From the NCBI RefSeq assembly GCF_002165305.2, contig NZ_CP032284.1:7327-71326 (forward strand): a stretch of DNA of 64,000 bases, read 5' to 3'. Position 1 is the first letter of the stretch, and the number at the start of each line of letters is the position of its first letter. The notes beneath the pieces were generated by a model. The model saw only the letters and a program-made list of their open reading frames with translations, was not told the origin of the DNA and searched no databases. Positions 1-64,000 of this stretch are shown here, piece by piece. Source of the stretch: Acinetobacter sp. WCHA55. GTDB lineage: Bacteria; Pseudomonadota; Gammaproteobacteria; Pseudomonadales; Moraxellaceae. Made by a program: the position numbers and the translations under genes.

Positions 1-417
1 TTCTATTTGCTGAGCTAAGTCATCAGTATAGCCTTTCATCAGGACACGATTTATGGAAATATTAAGATTACATGAGCTTGCTTCAGCAAGACCATCCAAT
101 AATTTATGTAACTTTCCACCACCAGTTACCTTGCTATAGATATCTTCATCCATTGAATGCCAACTAACTCTTAATAGGTCTAATTCAGCATTTTTCAAAA
201 GTTGTGCATATTTTTTCAAATATGCACCATTTGATGTCATCGAAACAGAAAATCCTTTCTCTTTAAAAATCCTTACAACATCAATAATATTATAATCACC
301 ACTTTTCCAAATCAAAGGTTCAAGTGCTGCAATTTCAACATTGCGACTTTTACTATTTTCTAACCACCAACAAGCTAAATTATTTATTTTTTCAAAAGAC
401 AAATATTGATGATTCAT
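1..417 (-). CDS. MoaA-like radical-SAM protein (partial, runs off the window)
   Basis: The reading frame starts with ATG at 417 and continues past base 1, so only about 139 N-terminal residues are seen. The order of elements matches the middle of a MoaA-type radical-SAM barrel: an LSFEKI helix, a LEPLIW segment where GGEPLL is expected, a TSNG strand end, then SWHSMDEDIYSKVTGG and NISINRVLMKG. The CxxxCxxC cluster motif that should lie about 25 residues before LSFEKI is absent, and an in-frame TAA lies seven codons upstream of the ATG, so the start cannot be moved far. Its ATG overlaps the TGA of the upstream kinase gene (ATGA), indicating translational coupling. It could be a cluster-less relative, a decayed gene, or a protein with its Cys ligands in the unseen C-terminal part. 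Confidence 0.7.
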   Translation of the reverse strand, partial: MNHQYLSFEKINNLACWWLENSKSRNVEIAALEPLIWKSGDYNIIDVVRIFKEKGFSVSMTSNGAYLKKYAQLLKNAELDLLRVSWHSMDEDIYSKVTGGGKLHKLLDGLAEASSCNLNISINRVLMKGYTDDLAQQIE

Positions 418-935
418 ATTGCTTCCTGGATAATTTTAACGACTTGATCTATAGTTTTAGTAGAAGTATCAATAATCATCATATCTTTCATTTTATTAAA
501 ATTGCTTGAAACATGTTTAAGATGCACATAATCATGATCTAGTTCATTTACAAAGTTATATTGTGTTTCTCGTATCTTTAATCTAGCCAATCTAGTTTTC
601 TCATCTACTGTTAAATAAACCGTAAGATCAGGAATCAATAAGTCATATTTATCCATTATCAATTTAGGTTCAATATAATTACCTTGATAAGCAATTGTTG
701 AATGGATATATCTATCGCAAATAATTGTTTTTTCTTTTAACTCTTCTTTTAGTATAGATTTAAGTTGGATCAGATCATCTAAATAATAAGAAAATTTATC
801 TTCACAATCTTTTTCAGCATGTTTCTTAAAATATGGCGTCTGTATAAACTCAGCTCCCATATTTTCTGCTAATTTTTTTGATATGGTACTTTTACCAACA
901 CCATCTATTCCCTCAATCGTAATAAATTTTTTCAT
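414..935 (-). CDS. tmk: thymidylate kinase-like nucleotide kinase
   Basis: This 173-residue protein has the dTMP-kinase layout: P-loop GIDGVGKST at residues 9-17, a DRY motif (ICDRYIHSTIAYQG) near residue 74, and an Arg-rich LID around RLKIRE. The family phosphorylates dTMP to dTDP in the cytoplasm. It is shorter than the usual 200-210 residues, and the chromosome should already carry the housekeeping copy, so a specialised nucleotide kinase is possible. The start is ATG preceded by a GAGGGG ribosome-binding site. The stop overlaps the ATG of the radical-SAM gene downstream, so the two form an operon. A nucleotide kinase beside a MoaA-like protein recalls prokaryotic viperin loci, but the partner lacks the diagnostic Cys motif. 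Confidence 0.75.
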   Translation of the reverse strand: MKKFITIEGIDGVGKSTISKKLAENMGAEFIQTPYFKKHAEKDCEDKFSYYLDDLIQLKSILKEELKEKTIICDRYIHSTIAYQGNYIEPKLIMDKYDLLIPDLTVYLTVDEKTRLARLKIRETQYNFVNELDHDYVHLKHVSSNFNKMKDMMIIDTSTKTIDQVVKIIQEAI

Positions 936-1205
936 AACCCCTCGCTGTACTTTTTACTAAATTTGTATAATTACTAATGAATTAAATTGGTTTTAAACTA
1001 TGCTTGGATGATCTTGATGTGCATATATAGTCATTATTTACTATTAATACTTTACTTAGAATTAATTCTATCTCACAGAATAATAAAACGTTTTGACACA
1101 AAATCATCCATATATAAAGGATGTGTTTCATCTATATTTATAGTGGATAAAAATAATAGTCTTATCCACAATTGTGCTTCTAAATTTGACACGGTATTTC
1201 AAGAA
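936..1205. other. AT-rich intergenic region with a DnaA-box match
   Basis: No convincing gene lies here. It separates the kinase gene (promoter presumably just upstream of 935) from the end of the five-gene operon. A perfect DnaA-box sequence TTATCCACA occurs at 1162-1170, with an inverted partial match (TGGATAA) at 1144-1150. Confidence 0.4.
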
Positions 1206-1787
1206 TTAAACTCGCAAGATAAAAGGCAAGCCATTACCCAAAATTTGCCCATGTGTATCGATACGCCATTCATTGGTTACCGTTAACACTCGTGTTTCAA
1301 TGCTTGGGTCATAAAAATTAGTAAAATAATGAAAACGTTGATTCGTAGATCCAACCCAATTACGCACGTTTTCAGTCAAAGCATGTTGATATTCTCCATC
1401 CACCAAAACATCTGTGGCATTAAGCAATTGTGATGCCCCTTTAAAGCGATCATCATCCAATTCTTCCAGCTGATAACCACTAAACACCATTACTGATAAA
1501 CCCATTTTTCGGCATGCTTGTGCTACATCAGCCAAACCTTCTGCCTGCAAAAATGGTTCTCCTCCCAGTAAAGTCACCCCCTCAATGCCATACTGTTGTC
1601 GATTTTGGGCAATCTGTTCAATAACCATATGTGAATCACACACATCAGCTGGTTGAATTTTTAAAAATTTCCCATTACAACACCCAACACAACGTTTTAA
1701 ACAACCCTGCACCCAAATGGCAGTACGTAGACCAGGTCCTTCTGCTTGGGTAACATCAATCATTTTTGCTATATTCAACCATGCCAT
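1206..1787 (-). CDS. NrdG-like radical-SAM activating enzyme, last gene of five-gene operon
   Basis: The 193-residue protein has a CxxxCxxC cluster motif (C29, C33, C36) followed by the radical-SAM GGEPFLQ segment near residue 75, as in anaerobic ribonucleotide-reductase activases and other small 4Fe-4S radical-SAM activases. The N-terminal stretch VTQAEGPGLRTAIWVQGC is typical of this group. No glycyl-radical enzyme is adjacent. It sits 26 bp behind a ClpB-type ATPase gene as the last gene of a five-gene operon, so its substrate is probably one of the operon proteins or a nucleotide. The start is ATG with AAGGA upstream. Family assignment is strong; the biological role is unknown. Confidence 0.85.
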   Translation of the reverse strand: MAWLNIAKMIDVTQAEGPGLRTAIWVQGCLKRCVGCCNGKFLKIQPADVCDSHMVIEQIAQNRQQYGIEGVTLLGGEPFLQAEGLADVAQACRKMGLSVMVFSGYQLEELDDDRFKGASQLLNATDVLVDGEYQHALTENVRNWVGSTNQRFHYFTNFYDPSIETRVLTVTNEWRIDTHGQILGNGLPFILRV

Positions 1788-1813
1788 ATGCTGATCCTTA
1801 TTTATTGCTTTTC

Positions 1814-3667
1814 TTACACAATATTAAAATCAAAAACCTTACCCGCCTGAATTACCTCAATACTCCGGTTTTTCAATTGTTCAGGATATTGTACTTCGGC
1901 AAATAAGAAATCTGCCAATGGATCAAATAAATGCTTAGTCAGAACATTGAGGACACCACGCCCGCCATGTTGTTTATTGACTTGATTAATCAAGGTTTGC
2001 AAGGCTTTATCTTCATCTTCAAAACGAAATGACTGAATTTGCCATTTGTCTTTTAAACGCTGTTCAAGGGGTTGTAATTTGGAACGCGCGATATTTTTTA
2101 AAATTTCATCATTGTCCATAAAATTAAACGGAATAATATTGGCTTCACCAATACGCCCCAATAATTCAGGGCGTTTTAACTCAGTTTTAAAATGATGTTG
2201 TACCGCAGATTGAAATTGTGCTGAGACTTGTTCAGGAGTACTTGGTTCAATCTCGCTTGCGCCAATATTTGAGGTAAATACAATAAAAGTATCCGCAAAA
2301 GAAATGGTTTCACCTTTACCATCAGTTAAACGGCCATCTTCCAAAATTTGTAAAAATTTATCCAAAATACGCGGGTGCGCCTTTTCAATTTCATCAAATA
2401 ACAATAAAGAAAATGGACGATTTTTCACAGCGTTGGTGAGTTGTCCACCTTGTTCATAACCGACATAACCAGGAGGAGCACCCACTAAACGTTGATCAGC
2501 ATGTTCATGGTTAAATTCGGACATATCAAAACGGATGCAGGCATCTTCATCACCAAATAAAAATTGTGCTAAAGACTTTGCTAATTCGGTTTTACCCACC
2601 CCTGTTGGTCCCACAAAGAACAAAGCACCTTTAGGAGTTCGAGCTTTGGCTGAATGCTGTAAACCTGATAAGCCTGTATAAGCTCGGATTAGAATTTTAT
2701 TGACTGCCTCAATGGCTTGATCCTGACCTTTCACCCGCAGTTTAAGAGTCTCTTTTGTGCCTTTTAACTTGCTATGATTTAACTGCTCCCAGGGAGATTG
2801 ACGCTTGCCAAAACGATATAAAGACACCAAGTTTTGTAAGTTTAATGTTTCTTGTTGCTGACGTGATAAACGTGCCAAATGATAGATATCTCGAACGGTA
2901 AAACCATCGGTCAGCGTAACAAAATCAGTCATGGCTTGTGATTGTGGCAATAGATCTTCTTGTACTTGAAACGCCATTTTTAATGCTGAAATCGCACGTT
3001 CACGTTCATGTAAATTAGGTAAGTCAATATTAATTTCCGCAAATAATGGATTATTTAAATATAAGCTTGGTGGTAGGTTACTTAATCCTGAGCATAAAAA
3101 TACTAATAAACTTTGCGGTTTATCAATTTCATTTGCACTTAAATTGACTTGAGCATCACGGATACTTTTAGAAATTTGTTGTAACCATGCACGCTCGGCA
3201 TCACTTAAACTGTTAATTTGACCAAACATATAGTTGGACCAATCCACCACAAAAGCGACACGTTGCTGAGATTCAAACATCACCTTTTGTGCAACTGCAA
3301 AAAAGTCTTTCGGTGTGAGTTCTGTTTGACCTACATTGCTATTGCTTACCTGAGTTGAAGAATTATCTGCTTCACCCATGTCATAATCATCAGCCTCATC
3401 AAATACTGACGACTGAAAACCTGTCGCCTGTAAATCATTCCATTGTTGTGTTGTTACACCTGAAATCCCACCCACGCGTGAATAAAACACCACATGCTGA
3501 AAGCCTTTTGCTTTTAGGCTATCACTAATGATTTGATTAATCGGCTGTAATTGCCCATTTTTAGCGAAGGCGAGATCAATAATATTACCCGATACCACCA
3601 ATGCACGGCGTAACATGCTTTGACGCTCAAAATTTTCTAACCATGTTTGAATATGTTGTGTAGACAT
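1814..3667 (-). CDS. ClpB/ClpA-type AAA+ ATPase with degenerate N-terminal AAA domain
   Basis: The C-terminal half (about residues 310-617) is a canonical Clp/Hsp100 second AAA+ domain: Walker A GPTGVGKTE near 354, pore loop GAPPGYVGYEQGG, Walker B LLLFDEIEKAHP near 422, the sensor-1 strand FIVFTSNIG, and GGRGV in the small lid domain. The N-terminal ~300 residues look like an AAA+ fold (VVDW, LLVFLCSGLSNLPPSL) without a usable Walker A. It has no ClpB N-domain or middle coiled coil; at 617 residues it is shorter than ClpB. It probably forms an ATP-driven ring acting on partner proteins. It follows the coiled-coil gene by 61 bp. Confidence 0.88.
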   Translation of the reverse strand: MSTQHIQTWLENFERQSMLRRALVVSGNIIDLAFAKNGQLQPINQIISDSLKAKGFQHVVFYSRVGGISGVTTQQWNDLQATGFQSSVFDEADDYDMGEADNSSTQVSNSNVGQTELTPKDFFAVAQKVMFESQQRVAFVVDWSNYMFGQINSLSDAERAWLQQISKSIRDAQVNLSANEIDKPQSLLVFLCSGLSNLPPSLYLNNPLFAEINIDLPNLHERERAISALKMAFQVQEDLLPQSQAMTDFVTLTDGFTVRDIYHLARLSRQQQETLNLQNLVSLYRFGKRQSPWEQLNHSKLKGTKETLKLRVKGQDQAIEAVNKILIRAYTGLSGLQHSAKARTPKGALFFVGPTGVGKTELAKSLAQFLFGDEDACIRFDMSEFNHEHADQRLVGAPPGYVGYEQGGQLTNAVKNRPFSLLLFDEIEKAHPRILDKFLQILEDGRLTDGKGETISFADTFIVFTSNIGASEIEPSTPEQVSAQFQSAVQHHFKTELKRPELLGRIGEANIIPFNFMDNDEILKNIARSKLQPLEQRLKDKWQIQSFRFEDEDKALQTLINQVNKQHGGRGVLNVLTKHLFDPLADFLFAEVQYPEQLKNRSIEVIQAGKVFDFNIV

Positions 3668-3728
3668 TTTTATCCTATTGTTTGCATAAGTGACGATGAA
3701 TTCATCTATCTAAAGTGTGTGATCAACT

Positions 3729-4844
3729 TTAACCACGTTGATGTTGATGAGGGGCTAAAGGTTTCATTTCTGCACTTTCATCATCAGGGTTTGACCAAAT
3801 CACACGTTCATCACTAAGTTCTACGCCATAGACTTCCGATAGTCGTGGCAAGACTTTTTGCATATCTTCTTTACAGGTTTGACCACGATAATTATCAAAC
3901 TCGTAACGGACTTTACCATCTAACTCAATTTTAAATTTTGCCTGATTGCCAGATGGGCGTTGTGCTTGAATAATCACAATGTCCTGATCCTTTTCTTTCA
4001 CTCGCTTTGGTTTTAATACGCTAAATCCTGCATTTTGTAAGGACTGATAAACTGCTTTTACCATTTCACGACGAATACTTTCATCTTCTAAGGCTTGATC
4101 TGTTTTTTGCGCCATGCTTTTCACTTGATCAAAACTGACAGCAGGATCATCCATAAGCTTTACTAAATCTGTTTGCAACTGTTGAGTTTCAGCAAGAGGT
4201 AGTTGTCCCTCTTGAACATCATCAGCGAGTTGCTGTAATAAGGTTTGTGTTGCTACCTGTTCAATTTTTTGCTGTTGGCTTTCTCTTTGCTGTTTTGCTA
4301 GTTGTTCATAATGTTGTTGAATTTTGTCCATCTCTTGATTTATTTGTTCAATACTATAATGACTTCCATCAGAAAAAATCTTTTCGCGTAAGGCACTTAA
4401 CTCATTTAAAGCCAAATTACGAGCAAGTTTATTACTCCATTTTTGCCAATTGCGTTGCCATGCTTGTTCTAATTCAGCATTTTCTTGTCGACGTTTTTCT
4501 ACCAGCTGACGTTGTTTTTCTAAGGCTTCAAGGCGCTGGTTTTCAATTTCAATCTGCTGGTTGTCACGTGCAAGAGCCCTTAAGCCATAGATACGTTGTC
4601 CGATGCTTAGACTAAACTCACGTGCAGCAAAAGCATCGGTTCTCAATAAATTTTGCATTTGAGTAAGTTGTTTTTTTATTTGCGTAACTTCAACTTCTAC
4701 ATAGGCAGTTAAACCTTGTTCATCTAGCTGATTTAACGTGTTTTGATAACGCTCAAGATATTGTGTAGTTGTTTCACGTACTCGTGCCTGAGCAATTTCA
4801 CGTTCACGTTGTAGGCGGTAACGTCGTTCATGGATTGCGCTCAT
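3729..4844 (-). CDS. coiled-coil protein of the five-gene operon, function unknown
   Basis: Residues 1-270 of 371 are highly charged and Gln/Glu/Arg-rich with heptad-like patterns, predicting long coiled coils. The last ~100 residues (from VLKPKRVKEKDQDIVIIQ) look like a small globular alpha/beta domain (FKIELDGKVRYEFDNYRG). I do not recognise a named family. Position between the PIN-domain gene and the ClpB-like ATPase, with short gaps, suggests a structural or adaptor subunit, perhaps the substrate or scaffold of the ATPase ring. The start is ATG with AGGATTTTAAT in front. Confidence 0.7.
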   Translation of the reverse strand: MSAIHERRYRLQREREIAQARVRETTTQYLERYQNTLNQLDEQGLTAYVEVEVTQIKKQLTQMQNLLRTDAFAAREFSLSIGQRIYGLRALARDNQQIEIENQRLEALEKQRQLVEKRRQENAELEQAWQRNWQKWSNKLARNLALNELSALREKIFSDGSHYSIEQINQEMDKIQQHYEQLAKQQRESQQQKIEQVATQTLLQQLADDVQEGQLPLAETQQLQTDLVKLMDDPAVSFDQVKSMAQKTDQALEDESIRREMVKAVYQSLQNAGFSVLKPKRVKEKDQDIVIIQAQRPSGNQAKFKIELDGKVRYEFDNYRGQTCKEDMQKVLPRLSEVYGVELSDERVIWSNPDDESAEMKPLAPHQHQRG

Positions 4845-4880
4845 ATTAAAATCCTATTTAAAAATCTTTAATGATGTAAA

Positions 4881-7043
4881 TTATTGATGTTCTTTAATTA
4901 ACTTAGACTTAGGCTGATATTCGGATGTAGTGCGAATATTGACTGCTTTTGCCAAATTTCCCATGTTTTTATCTAAACTAAAAAGTTCACTACTGTTAAA
5001 TCGATAAAATAAAGCCACTGAAAGGATTTGTTCATCCGCGGTCATTTCTTGTGCTGTTTTGCTTTTTGCAATGATAGTTACAAACTCATCGTGAGTCGGT
5101 TCAATATGTTCTGATGTTAAATGCTCAATAGCACGAATCGCACGTCTTGCTTGCTGTGCTTGCTCGCTAAAGTTATCCCCGTCTTGTCCCTTTTTAAGGC
5201 CGTCTAGTTCATGTAAGACAACTTGCGGAATCACCACAAAATAATCTCGTTCTAAATTAGTCAGATCATCACTATGACGCATCAAATAGCTAGTATCTAA
5301 TACAGCAATAGGCTTAGCATCTGTGCGTAAAGGTGCAAATCTTTGTGCTATCCCTTGTTTTAATACCACTAAATGTCGTTGTTGCTTTTGTAGCCTTTCG
5401 CAAAGATTCAAAATTTCAGTATGCTTTAGTTGTAGGTTCTCATAACAATCTAGCCAATCGTCGATTAAAGCTAGGGCCTTTATATTTACCTTACTTAAAG
5501 AGCTGGAATTAATCTGCTGATTTGGATTAAGCACATCAGGATTAATCTGACTTTTTAATGACTTTTGTATCTGTACAATATTGACAAAGTCTTGATCGAG
5601 CGTTGTTCCAGCTTTTTGACCTTTGTCAAAAGCATCATCAAGTAATTTTGCAAAAAAGAGAGGTTCTGCCCATTGTGGTGCAAGTTCTAAATGTGAAAAG
5701 GTACTACGAAAATCCTTTAATTCATTAAAATTTGCAATCTGTTGAATTTTGTCTAACCATGCACTAGCACGTAAACCGGTATTATTCAATTTTTTCATGG
5801 CTTCATGCAAATTCATGGTTTCTTTCATAGTTAAATTTGGTGCCTGTTGAATCACTTCATGTTCTGATAAAAAGTAACGTGAAAATGCTAAGACGTCTAA
5901 AGTGTTAGTAGTATTCCAATGCATCACTTCATTTTTAATTGTTGACCACACTTGCTCATCACGAAGTTTAATTTTCAAAGCCACTAAACGTGGTTGTTTG
6001 GCATAAAAGATATGGGTATTACCTTTTAATACGATTGTCGCTGTTTGATCTTTATATAGGTACAATGCCTGAAAGCCTTGTGGTAAAGCCGTAGTGAATG
6101 GCAAAGTTAGTGTTTTACCTTGTAATTTCGCTAATTTTGCTTTTTCCGACAAAACGATTTCTGGTTTATTACTGACTTGGTTTGGGCTTTTTTCAGCATA
6201 AACCTGAATCAATGCATTCTCATCGAGTAAAGTATTTTCTACCAGCGTCACATCTAATACTGATGACCATTCAAAAGTGGGTAAATCATTGTCTATCTGT
6301 TGGAACGTTGGGGCTAAAAGATGCTCCCACAGCACTTCATGCTTAGTTTGCTCAAGCCACATACTAAATATTTGCTGTACTTCCGAATTTCCTTTAGCAT
6401 CAAATCCAAGATGACCTTGCATAGTAAGCGCAATACGCATTGGTAAGCGATGTGCTACTGTCTTAGCCACTAAACTATTAACGTCACTGATATTAGTATT
6501 CGGCTTTTTCCATTCAAATTGTTTCTCACTTGCCTGGTTAAGCATGTCACGGATCATTTGATCAATATGCGATATATTTGCTTCAAAAAGCGTTTGAGGC
6601 ATTACATAAGGTGCTTGGGTATCATACGGTTTTAATTTATAGTCTTTATCACTAATAAACTGATTTATTAATGGATGAAATATGCTTTTTAATTCAGCAT
6701 TTTTATTCTCACTTGGCATTTCATTTTTGTGATATAAATCTTTTCCTAGTGTCGTCACTGTCAGATCTTTAACATGTATGGCTGTTAAATCAGTATCACA
6801 ACGTTCTAGCATTTCATTATCAATCAAACTGTAAAGTGCTTTTTGCACTAAAAATGCTTCAATTTTAAATTTTTCACATACTTGGCTTAAACTATATTGC
6901 CCAAGCATGGTTTTGTATTTCACCGCTAAGTTTAAGAGTAACCCTTCAAAAACACTCGGTTGGCGTATCGCTTGATAACTTACACGCGATTCCATCTGAT
7001 ACACAGGTAGGCTCACTTCAAAACTTTTAAGCAATTTCAACAT
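4881..7043 (-). CDS. large protein with C-terminal PIN ribonuclease domain
   Basis: The 720-residue protein ends with a PIN domain of the kind joined to PhoH-like proteins: VLDTSYLM (about 581), LHELDGLK (about 611), TADEQILSVAL (about 672) and FSLDKNM (about 689) supply the four acidic residues of the metal site. The N-terminal ~570 residues are not a family I know; the first ~120 look like a winged-helix segment (VCEKFKIEAFLVQKALYSLIDNEML in part). PIN domains cut RNA, so an RNase effector or processing role is likely. It lies 57 bp after the helicase gene and 36 bp before the coiled-coil gene. Confidence 0.8.
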   Translation of the reverse strand: MLKLLKSFEVSLPVYQMESRVSYQAIRQPSVFEGLLLNLAVKYKTMLGQYSLSQVCEKFKIEAFLVQKALYSLIDNEMLERCDTDLTAIHVKDLTVTTLGKDLYHKNEMPSENKNAELKSIFHPLINQFISDKDYKLKPYDTQAPYVMPQTLFEANISHIDQMIRDMLNQASEKQFEWKKPNTNISDVNSLVAKTVAHRLPMRIALTMQGHLGFDAKGNSEVQQIFSMWLEQTKHEVLWEHLLAPTFQQIDNDLPTFEWSSVLDVTLVENTLLDENALIQVYAEKSPNQVSNKPEIVLSEKAKLAKLQGKTLTLPFTTALPQGFQALYLYKDQTATIVLKGNTHIFYAKQPRLVALKIKLRDEQVWSTIKNEVMHWNTTNTLDVLAFSRYFLSEHEVIQQAPNLTMKETMNLHEAMKKLNNTGLRASAWLDKIQQIANFNELKDFRSTFSHLELAPQWAEPLFFAKLLDDAFDKGQKAGTTLDQDFVNIVQIQKSLKSQINPDVLNPNQQINSSSLSKVNIKALALIDDWLDCYENLQLKHTEILNLCERLQKQQRHLVVLKQGIAQRFAPLRTDAKPIAVLDTSYLMRHSDDLTNLERDYFVVIPQVVLHELDGLKKGQDGDNFSEQAQQARRAIRAIEHLTSEHIEPTHDEFVTIIAKSKTAQEMTADEQILSVALFYRFNSSELFSLDKNMGNLAKAVNIRTTSEYQPKSKLIKEHQ

Positions 7044-7100
7044 AATTATTCTCTATAAAATTTAGTTCAAATAGTCATAACGTCTAAATAAAAGTATGAC

Positions 7101-10100
7101 TTAAGCCACCTGTGGTTTTGAAATTTCACAAGCCTGTATAAATTCCCTTGCTGTACAGACCTGTCCTTCACGATCCAAACGATTAAAGATGTCCTGATAA
7201 ATTTTACGTTTGCTCGTGCCAGGTTTATCCATATTCGGTAAATTCACATCACGTAACTCCAACATATTACGTGCACCAAATACCATTAATAAGTTTTGTG
7301 CACGTGACATTGCGACATTAATAAATTCAAAACGGGCGATATTGGCACGAGATGAGCGTCTGTATTCTTTTGGCTTACCATCATTACGCACTAGACTTAT
7401 TAAAATGATAGGTTTTTCTTTACCTTGGTAACGGATGACCGTGTTAATTTCGACATGAATGGCATCAAAATCTAATTTGCCACCATTGGCTTTACGAATT
7501 TCATCTCGAATAGTTCGGCACTGCGATTGGTAAAAAGACACCACACCAACTTTTTGCTTATTCTTACTGTGATAACCTTGTTGTTTCATTTGTAGATTGA
7601 TGTTGATTAGAGTTTTAGCAATCAATTTAGCTTCTGTTAAATTGCTACTCTCATCGTCTCTGTAAGACACACCTTTTTCATCATTTGAAGTGTCCACCCA
7701 AAGCAAATGCTTATTAGCATCCACCAAGGTATTAAGCTTTGATTTTAAAACGACTTGATGCTCACGTTGTGCATCAGGATTACCACATGTAAGTTGCCCA
7801 TCATAAAAATAGTTAATCATTTTCATAATGCTAGGATGCATACGAAATTGTGTGGTGAGACGTTCACGTAACACATTAGGTGCTTTTTCAAATAACTCTT
7901 TAAATAATGATGCAGTAACTAATTTTTCATAGCGTTTGAAATTGTCTTTTGTGAGTAAATTTGAACGATCTTGATTTTCATCTTCTACTTCTACTAAATC
8001 TTCAAATGTTTCAGTAGCATCTTGGCCTTCTTGGAACATTGGAGGTAATTGACGATGATCACCCACTAAAATAGCTTTACGGGCACGCATAAGTGGCATT
8101 AACAGCTCAATTGGGGTAGCTTTAGATACCTCATCAATAATCACCACATCAAAGCCATCAATACCTGCATCTTGTAAGGTACGTGAATTTTCATTACAAG
8201 AAATTGCCACTAAATTACAGTTTTGGGTATATTCCTGACTCATTAATTCCCAATCCAATTTTGACTGTTGTGGGTTATTAAGAGACTGCACCCAGTCTTC
8301 AAATAAACCATGCCAATTTTGGTTTTGTGCTTTGCTATCCTGATATTGTTGCTGTAAATACGAAATATGATTTTGAGTAGATTTAATTGATTCACTTAAA
8401 CAGGTATTTTGAAAATTTTGTTGCTGTAAATGTTGTTGTTCAGCATGTTGCTGTTTTTGCAATTGAATTTCGGTCGTTTTGTATTGATCAAGTAGGTTTT
8501 GAATTTCACGTTCAATTTGTTTGATCGGTGCATCATCGGGTACATTTATCTCAAATGCTTGCATTTGTGCAGTTAAGCTTTGGCTTGCTTCTGTAATCTG
8601 ACCATTAAGACATTGCTCAAATTGTTTAAATTTCTCTAAACGCTCAGCTAATAACATTGCAGTAGATTGTGCATTTTTAATATTGAGGAATTGATCTCTA
8701 TCTTTAAACAATTGGTAACATTCGTGGGTTAAACCACCACTTTGTTGCTTTAATTGATTTACTTCTCGACGTTTTAGACGCCATAAATTAGAAACTTCTT
8801 CGCTATCATCTAGATCCATTTGATTAGCAAGCTGTTCAATTTCTTGTTGTAGTTGTTGAACTTTTAGCTGTGTCTCGATACTCGTAAGACTACCCTGACC
8901 TGCTTGTTGCAAGCGAGTAATATCCTGCTCCATCACCTCAAAGCTACTATGAATATTTTGCCAAACATCTAATAATGCCATCAAAATTTGAGCTTGTGAT
9001 TCTGGATAAAAGCGAAAATCTGCAATTTGAAATGGCAATTTAACTTGGTAGCTGTCTAATTCAAATAGGCGATCTGCAATATTTTTCATCATGTCCGATA
9101 AAACAAGACCTTGAGGTGCAATACTTTGCCCTGATAACAAATCTTGCAACTGTTGTAATTCTACTAGTCGTTGTTCATGCACTTGATACTCGAGTTGCTG
9201 TTGTTGAAAAGCCTTTTGTGCCTGTTGTTGTTGCTGACGCTTTTCAATGCCTTGTTGTTTGATACTTTGACGTTGTTGTTCAAGCTTTTGTGCATCGAGT
9301 TGTAAAAACTCAGCTTGATTTAACCATGTTTTTAACGCATCAATTTGTGCTTCCTGCTGTTGCAATGGCGTTAAAAAACGTACCTGAATATCATGGCTCA
9401 ATGCCTCATAATGACGTGCTAAGGCTTGCTCACCTGAAAATAGTTTACCTTCTTCGGTAATTTTATCTCGCCCACGCCCTTGTTTTGCTAAACGAACCGC
9501 ACGTAATGAAGGGTGATTGGTGATACGTGATAGCGCATTATCAATAGCATCATGTGATTGGCTACTAAGCAAAATGGTTTTACCCTGTTTTACTAGCTGT
9601 AAAATAGCTTCAGCAATAACTGTGGTTTTACCTGTACCTGGAGGGCCTTGAATTAAACATAAGTCTGGTGCAGCAAGCATTTTTTGCACTGCACGCTTTT
9701 GTGCATCATTTAAGTTAGAATTAAACCATTCTTTAATTTCAGGAAGTAAGTTAGGTAATTGTGCTTGCGTAATATCAAATAAATAACTTGATAGATATGG
9801 TGCATAGCAATTTTCATTTTGCTTTAAATTACGCAGGATCCTATCCTGACGATCTACCAATGACCAATCACCAATTAAAGCAAAAGATACGAAACCTGTG
9901 CTTGGTACTGTTTCAAGCATTTCTTTAATATCTTCTCTATATTGTAGAATGGCTTCTTCATCAGATTGATCAGCTACCAAATTGGTGACTTTATTTTTCC
10001 AATCTTCTGTGGGTTCAATATTCAACCATGCAAATACAGGTGCTGAAAAAGGTATATCTTTTAAATCTATATGTTGAAAAACATTCTTTACCTCATCTGG

Positions 10101-10925
10101 ATTCAGTAAACTGAAAGCATTTTTACCACGTTTAAATTGTCCGAGTTCAAATTTTACCTTTTGCTTATTTTGACGTTTATCTTCTAAGCTCGGTAATTCA
10201 AATTTCCATGGATCAGTTGAGGTATTTAGATCAAATAATTGTAGGTCTTTTCGTGCTAAGGCTCTACGTACAAGCTCAAAATCTTGTTGACTGTTAGCAA
10301 TCGCAAGCAATTTAAAAATATGTTTTTGTTCATCATAATTAATTGTTAAATAGCGCAAACCTACTGATTTTTGCCGAATCAGTTCTTTTTTAAAGTCCAA
10401 AAATTTACGCCACTCTTCTAAACGCTCATTAGCTAAAACAGAAATTTTAGGTAATTCTTCTACAAGTTGTGGTGTTAATACATTTTGGATACCACGAGAG
10501 GGATATTCCCCTTCCCCCAAAAACTGATATTCACACTCTAATTCATGTTCATAGTTAGTAGGGTGTTCACTATTATGGCTAATTATTACGCTTTCTGGGA
10601 TTAAATAAGGTGTGGAAGAACGAGTCCCCCAGTAACCAATCACAACTAATGAACTGTGTTCATCTAAATACGCACTAAAAGCAGGATGTTGAGGGATACG
10701 AATGGCTAAATTAATGCGTTGTGCAGATTTATCCTGTAAAGACAAATTTGCGACATAACACACTGTTGGCATAGATGGGAAAAAAAGATTCAAAAAATGT
10801 GTGCTTTTGTCTGAAGCTACATTTTCAAATAAAGGTTCGAGGCTTGGTTTAGCTTTTAAAATATGTGTAATATTTTGTTCAAGTCTAGTTTCACGATCTG
10901 AAAGTTTCCAAAAAAGTGTAGCCAT
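7101..10925 (-). CDS. Upf1/DNA2-like superfamily 1 helicase with long coiled-coil insert
   Basis: This 1,274-residue protein is the first gene of the operon. It has SF1B helicase motifs in order: LIQGPPGTGKTT (about 427), VVIIDEVSKAT (about 928), VGDHRQLPP (about 958), TTQFRMHPSIM (about 1025) and NVAMSRAQN (about 1205). Between motifs I and II lies a ~400-residue Gln-rich coiled coil, a domain arrangement seen in some phage-defence helicases. No PLD or other nuclease motif is evident, unlike Mokosh-type proteins. Together with the PIN protein it could unwind and cut invading RNA or DNA. Helicase class is certain; the system is not one I can name. Confidence 0.9.
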   Translation of the reverse strand: MATLFWKLSDRETRLEQNITHILKAKPSLEPLFENVASDKSTHFLNLFFPSMPTVCYVANLSLQDKSAQRINLAIRIPQHPAFSAYLDEHSSLVVIGYWGTRSSTPYLIPESVIISHNSEHPTNYEHELECEYQFLGEGEYPSRGIQNVLTPQLVEELPKISVLANERLEEWRKFLDFKKELIRQKSVGLRYLTINYDEQKHIFKLLAIANSQQDFELVRRALARKDLQLFDLNTSTDPWKFELPSLEDKRQNKQKVKFELGQFKRGKNAFSLLNPDEVKNVFQHIDLKDIPFSAPVFAWLNIEPTEDWKNKVTNLVADQSDEEAILQYREDIKEMLETVPSTGFVSFALIGDWSLVDRQDRILRNLKQNENCYAPYLSSYLFDITQAQLPNLLPEIKEWFNSNLNDAQKRAVQKMLAAPDLCLIQGPPGTGKTTVIAEAILQLVKQGKTILLSSQSHDAIDNALSRITNHPSLRAVRLAKQGRGRDKITEEGKLFSGEQALARHYEALSHDIQVRFLTPLQQQEAQIDALKTWLNQAEFLQLDAQKLEQQRQSIKQQGIEKRQQQQQAQKAFQQQQLEYQVHEQRLVELQQLQDLLSGQSIAPQGLVLSDMMKNIADRLFELDSYQVKLPFQIADFRFYPESQAQILMALLDVWQNIHSSFEVMEQDITRLQQAGQGSLTSIETQLKVQQLQQEIEQLANQMDLDDSEEVSNLWRLKRREVNQLKQQSGGLTHECYQLFKDRDQFLNIKNAQSTAMLLAERLEKFKQFEQCLNGQITEASQSLTAQMQAFEINVPDDAPIKQIEREIQNLLDQYKTTEIQLQKQQHAEQQHLQQQNFQNTCLSESIKSTQNHISYLQQQYQDSKAQNQNWHGLFEDWVQSLNNPQQSKLDWELMSQEYTQNCNLVAISCNENSRTLQDAGIDGFDVVIIDEVSKATPIELLMPLMRARKAILVGDHRQLPPMFQEGQDATETFEDLVEVEDENQDRSNLLTKDNFKRYEKLVTASLFKELFEKAPNVLRERLTTQFRMHPSIMKMINYFYDGQLTCGNPDAQREHQVVLKSKLNTLVDANKHLLWVDTSNDEKGVSYRDDESSNLTEAKLIAKTLININLQMKQQGYHSKNKQKVGVVSFYQSQCRTIRDEIRKANGGKLDFDAIHVEINTVIRYQGKEKPIILISLVRNDGKPKEYRRSSRANIARFEFINVAMSRAQNLLMVFGARNMLELRDVNLPNMDKPGTSKRKIYQDIFNRLDREGQVCTAREFIQACEISKPQVA

Positions 10926-11172
10926 ATTTTTTTCTCATAACGAAATTATCATTAAAAATCTTTAAAATCATAAAAATAATTTTTCAAGTGAAAATTATTA
11001 TAAATATATATGCTTGAAAATTAAAACAATAAATAACCTAAATTGTGGATACAAAATTTGTTTGGGATACTAGGAGCAGTCCAATTAATGATTTTATAAA
11101 GTGAGAACACGCCTAAAGAGACTACCAACGAATTCAGTAGATTCATTTTTTATTGCTTCATAATTTTTAAAT

Positions 11173-11202
11173 AAATTTGGCAGCAGTTTCGCTGCCAAAT
11201 TT
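11173..11202 (-). terminator. hairpin terminator behind the LRAT-like gene
   Basis: A perfect 12-bp inverted repeat (AAATTTGGCAGC / GCTGCCAAATTT, 6-nt loop) sits nine bases after the stop of the LRAT-like gene. The flanking A/T tracts would let it act in both directions. Confidence 0.75.
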
Positions 11203-11210
11203 TAAATATT

Positions 11211-11876
11211 TCAATCATTGAAGAAAGAGAAAAGCCCACCAACAACAGCCGTAGCTAACCCCGCAGTTAGAATAACAGGAGCTGCAACAACAGCCGTTGC
11301 TCCTAAAGCAGCAGTACCAAGAGCAGTCCCAGTAGTAGTTAAGGCACCAGTTGCAACTGTTGCAGTACCGGCTCCTAAAAATCCTCCTATAGCAGCATTA
11401 GTGAATAGAGAGCTGCCTAAAGCAGTTGTACTCACTGTTGTGGTTGTAGCGATAGGGATGGTGGCTGCGACTACTGTACCTGTTCTCAGTAAGCTATAGG
11501 ATACTAAGGCGGTGCAAGCTTGTTGCATTACAGCTTGTACTTGCTCACTACGTTTTTCCCCAGTTACACACCAACATGCAAAATGTTCGCAATTATTAAA
11601 TAGGAGATTGTAATCGTCTTCCCCTAAGCAATTAAGTGCTCTACTAATGACTTCATCAGGAGAATATATCTGTTGATCTGACGGATAATTAATGGCAGAA
11701 AAATAGTCATACCCACCTAAAAAGTCTTCTAAAGTTGTTAGTTCAATACAACCTTTTTTGAAGGCTTCAGCAAAACCAGAGTAGTGAATGACTTGGTTAT
11801 CACCGATATAAATACCATGGTGGGTATAAAAAACTCTAGAAACTTTAATGTGTTGGCCTAGTTTTAAATTATTCAT
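11211..11876 (-). CDS. LRAT-like (NlpC/P60-superfamily) protein with hydrophobic C-terminus
   Basis: Residues ~1-115 match the lecithin-retinol-acyltransferase fold: a His motif YTHHGIYIG (H19/H20) and the signature NNCEHFACWC (catalytic Cys about residue 96). Members are thiol acyltransferases or hydrolases acting on lipids or peptides. The remaining ~100 residues are Ala/Thr/Gly/Val-rich with several hydrophobic stretches, so this end probably inserts in a membrane. It precedes a strong hairpin terminator and follows a small DUF4258-like gene by 24 bp, so the two are likely cotranscribed. A membrane-acting toxin or effector is conceivable, but nothing proves it. Confidence 0.78.
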   Translation of the reverse strand: MNNLKLGQHIKVSRVFYTHHGIYIGDNQVIHYSGFAEAFKKGCIELTTLEDFLGGYDYFSAINYPSDQQIYSPDEVISRALNCLGEDDYNLLFNNCEHFACWCVTGEKRSEQVQAVMQQACTALVSYSLLRTGTVVAATIPIATTTTVSTTALGSSLFTNAAIGGFLGAGTATVATGALTTTGTALGTAALGATAVVAAPVILTAGLATAVVGGLFSFFND

Positions 11877-11900
11877 AAATTAACTCTCTTCGGTTTAAAA

Positions 11901-12239
11901 TTAACAACGTTTAAAACTGTTTATGTTGTAAGTGGTAATTAGATCTTCTCCATCAAGAACAACTGTTATTCCGCCCTTATCTAAAATCTTTAGAGCAATT
12001 CGGCGACTTTTTTGAAGTTCATTCAAAATTTCTTGATAAGAAGTTTGATTCTTTTCTTGCAATATCCATCTTAAGTTTTTGATTTTATTGTCTATATCTG
12101 ACAAATATTTTTGGGTGGTTTTCCTGTTAAGAATATATTTATCACCTCGCACACTCCCTTCCGATAGCGTGAACTCCACCATTGATTTAGTACATCCACG
12201 TTGACTCATTCTTTGATGCATATGATTAGTAAATTGCAT
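11901..12239 (-). CDS. small DUF4258-like protein
   Basis: 112 residues starting FTNHMHQRMSQRGCTKSMVE, which resembles the HxxxRxxxRGI opening of DUF4258 proteins, and ending with a VVLDGEDLITTYN strand pattern like that family. DUF4258 proteins are small RelE-like folds often found with toxin-antitoxin genes. It is the first gene of a two-gene unit with the LRAT-like protein and is divergent from the frameshifted gene at 12342. Function unknown. Confidence 0.6.
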   Translation of the reverse strand: MQFTNHMHQRMSQRGCTKSMVEFTLSEGSVRGDKYILNRKTTQKYLSDIDNKIKNLRWILQEKNQTSYQEILNELQKSRRIALKILDKGGITVVLDGEDLITTYNINSFKRC

Positions 12240-12341
12240 GACTATCTGCCCGACTATGTTTCCCTTCGATAATTTGATTGTATAAAATAAAACCAGTGTT
12301 TATAATGGGTGAATAGGGATGTACTTTTATAGACACTAAAA

Positions 12342-13630
12342 ATGCCAAGAATTTCAAAAAAACAGAAAGCCTTTTTCAATCTTTTAGATCTAGTTTATTT
12401 TTATGAAATTTCTCATACTTTATTAAGTAAGCATGATTCAGTTTATTTTTATGAGTTCTTTTTAAATTCAATCAATCACAAACTAATTGAATATAAGATT
12501 TCAGATGAAAAAAGAAATATTTATAAGCATTACTTAATTTGTGCTTTAGAAATATATTTAAATAATGAAAAAGATGAATATGAAAAGATGATTAAATTTT
12601 TGAAGAAAGATATAGGAATGTCAGAAGAAAGTTATATAAAATATTGTAATGTAAGAGCAGATTTTTCTCTTGAGAAACTATTTTCTTTTATTAAAGAAAA
12701 AAATTAGATTTAGATATTTTTATAAAAATATTTTCAGAAGTTTTTGTAGAAATTAAAGAAGCTGGATATGAGCTGGATTATATATTTAACTTAACAGTTA
12801 GATCCTTTTTCTTTGACTTTGAAAAACCAAGTTTAAACTTATATAAAAAAATAATTGATTATGATTTTTTCGGAAAAAATAATGAAACTGATATCCACTT
12901 TGAGGAGGATGATTTTTTACTTAGATTAAGTCTTTTAGTTGAATTTGAATTATTTAGAAAGTATATGAAAAAAATAATGACTTTTATTAAGTTGGAGAAA
13001 ATAGAGTTACAATTTCCTAGTGATAATCTTTCCTTAGAAGGTAGAAAACAGTTAAAGGATAAATATTTCGATATAGTGGAAACAATGTTCATAACAGCAG
13101 AGAATTTCCATAAAATAAGTCTGCCAATCGCATCTAAAATTGGTAGTGAAAATTTTAATAATTTTTTTATCTATTCAAATGACTTATTAAAGAGAGATGT
13201 TTTTTTTCCTGGAACAAAAGCTAGATGGGAAAGTATGCTGGGATCTTATGAAATTTTAATTTTTCGTTGTAATGGTAGTAAAACAGCTATTTATTTTGAG
13301 GAGTCTAAAGATACTTTAACTCTGAGTGATCAGTCAAAAATTATTTTAGAAGATAATGGGATAGAAATTTCTGCTAGGACTTTATATTTAAGATATAAAG
13401 AGTTAAAAAAATTCTATAAGAAAGTTAAATATTATTGCTATTTGATTGCAAATACTCAAAATGTACTTGAATGGCAAAGTGGTGACAGTAGTTATTATGA
13501 TATGACAATTAGGTTTGATCCTGAAAGTGTAAATTTAAAACCTGCACACTATCAATTTTATTATGAATCTAAAAATAGAAAAGATAAAAATACAGATAAA
13601 TTAATAATTGATTCAAAAAATATTCATTAA
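12342..13630 (+). pseudogene. hypothetical gene split by a -1 frame change at an A7 run
   Basis: One frame runs from ATG 12342 to TAG 12705-12707; a second frame is open from about 12704 to TAA at 13630. The upstream part of the second frame (12704-12964) has no start codon but reads as plausible protein (LDLDIFIKIFSEVFVEIKEA), with the same strong AT-rich codon use. The switch point is seven A residues at 12697-12703, where A_AAA_AAT is in frame as a -1 slippery heptamer. Joined, the product would be about 429 residues. I do not recognise a family. Either a one-base indel inactivated it, or the sequence is wrong at the homopolymer, or frameshifting is programmed. Confidence 0.6.
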
Positions 13631-13723
13631 TTTTTTATATAATTTTTTATAGTGTATAGGTTTTTATATAAATATTATGTACTATGATTTTACTTAATTT
13701 ATTTTAGGGGGGATTGACGGTAT

Positions 13724-13754
13724 AAATTTCTAAAAATCCTTATTTTAGAAATTT
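13724..13754 (+). terminator. hairpin after the frameshifted gene
   Basis: A perfect 12-bp stem (AAATTTCTAAAA / TTTTAGAAATTT, 7-nt loop) followed by T-rich sequence lies about 95 bp after the stop at 13630. The rest of the gap to the resolvase gene (13631-13963) is AT-rich and shows no gene. Confidence 0.55.
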
Positions 13755-13963
13755 TTATATAACAAAAACATATTTACCTATAATTAATATTATATAAAGC
13801 ATAGCATTGATTTTTTATTAAATTACAGATGAACGAATTAGTATCGTTCAATATTCGTTTCATTACTGATTGTAAATAGAAGCCCTGAATTAGTTTTTGA
13901 GGGATACCCCACGTTCCATAATTTTTATAAATAAACTAAATATAGTGCCCAATTTATATTGAG

Positions 13964-14530
13964 TTAATTACAAGCCTTTAAATACCGATATACAGCTTGA
14001 CGGCTAATTCCAAATGCTTGTCCTAATGCCATTTTAGAAGGATACTTCCCTTCCTTCCATGCCTGACGTAACGCTTCAGCTTGTTCAGGTCTTAATTTAT
14101 GAACACGGCCTTTGTACTTTCCTTGAGCAGATGCAAGTTTGATTCCTTCCTTTTGTCTCTCTAAAATAATTTCACGTTCAAATTGTGCGAAAGCCCCCAT
14201 CAACTGCAACATTAAATTATCCATAGGGGAAGATTGAGCGGTAAATGTAATATTCTCTTTTACAAACTGAATAGCAATTCCTCTTTTGACAAGCTGATCA
14301 ACTTCAGTGACCAAATCTTTTAAGCTACGAGCAAAACGATCCATGGAATGTACTATCACCCGGTCTCCTTCCCGGACATAATTCAACATTTCCTGAAATT
14401 TCGGTCGGTCGGTATTTTTACCTGAAGCACGGTCAACAAAAACCCGGTCGACTTCAATTCCCTCAAGTTGACGTCCCGTATTTTGCTCGACCGAACTCAC
14501 TCGCACATAGCCTACTTTTTGGCCTTTCAC
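13964..14530 (-). CDS. serine recombinase of the Tn3-resolvase/invertase family
   Basis: 188 residues with the resolvase N-terminus GYVRVSSVEQ (nucleophile Ser about residue 12), the VHSMDRFARS and FAQFEREIILERQKEG motifs, and a C-terminal helix-turn-helix (MALGQAFGISRQAVYRYLK). The length matches plasmid resolvases. The start is GTG at 14530 with GGGGCG in front. No Tn3 transposase is nearby, so it most likely resolves plasmid multimers or is a remnant of a transposon. The palindromic region upstream (14600-14700) is a candidate res site and autoregulatory operator. Confidence 0.9.
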   Translation of the reverse strand: MKGQKVGYVRVSSVEQNTGRQLEGIEVDRVFVDRASGKNTDRPKFQEMLNYVREGDRVIVHSMDRFARSLKDLVTEVDQLVKRGIAIQFVKENITFTAQSSPMDNLMLQLMGAFAQFEREIILERQKEGIKLASAQGKYKGRVHKLRPEQAEALRQAWKEGKYPSKMALGQAFGISRQAVYRYLKACN

Positions 14531-14941
14531 TTTTTACGCCCCAATTGGATAAAAATGAACAATTTCGTAAATTATAAATCTTTAATACCAAAGTTACATG
14601 TTACTTATGATTAAAAAACATTTAAATGGTACATGTTTTTAAGAACTTTTAAAATGTAATTTTAGGGTATACCCTATTTTTACATATAAAAAATAACAGT
14701 TCTTACTTTTATAAACAAGCTTATAAAAAGTAAGTTATCTAGAATTGGGATTCGGTAAAGAATCTAACTAAATTCATGAAATATTGAACGAAGAGAGGTG
14801 GCAGTCCAAATGATGGTCATGTGTATCTAGAATTTCGGTGGCTATTCACTAGTAAATAAATTTTTCGGGCTCTAAGCACTTTTTGAAGGGAACGTCATCG
14901 ACTCTAATTTCTATTTGGAACGGTGCTGTTAAAATTATGAG
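14531..14941. promoter_or_regulatory. resolvase upstream region with 12-bp palindrome (candidate res site)
   Basis: AGGGTATACCCT at 14664-14675 is a perfect palindrome, flanked by further imperfect dyad (TGTAATTTT ... ATTTTTACA). A second loose inverted pair of ACATGT/TACATGT lies at about 14595-14636. This is where res subsites are normally found for a resolvase reading away from this region. The remainder up to 14941 shows no gene. Confidence 0.45.
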
Positions 14942-15646
14942 CTAAAAAAGATTTCCTTGTAATTGAATTTTTCCTGAATTAGGTAAATCAAATATTCTAT
15001 ACTCATGATAAAGTTTCAAAAAAAATTCTGGTGATTTTATAGAGTCTAATAAGTTTCGTTTATATAGTGAACTAAATAGGGCAACAGAGTGAGCTTGGCA
15101 ATTAACCGACTTTAAAGGATTGAATTCAATATCAGTAAAACATTGATATTTGATCAACTCATCATGAAGGCACTTTTCTAAATTTAGTACATTTATATAC
15201 AGCCAATCATAGAACGCTGTTTGAGGAACAACGTCCCATTTCGTGTTAAAAAACTCAAACCCAATTAATGCACCTGAATTTAATATCCTTTCATCCTTTT
15301 TTGCTTCTAAAGACGACTTTTTAAGAATATCTATATATGGCCCCCCTTTTTCAAATACCTTACTTGACTGGTAGGCTGACTCAACAGAATAGATTAAATC
15401 CCGCTTCTTATCTTGGATCTTTAAATTAAAAGCACTTAATTTAACACCTAAAGGATTCAATGACTTAGTTGAAACTTCGAGAATTTTTTCACTAGGGTAT
15501 TTTTGACTTATAGCATGATGAAGCTCGGCAATAGATTTTCTCTTTTGTTCAATAGCCATACCATTGTGAAACTTAAATTCTATTAGCTCACTTTCGACCA
15601 AGCATGAACCTAAATCATGGGATCTAAATACTGGTCTTTTAGCCAT
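14942..15646 (-). CDS. NADAR-family antitoxin of DarT1 (ADP-ribosyl-guanosine hydrolase)
   Basis: 234 residues beginning MAKRPVF. The protein has the pattern I associate with the NADAR proteins encoded next to DarT1: IEFKFHNGMAIEQKRKSI, SVESAYQSSKVFEKGGPY, FYDWLYI and a C-terminal TDIEFNPLKSVNCQAHS. NADAR enzymes in these pairs remove ADP-ribose from guanine bases in DNA, reversing the toxin. I chose ATG 15646, two bases after the toxin stop codon, because AGGAG lies nine bases upstream; a TTG at 15652 would add two residues. The toxin-antitoxin order and tight spacing support the assignment. Confidence 0.8.
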   Translation of the reverse strand: MAKRPVFRSHDLGSCLVESELIEFKFHNGMAIEQKRKSIAELHHAISQKYPSEKILEVSTKSLNPLGVKLSAFNLKIQDKKRDLIYSVESAYQSSKVFEKGGPYIDILKKSSLEAKKDERILNSGALIGFEFFNTKWDVVPQTAFYDWLYINVLNLEKCLHDELIKYQCFTDIEFNPLKSVNCQAHSVALFSSLYKRNLLDSIKSPEFFLKLYHEYRIFDLPNSGKIQLQGNLF

Positions 15647-15648
15647 GA

Positions 15649-16734
15649 TCAAATACTCCTAAAACTATTACGGTCGTCAAAATAGCCCCAACAATTCTCG
15701 ATGGATTCAATACTTAAGTTAGGGTAAAGCGTCCGCAGTCGAATGGCCAACTGATCATCATTCACAAAAATATGCTTTATATAGCTTGGTTCAATTTTCT
15801 CAAGCACCATAACTTCAGCTTGAACATCTGTTGTATCTTGATCTTTGAGCATAGTACTTCTTTTAAGGATGCCTCTACTTGTATTTACTTCTTCAGCAAA
15901 CATAGCCTCCAGTGCTGCTGGACCTTTGAATTGTTCGGTATGAAGATTCCTATATATGCTTGAAGCAGCATTCGATGGATAAAATAAACACTCTTTGGTA
16001 TGAACAATCGAAGCATTTAACAATATTAAGCACCAAGTATTGTTGATGTAGCGATTCCGGTAAGAGAAAAACATGGAGGAGTTAGGGAACGTGACAGAGA
16101 AACATGTAGCATCAAGCTTGCTATCTAGGCGATCCTTGTCAAAATATGTATATCCAATTTTTTGGTTTTCCAAATCACTTCGAGATAGGAAACCTGATTT
16201 AACAATACTATGTAAGTTGTCTATAGACGTAAAATGAGTTAAAAACTCAATTCCTCTTTCTTGAACAATTGATGTCATATAAATGACATCGAGCGCCTCT
16301 TTCCATTCTACCGAATAGCGCCCCCCTGGTGACTCCTCAAGATAATTCTGTGCCTGCAAATAGCGTTTATTATTAATCATTATTCTATTACGACCAATAA
16401 TACTTTTAATGACTTTACATCTTAGAAATATTGCAACGTGAGGTGGGAAATTTAAATTTAAATAAGGCTGAAGAATGCTATCAAAAAATGTTGAAACATT
16501 ATCAAAATTATTAGAGTCCTCGAATAATGCTCCATCATATTCAATAGATTTAAAGCCTGACTGTTCCACCAGTTCTTTTGCTATATCGTTCCCAATAGAA
16601 GCTGCGCTAAGTTCGTATCTTATAAATCGGAACAAAGCATCATCATCTTTAAACATTTTCAAAATATCAAGAACGGTATACTGTAATCTTACAAATGTCT
16701 CATCATCTAGTTTTATAGCGTCATTATTAAACAT
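15649..16734 (-). CDS. DarT1-like DNA ADP-ribosyltransferase toxin
   Basis: 361 residues. The C-terminal ~200 residues match the DarT family (DUF4433): FLTHFTSIDNLHSIVKSGFLS near 161, SVTFPNSSMFFSYR, WCLILLNASIVHTKECLFYPSNAAS, and QAEVMVLEKIEPSYI with the likely catalytic Glu near residue 306. These enzymes transfer ADP-ribose from NAD+ to DNA bases, thymidine for DarT2 and guanine for DarT1, and act in phage defence. The first ~155 residues are an extra helical domain of unknown role. The NADAR-type partner directly downstream points to the DarT1 class. AT-rich codon use contrasts with the BREX genes next door. Confidence 0.82.
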   Translation of the reverse strand: MFNNDAIKLDDETFVRLQYTVLDILKMFKDDDALFRFIRYELSAASIGNDIAKELVEQSGFKSIEYDGALFEDSNNFDNVSTFFDSILQPYLNLNFPPHVAIFLRCKVIKSIIGRNRIMINNKRYLQAQNYLEESPGGRYSVEWKEALDVIYMTSIVQERGIEFLTHFTSIDNLHSIVKSGFLSRSDLENQKIGYTYFDKDRLDSKLDATCFSVTFPNSSMFFSYRNRYINNTWCLILLNASIVHTKECLFYPSNAASSIYRNLHTEQFKGPAALEAMFAEEVNTSRGILKRSTMLKDQDTTDVQAEVMVLEKIEPSYIKHIFVNDDQLAIRLRTLYPNLSIESIENCWGYFDDRNSFRSI

Positions 16735-16809
16735 CTAAATAAATATTTTAGTCAATTAATTGTTAATTATTATATAATTACTTATCCACTATTAAAAGAT
16801 GAGATTAAA
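16735..16809. promoter_or_regulatory. shared divergent promoter region (DarT1-like gene / unknown gene)
   Basis: Only 75 bp, very AT-rich, separate two divergent start codons, so both promoters must overlap here. The palindromic TTAATTGTTAATTA-type stretch at about 16755-16770 could be an operator. Confidence 0.4.
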
Positions 16810-17346
16810 ATGTTTGGTTGGTTTAAAAAAAATTCTAAAGAGTCGCATCTGTTTCAAGGTGACTTAGATTTAACACCCTATATCAGTATATTAAGTATTG
16901 TTAAAAATAATAATCCAGTCTATCTAAACTTAAAGAAAGAAAATTTCTTTATTAAGGATAGAGACGGAGATTTAAAGCTTAATGGGCGAGTGGCAATCTT
17001 CAAGTTTAATGATGAATCTGGAAATATCATTAAGTTTTTCGTGGCATTCTATGGCGAGTTTTCAGAAGGCTGGAGCTCTACCAACCAAGAAATGTTACGT
17101 GGCTTTGAATTAGTGGCAAGAAGCATTTTTGATCTTATTAATAAAAATAAAATCAAATTATTTTCTCCAAGAGCAGTTTATCAAACACAATATATCTATA
17201 CATACAGATGCTTCCTGCTTGAAGATAAGATAGTTACTTACAATTTATCTTTCACCGATGGATATGTCATTACCAAAAGTATGATTAAAAATATGACAGG
17301 CGACGAGGCTGTTGAACACCTTGCCTCAAGCCAAGCTAAGAAATAA
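16810..17346 (+). CDS. hypothetical protein (178 aa)
   Basis: The ATG at 16810 follows AAGATGAGATTAAA. The protein starts MFGWFKKNSKES and is soluble, mixed alpha/beta, with no signal peptide or recognisable motif. Divergence from the DarT1-like toxin gene with a 75-bp shared promoter suggests a possible link to that module, but I cannot assign a function. Confidence 0.65.
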   Translation: MFGWFKKNSKESHLFQGDLDLTPYISILSIVKNNNPVYLNLKKENFFIKDRDGDLKLNGRVAIFKFNDESGNIIKFFVAFYGEFSEGWSSTNQEMLRGFELVARSIFDLINKNKIKLFSPRAVYQTQYIYTYRCFLLEDKIVTYNLSFTDGYVITKSMIKNMTGDEAVEHLASSQAKK

Positions 17347-17486
17347 GCTTATTTCTTATCCAAGATTCAGGTTAAATTTATATGTTTTCATGCAGAATCT
17401 CCTGCTTGTATTTTAAGAGAAAAATCTATTTTTAGAGGGGATTACCACCTAACTTAAATAAAAGTCTCCGACAAACCCGGTACGGT

Positions 17487-17759
17487 TCAGTCCTCAAGGT
17501 TTGTGGAGGGTGGTTTAATAAGCAGCATACCATTCTTGTGTGCTAATTCCTGATGCATTTGCTGTGCAGCAGGAATTGGTCCACCATGTTTCGCAATATA
17601 TTCTGCCTTTCTTTGCATGAACTCTGCTTCTCTTTGTTGAGCTCGCTCTATTGATTCATCAGGCTGTTGTTGCGGTTGTATCGCCTTATAATTATAGAGA
17701 CCGACACCACAAAGAAGCAGAATAAAAAAAGCGATTTGTTTTTTAAGAACTTTATTCAC
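17487..17759 (-). CDS. small membrane-anchored protein (90 aa)
   Basis: The GTG start at 17759 is followed by a Lys-rich N-terminus and one hydrophobic segment (IAFFILLLCGVGLYNY), then a hydrophilic Gln/Glu-rich tail with PIPAAQQMHQELAHKNG. This fits a single-pass inner-membrane protein with a periplasmic or cytoplasmic tail. Similar small plasmid proteins are common in Acinetobacter, but I do not know a function. It stands alone downstream of brxL. Confidence 0.6.
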   Translation of the reverse strand: MNKVLKKQIAFFILLLCGVGLYNYKAIQPQQQPDESIERAQQREAEFMQRKAEYIAKHGGPIPAAQQMHQELAHKNGMLLIKPPSTNLED

Positions 17760-17912
17760 TTGTGCTCATCTCTATAAAATACCATCGCTTGTCCAAGCAG
17801 GAAAATTCCATTCTTTTTAAGAAAAATGACTCTGTTATCTTATTCATCAATATATTGATATTGTTAAATATTTACAGAGCCATTTCCTCATCATCTTAAA
17901 ATACGACTACAT

Positions 17913-19952
17913 TCAATCCACCCCTAGCCCCTTAAACACAGCATCCACCGGATCTGCATAAAAGCTGGTCTGGAACTTGGTAAACAGTTCCACAGGAATC
18001 GTAGGGATATCTGCCGCACTACTCATTGGTAAGGCAACTTTCTTGGCACCCGCATCAAAAGCAACTTGCAGACATTCGGCAATACTTTCCACCGGTGTAA
18101 CAGAACCACCCAAGCTCATATCACCCAGTACCACCATCTGACTTTGTACCGATCGTCCTAACAGGCCAGAAGCGAAAGCCACTAAACTTGGCAAGGCAAG
18201 ATGGCTGAGCGGGCCGGTATTCTGTAATTCCACCACATGTAAGTGGAAATCATGTTCCAGCACCTTACTGCCCCCCGAGATCCGGGATGCATTGGCCTTG
18301 AAGTAATCAAAAGCAATCTTGACCTGTTCTTTGGCACTGCTTGAATTCCATAAGCCAGATGTCGCCAATTTTCCTGAACCTTTGGTCACTTGAAGTTCTA
18401 AGCGGTATAACCCCGGCATGCCCTTATTACTGAGCCCAATAGTGTAGAGGAAGCCTGATTTGGCTGGCCCTTCAGGAATGAGTCCACCTCCACCGTGCTC
18501 TTTGACTGAAACAAAGTGCTCTTCAAGCGTGTCATTATCGATATAGCTGAAATGAACGTCATAGAATTCCATGCCACCAATTTTCTTCAGCTGCTCTTTG
18601 ACACGCCGGCGTACCTGCAGCGCATATTGAAGACATTGCCGTACATCTTCTTTATTAAACTGACCGTGTGGGTAGAGCAGCTTCATCAATCCAGAAACTG
18701 TCTTGCGAACGGCAATCACATCACGCTGATTCAGGTTATTCCCTAGCTTGAAGTACTTCTCAATGGCATCCGCAAAACTACGCTTACGCATTTCCCGGAA
18801 GAATTCAGCAAGATAATCAACGATTAGACCATAACGGTTGGTAAAGAATTCCGGACGCATTTTTGGAATTTCCCAACCCGGGATATAGGCATGAAAGCGA
18901 TCAAAGAATGCTGAATCGATCATTGCTTCAGGGAACGGCGCCAACAGATGGCTGGTTTTAACCAGAGATTCCACACTTTGGTTGATATTACCCACAAAAA
19001 CCATCGAAGCTGAGGCTTCCATCTGTTCACGACCACGGGCAAAAGATCCTGAGGCCATATAGTCTTTCATGATCTGAACGCCATCTTTGTCCTTAAAGGA
19101 AATACCGGCAACTTCATCAAAGGCCACCACATCCCACAACCCCACCAGACCAATACGGCGGCTACTCATGTTATAGAACAGATTGGCGACAGTGGTTTGC
19201 CCACCTGAAACTAGAATACTATTCGGTGAACACTCTTTGTAAATATGGCTTTTCCCGGTACCGCGTGGTCCAAGTTCACAGACGTTATAGTTATTTTCAA
19301 CGAACGGAACCATACGCGCTAATAGGTGCCATTGCACGTCCTCTTTTAACGAAGCCGGTTCCATGCCGATCGAACGGATTAAACTCTCGCGCCACTGATC
19401 AGTGCTTAATGCTGCTCTGCCACTGAAAAGTTCATCCATATTCATATTCGGCATTTGAATCGGCTTGAGTAAACTCACCCCAAATGGAGAACTAGTCTGT
19501 CCTTCTTCAAAATAATAACTGAGCGTAGCAATGACCCAGATACCACCAACAAGTAATTTTTCATACTCTTTGACGATGCCTGCCGAGATTTCGGCATCTT
19601 TGATGCCCAGATTACTAAATGATGCTTCGTATTTGTCTTTACGCTCATTCAGCTTTACGGTCACCCGATCAATGACCTTATAACTGCCCCGTTCACGAAC
19701 CAGGGATTTCACCTTCTCAGCTTCATCAGGTCGTACATAGTTCTCTGCCAGAACCGTCTTTACGTTACGTAGTCCCTGTTCAATGATCTCTGGATCATCC
19801 GAGGCACAGTACATCCCTAGCAGGTATTCGAGTACATAGACCGGGACATTGGCCCCTTCTTTGATCAGTTTAGTCAGATCCTTACGTACCACCCGCCCAG
19901 CAAAGTGTTCATTCAGCAGCTGATCCAGTTCTTTATCGTTAGCAGATTCCAT
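17913..19952 (-). CDS. brxL: BrxL, Lon-like AAA+ protein of type I BREX
   Basis: 679 residues. An AAA+ core has Walker A GPRGTGKS near residue 229 and Walker B VVAFDEVAG near 281. The C-terminal Lon-protease-like domain has GDMSLGGSV and a Lys in AGAKKVALP, the Ser/Lys dyad region. BrxL is the last gene of type I BREX operons and is needed for phage exclusion; it forms DNA-binding rings. It follows pglZ by 29 bp. Codon use is more GC-rich than neighbouring plasmid genes, as for the rest of the BREX core. Confidence 0.95.
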   Translation of the reverse strand: MESANDKELDQLLNEHFAGRVVRKDLTKLIKEGANVPVYVLEYLLGMYCASDDPEIIEQGLRNVKTVLAENYVRPDEAEKVKSLVRERGSYKVIDRVTVKLNERKDKYEASFSNLGIKDAEISAGIVKEYEKLLVGGIWVIATLSYYFEEGQTSSPFGVSLLKPIQMPNMNMDELFSGRAALSTDQWRESLIRSIGMEPASLKEDVQWHLLARMVPFVENNYNVCELGPRGTGKSHIYKECSPNSILVSGGQTTVANLFYNMSSRRIGLVGLWDVVAFDEVAGISFKDKDGVQIMKDYMASGSFARGREQMEASASMVFVGNINQSVESLVKTSHLLAPFPEAMIDSAFFDRFHAYIPGWEIPKMRPEFFTNRYGLIVDYLAEFFREMRKRSFADAIEKYFKLGNNLNQRDVIAVRKTVSGLMKLLYPHGQFNKEDVRQCLQYALQVRRRVKEQLKKIGGMEFYDVHFSYIDNDTLEEHFVSVKEHGGGGLIPEGPAKSGFLYTIGLSNKGMPGLYRLELQVTKGSGKLATSGLWNSSSAKEQVKIAFDYFKANASRISGGSKVLEHDFHLHVVELQNTGPLSHLALPSLVAFASGLLGRSVQSQMVVLGDMSLGGSVTPVESIAECLQVAFDAGAKKVALPMSSAADIPTIPVELFTKFQTSFYADPVDAVFKGLGVD

Positions 19953-19981
19953 GTAGGCTACGCTCTATCGTTAATTCGTTA

Positions 19982-22606
19982 TCAGAAGAAGTCATCGGTA
20001 AATGCCAAATCAATGGTGACCTTATAGCGTTGCATCTCGATATTCAGGTCTTTGTCCTTCAGTACCAGGAAGTAATCTTTCTTACGGTCAAAATCAGTGC
20101 CAGACAATGACAGTCTGACCTGTTTGACCCGATCGGCAACAGAATCGGTAGCGCTATCAAAAGTCAAAGTTTCTTCACTGGAAACTTTAAGATCCCCATC
20201 ATAAATGGCAATGGATAAAGTCACTGGCATGACCAGCTCACTGACAGCTTCAGTTTGCATCAAATCAAACTTCTGGATGTTATTGACCATCTTCAGCGTG
20301 GATTTGGTAGAAATGACCTCAACTTTACGCTTGGTCCGCTGTCCAGCCTTTTCACCACGTAGCTGTTTTACCATCAGTACCGGTACCACAATTTCCTGAG
20401 GCATGATGCCGCCATGCACGAAACGTGAGCCTCCTACGAAATGGAAACGGTTCGCCCCTTTTGGAATCCAGAAATCAGTCGCAGATAATGTGCCTGCCGT
20501 AGCTTGGGTTGAGCCTTTCCATGCTTCCTTGCTCTCTGGTAAACCATGCCCAATCACATAGCGTTTTTTGCTTTTCAATGTATTCGCAGGTTTTTCAGTC
20601 AAGCTTGAACGATCCGCAGATTCTAATTTACTTTGCTGGAACAAGAAGCCATGGTCGGCTGTGATCAACAGGGTAGAAATATTGAAATGCATCAAGATTT
20701 TGCGGCTAAGTTCAGTCAGCTCTTCAATGGCATGTTCCACCGCCATAAAGGTTTCTGATTCTGTAGAGGCACTGTCTCCCCGAGCATCAATCACGTTGTG
20801 ATAAACGTAAATCAAATCATGGTCTTTAAGTGCTTCACGGCCTTCATCACGCGACCAACCTTTTACCGTTTCAGCGGTAACCGCCAATCCATTATAGGCA
20901 GCCAGAATTTTGGATCGTGCTGCAGTCCCTTTGCTGGACTGCCCATCTACTAAAACATCATCACCTGCGGCCTCTTTGTACTCCAAAGTCTGATGCGGCA
21001 ACAACGAGGCCATGCCAAGTGTGGTGTAACTTGGGACAACGCCCAGCTGTGAAGACAATGTCGCTTCAGAATATCGCTTTTCATTGATACGATCACGCAG
21101 CTCTACCGCAGCTTCATAACGGAAAGCATCACTGATAATCACCACAATACGGCGTTTCGTTGCGGAACTGAGTAAGGGTCTAACGTGAGTATCGTAGAAG
21201 TTCTGCTGATTTGGGATATCTGCCATTTTCCAGACATTCAAGCGTTGCTCAGCTTCAATCCGCTCGCCCCAGTTGCGTGCCAAGTGGTCAATAAACCAGT
21301 AGGAATAGCAATTTTCCACTTCTTCATCGAGTTTTTTCAGGATATCGACATGAGCGCGTTGAGAAGCAGCACTGTAGTGGCGATAGGCCATATCAAAGCG
21401 ATACAACTCCTGCTCGTAGGCTTTATACAAAGCTTCACTGGAGTCGAAATAGAAACCGGCATCAAACTGCTGTCGCAGGCTAAACAGCTCAATGGCTGCC
21501 TGCAACGCTGTATAGACAGTACGATATTTACGGCGTGTTGCATCATCCTTATGTTTGGAAGCCCAATAACCATCCAGACGGGTAGAAATAATCGTTCTGA
21601 AATGTTCCAGTTCAGCTTTGGTTGCTGCAGGGATATGACTGGCCAAATCAACAATGATCTTTTGTTCAATCACTTCAAAGGTCATGACATCCAGCAGCTG
21701 CCCCAGATCAAAGGCCCCGACCTTCTCCTGAATTCGCAGTGCATTCGCCACGGTCTGGGAAAGCGTATCGAAGGTTGGGTAATATTTAGAACTGTCTCTC
21801 CAGCGCGACAAAAAGGCTCTAGCCGTCGCACGGGAGCTGACGGATGACATCACCAGTTCTTGAGCCCATAGCGGTATATCGCCCAGGCTTTCACAGAAAC
21901 CTGTAGTCATCAAACGGATAAAGAACGTACCGAGCTTGAATGGTGCTTCCCCATTCAATTCTTCAACCGATGCTGGATAACCAATTTCCGCCTGTAATGC
22001 GGTGACCAAAGCTGGCACCAGTTGGAATTTTTCCAGTTCAGCAAAGGAGTCTGGATTGACTTCCAGAGCCAGGTTCTGCTGTACCATTTCATCTGCCAGT
22101 GCCAGAACGATATGCATAAGTTCGGCACTGTCAGCCTTGACCACAGCTGCAATCATGGCCATATCCAGATCCTGTGCATCTGCATCAGGCTGGATATAGC
22201 GTTTTAAGGTGCTCAGACGCGCTTTGGCTTTGAGGAACTCTTCACGTTTGGCCAGATGTTCTCTTAGACTCTGCTGCTGTAAACCCAGCCCATTGAAAAT
22301 AATCGAGAAACGATCGGCATAGAAGCTGCGAGAATATAGCTTAATGTCCAGTAACCAGTCTTTTTCGGTTTCAGGCTCAGGGCTTGGAAAATACAGCAAG
22401 TATTTGCCCTGCTGATCTTGCAGCTCCAGTTTAAGCTTAATCTCTAGGCTCGACTCTTCTGCCATATTCAGAATCTGGACATCATTCAGCTTTAATGCAT
22501 GTACTTCTTCAGTAAAAGACTGCTCAGCATCGTACCAAAAGACAATTCGATGATTTTCAGTGTAGAAAGCTTGTTCGAGGCCTTGTTTAAGTTGGTTAAT
22601 ATTCAT
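19982..22606 (-). CDS. pglZ: PglZ, alkaline-phosphatase-fold BREX protein
   Basis: 874 residues with the PglZ domain in the middle: VVIISDAFRYEAAVELRDRI near 489 and LLITADHGFLFQQ near 647 are the metal-binding motifs of the alkaline-phosphatase superfamily. PglZ is essential in BREX for both methylation and exclusion. Its ATG overlaps the TAA of the embedded TOPRIM-like gene by one base (TAATG), so the inserted cassette is translationally coupled to pglZ rather than merely adjacent. Confidence 0.95.
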   Translation of the reverse strand: MNINQLKQGLEQAFYTENHRIVFWYDAEQSFTEEVHALKLNDVQILNMAEESSLEIKLKLELQDQQGKYLLYFPSPEPETEKDWLLDIKLYSRSFYADRFSIIFNGLGLQQQSLREHLAKREEFLKAKARLSTLKRYIQPDADAQDLDMAMIAAVVKADSAELMHIVLALADEMVQQNLALEVNPDSFAELEKFQLVPALVTALQAEIGYPASVEELNGEAPFKLGTFFIRLMTTGFCESLGDIPLWAQELVMSSVSSRATARAFLSRWRDSSKYYPTFDTLSQTVANALRIQEKVGAFDLGQLLDVMTFEVIEQKIIVDLASHIPAATKAELEHFRTIISTRLDGYWASKHKDDATRRKYRTVYTALQAAIELFSLRQQFDAGFYFDSSEALYKAYEQELYRFDMAYRHYSAASQRAHVDILKKLDEEVENCYSYWFIDHLARNWGERIEAEQRLNVWKMADIPNQQNFYDTHVRPLLSSATKRRIVVIISDAFRYEAAVELRDRINEKRYSEATLSSQLGVVPSYTTLGMASLLPHQTLEYKEAAGDDVLVDGQSSKGTAARSKILAAYNGLAVTAETVKGWSRDEGREALKDHDLIYVYHNVIDARGDSASTESETFMAVEHAIEELTELSRKILMHFNISTLLITADHGFLFQQSKLESADRSSLTEKPANTLKSKKRYVIGHGLPESKEAWKGSTQATAGTLSATDFWIPKGANRFHFVGGSRFVHGGIMPQEIVVPVLMVKQLRGEKAGQRTKRKVEVISTKSTLKMVNNIQKFDLMQTEAVSELVMPVTLSIAIYDGDLKVSSEETLTFDSATDSVADRVKQVRLSLSGTDFDRKKDYFLVLKDKDLNIEMQRYKVTIDLAFTDDFF

Positions 22607-23343
22607 TAAACAACTCCCATCGCCAGCTTTACAACCTCTTCTAAATCACTTTTGAATATATTAAATGAAGACATATTTATACTAGTAATATCGATCTCTT
22701 TATTATTAATTAGCTGTGCCATATCTAACCCATTAGTTTTTCCATCTAATGACTCTGCAAGCTGCTCTTTTAAGGGATTTTTACCATTATCATTTCCTGA
22801 TTCATCCTCTAAACAGTCACAATGTTGATATGGATTTTGCTTGGTAGCACATAACAACCATGCTTCGGATTTTGGTTTAGGAATCATTGCCACTCCTAAG
22901 TCATAATCCTCCGCCCTAAAGCCAGCTATAATCGAATTACGTTTATCATTCCAATTTCCCCGCCCTGCGGAGGAAGTACCATCTGCATCTCTAAACAATA
23001 CCGCAATAACGTTATCATCTACTTCGGTAGCTTTATTTCTTGCAATAGAGGCTAAAGCTCGAGCATTTTCAAAAAAATATTTCGTTTCAGCTGGTTTTTT
23101 TTTACCCCTTAAAGACATTGCCTTACGCTGAGGCGGTTGTTTATTTTCAGCTAAATAAGATTCAGATACGTAACTTACTAATTCACAAACCAAATGTGAC
23201 ATTTCAAAACCTTGGTTTAGCTCTATAAGCTGATCTACTATGATTGCCATAGGACCTTCTTGAAAATCAGCTCTATCACATACTGCTGAACTACGACAGA
23301 CACCAATATCACTAGGGCCTTCACCACTTAATAATAGGTACAC
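22606..23343 (-). CDS. TOPRIM-like (DUF4276-type) protein embedded in BREX
   Basis: 245 residues starting from GTG: YLLLSGEGPSDIGVC carries the early Glu of a TOPRIM-like fold, and VIAVLFRDADGTSS carries the DxD. This matches DUF4276-like proteins, frequent partners of AAA/ABC-type ATPases. With the upstream ATPase it would form an OLD- or PARIS-like split ATPase/TOPRIM nuclease. It begins four bases after the ATPase stop and overlaps pglZ by one base. The pair is more AT-rich than pglZ and brxL, consistent with a later insertion. Confidence 0.72.
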   Translation of the reverse strand: MYLLLSGEGPSDIGVCRSSAVCDRADFQEGPMAIIVDQLIELNQGFEMSHLVCELVSYVSESYLAENKQPPQRKAMSLRGKKKPAETKYFFENARALASIARNKATEVDDNVIAVLFRDADGTSSAGRGNWNDKRNSIIAGFRAEDYDLGVAMIPKPKSEAWLLCATKQNPYQHCDCLEDESGNDNGKNPLKEQLAESLDGKTNGLDMAQLINNKEIDITSINMSSFNIFKSDLEEVVKLAMGVV

Positions 23344-23346
23344 GTA

Positions 23347-24474
23347 TTAATCCTCAGCAGGAAGAGATTCAATTTCTAAATACAATCTTGTTAAATCTGT
23401 ATCAATAAAAGCTTCGCCTGGACCCATAAATTTAAGTTTCTTAGCCATAGAAGGGATATCAAAAAGTTTTATTGCTTTTGTATACCCTTCTGTACTCTTA
23501 TACAGGTATATAACACCTGCTCTTGCAACATCATCATCCATGAAATTCAGAATCATAGGGCTATGTGTCGTAACCAATATCTGATCGTCAGAATTAATTA
23601 AATGATCTATTAAATATTCTATAAGTTCAGGATTAATACCATTTTCAATCTCATCGAACAGGAGAAATGCTTTTCCAATATCAAGCTGTAGTAAAATGGC
23701 CATCAAACGTAGCATGCCATCATTTAGATGACGAGCTGTTGTGATTAATTTTTTATTCCTAAATGATTCAACAATTTCTAATTGCTTCCAACCTGATTTC
23801 AATGATTTAGTCTTAACTTCATCTAATTGAGGATAAACTTTAACTAATTCTTTTCCTAACATCTCCTTTGTTTCCATTCCAGACTCATGGATAAAAGCAG
23901 ATAGTTTTTCACCACCTAAACCAAGTTTACCTTCCGCACTTCTATTTCTACTTCTTAAAAGTTCCGGGCTAAGCAAATCTAATGATCGGATGTTAAGTAT
24001 TTTATCTTTAACAGCTTTTAATGTTTGTTCTTGAAGATTTTCTTTAAGTCGAGAAAGTATAGAACCTTGATATTCAAAGACAATATCTTGTCTACTTGAA
24101 TGATATGTATATACTGAATCTTCAACGGATAAAATTTTCTCCCCATTTTGTGTAATTGTTTCCTTCGTACAACTTAAAGAACTTCGATTGAAACTTCCTG
24201 CCCAAACCAATTCTTGACCTTCAATTTCAAGCACAATTCTAAAGTCAATATTACTTTTCTTAGTTAGTTTAGAATTTAAATCTGACTTCTCCCAACTGCG
24301 CATTTTTAACCAGGCATCGATATCTCCGACCATCAATTGTGATACGAAATCTAAGGCTTGTAGTACAGTGGATTTTCCAGAACCGTTTAGCCCCACAATA
24401 CAATTAAACTTAGCTAGTTCAAGTTTGAAATCAACCAGGGATTTAAAATTATCAACCCATATAGATTTAATCAT
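23347..24474 (-). CDS. AAA (ABC/RecF-type) ATPase embedded in BREX
   Basis: 375 residues with Walker A GLNGSGKS at 28-35, an ABC-like signature region (LNDGMLRLMAILL), Walker B AFLLFDEIENG near 270 and the switch TTHSPMILNF. This is the AAA15/AAA21 group found in OLD, PARIS AriA, retron and Septu ATPases. In such systems the ATPase senses phage proteins and controls a nuclease partner, here the TOPRIM-like gene next to it. It starts seven bases after the pglX stop. Family secure; the specific system is not named. Confidence 0.82.
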   Translation of the reverse strand: MIKSIWVDNFKSLVDFKLELAKFNCIVGLNGSGKSTVLQALDFVSQLMVGDIDAWLKMRSWEKSDLNSKLTKKSNIDFRIVLEIEGQELVWAGSFNRSSLSCTKETITQNGEKILSVEDSVYTYHSSRQDIVFEYQGSILSRLKENLQEQTLKAVKDKILNIRSLDLLSPELLRSRNRSAEGKLGLGGEKLSAFIHESGMETKEMLGKELVKVYPQLDEVKTKSLKSGWKQLEIVESFRNKKLITTARHLNDGMLRLMAILLQLDIGKAFLLFDEIENGINPELIEYLIDHLINSDDQILVTTHSPMILNFMDDDVARAGVIYLYKSTEGYTKAIKLFDIPSMAKKLKFMGPGEAFIDTDLTRLYLEIESLPAED

Positions 24475-24480
24475 CTACCA

Positions 24481-27400
24481 CTACTCCCCACTACCACCCG
24501 TAATATCCTTAACATTCGCCAACAAGTCCCCAAACTTGCCATAGTTCACTTTCACACCATCATCTAGATCCAGTGAAATACGCTGATCGGCATAGTGACG
24601 CAGTTTTTCCTCAAAGCTACTGAGTTCAGCCTGTTGCTTATGCAGATCCTGCAGTTTTTTCTCGATACGTTTGATTTCAGCCGCAGAGTCACTGCTTTCT
24701 TTTGCTGTTTCCAGAGAGTTGGCATACGCAGCCATTTTGGAAATCAGTGGCATCACGTATTCGGTACGCATACGTGCCAAAGTACTTTCGTTATAGCGGT
24801 GCAAGTATACCAACGCCTGGAAAGCGCCTTGCTTACCACTGCTGAATAACCAGTAGATCGGGCGCTTTTTATAGGTCTGCATATGGTCTTTATAGAACTT
24901 GCTGGCGAGGTAACGGCGAATGGTGTCTTCAGCCGTTTCACTGGCTTTTTTATCCAAGCTTTCAGCCAGCCACTGCATATTGGCATCCAGTGTCTCTTTC
25001 CCCCAAACGGCAGTTAAGAACTCTCGAATACGGTGCGTTGCATCATCTTCAAACCAGTGCATTTCGGTCAGTGGAATAATGCCGTCAGCATCGGCTGGAA
25101 ATTTTTGATAACGACTCGCATCAAAGTCTTGATTGCCTGCATGAGCATAGATTAGACCTGGTTCATCCAGGCTATAGCGTCCCATCATGCAGCCAAGTGC
25201 ATAAGATACTAAACGCTGGCTGTCTTTTTCACGGTCGGCACGAGTCAGCGTGATTTGCTCATCTGGTACATCAGGCGTGAGTTCATCCTGTAAACCATAA
25301 GCATCAATAAACAGCTTGTTGTTTTCTTCTTCCAGACATTTCATTTCAGCCACAGCTTCAGCATTTTGCTGTTGCCATGTATTAAAGGCTTGTTCTAAGT
25401 TTGGCTGCTGGGTACGAATAATTGGGTTTTGAGCAAAATCCCATGAGGTTTCGTAGGAATCCCAATCTCTTTGAGATATTGTCAATAAATTTTTATATAT
25501 TTTTTCTATTTCTCTATTAAATTCAATTAATTTGGAAGGAAATGGCAAAAGGTTAAAATAACCAACATGAAAATGAAGAGTTGGATTAAGTATTTTTGTC
25601 ATCATATTAACAAATTTGTTATTACAATAACATAAAACTATTTTCTCTATTTTATTATCGGTGGGGAAAGCACAATGACCAGTATTCGAGAATAAAAACC
25701 CATTACTATATTTTCGAAATGAATTATTCGCTGAGGTAATATCAGACCATGAAATAAATGGTTTAAAATACTTGTTTTCAGAAGGTAAATGATTTCCTAA
25801 TGTTTTCAAAAGATCTCTATTATTTTTATCGAATGCTATTACATACTCTTGATTACCATACCATTTTCTATAACTCCCACCTTTGTTAAGCGGATACCAT
25901 TTTTTGTTGTTTTCCCATCCCTCTTGTGCTGAATCAAGGTTTAAACCTAATTTTGAAAAGTTAATTTCCCAATATAATCTAAAGAATCGACTGTCCTGAC
26001 CTGTTCCTAATCCTTGCTTAGCTTCTAAGATATTACCTAACGAATTTTCTGAGAAGAATATATTCCGAACATTTTCACTAACCCAATAAGCCACAGGACT
26101 ACCTGGAATTTTCTTAAAATCATCTTGAATAGTCGAATCAAATCGATTTAGTCCTGCTTTAAGTTCAATCTCTTTTTGATCCTGATCTGTATTCACAAGC
26201 CTAAAAAATACTGGCTTAAATCCATTTAGATGTTTACCTTGCATCACAAATGCAGTGGTTTGTACAACTTCACCTGAAATTTCAGGAAATGCTCGTGCAC
26301 CTAAGTGTGCCATGGTTTGAATCGTACGATCTTGTAATAACTTTTCACGCATTGCTTCATAAGATGACAGGAACATCCAGCTTTGCATGGTCACCATGCT
26401 ATTAAAGCCACTGTCTTTACACCAAGCAAACCCACGTTCAATAAACATGCTGAATAAATCAGATTTACTATCTGGGAACTTTTTCTTGGCAAAATCTTTT
26501 AAGATTGCATTCATTTTTCCTCCACCCATATAAGGTGGATTCGCAATCACAGCATCATATTGTTTAGCAAGTAATTTAGCTTGTTGAACTAAAGGTAATA
26601 ACTCTTGTGCTGACTGCTGCGCAAAAATATCCCCTGAATCCAAAGCTTTATTCAGCTTGCTTTCTAAATCAGGCAACTTTTTAGCAAATGATGCAGGAAT
26701 TTGAATCAAAGATCCAAAGGTCGAAGCATGTTCAAATAGATCCAGTAATTCTTTTAAATCAGCCTGTGTAATATCAGTGTTTGCCAAATCCTGACTGAAT
26801 GCATCTAAACGCTCAGGCTGACTATCCCGCAACGCAATAATATTCAGCTTCGGTGGATTGCTAAATAAACGGCGGTCATCCTCACGCGCTTTCATCAACA
26901 GTGCAAAACTCGCCAATTGTGCCGCACGGGTATCAATATCAATCCCGTACAGGTTATTTTCCAGAATCAAACGTGGAATATCGCGGCTACGGTAACCACG
27001 TTCTAAATAAATCGCTTTTAAGCAGTCATAAGCTTCCACCAGAATGTGCCCCGAACCACAAGCCGGATCGAGTACTGTAATGCTTTCAGGGTTTAAGGTA
27101 TCGCCATCTTCACTGATCCGCACATCAATCAGTTGTTTTAATTGTGCATTGACTTCATTACTTTGCTCAGCCGGCTGAATATAGTATTCCCAACTACTCG
27201 CTAGCGTACTTTCTGGATGTGCCATCAGCCATAAGCGGCCGACACTGTTCTGTACCAAATATTTTACAATCCAGTTCGGGGTGAAGAGTTGTGTCGCTGC
27301 AGGAATATCTTCACTTTTGACGACTTTACCAATGACTTGATCTTTCTTTTCAGAAATATAGAACTGATACAGCCAGCCAATAATCTGTACATCCGACCAG

Positions 27401-28002
27401 TCTTCTTCCGGAATGCTGCTCACTAAATCACGGATCAACGAATCGGTTTTAGTCAGGTTATCCGGTAACAGTAGTTCAGATTCATCAGAAACCTGTTCGA
27501 ACAGCAGTGGCATGACCTGATTCAACGCATGACACTGCGCCAATAACAGCTCTCGATACAGCTCTTCGTCTTTATTGCCATCCAGCTTAAGCTCAGCCAC
27601 ACGGCTGGCATCTAAACCTGGTAGGTCGATATCCAGACATTCTTCCAGAAGCTGTGGCAAGCCTGCACTACCATCTGCACTACTCAGTACACGACGGCCA
27701 TGATCGAGTAAGCCTTTGCATTCCATATAGCGAATGGCACAGAGACGGTTAAACCAGCTGTAAGCGATATAATCAATCGTCTGCTCAAAACTGCTGGTTT
27801 GAATGCGCTTGATCAGCTTCTCACGAGGTTTCATGACGGATAGCGGAAAAACCTGATCGCCAATCAGCAGCAAGTCGCCTTTCTGTTCAGCCGGTAAAAT
27901 GCTGTCTGTGCTGATGCCATATTTGGCGGCCTGCTTGCGCATCGCTGCGATAAAATCATTACGTGCTTGCGGTGCGTATTTTTTAATATGACTGGTATTC
28001 AT
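24481..28002 (-). CDS. pglX: PglX, BREX adenine-specific DNA methyltransferase
   Basis: 1,173 residues. The SAM-binding motif VLDPACGSGHILVEAYD lies near residue 310 and the catalytic NPPYMGG near 490. PglX methylates the non-palindromic BREX recognition site on host DNA, marking self. Roughly residues 590-860 (bases ~25.4-26.25 kb), the target-recognition region, are strikingly more AT-rich than the rest of the gene, suggesting exchange of the specificity domain. 46 bp separate it from brxC. Confidence 0.95.
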   Translation of the reverse strand: MNTSHIKKYAPQARNDFIAAMRKQAAKYGISTDSILPAEQKGDLLLIGDQVFPLSVMKPREKLIKRIQTSSFEQTIDYIAYSWFNRLCAIRYMECKGLLDHGRRVLSSADGSAGLPQLLEECLDIDLPGLDASRVAELKLDGNKDEELYRELLLAQCHALNQVMPLLFEQVSDESELLLPDNLTKTDSLIRDLVSSIPEEDWSDVQIIGWLYQFYISEKKDQVIGKVVKSEDIPAATQLFTPNWIVKYLVQNSVGRLWLMAHPESTLASSWEYYIQPAEQSNEVNAQLKQLIDVRISEDGDTLNPESITVLDPACGSGHILVEAYDCLKAIYLERGYRSRDIPRLILENNLYGIDIDTRAAQLASFALLMKAREDDRRLFSNPPKLNIIALRDSQPERLDAFSQDLANTDITQADLKELLDLFEHASTFGSLIQIPASFAKKLPDLESKLNKALDSGDIFAQQSAQELLPLVQQAKLLAKQYDAVIANPPYMGGGKMNAILKDFAKKKFPDSKSDLFSMFIERGFAWCKDSGFNSMVTMQSWMFLSSYEAMREKLLQDRTIQTMAHLGARAFPEISGEVVQTTAFVMQGKHLNGFKPVFFRLVNTDQDQKEIELKAGLNRFDSTIQDDFKKIPGSPVAYWVSENVRNIFFSENSLGNILEAKQGLGTGQDSRFFRLYWEINFSKLGLNLDSAQEGWENNKKWYPLNKGGSYRKWYGNQEYVIAFDKNNRDLLKTLGNHLPSENKYFKPFISWSDITSANNSFRKYSNGFLFSNTGHCAFPTDNKIEKIVLCYCNNKFVNMMTKILNPTLHFHVGYFNLLPFPSKLIEFNREIEKIYKNLLTISQRDWDSYETSWDFAQNPIIRTQQPNLEQAFNTWQQQNAEAVAEMKCLEEENNKLFIDAYGLQDELTPDVPDEQITLTRADREKDSQRLVSYALGCMMGRYSLDEPGLIYAHAGNQDFDASRYQKFPADADGIIPLTEMHWFEDDATHRIREFLTAVWGKETLDANMQWLAESLDKKASETAEDTIRRYLASKFYKDHMQTYKKRPIYWLFSSGKQGAFQALVYLHRYNESTLARMRTEYVMPLISKMAAYANSLETAKESSDSAAEIKRIEKKLQDLHKQQAELSSFEEKLRHYADQRISLDLDDGVKVNYGKFGDLLANVKDITGGSGE

Positions 28003-28048
28003 CTTTAAACCTTTAATTAATGACTGATGCCGATATCCCTAAGCCCTG

Positions 28049-31000
28049 TTAGCGGATACGCACACGCTTTTTGTCACTCACGATTTTTTTCAGTTCAGCT
28101 TTGAGTGCGTCTACAAACTGATCCACTGACTCTTCTGTTTCCAGATAGACACTGCTGGAGGTTTTGCTGTAAATGCTGGCGACATCAACTTCGACAACAG
28201 GTTTCGGTGGCACTACGGCTGTCGCAGGCTGTAGCGGACTCGCAGCAGGTGTTGATGTAGCTGGGCTGGAGGTGGTTGCAGTGTTGGTTACACTCTCTGC
28301 TTTGCTCTGAGCCAATTGTGCCGCTTTGGCCTGACGCTGGATTTCCGCCTGAACTTCGCTTTCCAACTCATACAAGGCTTCATCAAAACGCTCCACGGCG
28401 GTTTGGGTTTGCAGCATATAGATGGTGGATAGGCTAGTTTCCACTTCAATATCCGTTTTCAGCAGTTGTAGTGGGCGTAATAGCTTGTTACTCAGCTCAG
28501 CGCTAGCGATGCCACTGTTTTTAATCTCGGCTTCTAACTGCTTGATCTTGTCATCCAGCTGCTCTAGCGCCTGACTGCGTTTTTCAGTTAGTAAGCGTTG
28601 ATTGACACTTTCCACGGTGCGAACCAAATCAGCCACTTTATTTAACAGGCCATAGGGCGATTCAAGGGTGAAAATACGATGTAATTCAGACAGGGCTTTT
28701 TTAGCTACCTCATCACTGCCCAGCGCCTGTTTGTTCTTCTCAAAATGACGTAAGGCCTGTTGCAGTTGCTGCCAGCTCGGCATCTGGTTAGTGAAGAACT
28801 CATGAATATCACGATAATCTTCTTCCAGGTCAAGATAGTCGTCCTTGTTCTCAACCACGGCTTTAAAGAAATCGAAGCTGTCGCTATTGGCCAGCAAGCG
28901 CTCCAAAGTCAGAATCGACTTTTCAATCACTTTCTTGCCCGGGAACTGTCCGACATCAGTTTTACTCTTATACGACTTAAAGTTGGCTAACCAAGTCTTA
29001 AAATACTGGGTATAGAATTCAAACAGCTCTTTTTCTGTCGCTGGTCCCATCGCCGAGAATAGGTCTTGGGTGAGTTGGCGTGCCTGTTTCAACACCTGAT
29101 CATCAGTCTGGCGCTTTTTAATGATCGATACATCACGGCGACGGCGGCTGTTTTGTAAAGGCTCAAAGGCATCTTTTAACTGTAAGCTGCCACCATTTAA
29201 CTGCAGTGAAATGCGCCCCATTGCCGCCAACTGACCCACCAACAGTAAAATCTCAGCATCTGGCCAGCCATAAGGGCGTTTAGCAAAACGATCCACCACA
29301 TCCGATACCAGAATACGTTCTGTACCTGTTGCCCGTAGCGCAATGTACTGTTCCACTTCTTGTAGGGCTTTCGGGTTCGTCTGACCGCCATCCAGTGACA
29401 GGCCTAACTGCGCCATATCATCCACAGTCAATACGGCGTTCAGTTCGCGCCAGGCATCCTGCTGATAGACTTGCAGATAGCTCAGTTTGGTATAGGTGTT
29501 TTCCAGCAAATAACGACAAGCCTCATCCAGCTTGGTGGTTGGACTTGAAGATGAAAGTTGTAGATGTTGACCCAAGGCATAACTTTCCGCGTCCAGCAAC
29601 ATTTCTTCGACCCGGGCACGCAGGCGTTTTTTACGCTCCTGATTCTCACGGCCACGGTCTGCCAGAATACGGGTGATATCGGACTGAGTGCCATCATCAT
29701 TTAAACGGATGAATTTATTGGTTTTCAGCCAGGTGCGCAGTTCATTAAAGAACTGTTTATCGTCTGCCAGTTTAAACAGCACTTGTCCTTCAGCCTGAGT
29801 ACTTTTACCAATACAGTAAGCTTCAGTGTAGAGGTTGTATTCCGTATCCAGCGGAGAAATGATTTCAACTTTTAAATCGCTCTCATACTTGCCATCCAGG
29901 CTATGGCTATCTAGGAAACGACCAATCTGATAGTCCATCTTGTTGGCTTGATGGCGGTATTTGTTCTGATCGCGCAGTAAATCTTTAAAGATCAGATTGG
30001 CTAACTCTTTATTTTCTTCTGAAGCTGCTAAGTCAGTGGCTTTGATTTTTCGGGTAATATCACGTTCTTCATTGGTCAGGAACAGGAACTCATCGCCATT
30101 CCTCGTAATCAGGCTCTCTTTTTCCAGACGCTGCAGGCTCTCTTCAATCCGCTTGCGCAATGCCAGCTTATCTTCATCAATTTTCTCAATCGACAAAGTC
30201 ACCAGGTTATCCAGCGTACCTTTGATGATATCGACATAGCGGATCATGAACAGGGTACGCAGCATCTGCACATCAAAACCATCCAGGGTCTTATTCTGCC
30301 CTGCCTGGTCGATGGTACGCTTCACTGCAGTATCCAGGAAGCCTTCAACTGAAGTATAGAAGCGGTGGAAAGGAACGAGGGCACCGACTTCATCTGTGGC
30401 AATCGCATTCGCGGCCATCTGGAACGCATCTAGCATGGACCGTTCACCATAGGCCAGGTGTGCACCGGTCGCACCGACTTTACGGATTTCTTCAAATACT
30501 TTTTGCACCAGCTGGAAATGGTACGGCGCAAAAGGATAGTTATGGATAAAGCTGTCTGGCCCCTCATAGTTCTTGAGGGTCGGGCCTGAACGGTCAAAGG
30601 TAATCTGATTTTTTAAGATATCGCCCTTTTGCTCAAACACCGATCTGAGCAGTGCTTCAGCTTCCGGGGTTTTACGTAATAAACGTTTCTGGATGACTTC
30701 ATCGGTATTGGAACTGGACAGCGATAAACGGGTTTTAAAACGTCCAGCAATCTTGGAGAAGTCATTGGCTTTGGAAGAAGACATCTCACCTAAAACAGCA
30801 TCGATGTCTGCCTGTGAGGTGACGATAATCCAAGCGCGGCCTTTACAGATCGTACCCAGGTTTTCAGTAATGGTTTGCAGTGTCAGCATCAAGCGGGTAT
30901 CGCTGCCAATAAACTGCCCCACTTCATCAACCAAGAACAACATGCGTTGCTGGGGTCCTTTGCTGTCCAGGTATTCTTTCACCCACTGACAGAAGTTTTC

Positions 31001-31729
31001 GACCGAAACACTAAAGGTCTGCTCAGAATCCTCAAACCACTTGTGTGCAGCTTCAGCGGATAGGTTGAGGGCTTGGGAAATCGCGGTTTCGACATCATCC
31101 TGATAGAACTGATAGCCGTCACGTTCTTCTAGCCAGGACATGCCGCTGGATTCCTCAAACGCCTGTTTAAAGCGCTCATACACACCTTTCTGGCTCAGGT
31201 GACGTTCCATATGGGCAATATGTGGATGGTCAGCACTAAAACCCTGATACTCGTTAAACACACGTAAAAACACATTCAGGATCGGATTGCCATCATCGTT
31301 GGAGCTGGCTTTACTGTCGATGTTAAACAGGATGACATCGGCATGATGGCTGACGGCCTTGCCAATATCGGCACGGATAAATGCATCGCGGATTTTAGTT
31401 TCATCAAAGAATTCTGCGGCGCTACGCTCGTTACCTTGCGCATCACGTACCACTTTATTGGCCAGAATATACGACAAGGTTTTCAGGAAATGTGATTTAC
31501 CTGAACCAAAGAAGCCTGAAATCCATACGCCGACACGGTTGGCAATCGAAGGATCGCTCAGGTCTGTGCCATAAGACTGGAAGAAATCCCGAAAATGCTT
31601 TTCCAGTTCATTGGTGACCACATACTCATCGAGTTCCTGATAAACCGTGGTATTGTCATTCTGGTCTGCTTTTACGACCCCGTTAATCGCACGATCTAAT
31701 GGCTTGTAAAAAAGTTCTTTAATGTTCAT
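28049..31729 (-). CDS. brxC: BrxC, large BREX ATPase
   Basis: 1,226 residues with Walker A GFFGSGKS at 72-79 and Walker B MLFLVDEVGQFIG near 263, the P-loop signature of BrxC/PglY proteins. A long central helical region and a Lys/Ser/Ala-rich linker near residue 1130 precede the C-terminus. BrxC is part of the BREX exclusion complex. It lies between brxB and pglX as in type I systems. Confidence 0.95.
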   Translation of the reverse strand: MNIKELFYKPLDRAINGVVKADQNDNTTVYQELDEYVVTNELEKHFRDFFQSYGTDLSDPSIANRVGVWISGFFGSGKSHFLKTLSYILANKVVRDAQGNERSAAEFFDETKIRDAFIRADIGKAVSHHADVILFNIDSKASSNDDGNPILNVFLRVFNEYQGFSADHPHIAHMERHLSQKGVYERFKQAFEESSGMSWLEERDGYQFYQDDVETAISQALNLSAEAAHKWFEDSEQTFSVSVENFCQWVKEYLDSKGPQQRMLFLVDEVGQFIGSDTRLMLTLQTITENLGTICKGRAWIIVTSQADIDAVLGEMSSSKANDFSKIAGRFKTRLSLSSSNTDEVIQKRLLRKTPEAEALLRSVFEQKGDILKNQITFDRSGPTLKNYEGPDSFIHNYPFAPYHFQLVQKVFEEIRKVGATGAHLAYGERSMLDAFQMAANAIATDEVGALVPFHRFYTSVEGFLDTAVKRTIDQAGQNKTLDGFDVQMLRTLFMIRYVDIIKGTLDNLVTLSIEKIDEDKLALRKRIEESLQRLEKESLITRNGDEFLFLTNEERDITRKIKATDLAASEENKELANLIFKDLLRDQNKYRHQANKMDYQIGRFLDSHSLDGKYESDLKVEIISPLDTEYNLYTEAYCIGKSTQAEGQVLFKLADDKQFFNELRTWLKTNKFIRLNDDGTQSDITRILADRGRENQERKKRLRARVEEMLLDAESYALGQHLQLSSSSPTTKLDEACRYLLENTYTKLSYLQVYQQDAWRELNAVLTVDDMAQLGLSLDGGQTNPKALQEVEQYIALRATGTERILVSDVVDRFAKRPYGWPDAEILLLVGQLAAMGRISLQLNGGSLQLKDAFEPLQNSRRRRDVSIIKKRQTDDQVLKQARQLTQDLFSAMGPATEKELFEFYTQYFKTWLANFKSYKSKTDVGQFPGKKVIEKSILTLERLLANSDSFDFFKAVVENKDDYLDLEEDYRDIHEFFTNQMPSWQQLQQALRHFEKNKQALGSDEVAKKALSELHRIFTLESPYGLLNKVADLVRTVESVNQRLLTEKRSQALEQLDDKIKQLEAEIKNSGIASAELSNKLLRPLQLLKTDIEVETSLSTIYMLQTQTAVERFDEALYELESEVQAEIQRQAKAAQLAQSKAESVTNTATTSSPATSTPAASPLQPATAVVPPKPVVEVDVASIYSKTSSSVYLETEESVDQFVDALKAELKKIVSDKKRVRIR

Positions 31730-31770
31730 CTCAATCCATTCCCCCGAATTCTTATTTCTATTTGCCGTGT

Positions 31771-32346
31771 TTAAGGCACTAATCTGAATGCTCTGTAGTA
31801 ATTATTGCTTGGAATTTTTCCAAATAAACTCATCGCTTGACCGTCGTAATAACCTGGGTAAAACAGCACCACTGGCTTATGCCCCAGTAACGAATGCAAA
31901 CTGTTCAATAAGTGATGGGCACGTAACAGTGGCCAAACCGACCCAACCCCAGTCATCAACACAATATCTTGCGCATTGGTGGCATATTTACTTACCAGAT
32001 AGGGCGCGAACTTATCCATATGCAGTGGGCCTTTCAGCGCTTTGAGCAGCGCCTCATCGCCTTTGGCTTTTTGCATTTGAATGGCTTTATCGATGAAGTT
32101 ACGCTCAGCCAGATAATCCACCACGGCTTGCAGCAGGTTGATATTCACCACCTTCAGCTGACTGTGTTTTTTCTCCAGCATCCCGTCTAGAAAATGCAGA
32201 TATTCGCGCACTTTCAACTCATCTTCAGGTGCATAATCAAAAATCCAGAAGCCAATTTCATTGCCCAATCCTTGACCGGTGAGAAACTCGGTTGAAAGTA
32301 TTCGCTCTGGAATCTGGTTCAGACGCTCATGTATTTTTTGACTCAT
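31771..32346 (-). CDS. brxB: BrxB (DUF1788) BREX protein
   Basis: 191 residues, DUF1788-like, with the conserved patterns GVGSVWPLLRAHHLLNSL and VVLFYPGYYDGQAMSLFGKI and the typical C-terminus NNYYRAFRLVP. BrxB is a small core component of unknown biochemical activity. The gene begins 16 bases after the brxA stop. Confidence 0.93.
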   Translation of the reverse strand: MSQKIHERLNQIPERILSTEFLTGQGLGNEIGFWIFDYAPEDELKVREYLHFLDGMLEKKHSQLKVVNINLLQAVVDYLAERNFIDKAIQMQKAKGDEALLKALKGPLHMDKFAPYLVSKYATNAQDIVLMTGVGSVWPLLRAHHLLNSLHSLLGHKPVVLFYPGYYDGQAMSLFGKIPSNNYYRAFRLVP

Positions 32347-32362
32347 TGCTGCCCCTCTACAA

Positions 32363-32974
32363 CTACCGCGTCCATAGCGAAACTTCCATAGATCTTTTAA
32401 TGCGTTGTTTATAATGTTCTTCCAACAGGCTACGCAGCTCTGCTCTGACGATCACACGCTGCAACTCCAGCTTACGGGTACTTTTTAAGTAACCGGCTTC
32501 TGCCAGCATACGAAACACCACCTGCCCCATTTTTTTCTTGCTGGACTCTTTCCAATCACAGATATCCGGATCACGTTGTGAGCGTTCATCCAAAAAATCT
32601 GACCAAATATAGCTATCCAGGTATTGAGCCTGGGAGATATAGGCCTCTCTCATCACTGTTTCCATAAACTCAAGCAGCAACAGGTTGCGTTCAAGTGCCC
32701 CACAAAAAGCCACCTGAGTCGCCAGCTCATCATCCCCATCACGTAGTGCTCTCCAGAAATCAGGCTCTAAGCGCTCCAGACGCTTACGAATAGCGGTGGC
32801 ATTGCGTTGAGCTGAAGCAGGCGTTCTTTTTTGCAGAATATTGTCAATCTGAATGGCCTGATGCCATTGTTCTGGAGTCGCTTCTCGTAATAACAGATCC
32901 GCGATCAGCCGGCTTTCACGCACCATCAGGGAACCACCAATCAGGTCACTGTCATAATGAAATTGTTCTAACAT
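32363..32974 (-). CDS. brxA: BrxA (DUF1819) BREX protein
   Basis: 203 residues, DUF1819-like: GGSLMVRESRLIADLLL near the start and a helical body with winged-helix elements (MGQVVFRMLAEAGYL). BrxA is a small DNA-binding core protein. I chose ATG 32974 because a strong AGGAG lies seven bases upstream; an upstream TTG at 33001 would add nine residues and overlap the regulator gene. Confidence 0.92.
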   Translation of the reverse strand: MLEQFHYDSDLIGGSLMVRESRLIADLLLREATPEQWHQAIQIDNILQKRTPASAQRNATAIRKRLERLEPDFWRALRDGDDELATQVAFCGALERNLLLLEFMETVMREAYISQAQYLDSYIWSDFLDERSQRDPDICDWKESSKKKMGQVVFRMLAEAGYLKSTRKLELQRVIVRAELRSLLEEHYKQRIKRSMEVSLWTR

Positions 32975-32984
32975 GGCCAATCTC

Positions 32985-33851
32985 CTATGAGGCCTGATCA
33001 AACAGGTAAGACGACAGCTTTTCGATATCTGAGCGTTGTAGTACCAAGGGATATTTCAAGGCATCATCCGCCTCAGCCAGCGTGATCGCGGCCTGATATC
33101 GCTGCAAAGTATAGTGAGCCAGGGCTTTTTTCACCGGAATCTGTAATCTGCCCTCCGGCATGCCAAAGTCTTTTTCGACCAGGGCTTGTTGTGATGGGTT
33201 CAATTTGGGATTGGGCATCAGCGTCAGCATGATTTCTTCATGCCATTGCTGATCCTGAGCAGGGTCTACTGACTCAATCGCCACCGCAACAGGTGTGCGA
33301 TCAATTCTGGAGAGTAAAAAGTCCTTAAACTGCTTGCTCTGATGGCAATAGGCACGGACATGCCAACGGAAGCCGGTATACACCAGGGTATGCGGGGAAA
33401 TCATGCGCTCATGCCACTGCGGATTCTGCATGGAGGCATAAATAATTTTGAGACAGCTTTGTGTTCGACAGGCACGCAACACCTCCCTGATGACTTCAGG
33501 ACGCACACTGCGATCGGGTAACTGGACCGCTGAGAGATTCGGTTCTGGTGTCGCAATCAGGGCATGTGATTCACTGACCAAGCCCGAGAGCATATTGAGA
33601 TATTCATTGATATGCGCTGTAGTCAGTACTGGTTGAAAACTGGCTTTAGGCACATAGCCTTTTACCGATGGATCATGAATCAAGGCATCGGGGTTGTAAA
33701 GCGTATTGTAACGCTTGATATCCGCAGAAGCCTGCTGTCGACTAAGTCCAAACCAACTCATCAAACGATTGGTAACCAAACGACCTTCCCAGTATGCAAG
33801 GAGTTCAATGGCTCTCATTCTGAGAAGGACTTCATGCTTATCTGTCGTCAT
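32985..33851 (-). CDS. brxR: BrxR-like WYL-domain transcriptional regulator
   Basis: 288 residues: N-terminal winged helix (ELLAYWEGRLVTNRLMSWF, then LSRQQASADIKRYN), a central WYL domain (LKIIYASMQNPQWHERMISPHTLVYTGFRWHVRAYCHQSKQFKDFLLSRI in part) and a C-terminal extension. This is the architecture of BrxR, the repressor placed first in many BREX operons. It lies 10 bases before brxA. ATG 33851 gives the usual length; an upstream TTG at 33866 would add five residues. Confidence 0.88.
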   Translation of the reverse strand: MTTDKHEVLLRMRAIELLAYWEGRLVTNRLMSWFGLSRQQASADIKRYNTLYNPDALIHDPSVKGYVPKASFQPVLTTAHINEYLNMLSGLVSESHALIATPEPNLSAVQLPDRSVRPEVIREVLRACRTQSCLKIIYASMQNPQWHERMISPHTLVYTGFRWHVRAYCHQSKQFKDFLLSRIDRTPVAVAIESVDPAQDQQWHEEIMLTLMPNPKLNPSQQALVEKDFGMPEGRLQIPVKKALAHYTLQRYQAAITLAEADDALKYPLVLQRSDIEKLSSYLFDQAS

Positions 33852-33914
33852 ATACCAATCAGTCAATAAATAGTAGTTTTAAGATTACCCTACAGCAAAT
33901 ATACAGTAAAGATT

Positions 33915-33988
33915 TTTGACGGTATTTAAAGGTAGTATTGCAATCACCAGATAAAAAATATACTAGTATCCTGATGATAGCCGTCAAA
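33915..33988. promoter_or_regulatory. candidate BREX promoter/operator with inverted repeats
   Basis: TTTGACGG at 33915-33922 and its complement CCGTCAAA at 33981-33988 form an inverted pair about 60 bp apart between the divergent brxR and DUF4236 genes. BrxR-type regulators bind inverted repeats in front of their own gene, so these may be its operators. Confidence 0.45.
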
Positions 33989-34059
33989 GTACGATCTCTA
34001 GCAGATCATGGATCCTAGTATAGCGCGTGAATTGAGCTAAGTTTTAGAATGAGAGAAAT

Positions 34060-34389
34060 ATGGGTTTTAGATTTCGTAAAAGTATTAAATTATTCCCGGG
34101 TTTTAAAATTAATCTGACCCATAAAGGCATCAGCAGTGCCAGCATTGGCAAACCTGGTGCTTCTCTAAATATTGGGAAAAAAGGTACGCGAACCAGTGTC
34201 GGCATTCCAGGTACGGGACTATCTTACTCTAAACACCAACCTTACTCTAAAAAGACCCGTGTTCCACAACCGACATCGCTAGAACACACGGAATATAATC
34301 CTCAGAATTTAGAACAACCGAAGACAAAGATCTGGCCTTGGATTATTTTTGGAATATTGTGTTTTATGGTGGGTGCCGTCATTTTTTAG
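34060..34389 (+). CDS. DUF4236 protein
   Basis: 109 residues beginning MGFRFRKSIKLFPGFKINL, followed by GISSASIGKPGASLNIGKKGTR and GIPGTGLSYS, the hallmark of DUF4236. A single hydrophobic segment (WPWIIFGILCFMVGAVIF) ends the protein, so it is C-terminally membrane anchored. The ATG follows GAGAGAAAT. Function unknown; the family often sits near mobile and defence genes. Confidence 0.85.
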   Translation: MGFRFRKSIKLFPGFKINLTHKGISSASIGKPGASLNIGKKGTRTSVGIPGTGLSYSKHQPYSKKTRVPQPTSLEHTEYNPQNLEQPKTKIWPWIIFGILCFMVGAVIF

Positions 34390-34480
34390 CAAGAACAGCA
34401 TTGTATTTTGATCAAAAAAAATGCCCACATGGATGAATGGGCAAACTAAGGAATTAATATCCTTCAGAAACTACAGTGCA
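34390..34480 (-). terminator. conserved 3'-end hairpin element, copy A
   Basis: On the minus strand, downstream of the AAA/DUF4143 gene, the sequence reads CTGTAGTTTCTGAA, an AAGGAT..ATCCTT-like hairpin, TTAGTTTGCCCA, a loop, then TGGGCA followed by eight T (about 34418-34475). This is a rho-independent terminator preceded by sequence shared with copy B. The next ~180 bp to 34660 show no gene. Confidence 0.6.
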
Positions 34481-34660
34481 ATTCTCGCTACTTTCAGTAA
34501 GTGACTGTAGCTCAATCATGATGATCTGACTCAATCGAGTCGAGGTAAATCGATCCATCACAATTGGAGCAAAAATTATGCTTGAATACATTCTTGGATG
34601 ATGCTGAAAAGTCTTTGAGTTTTAATCAATAAATAAGAGTATTCATGTCTACCCTCAACT

Positions 34661-35893
34661 TTACTTATTTTCAGATAGCAACCAATCGAGAGCACTCATT
34701 TTTACAATACCATTATAATTTGCTTCAGCCCCTATCGTGTCTAAGGTAAGTAAATATTTGGGATACGAATCAGAAATTTTCTGTAATGGACGTAACTCTC
34801 GGCTGAGTGTCTCCTCATTGAGCGTTTCTAATGCCACTTGATAATAAGTTAAATTCTGTAAAGTATCGACAGCAACAAAATCTATTTCATATTCATCAAC
34901 CCGCCCTACATAGACCGTATAACCTCGTCTGATAAGCTCAAGATAAATTACATTTTCTAAGATATGACCTTGATCAGCATTAGCATCAGGCAACATAATC
35001 CGGCGCAATCCGACATCAACTAAATAGTATTTTTCAGAGGATTGTAATAACTCACGCCCACGTACTTTAAATTGTGCAGCACTATAAAATAGCAAACTGT
35101 CCTGTAAGCCCTGAATATAGCGTTTTACTGTTTCAAATGAGATTTTAACCCCGCTTGAAACAAAGGTATTTTTAATTTTATTGATGGAAATAGGTGAGCC
35201 TGTCACGCTTGCCAAATATCTTGCGACACGCTCGAGAGAGTTAATATCGGCAGTATTCAAACGGGGAATAACATCTTTAAACATTACACTGGCATAGACC
35301 GCTTGCAAGTAATCATAAGTTTCTTGCTGGCTAGTCATGGCAAGCGTATAAGGGAAACTACTGCGCGTATACATGGCATACAAATCACGATTGGATAATT
35401 GTTGGATGATCGGATTATTTTCAATATGCCACTGTTTAAATTCTTGGAATGACAAAGGTAGAACATGTTGCTCGATATAGCGTCCTGTAAGTAAAGTCGC
35501 AAGTTCTCCACTTAGAAAGAATGCGTTTGAGCCTGTAATATATAAATCGATATAATCCCGAACATATAAAGAGTCGACCACTTTCTCAAAATTGGTAACA
35601 TGTTGTATTTCATCTAAAAAAACATAGTTTTTTTTACTTTTATCAACTTTGGACAATACATAATCATGTAGTTTACGGTAATCGGTGAGTTCTTCAAATT
35701 CCATAAATTCGAAGTTGATGGCAATGATGTTTTCGGCTTGTACACCCTGTGCTTTTAGGTCTTGTTGAAACATCGCCAATAAGGTAGATTTTCCAGAGCG
35801 ACGCACACCTGAAAGTACTTTAATGACATCACGGTCTTGCCATGTATTCAGAAATTTTAAGTAGCCATCACGTCGAATATTAGCGCTTCTCAT
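34661..35893 (-). CDS. AAA ATPase with DUF4143 C-terminal domain
   Basis: 410 residues: Walker A GVRRSGKST near residue 30, Walker B NYVFLDEIQHV near 93, the conserved YITGSNAF and LLTGRY motifs of this ATPase group, then DUF4143 with LVDVGLRRIML, ENVIYLELIRRGY and a nuclease-like EIDFVAVD. These proteins are widespread in prokaryotes; some may act as ATPase-nuclease fusions, but their role is unclear. It is monocistronic on the minus strand. Confidence 0.9.
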   Translation of the reverse strand: MRSANIRRDGYLKFLNTWQDRDVIKVLSGVRRSGKSTLLAMFQQDLKAQGVQAENIIAINFEFMEFEELTDYRKLHDYVLSKVDKSKKNYVFLDEIQHVTNFEKVVDSLYVRDYIDLYITGSNAFFLSGELATLLTGRYIEQHVLPLSFQEFKQWHIENNPIIQQLSNRDLYAMYTRSSFPYTLAMTSQQETYDYLQAVYASVMFKDVIPRLNTADINSLERVARYLASVTGSPISINKIKNTFVSSGVKISFETVKRYIQGLQDSLLFYSAAQFKVRGRELLQSSEKYYLVDVGLRRIMLPDANADQGHILENVIYLELIRRGYTVYVGRVDEYEIDFVAVDTLQNLTYYQVALETLNEETLSRELRPLQKISDSYPKYLLTLDTIGAEANYNGIVKMSALDWLLSENK

Positions 35894-36140
35894 TGTTTAC
35901 ACTTGAAATCTAAAGTTTTAATTAATTCTATCAAAGTTTAGAACCTAGATGTAAAAATATTCAATTTTAAAAAAATTTAAAGTTTAAGTGAAACATTCAA
36001 AGCTACTGTTGAAGCATGCAAACAGTAGATCTGATCAAAATCCAAATTCTGTCTTTTTGATTATTTTCCATGTCATGTTATTTCATTGATGCTACGAGTT
36101 AACTGCTATATAAATTAAGTGAAAAGTAAATGGAACTAAG

Positions 36141-36230
36141 ATGTTAACTAGAGTGGAACTCATTTTTGTTGTGCTGATGGTCTCAGCCTTAATCCTCATT
36201 GCTTATGAAATGCTAAAAGGTTTATTTTAG
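36141..36230 (+). CDS. possible 29-residue membrane peptide
   Basis: ATG at 36141 opens a 29-codon frame MLTRVELIFVVLMVSALIL..., hydrophobic from residue 7 to 23, ending TAG at 36230. AAATGGAACTAAG precedes it, a weak ribosome-binding site. It could be a small inner-membrane protein or type I-like toxin. The rest of 35894-36240 shows no gene. Confidence 0.35.
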   Translation: MLTRVELIFVVLMVSALILIAYEMLKGLF

Positions 36231-36247
36231 GGCATCTATACAATTTT

Positions 36248-36325
36248 TGATCAAAAAAAAGCCCACAGAGGGAATCTATGGGCGAAACTAAGGACCTTGA
36301 CGGTCATTCAGAAACTACAGCTAGT
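36248..36325 (-). terminator. conserved 3'-end hairpin element, copy B
   Basis: On the minus strand, downstream of the DUF262-HNH gene: CTGTAGTTTCTGAA, a short hairpin (GACCGTCAAGGTC), CTTAGTTTCGCCCA, loop, TGGGC and eight T, then GATC. The same modules in the same order form copy A at 34.4 kb, although the genes upstream are unrelated. Confidence 0.6.
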
Positions 36326-36431
36326 TTCTGGTTGTGATTCTGGACTGAATTAAAAATAACCACATTGGCTGAATATATCAAAAGTTAAATCATTGATAAA
36401 TTTTAGAAAATTAATTTACCCCCTCTGCTGC

Positions 36432-38087
36432 TCAATACAGTAATTCACCAAACAAATCCGCTCTAATCTCTTCCAGACTCAGATCTGATTTCATTCTATT
36501 ACAGATGGGATGAACCAGCAGACCATTCTCTAGAACACCTTGCCCACCTACGGCTTTGGCAATCCGATGATCCGATTCAGTAGAATCAAGATAGATCAAT
36601 CCGTCACAAATGAGGCAAAAGTTATGATTACCCACCAGAAAATTGTGCTTAAGTAAACTTTTAGTTAATGCTGAAAAGGATTTGGGCTTTGAGCGCGGGA
36701 TTGGACTAATCGACTCCACATATCCCACCACATGCTTCACGACCGTATCATCATAATTCCCCAAAAATCTTTCAACATAAAACTCATTAAAGTTTATGTA
36801 CTTGAAGGCCTTAGACATGGACAGGATAAATGTATTCAGGCATTCCTCATCATCAAAATCAACCTCCATTTCCAAGCTTAAGCAAATAAAGGCTTTATAG
36901 ACGATTTGTAGACGATCATAGCCCTTGATACCACTGCCGAACTTGCCGACCGTTTCGGTGGTCGCCACGGGGAAATTGGCGATCAAGAACTCAATACTAC
37001 GGCGTACCCGGGTGAAGTCCTTGAAACTAATCGTTCGATGATGAATCTGCATGCGACTTTCATGAATTTCAAACACAATTGAAAACCATGCTAGAAAGGA
37101 AGTAATCTGAAAACGCTGGTCCTTATAAAAATATAAGAACGGATGTAAGCCCAAACTCGGAACCCCAGTATTTTTTACAGGAGTGGCCATTCGGCAAAGG
37201 ACCGTAAACAGATGTGACATGATCTTTTCAACGCGTTCACCCTGATTCAGGCTCATGATATTATGAATCTGATCACCCGCGATGATATTCATGAGCTCAT
37301 TGACCAAGCCAATTTTTTTACCATGACTCATTTCAGTATCTAATAAGATGGTAGAGAAAAGCAGTTGATGGATCTTCTCCCCCAACTCGATCAGCGCATT
37401 TAAGCGTGTATATTGAAGCTCTTCTAAATTGGATTTATTGTCATTGATATAACAACAAGCATAGATCGCATAATATGCATCACTTCCCCGACTTCTTAGA
37501 TGATATTCCTCATATTTATCCAGGCGTTTAGTATCTGAGTTAATCGATTGGAATACGCGTCGTGCATCTTCTGGAGTACCAAGCACTTGCCGGAAACTGA
37601 TTTTAATATCGTCTAATTTAGATTTTTGTTCTGCAAATTTAGGATCAATACAAATTTTTTGGAAGTCAGCTAGATCCCCTAAATGATTTCGCAGGTCACG
37701 AATATCTTCTTTTTGTTGATCGCTAAAATTAGGCGCTTGAGTGGCTTGTTCATCTGCAAAATATCTCTTGACCCACGCATAAATACTCGAAAGGCGATGC
37801 GCCCCATCGATAATATAGATGTTGCCGTGTATATCTTTCCAATACAAAATACACAAATTGATATTTTGATCTTCTGTGCAATTCCCAATAAAGTTTGCAA
37901 TTTCCCGCACACTCCAACATTCAGTAGAACGCTGGTTATCCGCTTTAAATAAACATTTGATGATGGCATGCTTTTCAAAATCAGTCAGTGCAACTTCAAA
38001 ATTGTCTCGTTGCATTGATGGTGACATTTCTTCTGGCAACATGACTTTACGCTGAATAATATTGGTCAATAGTCGTGTAGAACCCAT
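36432..38087 (-). CDS. DUF262/ParB-like protein with C-terminal HNH-type motif
   Basis: 551 residues. The N-terminal ~150 contain NIYIIDGAHRLSSIYAW, equivalent to the DGQQR motif of DUF262/ParB-like NTP-using domains, and FQSINSDTKRLDKYEE like FxxINSxGxxL. The C-terminus has a Cys/His cluster: CLICDG near residue 500, ESDHRIAKAVGG and NGLLVHPICNRMKS, which fits an HNH nuclease. DUF262 plus HNH/DUF1524 is the plan of GmrSD/BrxU type IV restriction enzymes that cut modified phage DNA. Proximity to BREX supports a defence role. The DUF1524 signature itself is not evident. Confidence 0.75.
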   Translation of the reverse strand: MGSTRLLTNIIQRKVMLPEEMSPSMQRDNFEVALTDFEKHAIIKCLFKADNQRSTECWSVREIANFIGNCTEDQNINLCILYWKDIHGNIYIIDGAHRLSSIYAWVKRYFADEQATQAPNFSDQQKEDIRDLRNHLGDLADFQKICIDPKFAEQKSKLDDIKISFRQVLGTPEDARRVFQSINSDTKRLDKYEEYHLRSRGSDAYYAIYACCYINDNKSNLEELQYTRLNALIELGEKIHQLLFSTILLDTEMSHGKKIGLVNELMNIIAGDQIHNIMSLNQGERVEKIMSHLFTVLCRMATPVKNTGVPSLGLHPFLYFYKDQRFQITSFLAWFSIVFEIHESRMQIHHRTISFKDFTRVRRSIEFLIANFPVATTETVGKFGSGIKGYDRLQIVYKAFICLSLEMEVDFDDEECLNTFILSMSKAFKYINFNEFYVERFLGNYDDTVVKHVVGYVESISPIPRSKPKSFSALTKSLLKHNFLVGNHNFCLICDGLIYLDSTESDHRIAKAVGGQGVLENGLLVHPICNRMKSDLSLEEIRADLFGELLY

Positions 38088-38279
38088 TTCTTATTTTCTC
38101 CAGGCAACACTTTCCTACTTTCGCTCAAGTACGAAATTTGAAAATGTATATAGTTCGATTTGGTTAAAGCTGTGAATTAAATGACCGTCAATATCCAGTC
38201 AGCGCTAACAAAAGAGACCTAAGAGAAATGGGGGGATTAGATAATAAAATCTTCATGTTTAGTACCTGTAGTTTAGAAT

Positions 38280-38440
38280 TAACTATCTACAACCATCTTT
38301 TCCACGAGATGGAGGTAGACCAAACAGGGGTGGAAATACCGCACTACAGAAGACGGCCAGTCATAGACTGCCCTGCCTGGCCTACCATAATGGCAAACTA
38401 AGCATAATAAGCACAAAAAACCGCTAAAGCGGTTTTAATG
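38280..38440. ncRNA. structured intergenic segment, possible small RNA with terminator
   Basis: Several nested inverted repeats: CATCTTTTCC..GGAGGTAGACC, GCGGTATTTCCACC-like pairing across 38325-38345, and GGCCAG..CTGGCC enclosing AGTC..GACT (38354-38382). It ends in the hairpin AAAACCGCTAAAGCGGTTTT (38415-38434), which has both A and T tracts and could terminate either strand. On the minus strand it again contains CTTAGTTTGCC, as in copies A and B. No protein gene fits. Confidence 0.4.
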
Positions 38441-38758
38441 CTTCTGTAGTAATTTTCAGGTTTCCACGCCCGATTACAGATTTTGCTGTAATGTAATTAT
38501 CATATGGGTATCTTTTTCTTTGGTCAAACCAAATTAGAATTTTTTATTCATTTTTTAGTGATATTTTAAAATTGAATGCTGGCTTAATTTTTTCAAAATT
38601 TTAGCCGAAAAAATCCCTGTATTTTACCTACATACAAGGATGCGTGTTTAGCTCAAAATCTATGCTGCATACTTATAGAAGGATTACCTAAGCTAATTAA
38701 TTTATCTTCTCCATTTTTTGGGATCTCATTAAAATCTAAAAATAATCATATTGGTGGA

Positions 38759-38812
38759 CTCCCAAGCCTTTGCTTTGTAAAACAGCAGTTTTAAAAAGCA
38801 AAGGCTTGGGCT
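38759..38812 (+). terminator. long perfect hairpin
   Basis: CCCAAGCCTTTGCTTT and its exact complement AAAGCAAAGGCTTGGG form a 16-bp stem, with an inner GTAAAAC/GTTTTA pairing, followed by CTATTTTT. It is an unusually strong hairpin with no gene immediately upstream on the plus strand; possibly a terminator or a recombination site relic. Confidence 0.5.
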
Positions 38813-39417
38813 ATTTTTCTGAAATATATTTGCTTAGGCTATTTAAAATTAGCTTATAAAATAAAACCAAAAACACAACCCAGTTTTCTATGCTGTATTT
38901 AATATTATAAATCTAGCAAAATTAATTTTTTTATTTATAAAAAATAAAAACTAATTTCCCTATTTTACAGAATAAAACAAATCAATTTATAGGGTAAATA
39001 ATTTATATTAACTCCCTAGTCTATAAAATTTACCTTATATATAATTTTATATTTTATAGATTAAATTTAAAAAATAATATCCGAATAAATTTACAAGAAT
39101 AATAAAAAAATACATTTAAATTTAATCTTATTTTCTCCTGCGAGTCATACAAAATCTTTTTATTTATTGAGTATTTTTTTTGATAATCTCTCGTCTAGCC
39201 TATCCAGGCTATTCTCAAGAAAAAAAATTATCAAAAATCAACCTCACAGAGTGCACACCTCGCTCTTAGTGTCCCTTTTTTTTGACCAAAAAAAAAGAGG
39301 AACCTTATAAATAATGAAAAAATAATCATACATGAATTACCTAAAGTTATATACTGCTGTTTTTTATATATTTTTCTAATATAAAAAAACTGTAGCCCCC
39401 CTACTTCTCCGGTAAAA

Positions 39418-39420
39418 CAT
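39418..39420. other. left target-site duplication of Tn125 (CAT)
   Basis: CAT directly precedes the outer end of the left ISAba125 and equals the three bases directly after the right ISAba125 at 49520-49522, as expected for IS30-family transposition. Confidence 0.9.
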
Positions 39421-40507
39421 GGCGAATTCAAACATGAGGTGCGACAGTTTCAAAAGCCATATGATAATCAACAAGCTGAGCAAATTTCTCTAATGGTGTA
39501 AGCCAATCTAACGCCTTTCTAGGACGAGTATTCAGTGACATGGCAACTTGATTTAAATAATGCTGATCTGCCTGATTTAAATCAATCCCTTTAGGTAAAT
39601 ATTGCCTAATTAAACCATTCATATTTTCGCATGTGCCTTTTTGCCAGGGTGAATGTGGGTCACAGAAATATACATCTATGCCTAAATCTTCTTCGAGTAT
39701 TTTATGTTCTGACATCTCACGTCCACGGTCATAGGTCAACGTTTTACGCAGTTCTGCAGGTAAATATTTCAGAGCTTCAGTTAAAGCCTTGCGCACTGAT
39801 TCTGCCTTTGCATCAGGTAATGTTGCCAAGATACAGAGCCGTGTATTTCGTTCAATAAGTGTTGCTATCGAACTTTTATTGTCTTTACCTTTAATTAAAT
39901 CAGCTTCCCAATGACCCGGTATTTTTCTTTCTTGAACTTCGGCTGGGCGCTCATGAATAGTTTTAATATCCTGTAATATAGAATCTTTTTTAGGTTCACC
40001 GTTAGCTTTTCGCTTTTTATTTTCATGACGTAGACAGGATAATAAGTCTTTTTTCAACTCACCCTTGGGTAATGCTCGTATCGTTGAATAAATCGTTGTA
40101 TGGCTTACATTCATTGTTTGATCCAAATCAGGAAATGTCTTTAAACGCTTTGCTATTTGCTGAGGAGACCATAAACAACGGATCGCTTCAACAATAAATT
40201 TCCAGAGGATTGAATCGATTTTGAGTTTTCTGTGACCACGTCTACGTCTAGCAAAAGTGTTATCAGAAGCATATTGAGCTTGATAAACGTCATTGATGCT
40301 ATTTCTTTTAAGCTCACGATAGATCGTACTAGGATGTCTTTTAATGAGTTCAGCAAATTTTCTGGCTGAAAAGCCTTCTTTTCTTGACTCAAGCATTAAT
40401 GCAGTACGATCTTCAAAGTTAAGATGATGGTATGACAATTTTATATACTCCATAAACCCTTTAAATTAATTAGGTGGTTTATGTCGCACTTCAAGTTTTA
40501 CTCTGCC
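39421..40507 (-). mobile_element. ISAba125, left copy
   Basis: 1,087 bp. The ends begin GGCGAATTCAAACATGAGGT and, from the other side, GGCAGAGTAAAACTTGAAGT, imperfect inverted repeats converging on TGCGACA. It is almost identical to the right copy, differing by at least the codons giving Gln/Arg at transposase residue 61. Confidence 0.95.
39428..40453 (-). CDS. ISAba125 transposase (IS30 family)
   Basis: 341 residues with the IS30-type N-terminal helix-turn-helix (FSARKFAELIKRHPSTIYRELKRN in part) and the DDE catalytic core: WEADLIKG, LTYDRGREMSEH, and the final Glu in CENMNGLIRQYLPKG. It copies and pastes the element with 3-bp duplications. Full length and apparently active. Confidence 0.96.
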   Translation of the reverse strand: MEYIKLSYHHLNFEDRTALMLESRKEGFSARKFAELIKRHPSTIYRELKRNSINDVYQAQYASDNTFARRRRGHRKLKIDSILWKFIVEAIRCLWSPQQIAKRLKTFPDLDQTMNVSHTTIYSTIRALPKGELKKDLLSCLRHENKKRKANGEPKKDSILQDIKTIHERPAEVQERKIPGHWEADLIKGKDNKSSIATLIERNTRLCILATLPDAKAESVRKALTEALKYLPAELRKTLTYDRGREMSEHKILEEDLGIDVYFCDPHSPWQKGTCENMNGLIRQYLPKGIDLNQADQHYLNQVAMSLNTRPRKALDWLTPLEKFAQLVDYHMAFETVAPHV

Positions 40508-40745
40508 CTCCATTGTTTTCAATTTATCGGATTTCTAAAAACATGAGATATATGTTTCAATAAAAGTTTTTAAGAACTTTATACACCAAATACCAATGCT
40601 TCACTTATGATAAAGTGGATTAAAATTGCAGAAAATGGGTAAATCCATAAAAAATGTCAACATCTTCAAATATACAATTGTATTTCAATTTCCGTTGTTT
40701 ATAGTTGGAACATTTTTTTAAATCTCTACACTCAAGGTTAGATTT

Positions 40746-41030
40746 ATGTCTACTGCTCATAAAAAAGCATCCTTATTGCAAAAAGTCAGTAAAGGACTCA
40801 CAGTTGGTTCAGTCATTACAGGAAGCACGTTTTTACATGGTCCCCCTGTTTTGGCACTCGGTTTTACCAAGCTGTTTAAAAAATCAAAAAAAGTAGACGA
40901 AACCAATATTCAATTGGCCAATAGCTGGATTGGTGTAAACAACCACCTGATTGAAAAGGTGCTGCCAAACCTAAAGTGGGATATGGGTATAGGAAGTTCA
41001 ACCGCCCTTTTTGGCGAGTCTGGCGGGTAG
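40746..41030 (+). pseudogene. pac: truncated acyltransferase gene (delta-pac) at the ISCR27 junction
   Basis: 94 codons starting MSTAHKKASLLQKV. The sequence NSWIGVNNHLIEKVLPNLKWDM is like the first part of lysophospholipid/1-acyl-glycerol-phosphate acyltransferases of Acinetobacter. The frame ends abruptly at about 41022, where GC-rich ISCR27-associated DNA begins (TGGCGGGTAG), so the catalytic HxxxxD part is lost. AT content matches Acinetobacter, marking the boundary between host and foreign DNA inside Tn125. The 238 bp between ISAba125 and this start shows no gene. Confidence 0.85.
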
Positions 41031-42879
41031 GAAGCGGCCGCGCAAGCGCCGCTTTGGGCACAGATCGGGCACAGATCGGGGGTTCATGCGTGGGTTTTCG
41101 ACATCGCGGGGCCACGCAGCGGCTCAGTGCGTAGCCATTTCTCACCGAATCCCGGCACAGGGCCGAGCGCAGCCCTGCGGGGTCGTGGCCGCATCGGATC
41201 GGACTCTGGCTTGGCTGCCGGCTGTGTGGCCGGCGCCTCATCACGCGGCGGGCGGCGGGGCGCGCGCTGCGGGCCGGTAGTGCGCTTGCTCCAGCGCGCC
41301 GTGTTTCTCGAAGTGGGCGAGGATGGCGCGAATGGCCTTGGGGTCTTCGATGCTGGCGACGATCCGCACCGCGCCGCCGCAGTGGGCGCAGGTGGTGATG
41401 TCGATGGAAAAGACCCGCTTGAGCCGTTGCGCCCAGCTCATCGCACGGCGCTTCTGCTCGGGGCTGCGCGGCTCGTCGTGGGCGCTGACGTCCACTGGCG
41501 CCGCATCGCCCGCAGGCCGCCTGCCGCGCCCCGAGGGCGTCAGCTGCGCGCGCAGGTTTGCATTCGGGGCGAATACGCCGTGGAAGCGGGTGAGATGCGC
41601 GCGTGGCGGCGGGACCAGTGCCGCCAGCTTGGCGATGAAGTCCACCGCATCCCATTCGACATGCGTGGTGCCATTGCGCCACGGCGTCTTGAGCTGGTAA
41701 CGCACCCTGCCCTGTGGCGAGATCGATAGCCGCTGCTCGCTGATCGCCGGGCGCGTGATGTAGCGGCACAGCTTTTCGAGCTTGTGGCTTTCGTGTGCTT
41801 CCGCGGCCACGCCGGCATGCAGCGAGAAGCCGCCGACCTTGCCGGCGTCGCCCTCCAGCGGACCGGCGTCGCCAGGCAGCGTTTGCAGCGTGACGACCTT
41901 GCGGCCAGCGTCGCGACCGGTGGCGATGCGGTAGGTCATCGAACTCATCCGCAGCCCATCCATGCCGTCGTCGCTACCCGCGCTGTCGGACAGGAACACG
42001 GATTCGTCTTCGCCTTCGAGCCAGCCGCGGCGCGACAGGTGCCGGCACACGCGATGCGCGATGGTGTTGGCCAGTTCCGTCAGTTGCGCCGATGTGGGCG
42101 CACGGGTGCGGTGCAGGCGCGGCTTGCGCTGCGGACGCTCGGTGGTGTCCTCGTACACGCCGTCGAGCCACAGCATGTGGAAGTGGATGTTGAGATTCAG
42201 CGCGCTGCCGAAGCGCTGGATCAGGGTCACCACGCCGCATTGCGCCGTATCCCGCGGCACGCCGGCCTGATCGGCAAGCCAACCGGCGATCACACGATGC
42301 ACGATGCCCAGCACCGGGCCGATCGCCTCAGGCTTGCTGGCGAACAGGAAGCGCAACGGGTACGGGAAACTCAGCACCCATTGCCGCACCGGCCGCGGGC
42401 CGAACACCTCGTCCACCAGATGCCGCGCCGACTCGGCCATGCGCCGTGCGCCGCAGCTCGGGCACAGCCCGCGCTTCTTGCAGGAATACGCCACCAGCCT
42501 CTCGGCACGACAGTGCTCGCAGACCACGCGCAGGAAGCCGTGCTCGAGCACGCCGCAGCGCAGGTAGGTCTCGAACTCCTCGCGCACATACTCGGGCAGC
42601 GGGCGGTCTTCGGCCTCAAGACGCGCGATGAAGTCCGGGTAGTGCGCCTGCACTAGCGCGTACAGCAGCGTGCGCTCGGGCAGGTGGCGCGCGTAACGCG
42701 CAGCGGCGTGGGCGGCCGGCAGTGGCGCGCACACCTCGGCCTGCCGCCGGGGTGCGGTCAGGCGCGGCACGCAGCGCTCCGTTGCAGGGACGGCTGCTCA
42801 GGGTTGCGCCCGCGAGCACGCGTTCATATCGGCGTTTTCTGATCTTCGCGTCAGACATTGCCGCGGGGCGGGTAGGAAG
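41022..42879 (-). mobile_element. ISCR27 (IS91-like rolling-circle element)
   Basis: Contains an IS91/ISCR-type transposase gene and is bounded by a 13-bp direct repeat GGCGGGTAGGAAG at 41022-41034 and 42867-42879. No terminal inverted repeats or target duplication are seen, as expected of rolling-circle elements. The left limit coincides with the break in the pac gene; the right limit is inferred. Confidence 0.75.
41241..42770 (-). CDS. ISCR27 rolling-circle transposase (IS91 family)
   Basis: 509 residues. A zinc-finger region CEHCRAERLVAYSCKKRGLCPSC near residue 85, HFHMLWLDGVY (HxH motif) near 200 and a second C-terminal CAHCGG finger are typical of IS91-family Y1/Y2 transposases. It starts at GTG 42770. 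Such enzymes mobilise neighbouring DNA by reading past the terminus, which explains how groEL-to-NDM DNA could be brought to Acinetobacter. Confidence 0.9.
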   Translation of the reverse strand: MPRLTAPRRQAEVCAPLPAAHAAARYARHLPERTLLYALVQAHYPDFIARLEAEDRPLPEYVREEFETYLRCGVLEHGFLRVVCEHCRAERLVAYSCKKRGLCPSCGARRMAESARHLVDEVFGPRPVRQWVLSFPYPLRFLFASKPEAIGPVLGIVHRVIAGWLADQAGVPRDTAQCGVVTLIQRFGSALNLNIHFHMLWLDGVYEDTTERPQRKPRLHRTRAPTSAQLTELANTIAHRVCRHLSRRGWLEGEDESVFLSDSAGSDDGMDGLRMSSMTYRIATGRDAGRKVVTLQTLPGDAGPLEGDAGKVGGFSLHAGVAAEAHESHKLEKLCRYITRPAISEQRLSISPQGRVRYQLKTPWRNGTTHVEWDAVDFIAKLAALVPPPRAHLTRFHGVFAPNANLRAQLTPSGRGRRPAGDAAPVDVSAHDEPRSPEQKRRAMSWAQRLKRVFSIDITTCAHCGGAVRIVASIEDPKAIRAILAHFEKHGALEQAHYRPAARAPPPAA

Positions 42880-42958
42880 TCTCCCGCCTCGGACGCCAGA
42901 ACGCACAAAGCCCGGCACGAGGCCGGGCTTTGTGGTCTTGCTTGATGGATCGCGGGGC

Positions 42959-44605
<1,647 letters not shown>

Positions 44606-44654
44606 TTACCTCGAAAAATTATTCGGATGAGAAATGTGTGGGAGCGACGCGCGA

Positions 44655-44945
44655 TCAGCCGAGGATCGCGAACAGGTCGTCTTCCTTCACCACCAGCAGC
44701 TCGACGCCGTCCAGCTTCACTTCGGTGCCGCTGTACTTGCCGAACAGCACCTTGTCGCCGACCTTGACCTGCGGCGCGCGGACCTGGCCGTTGTCCAGCA
44801 CCTTGCCGGTGCCGACGGCGACGACTTCGCCCTTGATCGGCTTCTCGGTGGCCGAATCCGGGATCACGATCCCGCCGGCGGACAGCTTCTCTTCTTCCAT
44901 GCGCTTGATGACCACGCGGTCGTGCAGCGGCTTGATATTGGACAT
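44655..44945 (-). CDS. groES: GroES co-chaperonin
   Basis: 96 residues from ATG 44945: [20 protein letters not shown], mobile loop [13 protein letters not shown], ending [10 protein letters not shown]. The open frame extends upstream to 45056, but the family N-terminus and the AGGTTGCC ribosome-binding region fix the start at 44945. First gene of the groESL operon. Confidence 0.97.
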
Positions 44946-45138
44946 GGCAACCTCGGTAAATGGTTGATTGACGTGGAAAAACCCGGCGATTTTAGCAGTC
45001 GCGCGAAGCGAGTGCCAAACCGCGGACAACAGAACCGGGCGAACCCGGCATGCCACCGAGATGGGGCGGGCCCGCCGACTTTCAAGGGCCGCACGCGGAT
45101 GTCCGCCAGGCCCGCCGGATCGGGGCAGCCGCTACCCT

Positions 45139-45468
45139 ATGCCGGTGAGCGCCCTGATCTGCTTCTGCACCTGTCCCGACGCCGACAGCGCCGAGCGCAT
45201 CGCCACCGCGCTGGTGGCCGAGCGCCTGGCCGCCTGCGTCAACCTCCTGCCCGGCCTGCGTTCGGTCTATCGCTGGCAACGCAAGGTCGAGGCCGCGGCC
45301 GAGGTCCTGCTGCTGGTCAAGACCAGTGCCGAGGCCTACCCCGCCCTGCAGGAACGCCTGCGCCAACTGCATCCCTACGAACTCCCGGAGCTGCTCGCGG
45401 TCGAAGCCGCGTCCGGCCTGCCCGAATACCTGCAATGGCTGGCCGCCGAGAGCCGACCGGTAAACTGA
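45139..45468 (+). CDS. cutA: CutA divalent-cation tolerance protein
   Basis: 109 residues from ATG 45139: ALICFCTCPDADSAERIATALVAERLAACVNLL and LLVKTSAEAYPALQERL with HPYELPELLAVEA are the CutA1 signature. CutA forms very stable trimers and affects copper tolerance. It is divergent from groES and five bases upstream of the dsbD part, as in xanthomonads. Confidence 0.93.
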   Translation: MPVSALICFCTCPDADSAERIATALVAERLAACVNLLPGLRSVYRWQRKVEAAAEVLLLVKTSAEAYPALQERLRQLHPYELPELLAVEAASGLPEYLQWLAAESRPVN

Positions 45469-45472
45469 GCCA

Positions 45473-46504
45473 ATGACCGCATCCACGATCCGCCTGCGCC
45501 GCTGGCTGGCCGGGCTCGCCCTGCTGCTTGCGCTGCCCGCGACCTCGGCCGTCGCCCAGGACTTCGAACTGCCGCCGGTCGACGAGGTCTTCGTCCTGTC
45601 CGCGCAGGCCACCGCGCCGGACCGCATCGAGGTGCGCTGGCGGATCGCCGACGGCTATTACCTGTACCGGCACCGCACCTCGGTCAAGGCCGATGCCGCC
45701 TTCACCGGCGCGACCATGGCGCTGCCGAAGGGCAAGGCCTACCGCGACGAATTCTTCGGCGACGTCGAAACCTACCGCAAGGAATTGCTCGGCACCCTCA
45801 CCGGCACGCCCGCGGCCGGCGCGAGCGCGACCACCCTGACCGTGAAGTACCAGGGCTGCGCCGATGCCGGCGTGTGCTACCCGCCGCAGACCCGCACCCT
45901 GAAGGTCGCGTTGCCGGGCGAAGCGGGCGCTGGCGGCTTCGGCTGTAAGGCGCGCGGGCTGCATGATTATGTCGTCAAGAACGGCTCTGCCGATCATCCC
46001 AACGCCGAGGTGAAATTCGCACTGGGTGATGTGGTCAACACCATGATCGGCTGCACTAATGGTGAAACGATCATGCTGTGCCACGACACCTCGCTGCCGC
46101 GCCCCTATTCTCTCGGCTTTCGGGTGCAAGGCACCGAGGGGCTGTGGATGGACGTCAACAAGTCGATCTATCTGGAGGGCAAGAGCCCACAGCCGCACCG
46201 CTGGGAGCCTGCCGAGGGCTGGTTTGCGAAATACGATCACCCGCTATGGAAACGCTACGCCGATCTGGCGGCAGGGGCCGGGCATGGCGGGATGGACTGG
46301 TTCGTGATCCACGCTTTTGTCGAGGCGCTGAAGGCCAAGGCCCCGATGCCAATCGACATTTACGACGCGCTGGCCTGGAGCGCGATCACGCCTCTGTCGG
46401 AACAATCGATTGCTGAGGGCAATCGCACGTTAGATTTTCCCGACTTCACCCGAGGGCAGTGGCGCACCCGCAAGCCGATCTTTGCGCTGAACGACGCCTA
46501 TTGA
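45473..46504 (+). CDS. chimeric gene: DsbD N-terminus fused to Gfo/Idh-type C-terminus
   Basis: 343 codons in one frame. Residues 1-30 are a Sec signal peptide (RRWLAGLALLLALPATSAVAQ). Residues ~30-152 are the DsbD alpha domain (RIADGYYLYRHRTSVKA, YQGCADAGVCYPPQTR with the two Cys). From ~154 (GFGCKARGLHDYVVKNG) to the end it is the C-terminal part of a Gfo/Idh/MocA-type oxidoreductase or GH109-like protein (SLGFRVQGTEGLWMDVNKSIY). The join is near base 45937. It is usually annotated dsbC/tat in Tn125. The DsbD membrane and thioredoxin domains and the dehydrogenase NAD domain are missing, so it is probably non-functional. Confidence 0.9.
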   Translation: MTASTIRLRRWLAGLALLLALPATSAVAQDFELPPVDEVFVLSAQATAPDRIEVRWRIADGYYLYRHRTSVKADAAFTGATMALPKGKAYRDEFFGDVETYRKELLGTLTGTPAAGASATTLTVKYQGCADAGVCYPPQTRTLKVALPGEAGAGGFGCKARGLHDYVVKNGSADHPNAEVKFALGDVVNTMIGCTNGETIMLCHDTSLPRPYSLGFRVQGTEGLWMDVNKSIYLEGKSPQPHRWEPAEGWFAKYDHPLWKRYADLAAGAGHGGMDWFVIHAFVEALKAKAPMPIDIYDALAWSAITPLSEQSIAEGNRTLDFPDFTRGQWRTRKPIFALNDAY

Positions 46505-46514
46505 TCGACGCGAT

Positions 46515-47153
46515 TTAGGCCAAGCGCACCGCAAAGGCGAAATTGGTAATCTTGTCGGTATCCTTGACGCCCGGCGCGCTTTCGACGCCGCTGGAGGTAT
46601 CGACCAGCGGCGCTCCGGTGCGCGCAATCGCCTCGGCAACATTCGTCGGATTTAGCCCGCCTGCCAGCCCCCACGGCAAGGCACCGCGATATCCGGCCAG
46701 CAGCGACCAGTCGAACGCCAACCCCATGCCGCCGGGCAGCGCGCCTTTGGGGGTCTTGGCGTCGAACAAGATCAAGTCCGCCGCCCCGGCATAGGCTGCG
46801 GCGCGTGCGACATCGCTGGCGCTGGCGACGGGCAGCGCCTTCCACACCGGCTTGCCAAACCGCGCGCGCAACTGGGCCACGCGTTCGGGCGATTCCGAAC
46901 CGTGCAGCTGCAGCGCGTTCAGCTTGGCTGCCACCAGTGCGTCGGCGATGACAGCATCATCCGCATCGACGAACAAACCGACCATGGCGATCTGGCCAGC
47001 TGCGCGCGATGTCAAAGCGCCCGCGACATTCGACGTAACCGCACGGGGCGACGCTGGATAGAACACCAACCCGGCATAGTCCGCCCGCGCCGCGATGGTC
47101 GCATCGAGCGCCTCGGGTGTGCTGATCCCGCAAATCTTGATTTTCGCGGGCAT
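46515..47153 (-). CDS. trpF: phosphoribosylanthranilate isomerase
   Basis: 212 residues with KICGISTPEAL, GLVFYPASPRAV, LQLHGSESPERV, FDAKTPKG and GLAGGLNPTNV, the TrpF barrel signature. It catalyses the Amadori isomerisation in tryptophan biosynthesis. It is four bases behind bleMBL and probably transcribed from the NDM promoter. Sphingomonad-like GC-rich codon use. Confidence 0.95.
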   Translation of the reverse strand: MPAKIKICGISTPEALDATIAARADYAGLVFYPASPRAVTSNVAGALTSRAAGQIAMVGLFVDADDAVIADALVAAKLNALQLHGSESPERVAQLRARFGKPVWKALPVASASDVARAAAYAGAADLILFDAKTPKGALPGGMGLAFDWSLLAGYRGALPWGLAGGLNPTNVAEAIARTGAPLVDTSSGVESAPGVKDTDKITNFAFAVRLA

Positions 47154-47157
47154 GCGG

Positions 47158-47523
47158 TCAGTCGGGGTTCTGGATCAGCCGCACCAGCGTGCAGTCGGGA
47201 TCGATCAGGTAGCCGATCCTCAGGCCGCTCGCCTCCAGTTGCGGAGCTTTGAAGCGCGGCCAGCCGGTGCTTTTTTCCTCGGCTCCCGCCGCGTTCACCA
47301 ATGCCACCATGGCATCGAGATCATCCAACCGCAGGCAACAGCCGAACGAGCTCGTAGCTGGGTCGAGGTCAGGATAGGGGAAGAATTCGAGCTGCAAACC
47401 GCCGCGCTGCAGGATCATCCAGCCGCGATCCTTCCAACTCGTCGCAAAGCCCAGCTTCGCATAAAACGCCTCTGTCACATCGAAATCGCGCGATGGCAGA
47501 TTGGGGGTGACGTGGTCAGCCAT
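47158..47523 (-). CDS. bleMBL: bleomycin resistance protein BRP-MBL
   Basis: 121 residues, glyoxalase/bleomycin-resistance fold: VTPNLPSRDFDVTEAFYAKLGF, DRGWMILQRGGLQLEFFPYPD. It binds and sequesters bleomycin-like drugs. It lies four bases behind blaNDM-1 and is cotranscribed with it. Confidence 0.97.
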   Translation of the reverse strand: MADHVTPNLPSRDFDVTEAFYAKLGFATSWKDRGWMILQRGGLQLEFFPYPDLDPATSSFGCCLRLDDLDAMVALVNAAGAEEKSTGWPRFKAPQLEASGLRIGYLIDPDCTLVRLIQNPD

Positions 47524-47526
47524 GGC

Positions 47527-48339
47527 TCAGCGCAGCTTGTCGGCCATGCGGGCCGTATGAGTGATTGCGGCGCGGCTATCGGGGGCGGAATGGCTCATCA
47601 CGATCATGCTGGCCTTGGGGAACGCCGCACCAAACGCGCGCGCTGACGCGGCGTAGTGCTCAGTGTCGGCATCACCGAGATTGCCGAGCGACTTGGCCTT
47701 GCTGTCCTTGATCAGGCAGCCACCAAAAGCGATGTCGGTGCCGTCGATCCCAACGGTGATATTGTCACTGGTGTGGCCGGGGCCGGGGTAAAATACCTTG
47801 AGCGGGCCAAAGTTGGGCGCGGTTGCTGGTTCGACCCAGCCATTGGCGGCGAAAGTCAGGCTGTGTTGCGCCGCAACCATCCCCTCTTGCGGGGCAAGCT
47901 GGTTCGACAACGCATTGGCATAAGTCGCAATCCCCGCCGCATGCAGCGCGTCCATACCGCCCATCTTGTCCTGATGCGCGTGAGTCACCACCGCCAGCGC
48001 GACCGGCAGGTTGATCTCCTGCTTGATCCAGTTGAGGATCTGGGCGGTCTGGTCATCGGTCCAGGCGGTATCGACCACCAGCACGCGGCCGCCATCCCTG
48101 ACGATCAAACCGTTGGAAGCGACTGCCCCGAAACCCGGCATGTCGAGATAGGAAGTGTGCTGCCAGACATTCGGTGCGAGCTGGCGGAAAACCAGATCGC
48201 CAAACCGTTGGTCGCCAGTTTCCATTTGCTGGCCAATCGTCGGGCGGATTTCACCGGGCATGCACCCGCTCAGCATCAATGCAGCGGCTAATGCGGTGCT
48301 CAGCTTCGCGACCGGGTGCATAATATTGGGCAATTCCAT
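47527..48339 (-). CDS. blaNDM-1: NDM-1 metallo-beta-lactamase
   Basis: 270 residues from ATG 48339. Zinc ligands: HAHQDK (H120, H122, D124), H189 in GPGHTSDN, C208 in FGGCLIKD and H250 in MSHSAPD. The signal has lipobox LSGC (Cys26), so it is a lipoprotein of the outer membrane. Positions that define common variants read P28, V88, D95, D130, E152 and M154, as in NDM-1. It hydrolyses penicillins, cephalosporins and carbapenems. The first six residues (MELPNI) are the same as the start of AphA6, in keeping with the proposed gene-fusion origin. Confidence 0.98.
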
Positions 48340-48414
48340 CAAGTTTTCCTTTTATTCAGCATTAAAAACCCCGCAAATGCGAGGCCTAGTAAATAGATGA
48401 TCTTAATTTGGTTC

Positions 48415-48443
48415 ACTGTAGCAAAAATATGGGGCGAATTCAA
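48415..48443 (-). promoter_or_regulatory. hybrid ISAba125 promoter of blaNDM-1
   Basis: -35 TTGAAT (48443-48438) lies inside the ISAba125 inverted repeat, and -10 TACAGT (48420-48415) in the adjoining DNA, with a 17-bp spacer. It drives blaNDM-1 and bleMBL. Confidence 0.93.
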
Positions 48444-49519
48444 ACATGAGGTGCGACAGTTTCAAAAGCCATATGATAATCAACAAGCTGAGCAAATTTC
48501 TCTAATGGTGTAAGCCAATCTAACGCCTTTCTAGGACGAGTATTCAGTGACATGGCAACTTGATTTAAATAATGCTGATCTGCCTGATTTAAATCAATCC
48601 CTTTAGGTAAATATTGCCTAATTAAACCATTCATATTTTCGCATGTGCCTTTTTGCCAGGGTGAATGTGGGTCACAGAAATATACATCTATGCCTAAATC
48701 TTCTTCGAGTATTTTATGTTCTGACATCTCACGTCCACGGTCATAGGTCAACGTTTTACGCAGTTCTGCAGGTAAATATTTCAGAGCTTCAGTTAAAGCC
48801 TTGCGCACTGATTCTGCCTTTGCATCAGGTAATGTTGCCAAGATACAGAGCCGTGTATTTCGTTCAATAAGTGTTGCTATCGAACTTTTATTGTCTTTAC
48901 CTTTAATTAAATCAGCTTCCCAATGACCCGGTATTTTTCTTTCTTGAACTTCGGCTGGGCGCTCATGAATAGTTTTAATATCCTGTAATATAGAATCTTT
49001 TTTAGGTTCACCGTTAGCTTTTCGCTTTTTATTTTCATGACGTAGACAGGATAATAAGTCTTTTTTCAACTCACCCTTGGGTAATGCTCGTATCGTTGAA
49101 TAAATCGTTGTATGGCTTACATTCATTGTTTGATCCAAATCAGGAAATGTCTTTAAACGCTTTGCTATTTGCTGAGGAGACCATAAACAACGGATCGCTT
49201 CAACAATAAATTTCCAGAGGATTGAATCGATTTTGAGTTTTCTGTGACCACGTCTACGTCTAGCGAAGGTGTTATCAGAAGCATATCGAGCTTGATAAAC
49301 GTCATTGATGCTATTTCTTTTAAGCTCACGATAGATCGTACTAGGATGTCTTTTAATGAGTTCAGCAAATTTTCTGGCTGAAAAGCCTTCTTTTCTTGAC
49401 TCAAGCATTAATGCAGTACGATCTTCAAAGTTAAGATGATGGTATGACAATTTTATATACTCCATAAACCCTTTAAATTAATTAGGTGGTTTATGTCGCA
49501 CTTCAAGTTTTACTCTGCC
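48433..49519 (-). mobile_element. ISAba125, right copy
   Basis: 1,087 bp, same orientation as the left copy, with the same inverted repeats. Its outer end abuts CAT at 49520-49522. Confidence 0.96.
48440..49465 (-). CDS. ISAba125 transposase (IS30 family), right copy
   Basis: 341 residues, same DDE and helix-turn-helix motifs as the left copy; at residue 61 it has Arg (YQARYAS) where the left has Gln (YQAQYAS). Full length. Its 3' end supplies the -35 of the NDM promoter just beyond the stop codon. Confidence 0.96.
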   Translation of the reverse strand: MEYIKLSYHHLNFEDRTALMLESRKEGFSARKFAELIKRHPSTIYRELKRNSINDVYQARYASDNTFARRRRGHRKLKIDSILWKFIVEAIRCLWSPQQIAKRLKTFPDLDQTMNVSHTTIYSTIRALPKGELKKDLLSCLRHENKKRKANGEPKKDSILQDIKTIHERPAEVQERKIPGHWEADLIKGKDNKSSIATLIERNTRLCILATLPDAKAESVRKALTEALKYLPAELRKTLTYDRGREMSEHKILEEDLGIDVYFCDPHSPWQKGTCENMNGLIRQYLPKGIDLNQADQHYLNQVAMSLNTRPRKALDWLTPLEKFAQLVDYHMAFETVAPHV

Positions 49520-49522
49520 CAT
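49520..49522. other. right target-site duplication of Tn125 (CAT)
   Basis: Matches 39418-39420. It lies one base from the stop codon of the adjacent recombinase gene, so that gene was spared. Confidence 0.9.
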
Positions 49523-49523
49523 T

Positions 49524-52500
49524 TTAGACCATTTTCTTTTGACCCAGGGAAGTTACTCCAAGGCATTTCATCTTAAAAAAGATACTTTGTAGTACAATTT
49601 TTTGTATCAGATGATGCTTTGAATCTGCTTTTTTATTACTAATTTTATAATATTTTATTTTAACTTCACTCCCTATTTTTTTATCAAAATCACTTGAACT
49701 TGATTTTTCTATATCTAAGTAGGATTCTACGTCCGAATATATTTTGGTAATAAACTCCACAAATGAATCGTACAATTTTAAATCTTTTTTACAGACTGCT
49801 TCAAAAACTAAAACTGATCGATCATTTTTCAATGAAATTTTATTTTCCAAAATATAATAAAAATTTTTAATTTCTTTTGGGGTAATTTCTTTGTCAATTA
49901 TGAATGGCTGGCATATTCCATATAAATACGACCAATTGATCATTCGCTCCCAATTTAAATCCATTTCTTGCAGATCACGCTCCTCACTTCTAGCTATTTC
50001 TTTATCTTTATAAATATAAAATTGTCTACTAATTGACTTTATTAAGTTAACAAGCTGGTCTTCAGGATTTATGATCCGGTCATTTGCTTTCCATTCCTGA
50101 TATGATTCTAGAAATCTTTTTGGATATAAAAAACTCATTTGTTTTTTTTCAATTTCATCTTTTTTTAAGAATTGCTTTGGATCATTATGTTTTTCAAAAA
50201 CCTTTAAAAAAAACTTAGATTTTTGAAGAATGTTAAAAGCTGATTCATCCTCAGATATCTTTAAGGATTTAAATTGAGCATTAATAATTTTGCTATTTTT
50301 TAGTAATGCACCAATCAATTCAGGCTGATATTTACGTTTTGCTGTATAAAACATGTCTGCAATTAAAATATTAAGATGATGTATATAGCTACTTGCGGTC
50401 ACGTTAAAGTCTTCATGCCCCATTAGATGTGCTAAACGTTGCCATACATCTGCGCTATGTAATGATGCATGATCGATATTTTGCAATATATGCTTTTTAA
50501 GCCTACCTACAAACCTAGAGTCATAGTCAGTAAAACTACAGATAAGCTGGTAGCTGCCTTTCAATAAAATTGCTAAGTGTGATGCAGCACTATGCCTAAA
50601 TGCGTGAAATGTATATGAATGATCACTTGTCCCTAATACCAGATTAAACAAGCTCCTAGTGATTTTTGATAATTGTTGATTTTCAAAGGTGAAGAGTAAT
50701 GTATTCTGTACTTGTAATTCCGCTTCGCTCAAAGAAGCAGCTAAATATTTTTTATAAAAATCACAGAACTCTTTAAATTCATTTGGATTTAAAAAATAGG
50801 ATAAATCAAACTGACGATTTGCATTTTCGTTTTTAACATTACGGTGAGAGTTGGAATGAATTTTTAAAACCAGATTTTCAATATCTGAATTGGATGATTC
50901 ATTTGAAGTCGTATCTTTAGGATCTGACTTTGCTTCGTAATATAAACGATTATTTTTAAGATGACTTCGAAGCTGTGCAGAGTCAAAATCATTGAGACGG
51001 ATGCCTGTCACTTCATCAATACGCAAACCTAGTCTAAATGCGAGTCGATAGACCCATTGCAATGCAACTATGTCATTCCCTGAAATGCCTAAAATGTGTG
51101 GATAATTTTTCACAATTTTCATCATTAATTCAAACATCTGCGGACTAATGGTCCGTGTTTTTAAAAATTTCCCGCTGTCTCTCTGATGTTCATACAAGTA
51201 CGCTACTACTGGTGCATCATGCTTGTTGACCAAATACTGATGAAATGTTTTTAACCTCGCGAAAGAATAGCCAGAGGTGTCGTGCTTTTTATTATCATTT
51301 TTCTCAGCGATTGTTTCCTGCTTTTCCTGATCTTTCATTGATTTTTCTAAAATAAGGTACTCATACATTTCTTCAAATTGTTCTTCGATGGCATTATTCA
51401 AATTTATTTGATATTCTAAAATGTAAATTAAAAAGTCAGAAACGAAGCTGTGATAATAACGTTTTATCGATGCCACCTGAAGTGATGCTTTACCAGAGCC
51501 AGAATTGTAACCTAGCTCATACTTTAACCATTGGCATATCCGTAAATGTGCGATTGCCACCACATAATCAATATATTCCCCCTCTCCAGCTTCATAGGAA
51601 CGTATATCGCCCTCTGATTTATTAATACTTGCGTTCAAAGCTTCATTAAACTTGGCTAGTGTCAACTCTTTACCATCTTCACTAAATGATAAAAGCAATG
51701 ATTTTATATCATTACGTTTACCCATCCGTTTATCATTATAAACTTTAACGTTCTGACCACTAGTAGAAACAGAAAGCTCTACAGTGTGATGAGTATTTTC
51801 AATTCTTTCTTGAATCGTTTTCCAGGTATCAAGCTGATGATAAATAGCTATATGCTGTTCATATATCAAAGGCGTAGTGATAATTTTGTTATTAAGTACA
51901 CTTGTACTCAATAGATCTAAATTTGGAATCTCCTGCCAAAGAACATAATCAATATGCTTGAAAGCAGAAAAACGACGTCGCTCAAACTCTTTGATGAATT
52001 GATGATCAGGAACAACATCTTTAAAGTGTGCTTTTAGCCGCTTATAAAGTAAATCTTCCCGCTTAACTTTTTGATCTTGATCATCGTGTGTTTGCTGCCA
52101 AATACTAAGAGGCGATGTAGACTGTAATGCATAACCTTGGTTACCATGAAGATGCTCTCGGATACGCAAATAACAAAGCATTGAGATTGCGTTAAAATAT
52201 ATTTGCTGTGTTTGCCATAATTCCACATCTCCTTGGCTATCATAACGGTAGAAATTGCCATATTTTTGAGATGAGAGAGTGTATGAGAAAACGTAGGCAT
52301 GATTCTTTGAACCAGAGTAAATTGGCAACAGTCCACTGTCTAGATTCATTTCAAAAATTGCATCATGAATTGCAATAAGCCGTTCAGGATGAATACATCC
52401 TTGATCGAAAATTAATGATATACATAGACATTCAAATAATATGTTTACTAAGTTTTGCTGAGCTTCAACTGTAGATTGTAAACTTATATTTTGAGTCTTT

Positions 52501-52979
52501 TTATTAAGAGAATAGCTCCACTTTTCATAAAATTTTTCTTTAAAATCAGCAAGAATAGCTCCATAACACAACTTGTCCTCTGTTAAAATATTATCGCGGC
52601 GCGGTAATGTTGCTATTTTCCAATCTGGTAATTTAATATCGTAAATTTTTGCATGATCTGGATTTTTTTTTTGCCACTCCTGATACTCTTGTTCACAAAT
52701 AATTTTAAAGTGTTTAAAACACTCCTTGAGGTAAGAGCGGAAATATTTTTTGAGCTGGGAATGCTCACAAACTTTTATTAAAACTTGCTGATAGTTTGTA
52801 AATTTATCAGCAATTCGTTGATCAAGAAGTTTAAAATCAATCTCGACACCATTCACCTTTTTCTGAGTATATTTATGATCAATCAGCTCAGAAATTTGAT
52901 TAAAAATTGCTTTTGTTTCTGTTTCAATCGCATTTTGTAATTGCTCTAGAATCTCTTGATTTAGTTCTTTGTTAATCAC
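49524..52979 (-). CDS. very large tyrosine recombinase (1,151 aa)
   Basis: The catalytic domain lies in residues ~590-900: LGLRIDEVTGIRL (first Arg, about 655), FHAFRHSAASHLA (HxxR, about 793), LMGHEDF (about 853) and the candidate nucleophile in SSYIHHL (about 865). Long N- and C-terminal extensions make it about three times the size of ordinary integrases. It starts at GTG 52979, overlapping the previous gene by eight bases (GTGATTAA). Together with its two partners it resembles multi-integrase transposition units such as Tn554-like or RIT elements, but the sizes differ from both. Confidence 0.88.
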   Translation of the reverse strand: MINKELNQEILEQLQNAIETETKAIFNQISELIDHKYTQKKVNGVEIDFKLLDQRIADKFTNYQQVLIKVCEHSQLKKYFRSYLKECFKHFKIICEQEYQEWQKKNPDHAKIYDIKLPDWKIATLPRRDNILTEDKLCYGAILADFKEKFYEKWSYSLNKKTQNISLQSTVEAQQNLVNILFECLCISLIFDQGCIHPERLIAIHDAIFEMNLDSGLLPIYSGSKNHAYVFSYTLSSQKYGNFYRYDSQGDVELWQTQQIYFNAISMLCYLRIREHLHGNQGYALQSTSPLSIWQQTHDDQDQKVKREDLLYKRLKAHFKDVVPDHQFIKEFERRRFSAFKHIDYVLWQEIPNLDLLSTSVLNNKIITTPLIYEQHIAIYHQLDTWKTIQERIENTHHTVELSVSTSGQNVKVYNDKRMGKRNDIKSLLLSFSEDGKELTLAKFNEALNASINKSEGDIRSYEAGEGEYIDYVVAIAHLRICQWLKYELGYNSGSGKASLQVASIKRYYHSFVSDFLIYILEYQINLNNAIEEQFEEMYEYLILEKSMKDQEKQETIAEKNDNKKHDTSGYSFARLKTFHQYLVNKHDAPVVAYLYEHQRDSGKFLKTRTISPQMFELMMKIVKNYPHILGISGNDIVALQWVYRLAFRLGLRIDEVTGIRLNDFDSAQLRSHLKNNRLYYEAKSDPKDTTSNESSNSDIENLVLKIHSNSHRNVKNENANRQFDLSYFLNPNEFKEFCDFYKKYLAASLSEAELQVQNTLLFTFENQQLSKITRSLFNLVLGTSDHSYTFHAFRHSAASHLAILLKGSYQLICSFTDYDSRFVGRLKKHILQNIDHASLHSADVWQRLAHLMGHEDFNVTASSYIHHLNILIADMFYTAKRKYQPELIGALLKNSKIINAQFKSLKISEDESAFNILQKSKFFLKVFEKHNDPKQFLKKDEIEKKQMSFLYPKRFLESYQEWKANDRIINPEDQLVNLIKSISRQFYIYKDKEIARSEERDLQEMDLNWERMINWSYLYGICQPFIIDKEITPKEIKNFYYILENKISLKNDRSVLVFEAVCKKDLKLYDSFVEFITKIYSDVESYLDIEKSSSSDFDKKIGSEVKIKYYKISNKKADSKHHLIQKIVLQSIFFKMKCLGVTSLGQKKMV

Positions 52980-55338
52980 GCGATTTTTCCTGGGTAAACA
53001 AGTCTAGCTCCAAAATTTCTAATTTTTTCAGTAACGCTTCAACCTGTTGTTGAATTTCTGTTTTGTAATGAAAAGGACTTAAGGATGAAGTATGGCCAAA
53101 CCCCATGGCAATACTATCATGTGCATAAAGGGTATTATGAATATCACTGCTGAGTTCAAGATGGTTTTTGCTAAAATGCCTTGGCCAGTTTTTATAAATC
53201 TGAACTGTTTCTTTCAAGTAATGCGTCACAAAAGCTGCTGACATTGGTGCCAAAGTAAGATTGTCTGCTATTTCTATAAAGTCAACGCTATGCTTTTTGG
53301 AAGTCAGTTGAGGATGGATAAGAATACACAGCATGAATTCATTTTTTTTCCACTGCTCCTGCAGATATTTCATGCCTAATGCAGTGATTGTCTTATCTAT
53401 ATACTCTCTGTATGCATCGAAATGCTTTTGCCAATAACCTACTACAGGCACTAAACGACCTTCTTGTCGTGAACCAATTTTTTTGTCATGAATATAGATA
53501 AATTTTGATTTTGAATCATAATTTTTGATCAAACCTGGCATACCCATCGTGGGTCGTACCGTGAGGCAAATTAAAGACAGATGCCACATCCAAATGCTAT
53601 AAGCATTTAATTTCTCAATCCGATTGGCTTCATCATTCGTTAAAGTAGTCTGTACATAAGCATAAAGATTTTTAAAAAATTGAGTTGCTGCTTTGATAGT
53701 CCAGCAACGCTGACTACCTATACGTTGTTCTCGGTCAAAGATATAACCCGGATGCTGCTTTTTTTTCCATAGATCACCTTTTTTTCGGTTTATTAAACAA
53801 TCAATGTATCTTTTAAAATGTCTATTTATCTCTTCAATATTACGCCCTTCATAGGACCAATTAACCACATGATTCGTATCGTGATTTGCCATTAAGTGTG
53901 CTACGAGATCATCACCTGTCTGCATATTCAGATGGAAATATATTTGCTTTTCTAAAATTCCACATGAAATCTTGTCCAAATTATACGGTTTGAAAAGCTG
54001 CCTTAAAAAACGATTGTATTCAGGAACAGATAGTTCTTGAATAGCATTTTTTTTTAATTGAATAATCCAAGCACTAGGAATATGCCATTTATAAGTGGAT
54101 GCTTTGTTATAGCGCTGTAATTTATCACTCATAATGCCCGAATGATTTACATTCAACTTTGGATCAATCACCCAATAATAAGATACTTCGATTACTTCTG
54201 TTTCTTCTGCTACTTTTGTTTTTTTTATTCTTTTTACTTTTGTTTTTTCTAATATTTTTCCTTTTTCAATCAAATTATTAATATCTTTAAAGATAGTAGG
54301 ACTCAGACCAGTCAGCAGTGACATCATGCCACATAATGCCAAAGAAGATTGATCATAAAAGATTGTACTATTTTCTTTGAGCATTTTATCCTGATAACAA
54401 TCGTGCAATACGTTGTATACCTGATGTAATAAACTGGGTGCTAGATAAAGTGGATTACTTACAAATGGGACTTCACGTCTCTGAATAATTTTTTTGAGCT
54501 TTTCATCGGATATCATAGAACTTGCACGCTTACTGATATCATCATGTGTAGGATCAAGAATAGTTGCTAATTTTTCATCTATCTCGACTTCTGTGTCATC
54601 ATTTTCTATATGAATAGGAGATGACCCTGAGTGGTTTGTTACATCAATCTCCTTTTTTATTCTTTTTATCAAATCCTTGATACTAAGTTTCTTCGATGAA
54701 TTTAATTCCCTGTTGTTAAGCTCATTACAGACAATACAAAATTGCTCAATGTAACGGTCTAAATCTAATGAGATGGAGTGCTTTTGCATCTCTTTACCAG
54801 TTAAAAATTCTTTAAAATTGCTGGTGTTAAATTCATCGATTTTTTTAATTTCATTGGTAATTTTGTCACATGGTATTTTTTTTTCCCCACGGTCTTTAAA
54901 TTGGTTCTGCAGTAACAGTTTTAATGCATAACATAGTTGATTAAATTTCTTATGTACTCTTTCATCATCTACTATTCGCTTAAAATCTATCAGTTTTGTG
55001 TTTGTGATAGGCTCTTTATCTTTAGAACTAGAATTCGGTAAACTGATAAGTTCTTTGAGCATTTCACAAATTAATCCAGTCAACAGATAACCATACTGAT
55101 GCCCTTCTTGTTCAATTTTAGTCCATTGAGTTAAACCAGCCAGAATTTTATGTTCCGTCACAATTCTCTTTTTTTTAATAGTAACCTGGATTTTTTCTGC
55201 AGCAACATACAACTCATTCTTATTTTGAACGTCGAAATCTTTGAAAATAGCTTTTTTTTCACCAAGTGACTGATTTACCCACTTTTCCAATACTTTGATT
55301 TCTTCGTGTAGATCTGACAATCCATCAGTATTAGTCAT
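52972..55338 (-). CDS. second large tyrosine-recombinase-like protein (788 aa)
   Basis: The C-terminal part has a divergent recombinase core: CLTVRPTMGMPG (Arg, about 592), NWPRHFSKNHL (about 716) and MGFGHTSSLSPFHY (about 750) parallel the R / HxxR / GH..Y pattern. The N-terminal ~270 residues are charged and helical. Overlap with the downstream recombinase and five bases spacing to the upstream gene show an operon. Whether it is catalytic or an accessory subunit is unclear. Confidence 0.72.
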   Translation of the reverse strand: MTNTDGLSDLHEEIKVLEKWVNQSLGEKKAIFKDFDVQNKNELYVAAEKIQVTIKKKRIVTEHKILAGLTQWTKIEQEGHQYGYLLTGLICEMLKELISLPNSSSKDKEPITNTKLIDFKRIVDDERVHKKFNQLCYALKLLLQNQFKDRGEKKIPCDKITNEIKKIDEFNTSNFKEFLTGKEMQKHSISLDLDRYIEQFCIVCNELNNRELNSSKKLSIKDLIKRIKKEIDVTNHSGSSPIHIENDDTEVEIDEKLATILDPTHDDISKRASSMISDEKLKKIIQRREVPFVSNPLYLAPSLLHQVYNVLHDCYQDKMLKENSTIFYDQSSLALCGMMSLLTGLSPTIFKDINNLIEKGKILEKTKVKRIKKTKVAEETEVIEVSYYWVIDPKLNVNHSGIMSDKLQRYNKASTYKWHIPSAWIIQLKKNAIQELSVPEYNRFLRQLFKPYNLDKISCGILEKQIYFHLNMQTGDDLVAHLMANHDTNHVVNWSYEGRNIEEINRHFKRYIDCLINRKKGDLWKKKQHPGYIFDREQRIGSQRCWTIKAATQFFKNLYAYVQTTLTNDEANRIEKLNAYSIWMWHLSLICLTVRPTMGMPGLIKNYDSKSKFIYIHDKKIGSRQEGRLVPVVGYWQKHFDAYREYIDKTITALGMKYLQEQWKKNEFMLCILIHPQLTSKKHSVDFIEIADNLTLAPMSAAFVTHYLKETVQIYKNWPRHFSKNHLELSSDIHNTLYAHDSIAMGFGHTSSLSPFHYKTEIQQQVEALLKKLEILELDLFTQEKSRD

Positions 55339-55342
55339 ACAG

Positions 55343-55837
55343 TTACCATAATTTTTCAGGGTAAAAATTGATTTTCAGGTTTCGTTCTAACTTGAGCTTG
55401 AAGTTTTTAGGCAAACCAAAATATTTTTTATAAGTTCTTTGAGTCAATTTTTTAACACAACGCTGCGGTTTTGACTCCACTCTCATATGTTCTGATAACT
55501 TCAGACTTAAGGCCTCGGACAATTGAGTAAAAAAACAAGTAAATAGCACAGCATGCACCTCTTTATGTTGGTGCTTTTTAACCTCTTCAGTTTCTTCAGG
55601 AGCTACATCAATTGTATCGAGTAACCACTTTAAAATTTCAAATTCATCAATGTCTTGATTGTCTTTTGCTGCTTGGTCAAGCATTCTTTTGATTTCATCA
55701 TCCATCTTATTTTTAAGATCCAATACAAAATCTTGAATAAAATCTGGTAAATCTAATATCAAAACGTAACTTAACTTGGTGAAAACTTCAGTTAGAACTT
55801 CAGGTGTTTTTTTTGCATGCCCAATTTTTTCTATCAT
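55343..55837 (-). CDS. small accessory protein of the recombinase operon (164 aa)
   Basis: Helical protein beginning MIEKIGHAKKTPEVLTEVF with a basic C-terminus (KKLTQRTYKKYFGLPKNFKLKLERNLK in part) that could bind DNA. First gene of the recombinase operon, four bases before the 788-residue protein. It is comparable in position and size to TnpC-type accessory proteins, but I see no homology by eye. Confidence 0.65.
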   Translation of the reverse strand: MIEKIGHAKKTPEVLTEVFTKLSYVLILDLPDFIQDFVLDLKNKMDDEIKRMLDQAAKDNQDIDEFEILKWLLDTIDVAPEETEEVKKHQHKEVHAVLFTCFFTQLSEALSLKLSEHMRVESKPQRCVKKLTQRTYKKYFGLPKNFKLKLERNLKINFYPEKLW

Positions 55838-56113
55838 GACTCTCTCAAACGATACTGGCTATACAAGCTCAATACAGTTGAAATGGTTAATTTCTAAATT
55901 TACTACTTAGGCCCAACAGAATATCTTTAGCCTAAAAATACCGATTATGATGTTATATGTTTATATCCAGCTAACACAGAACAGCTCAATGAGTTAACGT
56001 GATATATCACGTAATAACTTTACCATTTGATTTTCCAATATCAAAGTATCGCGATGTCTATATAAGGTTTATCAACAAATCAAAATATTTAAATTATTTG
56101 CCAGTAAAGTTAT
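55838..56113. other. intergenic region upstream of the recombinase operon
   Basis: No gene. It should contain the promoter of the recombinase operon and possibly the element boundary with the plasmid backbone. TGATATATCA near 56000 is a small palindrome. Confidence 0.4.
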
Positions 56114-56177
56114 GAAGTTGTGAAGTTGTGAAGTTGTGAAGTTGTGAAGTTGTGAAGTTGTGAAGTTGTGAAGTTAG
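56114..56177. repeat. seven 8-bp tandem repeats (GAAGTTGT), possible partition sites
   Basis: GAAGTTGT is repeated seven times exactly from 56114 to 56169, followed by a degenerate GAAGTTAG. Read on the minus strand the unit is ACAACTTC, close to the TTACACAAC repeats of the large array at 58.6 kb. It lies just downstream of the RHH partition gene. Confidence 0.85.
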
Positions 56178-56221
56178 GTTATTTAATCTTATAGATTGAA
56201 TAACCTCTTCCATTCTCTATT

Positions 56222-56521
56222 TTATTTAAAACTTTTATCAACGAGCTGCTTAAAATCTTCTAAATTCTGCTCTGCCAGTGACTCTAAAGCTATTCTTACA
56301 ATACTAGATCTGTTAACACGAGCGTTATTACTTTTGATAATTAACTCATCAATTAATTCACTTAATTCTTGGTTTAAAGAAAAGGTACAACGAACGAATT
56401 TCTTTTGTGAAACTTCTAGATCCTTAACTCTTTTATCAGCTCCCGATATGAAATTTTCAACCAGTTTATCCTGATCTGAAAGCTCGTCAGTTTTCTTTTT
56501 TAAACCGCTAAGACCTGCCAT
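56222..56521 (-). CDS. ribbon-helix-helix partition protein (ParB/ParG-like)
   Basis: 99 residues: flexible N-terminus, then a CopG/ParG-type ribbon-helix-helix (KKFVRCTFSLNQELSELI, then ARVNRSSIVRIALESLA). Such proteins bind short direct repeats as centromere-binding and autoregulatory partners of ParA. It starts two bases after the parA stop. Annotated copies are often called ParB, but it is not a KorB-type ParB. Confidence 0.8.
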   Translation of the reverse strand: MAGLSGLKKKTDELSDQDKLVENFISGADKRVKDLEVSQKKFVRCTFSLNQELSELIDELIIKSNNARVNRSSIVRIALESLAEQNLEDFKQLVDKSFK

Positions 56522-56523
56522 AG

Positions 56524-57162
56524 TTATACTCCTAAAAACTCTTGAGCTATCCCTTCAATTTCTGCTTTTGCCTTAGGATCACTTGTTACTTCAAAAACAG
56601 ATAAGCCATTTTCATCTGCATCATCATAAACATTTCGATTTGTCGTGATGTGGTCTAATGCTTTTATTCCGAACGATACACAGGCTTCTTTAGCATCTAA
56701 AATTCGCTGTACTTGTGACGGTAATGTTGGGCATTGTGTAATAATTGCTCTGGCATTCAAATCTGGATTCACTGCTCGTGCCAGTTTTAATACTTGTTCC
56801 ATATGATCCAAAGTCTTTAGATCTCTACGTTTAGGTCTAAAAGGCAATAGCATATGTGTTGCTATAGTCATAGCAGAGCGTAATGCTTCTGAATCTTGCC
56901 CACCAGCATCAATGATAATATCTTCATATCTTTTTGATAAATCTTTTAAAACTTGACGAATATTGCCTGAAGCTTGTACAGATGGGATATTTTTTAAATC
57001 CTCATTCTCATCACGTTCTTTAATCCAGTCAGTTGTTGTGCCTTGAGGATCTGCATCTAGAAGCAGAACATCTCTATTCTTTTCTTGTAAATAAACTGCT
57101 AAGTTTTGGGCAAGGCAGCTTTTACCAGCTCCGCCTTTTTCACCACCTACTAAAATAATCAT
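56524..57162 (-). CDS. parA: ParA-family partition ATPase
   Basis: 212 residues starting MIILVGGEKGGAGKS, the deviant Walker A of ParA/ParF, with LLDADPQGT and DIIIDAGGQD. It positions plasmids using the nucleoid. There is no N-terminal DNA-binding domain, as for ParF types that pair with a ribbon-helix-helix protein. Its ATG lies within short repeats that are likely bound by that partner. Confidence 0.93.
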   Translation of the reverse strand: MIILVGGEKGGAGKSCLAQNLAVYLQEKNRDVLLLDADPQGTTTDWIKERDENEDLKNIPSVQASGNIRQVLKDLSKRYEDIIIDAGGQDSEALRSAMTIATHMLLPFRPKRRDLKTLDHMEQVLKLARAVNPDLNARAIITQCPTLPSQVQRILDAKEACVSFGIKALDHITTNRNVYDDADENGLSVFEVTSDPKAKAEIEGIAQEFLGV

Positions 57163-57182
57163 AAGTTATGTAAGTTACGTAA
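57160..57182 (-). promoter_or_regulatory. parA operator: 9-bp repeats at the start codon
   Basis: On the minus strand TTACGTAAC (57182-57174) and TTACATAAC (57173-57165) are tandem, followed by TTATG whose ATG is the parA start. The same motifs recur in the array at 58.6-59.5 kb, pointing to autoregulation. Confidence 0.65.
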
Positions 57183-57315
57183 TTTTGTTGAAAATAATGT
57201 ACAAGTTTCAATCTCATGAATCAACTATTGTGAAAAATAAAGTTAAAAAAAAAAGTTATCTACAAGTAATGTTCTTTTTTAATTTTATATATATTTTATA
57301 AATTTATATTTATAG

Positions 57316-57354
57316 AACCTCTGAATGCCTTATGAAGTCTAGTTTTCAGAGGTT
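57316..57354. terminator. inverted repeat in front of the iterons
   Basis: AACCTCTGAA (57316-57325) and TTCAGAGGTT (57345-57354) form a 10-bp stem followed by TTAT. It could insulate rep from the divergent par operon. Confidence 0.5.
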
Positions 57355-57359
57355 TTATA

Positions 57360-57481
57360 TGGACGTTTTCCTGACAATAAGTGGACACTTTCCTTTATTT
57401 AAATGGACGTTTTCCTGACAATAAGTGGACGTTTTCCTTTATTTAAATGGACGTTTTCCTTTATTTAATGGACGTTTTCCT
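57360..57481 (+). repeat. six 22-bp iterons of the replication origin
   Basis: TGGACGTTTTCCT (one copy TGGACACTTTCCT) begins at 57360, 57382, 57404, 57426, 57448 and 57469, i.e. a 22-bp period (last step 21). They stand right upstream of rep as in Acinetobacter Rep_3 plasmids, and should bind Rep for initiation and copy control. A near DnaA box (TTATCTACA) lies at about 57258. Confidence 0.92.
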
Positions 57482-57556
57482 GGCATAAATAGATCTTCCA
57501 TTAATGGACATTAAGTGTTAATGTCTATTAATGGAATTTATTTCTTTAATCACAAT

Positions 57557-58504
57557 ATGGCAAATCTAATTTATAAAGACAATAACTTGATTGAAGCATC
57601 TTATGCATTGACTCTGTCTGAACAACGCTTAATTTTAGTTGCAATTATTGCAGCTAGGGAAATTGAAAAAGAGCTTACATCGGATACATTGCTAACAATA
57701 CATGCGTCTGAATACATGAAGCACTTTAATTTGGGTCGTCAAGCGGCCTATGAGGCTCTTCAGGGAGCGTGTGATAACTTATTTGAACGTAGACTCACCT
57801 ATAAGGCCATAGATCCTGTTACAGGTAAGCCAGCGGTCTACAAAAGCCGTTGGGTATCAAAAGTTGGCTATGTTAAAGAAGCTGCATGTGCTCAACTAAT
57901 TTTTGCTCCTGATATTTTACAGCTTTTTGTAAAACTTGAAGAAAAGTTTACTCGTTATGAATTAAAGCAAATTTCTCAATTATCTAGTGTATACGCTATA
58001 CGGCTGTATGAACTTTTGATTAGATGGCGTAGCAAAGGCAAGCTATATATTAGTATGGTTGAATTGCGTGATAAGTTAGGTCTACTTGAAAATGAATATA
58101 AAACCATGGGAGATTTCAAAAAGCGTGTATTGACGGTTGCCATAGATCAAATTAATAAACTTACTGATATCGACGTAAGTTATGAGCAGAAAAAAGAAGG
58201 GAGAACAATTACACATATCGAATTTTCTTTTAATCAAAAAGCTTCCTTAATTGTTAGTGATAAGGTACTGGAACCGACATATCAGCTGACACCAAAACAA
58301 TCTATATTTTTCGCTCAAAAATTGTGTGACCTTATCAAATATCCCGAATTCGGGGGGAAATATGCCAATGTAGGCGAAGAGATCGAAGCGTTTAAAGAAA
58401 GGATTTCACTTGAACTCCTCGACCCTGAAAAGGTAAAAAAGTATTATTCTGATTTGTTAAAAGTGGGCTATAAAGAAAAATATAAATCAGAAAAGTTATC
58501 ATAA
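57557..58504 (+). CDS. repB: RepB-type replication initiator (Rep_3 superfamily)
   Basis: 315 residues from ATG 57557 (MANLIYKDNNLIEASYALTLSEQRLILVA in part), with the winged-helix signature YELKQISQLSSVYAIRLYELLIRW and a second winged helix with FKKRVLTVAIDQINKLTDI. Rep_3 initiators bind the iterons upstream. The open frame extends 14 codons upstream to 57515, but family starts match 57557. The C-terminal ~60 residues are variable. Confidence 0.92.
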   Translation: MANLIYKDNNLIEASYALTLSEQRLILVAIIAAREIEKELTSDTLLTIHASEYMKHFNLGRQAAYEALQGACDNLFERRLTYKAIDPVTGKPAVYKSRWVSKVGYVKEAACAQLIFAPDILQLFVKLEEKFTRYELKQISQLSSVYAIRLYELLIRWRSKGKLYISMVELRDKLGLLENEYKTMGDFKKRVLTVAIDQINKLTDIDVSYEQKKEGRTITHIEFSFNQKASLIVSDKVLEPTYQLTPKQSIFFAQKLCDLIKYPEFGGKYANVGEEIEAFKERISLELLDPEKVKKYYSDLLKVGYKEKYKSEKLS

Positions 58505-58587
58505 CCTGAATAATAGAAATTTTTATTTTGAACACTACAAACCTATAGGAAAAATTTAGTCTGCCCTGGTAACCCTAGTTTTATAAA

Positions 58588-59462
58588 CTGAAAATTATAT
58601 GTTCCACTAGTACGAAGAACTGATCTGGATTAATTTGCCAGAAAGATGAAATTATAAAGTTACATAAGTTATGTAACTTACACAACTTACAATCTTATGT
58701 AATCCTGAGGAGAGTGATGCGATGGAAACCTCTCCCGGTAATGCTTGTCAGGGATTTGTCCATATATGGAAGTGCAGCACTGAAAATTACAGGTTCCACT
58801 AGTACGAAGAACTGATCTGGATTAATTAGCCAGGAAGATGAAATTATAAAGTTACATAACTTATGTAACTTACACAACTTACACAACTTACAATCTTATG
58901 TAATCCTGAGGAGAGTGATGCGATGGAAACCTCTCCCGGTAATGCTTGTCAGGGATTTGTCCATATATGGAAATGCAGCACTGAAAATTACAGGTTCCAC
59001 TAGTACGAAGAACTGATCTGGATTAATTAGCCAGGAAGATGAAATTATAAAGTTACATAAGTTATGTAATTTACACAACTTACAATCTTATGTAATCCTG
59101 AGGAGAGTGATGCGATGGAAACCTCTCCCGATAATGCTTGTCAGGGATTTGTCCATATATGGAAGTGCAGCACTGAAAATTACAGGTTCCACTAGTACGA
59201 AGAACTGATCTGGATTAATTAGCCAGGAAGATAAAATTGTAAAGTTACATAAGTTATGTAACTTACACAACTTACAATCTTATGTAATCCTGAGGAGAGT
59301 GATGCGATGGAAACCTCCCGGTAATGCTTGTCAGGGATTTGTCCATATATGGAAGCGCAGCACTGAAAATTACAGGTTCCACTAGTACGAAGAACTGCTC
59401 TGGATTGATTTGCCAGGAAGATGAAATTATAAAGTTACATAACTTATGAACTTATGAACTTA
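58588..59462. repeat. five ~190-200-bp tandem repeats (candidate centromere)
   Basis: Copies align at CCACTAGTACGAAG at 58604, 58796, 58997, 59189 and 59379 (steps 192, 201, 192, 190). Each contains the palindrome TTACATAAGTTATGTAA or a variant followed by direct repeats TTATGTAAC TTACACAAC; one copy has an extra 9-bp unit, explaining the longer step. The last copy is cut by the IS6-family element at 59467. Apparent short minus-strand reading frames in each copy are repeats of the DNA pattern, not genes. Confidence 0.9.
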
Positions 59463-59466
59463 TGAC

Positions 59467-60285
59467 GGAACTGTTGCAAATAGAGATTTGAGTCGATGAT
59501 GTTCCCTTTAAAAAGTACTTAGAGACCGAAAACCCTGTTGATTAGACACACTTCACCCTGAGGCTGACCATAATAAAATGACGATGCTTGTCCTTTACGT
59601 AGTGCACGCATGACTTCAATACCTTTAATTGTGGCATAAGCCGTCTTCATAGATTTGAATCCTAATGTGGCCCTGATGATCCGCTTTAGCTTGCCATGAT
59701 CACATTCAATCACGTTATTTTTATACTTAATCTGCCTGTGCTCAAGGTCTGGTGGACATTTACCTTCCCGTTTTAACCGTGATAAAGCACGTCCATATGT
59801 GGGTGCTTTATCCGTGTTGATCACTTGTGGAATTTGCCACTTCTTCACATTATTTAAAATTTTTCCAAGAAAACAATATGCTGATTTGGTATTACGTCTA
59901 GAAGAAAGATAAAAATCAATGGTATCGCCACGTTGATCGACTGCACGATACAGATAAGACCATCGTCCATTCACTTTTACATAGGTTTCATCAATATGCC
60001 ACGAGCTCAGATCTGTAGGATTACGCCAATACCAGCGTAAACGTTTTTCTATTTCAGGAGCATAACGTTGAACCCAACGGTAAATAGTCGTGTGATCAAC
60101 ATTCACACCCCGTTCGGCCAGCATTTCCTGCAGTTCACGATAGCTAATGCCATATTTACAATACCAGCGCACAGCCCAAAGAATGATTTCGCCCTGAAAA
60201 TGCCGACCATGGAAAGGATTCATATGCTGCACCTTTAGCTAAAACAGTCTTCAGCTTACCATTCGTGGTTATTTGCAACAGTGCC
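59467..60285 (-). mobile_element. IS6-family element (IS1006/IS1007/IS1008 group), complete
   Basis: 819 bp. Its ends start GGAACTGTTGCAAATA (left) and GGCACTGTTGCAAATA (right, complement). It inserted in the tandem array on one side and ends one base from the stop codon of the CDF transporter gene on the other. Confidence 0.92.
59519..60223 (-). CDS. IS6-family transposase (IS26-like)
   Basis: 234 residues (MNPFHGRHFQGEIILWAVRW) closely resembling IS26 transposase, with DDE residues in SWHIDETYVKV, VINTDKAPTYG and NVIECDHGKLK. The family forms cointegrates and moves adjacent DNA. ATG 60223 gives the usual length; a GTG nine bases upstream is also in frame. Confidence 0.95.
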   Translation of the reverse strand: MNPFHGRHFQGEIILWAVRWYCKYGISYRELQEMLAERGVNVDHTTIYRWVQRYAPEIEKRLRWYWRNPTDLSSWHIDETYVKVNGRWSYLYRAVDQRGDTIDFYLSSRRNTKSAYCFLGKILNNVKKWQIPQVINTDKAPTYGRALSRLKREGKCPPDLEHRQIKYKNNVIECDHGKLKRIIRATLGFKSMKTAYATIKGIEVMRALRKGQASSFYYGQPQGEVCLINRVFGL

Positions 60286-60286
60286 C

Positions 60287-61579
60287 TTACTTCAAAGCCA
60301 AAATTTTTCGGGCACCATTAAGTACGAATAAAGAAACCAGTATGCCAATGATTAAGTCTGGATAAGCTGATCCCGTCCACGCCACGAGTACACCGGCAAA
60401 TATAACGCCCATATTTACGACAACGTCATTCGCCGAGAAAATCCAACTGGCTTTCATATGTGCGCCATCTTCTCGATGACCAGAAATAAGATATAAGCAT
60501 GTCACGTTAGCTATAAGTGCGAGCAGGCCAATAACAATCATGAGCGTTGATTCTGGCTCGCTTCCAAACATGAATCGTCTAATGACATCAACAATCACGA
60601 TAACAGCAAGTAATAACTGAATCCAACCTGCGAAATGGGCTGCTTTTATTTGATATTTCGCAGCTTTTCCGACGGCATATAGCGCAATACCATAAACGGC
60701 TGCATCGGCAAACATATCTAGAGAATCAGCAATCAATCCTGTAGACGCAGCAATAATACCGCTGATGAATTCTATAAAGAAAAGTAGAGCATTAATACCT
60801 AATAACAGTTTAAGTACTTTAGCTTGTCTCACAGGATCAGGTTCATTAGGTATATCGCCTGAAGAAAGCTGTATTTCATCAAGTTTCGCCCCAAAACCCA
60901 GTCCTTCGAGTTTAGCCGTAATTTGCTGAATCCCTTCATTATGGAAGACTTTCAGTTTTCGATTGGGAAGATCAAAAGTAAGACCTTTAACTGCTTCAAT
61001 ATCTGCAAGAGCCATACGGACCATTTGCTCTTCAGCAGAGCAATCCATTTTAGGAATGGTGTAGGTACTTGTTTGCTTAGCCTGTTGATTGCTTATATAA
61101 GTTTCAGTCTTCACAAGCTTTGCACCAAAACCCAAAGCTTCAAGTTTGGTGGTTATATTTTCATCTTTTTGATTATGTAGAACCTTTAAAGAACGGTTAG
61201 GTAAATCAAAGATGAGTTTTTGAACACCATCAATTGAAGATAGCGCCATACGAACCATCTGTTCTTCCGCAGAACAATCCATTTTGGGAACTAAGTATTC
61301 ACTCATGTAGTGCGAATCTTTTAAAACGTCTTCAGTGCTTAAATTTTCTTTGGGATCAGAACCACAACAGGATTGAGCGGTATCTTCACAACTGTTTGAA
61401 GTGTTACAGCAAGGAGATGAAGATTTTTTTTCTTCCTCTTCACCACAACAGCTAAGCGTATTATCACAATTCTTTGAATTGTTTGCTTCTGCAATTGATG
61501 GATGATTTTCTTGTTGAGATTTCTTATCTTCGCATGGTGTTTCTTTACTACATCCACAACCACTCATAATTATACCCAT
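60287..61579 (-). CDS. CDF-family metal efflux protein with Cys-rich and two HMA-like domains
   Basis: 430 residues. Residues 1-75 hold many Cys pairs (CGCSKETPCEDKK, LSCCGEEEE, SPCCN, QSCCGSD). Two HMA-like repeats follow (PKMDCSAEEQMVRMAL at ~99 and ~174), each with one Cys rather than CxxC. The rest is a six-helix CDF/CzcD-like transporter (GLIADSLDMFADAAVYG). It should export Zn, Cd or Co. A second ATG at 61567 (MSGCGCSK) may be the real start. MerR-controlled promoter upstream. Confidence 0.85.
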   Translation of the reverse strand: MGIIMSGCGCSKETPCEDKKSQQENHPSIAEANNSKNCDNTLSCCGEEEEKKSSSPCCNTSNSCEDTAQSCCGSDPKENLSTEDVLKDSHYMSEYLVPKMDCSAEEQMVRMALSSIDGVQKLIFDLPNRSLKVLHNQKDENITTKLEALGFGAKLVKTETYISNQQAKQTSTYTIPKMDCSAEEQMVRMALADIEAVKGLTFDLPNRKLKVFHNEGIQQITAKLEGLGFGAKLDEIQLSSGDIPNEPDPVRQAKVLKLLLGINALLFFIEFISGIIAASTGLIADSLDMFADAAVYGIALYAVGKAAKYQIKAAHFAGWIQLLLAVIVIVDVIRRFMFGSEPESTLMIVIGLLALIANVTCLYLISGHREDGAHMKASWIFSANDVVVNMGVIFAGVLVAWTGSAYPDLIIGILVSLFVLNGARKILALK

Positions 61580-61597
61580 TAAAAAAATTATAAACTT

Positions 61598-61635
61598 TGA
61601 ATATTAGAATCCCTATAGTTACTATAGAGTCAAGA
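61598..61635 (-). promoter_or_regulatory. MerR-type operator-promoter of the CDF gene
   Basis: -35 TTGACT (61633-61628) and a -10-like TAATAT/TATTCA are about 20 bp apart, with the dyad CTATAGTAACTATAG between them. Overlong spacing with a central dyad is the hallmark of MerR-family activation. Confidence 0.8.
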
Positions 61636-61656
61636 ATCTTTGGAAATACTAACTCA

Positions 61657-62049
61657 ATGCATTTAAAAATTGGTGAACTCTCTAAAAAAACCTCATGTTC
61701 AGTATTAACAATTAGGTTTTATGAAAAGGAAGGTTTAATTCCGGAACCGGAAAGAACGGAAGGAAATTACCGCCTTTACGATGTAGGCTATGTTGAGCGA
61801 ATTAAATTTATTTTGAATTGCCGAACTTTAAATATGAGTTTGAATGAAATTCGTCAATTACTTACCTATAAAGACAAACCTGAGAAAAATTGTTCAGATG
61901 TGAATGAATTAATTGACTTACATGTCAGTGCTATCAGAGAAAATATAATCAAGCAACAAAAGCTTATTGAACAACTATCTGATTTAAGAGGTACTTGTGA
62001 TGGTTTATGTACAATTGACCAATGTGGAGTTTTAAAAAATCTAGCTTGA
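61657..62049 (+). CDS. CadR/PbrR-type MerR regulator
   Basis: 130 residues from ATG 61657: MHLKIGELSKKTSCSVLTIR, FYEKEGLIPEPERTEGNYRLY are the MerR winged helix; Cys ligands occur in KNCSDVNEL near 79 and GTCDGLCTIDQCG at the C-terminus, as in CadR/PbrR. It would activate the divergent efflux gene when Cd, Zn or Pb is bound. The frame extends upstream but crosses the operator. Confidence 0.88.
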   Translation: MHLKIGELSKKTSCSVLTIRFYEKEGLIPEPERTEGNYRLYDVGYVERIKFILNCRTLNMSLNEIRQLLTYKDKPEKNCSDVNELIDLHVSAIRENIIKQQKLIEQLSDLRGTCDGLCTIDQCGVLKNLA

Positions 62050-62080
62050 TTATCTAGACCTATGCTTTTTTCAAAAAATC

Positions 62081-62304
62081 GGCACTGTTGCAAATAACCA
62101 CGAATGGTAAGCTGAAGACTGTTTTAGCTAAAGGTGCAGCATATGAATCCTTTCCATGGTCGGCATTTTCAGGGCGAAATCATTCTTTGGGCTGTGCGCT
62201 GGTATTGTAAATATGGCATTAGCTATCGTGAACTGCAGGAAATGCTGGCCGAACGGGGTGTGAATGTTGATCACACGACTATTTACCGTTGGGTTCAACG
62301 TTAT
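62081..62304 (+). mobile_element. truncated IS6-family copy
   Basis: The first 224 bp of the same IS (GGCACTGTTGCAAATA, then the transposase start at 62143 through YRWVQRY) in opposite orientation. Identity stops after base 62304. The remaining fragment cannot encode a transposase. Confidence 0.92.
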
Positions 62305-62312
62305 ACGAATCT

Positions 62313-62341
62313 AAAAATGGGAGCCTATAGCTCCCATTTTT
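62313..62341. terminator. terminator of the higBA pair
   Basis: 12-bp perfect stem AAAAATGGGAGC / GCTCCCATTTTT with a 5-nt loop, four bases downstream of the higA stop. A and T tracts suit both directions. Confidence 0.8.
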
Positions 62342-62345
62342 ATTG

Positions 62346-62648
62346 TTAAACGTTGAATCCTATATGTTTTCCTGTTGGAAGCTCTACATCAATACGGAGC
62401 TTCCCACCCATTGCCTCAACATACTTTTTCATGGTTGAAATCTTAAGATCATTGCCACGATTTTCTATTGCTGAAAGCGATGGCTGTTTTATTCCCAAAG
62501 TTTCAGCAAGCTCTTTTTGAGAAATTTCGAGTTCTTCACGAATAAGATGAAGCTGATTTTCTAGCAGTAATTCATCAGCCATTTTTTGAATACGGGCTTG
62601 GCTCTCTGGAGAGCGGCTAGCTAACAATTCTTGCAGAGTCTTAGCCAT
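62346..62648 (-). CDS. higA: HigA-type antitoxin (XRE helix-turn-helix)
   Basis: 100 residues with a Cro/C1 helix-turn-helix (LEISQKELAETLGIKQPSLSAIEN in part). It is downstream of the toxin with an 8-bp overlap, the reversed order of HigBA. It should neutralise the toxin and repress the promoter. Confidence 0.88.
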   Translation of the reverse strand: MAKTLQELLASRSPESQARIQKMADELLLENQLHLIREELEISQKELAETLGIKQPSLSAIENRGNDLKISTMKKYVEAMGGKLRIDVELPTGKHIGFNV

Positions 62649-62997
62649 TAGATTTATCTCCTAGGGTAGTGAGATGAAGTTGGTATTGTTCATCTGCAAT
62701 ATCCAGCATGTCTTTATAAAAACGCTTTTTACCGCCTTTATCAGCAATACATAGAACAATAGCCTGTCGTAAGGGATCAAATGCGAAGAAAGCTCTTAAG
62801 GGTCTACCGCGATGTTGAACACGCAGTTCTTTCATATTGGTAAATTTAGACTCATACACAGTATCTACTAAAGGACGGCCTAAACTCGGTCCCTGCTGCT
62901 GTAGAACAACCAGGGCAGCTAGGACCTTCTCTTGTGTAGGTTCATCTTGCTGTTCAAGCCACTGATTAAATAGATCTGTCGTAATGACTGTCCACAT
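62641..62997 (-). CDS. higB: HigB-type toxin (RelE/Gp49 family)
   Basis: 118 residues with TTDLFNQWLEQQDEPTQEKVLAAL, MKELRVQHRGRPLRAFFAFDPLRQAIVLCIADKGGKKRFYKDM, typical of Gp49/HigB2-like mRNA interferases. It cleaves mRNA on the ribosome and stabilises the plasmid. Confidence 0.88.
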   Translation of the reverse strand: MWTVITTDLFNQWLEQQDEPTQEKVLAALVVLQQQGPSLGRPLVDTVYESKFTNMKELRVQHRGRPLRAFFAFDPLRQAIVLCIADKGGKKRFYKDMLDIADEQYQLHLTTLGDKSNG

Positions 62998-63007
62998 ACC
63001 ACAACCA

Positions 63008-63031
63008 AAATATAGATTATAGTCTATATTT
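63008..63031. promoter_or_regulatory. higBA operator palindrome
   Basis: AAATATAGA and TCTATATTT form a 24-bp dyad 11 bases upstream of the higB start, a likely HigA operator overlapping the promoter. Confidence 0.65.
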
Positions 63032-63078
63032 TAGGGGCATTATGTTTGTTTTGCAAATGAGAAAGGATAGGCAATAAA

Positions 63079-63104
63079 AAAGCCCGACATCCTGTCGGGC
63101 TTTT
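63079..63104. terminator. hairpin terminator
   Basis: AAAGCCCGACA-TCC-TGTCGGGCTTTT-like stem with A and T tracts; no gene ends immediately beside it. The stretch 63105-63547 contains a DnaA-box pair, another terminator and the pdif-like site, but no gene. Confidence 0.75.
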
Positions 63105-63283
63105 CCATATTTGGCGCTTAGATCTGACTCCTGTCTGATCTCACGTTCCTTGTTGTTCATCTTATTCTTTTTATCTGGAGCATCCTGCTCTCTATGTCTT
63201 CATGATAGGAAATTTCCAGTATTGCGGATAGCAGCAAAGGGCCGAGATTGGTATGAGCCAGGGCTTACAAAATAGCCTAAATT

Positions 63284-63306
63284 TTATCCACAAAAAATGT
63301 GGATAA
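63284..63306. promoter_or_regulatory. inverted pair of perfect DnaA boxes
   Basis: TTATCCACA (63284-63292) and TGTGGATAA (63298-63306) are consensus DnaA boxes in opposite orientation, five bases apart. Confidence 0.6.
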
Positions 63307-63400
63307 TTTTGGACATTGAGGCATTGATAAAATTTGAAAAACCTCAAAACTGACTATTTTTTAGTCAAATTTATTGGCAAGAAGTATCAAAACCGCTCAT

Positions 63401-63433
63401 AAAAAAGCCGACTTGTTTCAAAATCGGCTTTTT
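63401..63433 (-). terminator. hairpin terminator after the last gene
   Basis: AAAAGCCGA / TCGGCTTTT stem with a ~12-nt loop and flanking A and T tracts, downstream of the 134-residue gene. Confidence 0.7.
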
Positions 63434-63497
63434 GGTCATTTTTGGATTTTTCTATTTTTATTAAGTGGTTGATATTTAGATTAATATACAAGTGTTG

Positions 63498-63525
63498 ACT
63501 TCGTATAACGTGTATTATGTTAATT
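63498..63525 (+). other. pdif-like XerC/XerD recombination site
   Basis: An 11-bp XerC-type arm ACTTCGTATAA, a 6-bp spacer CGTGTA and an 11-bp XerD-type arm TTATGTTAATT make a 28-bp site like those flanking mobile modules on Acinetobacter plasmids. No second copy was found in the window. Confidence 0.75.
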
Positions 63526-63547
63526 TGAGTATTTCTTAATAACTCTA

Positions 63548-63952
63548 TTATTTTCTCTTTAACGCTATTGTTAGAACCACTCCAACTACGCTTATAGCTG
63601 CCATTGCGAATTTTGCTAAGCCTTGCCAAGCATCATTATTATCCTTGTTAGTTTCTTTTACTATTTCAGCTATTCGCACATGCAAATCAGCAAGCTTCAA
63701 AGTTATCTCAGCAATTAAGTGAAGAGATTCATCGGTAGTAACTTTATCTGCAATCTTTGATAGAATTTGCATTGTAGAATCTAAACTTTTTTTAATGCCA
63801 TCAAGACTATGAACCTGTGTAGTCTTAACCCCATCTACTATTAACTTCAAACTATCTAAGTAATCTTTTTGAAGATCAACAATATTAGGTATTACTTTTA
63901 CAAGCTCTGCTAACTGTGCAAGTGAAAAATTATCATTTTGTACCAGTTCCAT
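63548..63952 (-). CDS. hypothetical tail-anchored protein (134 aa)
   Basis: A helical N-terminal body (LAQLAELVKVIPNIVDLQKDY, then coiled-coil-like residues 45-100) ends in one membrane segment, FAMAAISVVGVVLTIALKRK, so it is probably inner-membrane anchored at its C-terminus. No known family. The pdif-like site lies 23 bp past its stop. Confidence 0.65.
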   Translation of the reverse strand: MELVQNDNFSLAQLAELVKVIPNIVDLQKDYLDSLKLIVDGVKTTQVHSLDGIKKSLDSTMQILSKIADKVTTDESLHLIAEITLKLADLHVRIAEIVKETNKDNNDAWQGLAKFAMAAISVVGVVLTIALKRK

Positions 63953-64000
63953 AATTTTTACATACTGTTCTTTTGATAAATTATTAAAATCTTTAATATT

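Follow-up and report, generated by a model that had tools for sequence, protein, structure and literature searches.

Mokosh type I is a two-gene system in which a kinase domain is fused to the helicase, MkoA, and in which the second protein, MkoB, carries a PLD domain. In eukaryotic nonsense-mediated decay (NMD), the helicase UPF1 has SMG6 as a partner, which, like SMG5 and Dis3, is an RNA-decay protein, and NMD has been proposed to derive from conflict systems. The CoCoNuT systems of types II and III (CnuH) associate a UPF1-like helicase with coiled coils and a nuclease, and are predicted to target RNA (PMC11090510). Cyanobacterial DUF2997 genes are clustered with ycf35 and with the ferredoxin gene fed7 (PMC4284462).

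The locus studied here shares features with each of them. It lies in a 64,000-nucleotide stretch of Acinetobacter sp. WCHA55, hereafter the window, which comes from a 71,326-bp contig in a 3.97-Mb genome. Within positions 1206–10925, the minus strand, on which all coordinates given below for the operon and its two accessory genes are located, carries five intact co-directional ORFs transcribed in the order HEL-PIN-CC-AAA-RSAM with intergenic gaps of 57, 36, 61 and 26 bp. They encode a 1274-aa UPF1/IGHMBP2-like SF1 helicase that is also MkoA-like by Pfam, PADLOC and PDB profiles (HEL, 7101..10925), a 720-aa protein with a C-terminal PIN_4 nuclease by Pfam and AF2 (PIN, 4881..7043), a helical/coiled-coil protein of 371 aa whose AF2 model ends in a DUF2997-like domain (CC, 3729..4844), a 617-aa Clp/Hsp100-type ATPase with a single intact ring according to Pfam, motifs and a PDB match (AAA, 1814..3667), and a 193-aa NrdG/PFL-activase-like radical-SAM enzyme recognised by Fer4_12 and, at 100 bits, by TIGR02491 (RSAM, 1206..1787). 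A dTMP-kinase-like gene lies directly downstream (414..935; ORF, Pfam, PADLOC), followed by a radical-SAM-like gene cut by the window edge (1..417; 328 aa at full length); both are accessory and outside the core. Rfam at its gathering score gave no match in window positions 1–14000, and a scan of the operon proteins returned the NCBIfam model of the TsoC selenoprotein at E 0.069. We suggest that the five genes form an unnamed mobile RNA-targeting anti-invader system joining a Mokosh-like effector half to a radical-SAM/DUF2997/Clp-like control module, a tentative reading that we place somewhat below an even chance. PADLOC 2023 holds no single system covering the set, and its control half matched no named defence system. 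Among the matches listed from the open PMC literature, which include PMC7159879, PMC10853773, PMC11090510, PMC13092281, PMC11291487, PMC4284462, PMC5031192 and PMC11463774, no paper describes the combination or names a defence system that fits the control half.

With five family HMMs, we compared 25 distinct loci (the window, L002–L024 and L057). In 21 of them, all five families matched on one strand in the order HEL-PIN-CC-AAA-RSAM, and no other order occurred in any of the 25. The contigs of L008, L013 and L021 end inside the PIN gene, and L024 (Leisingera) has, at the PIN position, a gene that scores below the HMM threshold yet is annotated as PIN in its record. The helicase gene comes first wherever the contig extends to it, the CC, AAA and RSAM genes were found in every locus read far enough, and 4-base overlaps between adjoining genes are frequent. 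The five minus-strand genes that a first-pass annotation had described from the letters alone, with gaps of 26–61 bp, were found at the coordinates given there, and the co-occurrence in the same order across genomes, which it proposed to check, is borne out by the 21 loci. The Upf1-like nature of the 1,274-aa helicase, claimed in the same place, agrees with its AAA_11/AAA_12 domains and with UPF1 among its PDB profile matches. That annotation missed the Mokosh likeness, the SMG6 relation, the DUF2997-like tail and the radical-SAM genes of the flanks.

The effector half begins with HEL, whose N-terminal RecA domain carries motif I, GPPGTGKTT (residues 404-587, 9165..9716; Pfam), and whose C-terminal RecA domain spans residues 1005-1219 (7269..7913; Pfam). 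An insertion of ~400 aa, the putative coiled coil of the first-pass annotation, lies between motifs I and II, and the motif columns are invariant in four aligned sequences. The PADLOC profiles of Mokosh MkoA recognise the protein at 320 bits (PDLC03920) and 273 bits (PDLC03921), and PDB profiles match DNA2, SMUBP-2, UPF1 and SEN1, DNA2 and SMUBP-2 being the best solved relatives. With NF040671, the model of the related SF1 helicase of PLuB, HEL scores 161.5 bits, far under the cutoff of 999. Next to HEL, the PIN protein opens with an MkoB-like region (residues 8-191, 6471..7022; PADLOC MkoB, E=1.1e-5), and three of five aligned members of its family, the window copy among them, match the MkoB profile, the best at 1.6e-7. 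The first-pass description of a PIN nuclease fused to an unknown domain of 570 aa therefore stands for PIN_4 (581-707) and gives way at residues 8-191, which match MkoB.

The likeness to Mokosh type I lies in an MkoA-family helicase and, next in order, a protein whose N-terminus is MkoB-like. The operon differs by lacking any kinase family at E<=0.1 in Pfam, by a nuclease of the PIN_4 type with no match to the PLD family found in MkoB, and by three further conserved genes in a five-gene order kept in 21 of the 25 loci; in the Mokosh pair L042, read for comparison, the kinase domain is weakly visible. Because these three defining features of Mokosh were looked for and are absent, we do not class the operon as Mokosh. 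A match to an already named system, which the first-pass annotation would have taken as a refutation, is partial: HEL reaches 320 bits with MkoA and the PIN N-terminus resembles MkoB, whereas the kinase and PLD domains were not found and three genes are additional. CoCoNuT shares the UPF1-like helicase, coiled coils and nuclease, and differs in its McrB GTPase, which was not recognised here, AAA scoring 16 bits against an McrB model with a cutoff of 637.

The PIN_4 domain (residues 581-707, 4923..5303; Pfam and alignment) keeps D583, E612, D670 and D691 in 23 of 23 rows, in a protein modelled by AF2 with a pLDDT of 81.6 and a pTM of 0.46. By sequence profile, its best solved relative is human SMG6, with SMG5 and Dis3 next; by fold, SMG6 tops the list, tied with other PINs. 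A UPF1-like SF1 helicase core beside a PIN domain closest in sequence to SMG6, with the catalytic acidic residues of the SMG6 type and a fold-level tie with other PINs, recalls the UPF1-SMG6 pair of NMD. The UPF1 zinc-binding domain and the SMG6 EST1 domain were not found by Pfam at E<=0.1, and the operon is not classed as NMD: its likeness to both Mokosh and NMD appears confined to the effector half.

The same relatives could be read towards DNA. As a DNA2-like helicase, HEL could act on invading DNA or on R-loops and expose their single strands to a PIN protein working as a structure-specific DNA nuclease, and both the rank of DNA2 and SMUBP-2 among solved relatives and the existence of DNA nucleases among PIN-like folds speak for such a defence. 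That the nearest sequence relatives of the PIN domain are RNA-decay proteins, SMG6 first and SMG5 and Dis3 behind it, argues the other way, and we regard a DNA target as unlikely. To abortive infection, where the PIN RNase would cut host RNA or tRNA once infection is sensed, with CC, the Clp-like ring and RSAM restraining or releasing it, we give the same low probability. PIN toxins are common, the acidic residues are kept in all 23 rows, and an AAA ring with a modified switch protein would suit a latent nuclease. Such a toxin would, however, hardly explain why a helicase leads every locus whose contig reaches that far, and a small antitoxin-like partner was not seen.

The five-gene set is found in Alpha-, Beta- and Gammaproteobacteria and in two MAGs of other phyla. 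The copy in one of these, a Lentisphaerae MAG (L022), is like betaproteobacterial copies, and a binning error is possible. The first three plasmid loci came from a query with the PIN protein, and 19 loci of the genome collection from one with CC. The CC homologue P0118 retrieved nine plasmid records, four different ones of which were read, and the N-terminal region of AAA retrieved the identical nine. The set is rare. Of 369 Gammaproteobacteria, the window's own genome alone matched, and when 398 Pseudomonadota genomes were scanned with the RSAM alignment, the window's protein (317 bits) was the sole member of the five-gene RSAM family, the next score being 121 bits. Within the genus, the CC query matched 4 of 149 genomes, one of these new; this rarity within the genus does not discriminate between defence and non-defence. 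No relative of P0118 appeared in 50,697 phage records, none of 21 viral-contig stretches fitting a pattern was confirmed, and in none of 5,426 E. coli genomes did a place cover 80% of the query, the E. coli matches listed (10 of 1,466) being Clp genes.

Around the operon of the window, PADLOC matched BREX genes with very high scores (BrxA, BrxC, PglX, PglZ, BrxL), a PDC-M25A/B pair flanked by PglX and PglZ, and DarT at 15649-16734. The BREX neighbour named by the first-pass annotation is thus confirmed, and its DarT has a match; the plasmid location that it gives is unproven for the window, the two ends of the contig showing no exact overlap of 100, 200 or 500 bases. The set is known on plasmids of other hosts, and also stands beside integrases and restriction genes. 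The conserved set, these plasmids and the neighbourhood support the anti-invader reading already offered by the first-pass annotation, in which defence itself would be the presumed function. They also bear on a non-defence role, in which a unit of RNA or ribosome quality control, or a stability function, would merely ride on mobile elements. In eukaryotes, UPF1/SMG6-like parts do serve quality control; the patchy, plasmid-borne distribution near integrases and restriction genes does not favour such a role, which we consider quite improbable.

The control half is best approached through CC. For the full-length window protein, a Pfam scan returned nothing clear and Foldseek no match at E<=1e-3. 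An AF2 model built on 43 rows (pLDDT 81.7, pTM 0.48) places helices at residues 3-271, strands at 280-317 and a helix at 325-339. The C-terminal part is the most conserved stretch, and includes a DUF2997-like region (residues 301-339, 3828..3944; weak Pfam match and alignment) with G321-x-x-C324, both named residues of which are kept in all 20 rows aligned. The Pfam match is weak, reaching E<=0.1 in 4 of 20 members (best 0.014) and 13.9 bits against a gathering threshold of 24.1. G-x-x-C is also present in all four stand-alone DUF2997 proteins aligned, and the assignment gains credibility because RSAM homologues elsewhere share operons with stand-alone DUF2997 genes. The motif R-P-[AS]-G-x-x-A-x-F around G299 recalls the glycyl-radical loop. 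A radical on G299 was set aside because stand-alone DUF2997 proteins align to CC from about residue 301 onward only, which makes C324 the better shared candidate.

RSAM carries the Pfam families Fer4_12/Radical_SAM and a CxxxCxxC [4Fe-4S] motif (C29, C33, C36; 1680..1703; 20 of 20 rows). Its homologues led to an AAA-DUF1257-DUF2997-RSAM operon in Paenibacillus polymyxa and to AAA-X-DUF2997-Y-RSAM operons in Paenarthrobacter and Rhodococcus; in the homologue loci L047, L049, L050 and L051, the scan found no DUF2997 gene. Conversely, three above-cutoff places were read in a search by DUF2997. In two of them (G605, G908), DUF2997 has an immediate neighbour that matches the RSAM profile, with no AAA gene recognised in G605; the third (G974) has an AAA gene and no RSAM within the 17 kb read. 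In a tree of 43 rows, 21 of them labelled NrdG by default, the enzymes of the five-gene set group together (99/96), with the DUF2997-linked enzymes of Paenarthrobacter and Rhodococcus as their sister pair (99/92). Seventeen of the 21 default-NrdG rows make up a distant clade and four lie elsewhere, one of these duplicating an AAA-linked row; the remaining two DUF2997-linked rows sit on long branches, with unsure placement. With this sister clade linked to stand-alone DUF2997 genes, the DUF2997-like domain of CC is probably the partner of RSAM, a conclusion drawn from sequence that supports and sharpens the first-pass suggestion that the enzyme modifies a partner. The DUF2997 clusters of Paenibacillus, of cyanobacteria (ycf35/DUF2997/fed7) and of Paenarthrobacter and Rhodococcus are alike in joining DUF2997 to an Fe-S protein, with an AAA ATPase in the plasmid operons and, in Paenarthrobacter and Rhodococcus, an enzyme of the RSAM sister clade; they differ by another AAA type, a stand-alone DUF2997 and the absence of a UPF1/PIN pair.

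Its 100.3 bits to TIGR02491 and PFL-AE as best solved relative might suggest that RSAM simply activates glycyl-radical enzymes of the host, as an ordinary NrdG-like activase would. This identity is very improbable and was rejected, given a score under the NrdG cutoff of 126.1, a separate clade and 12 of 17 host genomes with neither of the two glycyl-radical families searched (PF01228 in 3, PF13597 in 5, one or both in 5). Both families are missing from all four Acinetobacter genomes, the window's own included, which are the only ones of known completeness, in line with the first-pass picture of an NrdG-like enzyme deprived of a glycyl-radical partner. A viperin identity was also rejected, at 22.5 bits to prokaryotic viperin NF038283 with a cutoff of 180.

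AAA combines the Pfam families AAA_2 and ClpB_D2-small. Its N-terminal region (residues 1-290, 2798..3667) is a probable degenerate first AAA domain, as the first-pass annotation had it, none of 24 aligned proteins having a Walker A within residues 1-300. The AAA_2 core (345-507, 2147..2635) has Walker A and B, a GYVG pore loop and an arginine finger, each in 24 of 24 rows, as is sensor 2. The Clp type thus concerns the second ring only, the best PDB match starting at residue 274. Dodola DolB, PDC-M37B and ClpB share the Clp D2-type ATPase, at 63, 105 and 271 bits respectively. The degenerate first ring and a score far under the ClpB equivalog cutoff of 1232 separate the operon from ClpB. For Dodola, eight proteins scanned with PADLOC at E<=0.1 gave no DolA match, which would count as a difference if the library includes a DolA model. 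A ClpP-coupled unfoldase was discarded on a crude test, no [ILVM]G[FL] following residue 470 in any of the 24 proteins. The AAA profile also picks out AAA-RSAM pairs outside the set, beside kinase-, phosphatase- and FHA-annotated genes (L050), a gene that combines SF1-helicase with nuclease domains (L051), a gene resembling a zinc ribbon by eye (L094), or genes with weak helicase matches only, of 22-30 bits (L097, L098). With such varied neighbours, the pair is a module deployed in several contexts.

From the conserved set, its conserved catalytic motifs, its family relations and the gene link between DUF2997 and RSAM, as they are read in the sequences, we infer an RNA target, an assembly, a modification, a remodelling step and a protection against phage or plasmid. 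In the RNA-targeting system that we favour, the MkoA/UPF1-like helicase would travel on single-stranded RNA of the invader, or on aberrant RNA from infection, and would recruit the SMG6-type PIN endonuclease through the MkoB-like N-terminal region of the PIN protein, so that helicase-bound RNA could be cut. CC would serve as a scaffold, or as a switch, whose G-x-x-C-bearing DUF2997-like tail is converted or primed by RSAM. The Clp-like ring, in which the pore loop is intact and no ClpP-docking motif was found, might then pull CC or its complex, and thereby activate or reset the nuclease. The nucleic-acid surveillance advanced in the first-pass annotation is consistent with this helicase and nuclease.

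Another radical-SAM gene lies in the fetched flank of 14 of 24 related loci. In eight of them, a first type of flank joins a radical-SAM/SPASM gene to genes for JmjC, LRR and 235-aa proteins; three of these loci have the whole group and five a part of it. A second type occurs in four loci, with a PHP protein alongside in at least two, and L002 and L021 have flank radical-SAM genes of other types; the window has its own after the dTMP-kinase-like gene. None was present in L003, L004, L005, L007, L010, L015, L016, L020, L023 and L024, some of whose flanks are short. Radical-SAM genes account for 15 of 158 flank ORFs in the 24 loci; the entire genome of the window, for comparison, has 13 radical-SAM matches. 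The excess is large relative to the genome-wide rate (binomial 2e-15, which assumes an estimated ~2,800 genes of comparable length and ignores the relatedness of loci; 3e-5 by arrangement, on seven arrangements as counted by us) and modest relative to a matched control (motif in 13 of 158 flank ORFs vs 1 of 84 ORFs of the control, p=0.039 by Fisher's test), the queries having been picked post hoc, after the flanks had been viewed. We read the association with the operon as real but unproven. Among the PADLOC families listed (25 of 162), one pVip model reaches E<=1e-10 with 6 of the 87 proteins from the flanks, a label that may also catch other radical-SAM enzymes, and the second radical-SAM genes perhaps make an antiviral molecule. 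A more elaborate and doubtful version of our reading would see a bacterial RNA surveillance built on the NMD-type pair, switched by a radical-SAM enzyme at the DUF2997 G-x-x-C and reset by the Clp-like ring, in tandem with varied radical-SAM cassettes supplying such a molecule.

In that version, the operon would be an extant relative of those conflict systems from which NMD has been proposed to derive, and would, to our knowledge, be the first case in which a radical-SAM enzyme licenses a nuclease. If the RNA-targeting reading is true, the operon would offer a concrete system for testing that derivation, and DUF2997 would gain a testable role as a radical-SAM partner. The operon would also unite three separate subjects: Mokosh-type helicase-nuclease defence, the question of how the UPF1-SMG6 pair arose, and the uncharacterised AAA/DUF2997/Fe-S clusters of cyanobacteria, Paenibacillus and Actinobacteria.

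Immediately upstream of the five-gene operon of the window (helicase, PIN nuclease, coiled coil, AAA ATPase and NrdG-like radical-SAM enzyme) lies a gene for an LRAT-family protein (window positions 11211-11876; 101 bits). A dTMP-kinase-like gene and a radical-SAM-like gene occupy window positions 1-935 (6279-8261 in L055, the same region read beyond the window edge). The latter lacks CxxxCxxC in its N-terminus, carries CNFNCGFP in its C-terminus and is overlapped at its end by a 162-aa gene; it is possibly rearranged, degenerate or frame-shifted. Within the BREX operon, PglX and PglZ flank a PDC-M25A/B pair (22606-24474).

At other loci with the five-gene set, a recurring cassette encoding radical-SAM/SPASM, JmjC, 235-aa and LRR proteins adjoins the operon, downstream or upstream and on either strand (L017:11475-15107, L018:13703-17335 and L008:4388-7892; partial in L009, L014, L022, L057 and L006). 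A second, unrelated radical-SAM gene adjoins it at L013:5246-6274, L019:11331-12479, L012:13907-16922 and L011:14759-17804, and in the last two its companions are a protein with a PHP domain and another, of 375 aa, that matches no Pfam family. The helicase of L018, from a Pseudoalteromonas MAG, is split into two ORFs (2640-7884), either an assembly error or a decayed copy.

Two loci represent another Mokosh-like variant: an MkoB-N protein, with neither a PLD nor a PIN match, follows the helicase (L039:7443-12997; L040:2862-13117). In L040, PP2C and kinase genes precede the helicase, which resembles MkoA. A different kind of operon (L095, G605:C46), perhaps remotely related to the five-gene set, encodes a 1039-aa helicase (109 bits against the operon helicase), 473-aa and 566-aa proteins, a 204-aa charged protein, the radical-SAM enzyme and DUF2997. 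Clp-type AAA and radical-SAM pairs (L094:7981-12699, L050, L051, L097 and L098) neighbour kinase, phosphatase, FHA-annotated or helicase-like genes; they represent this two-gene module within other systems that are probably conflict systems.
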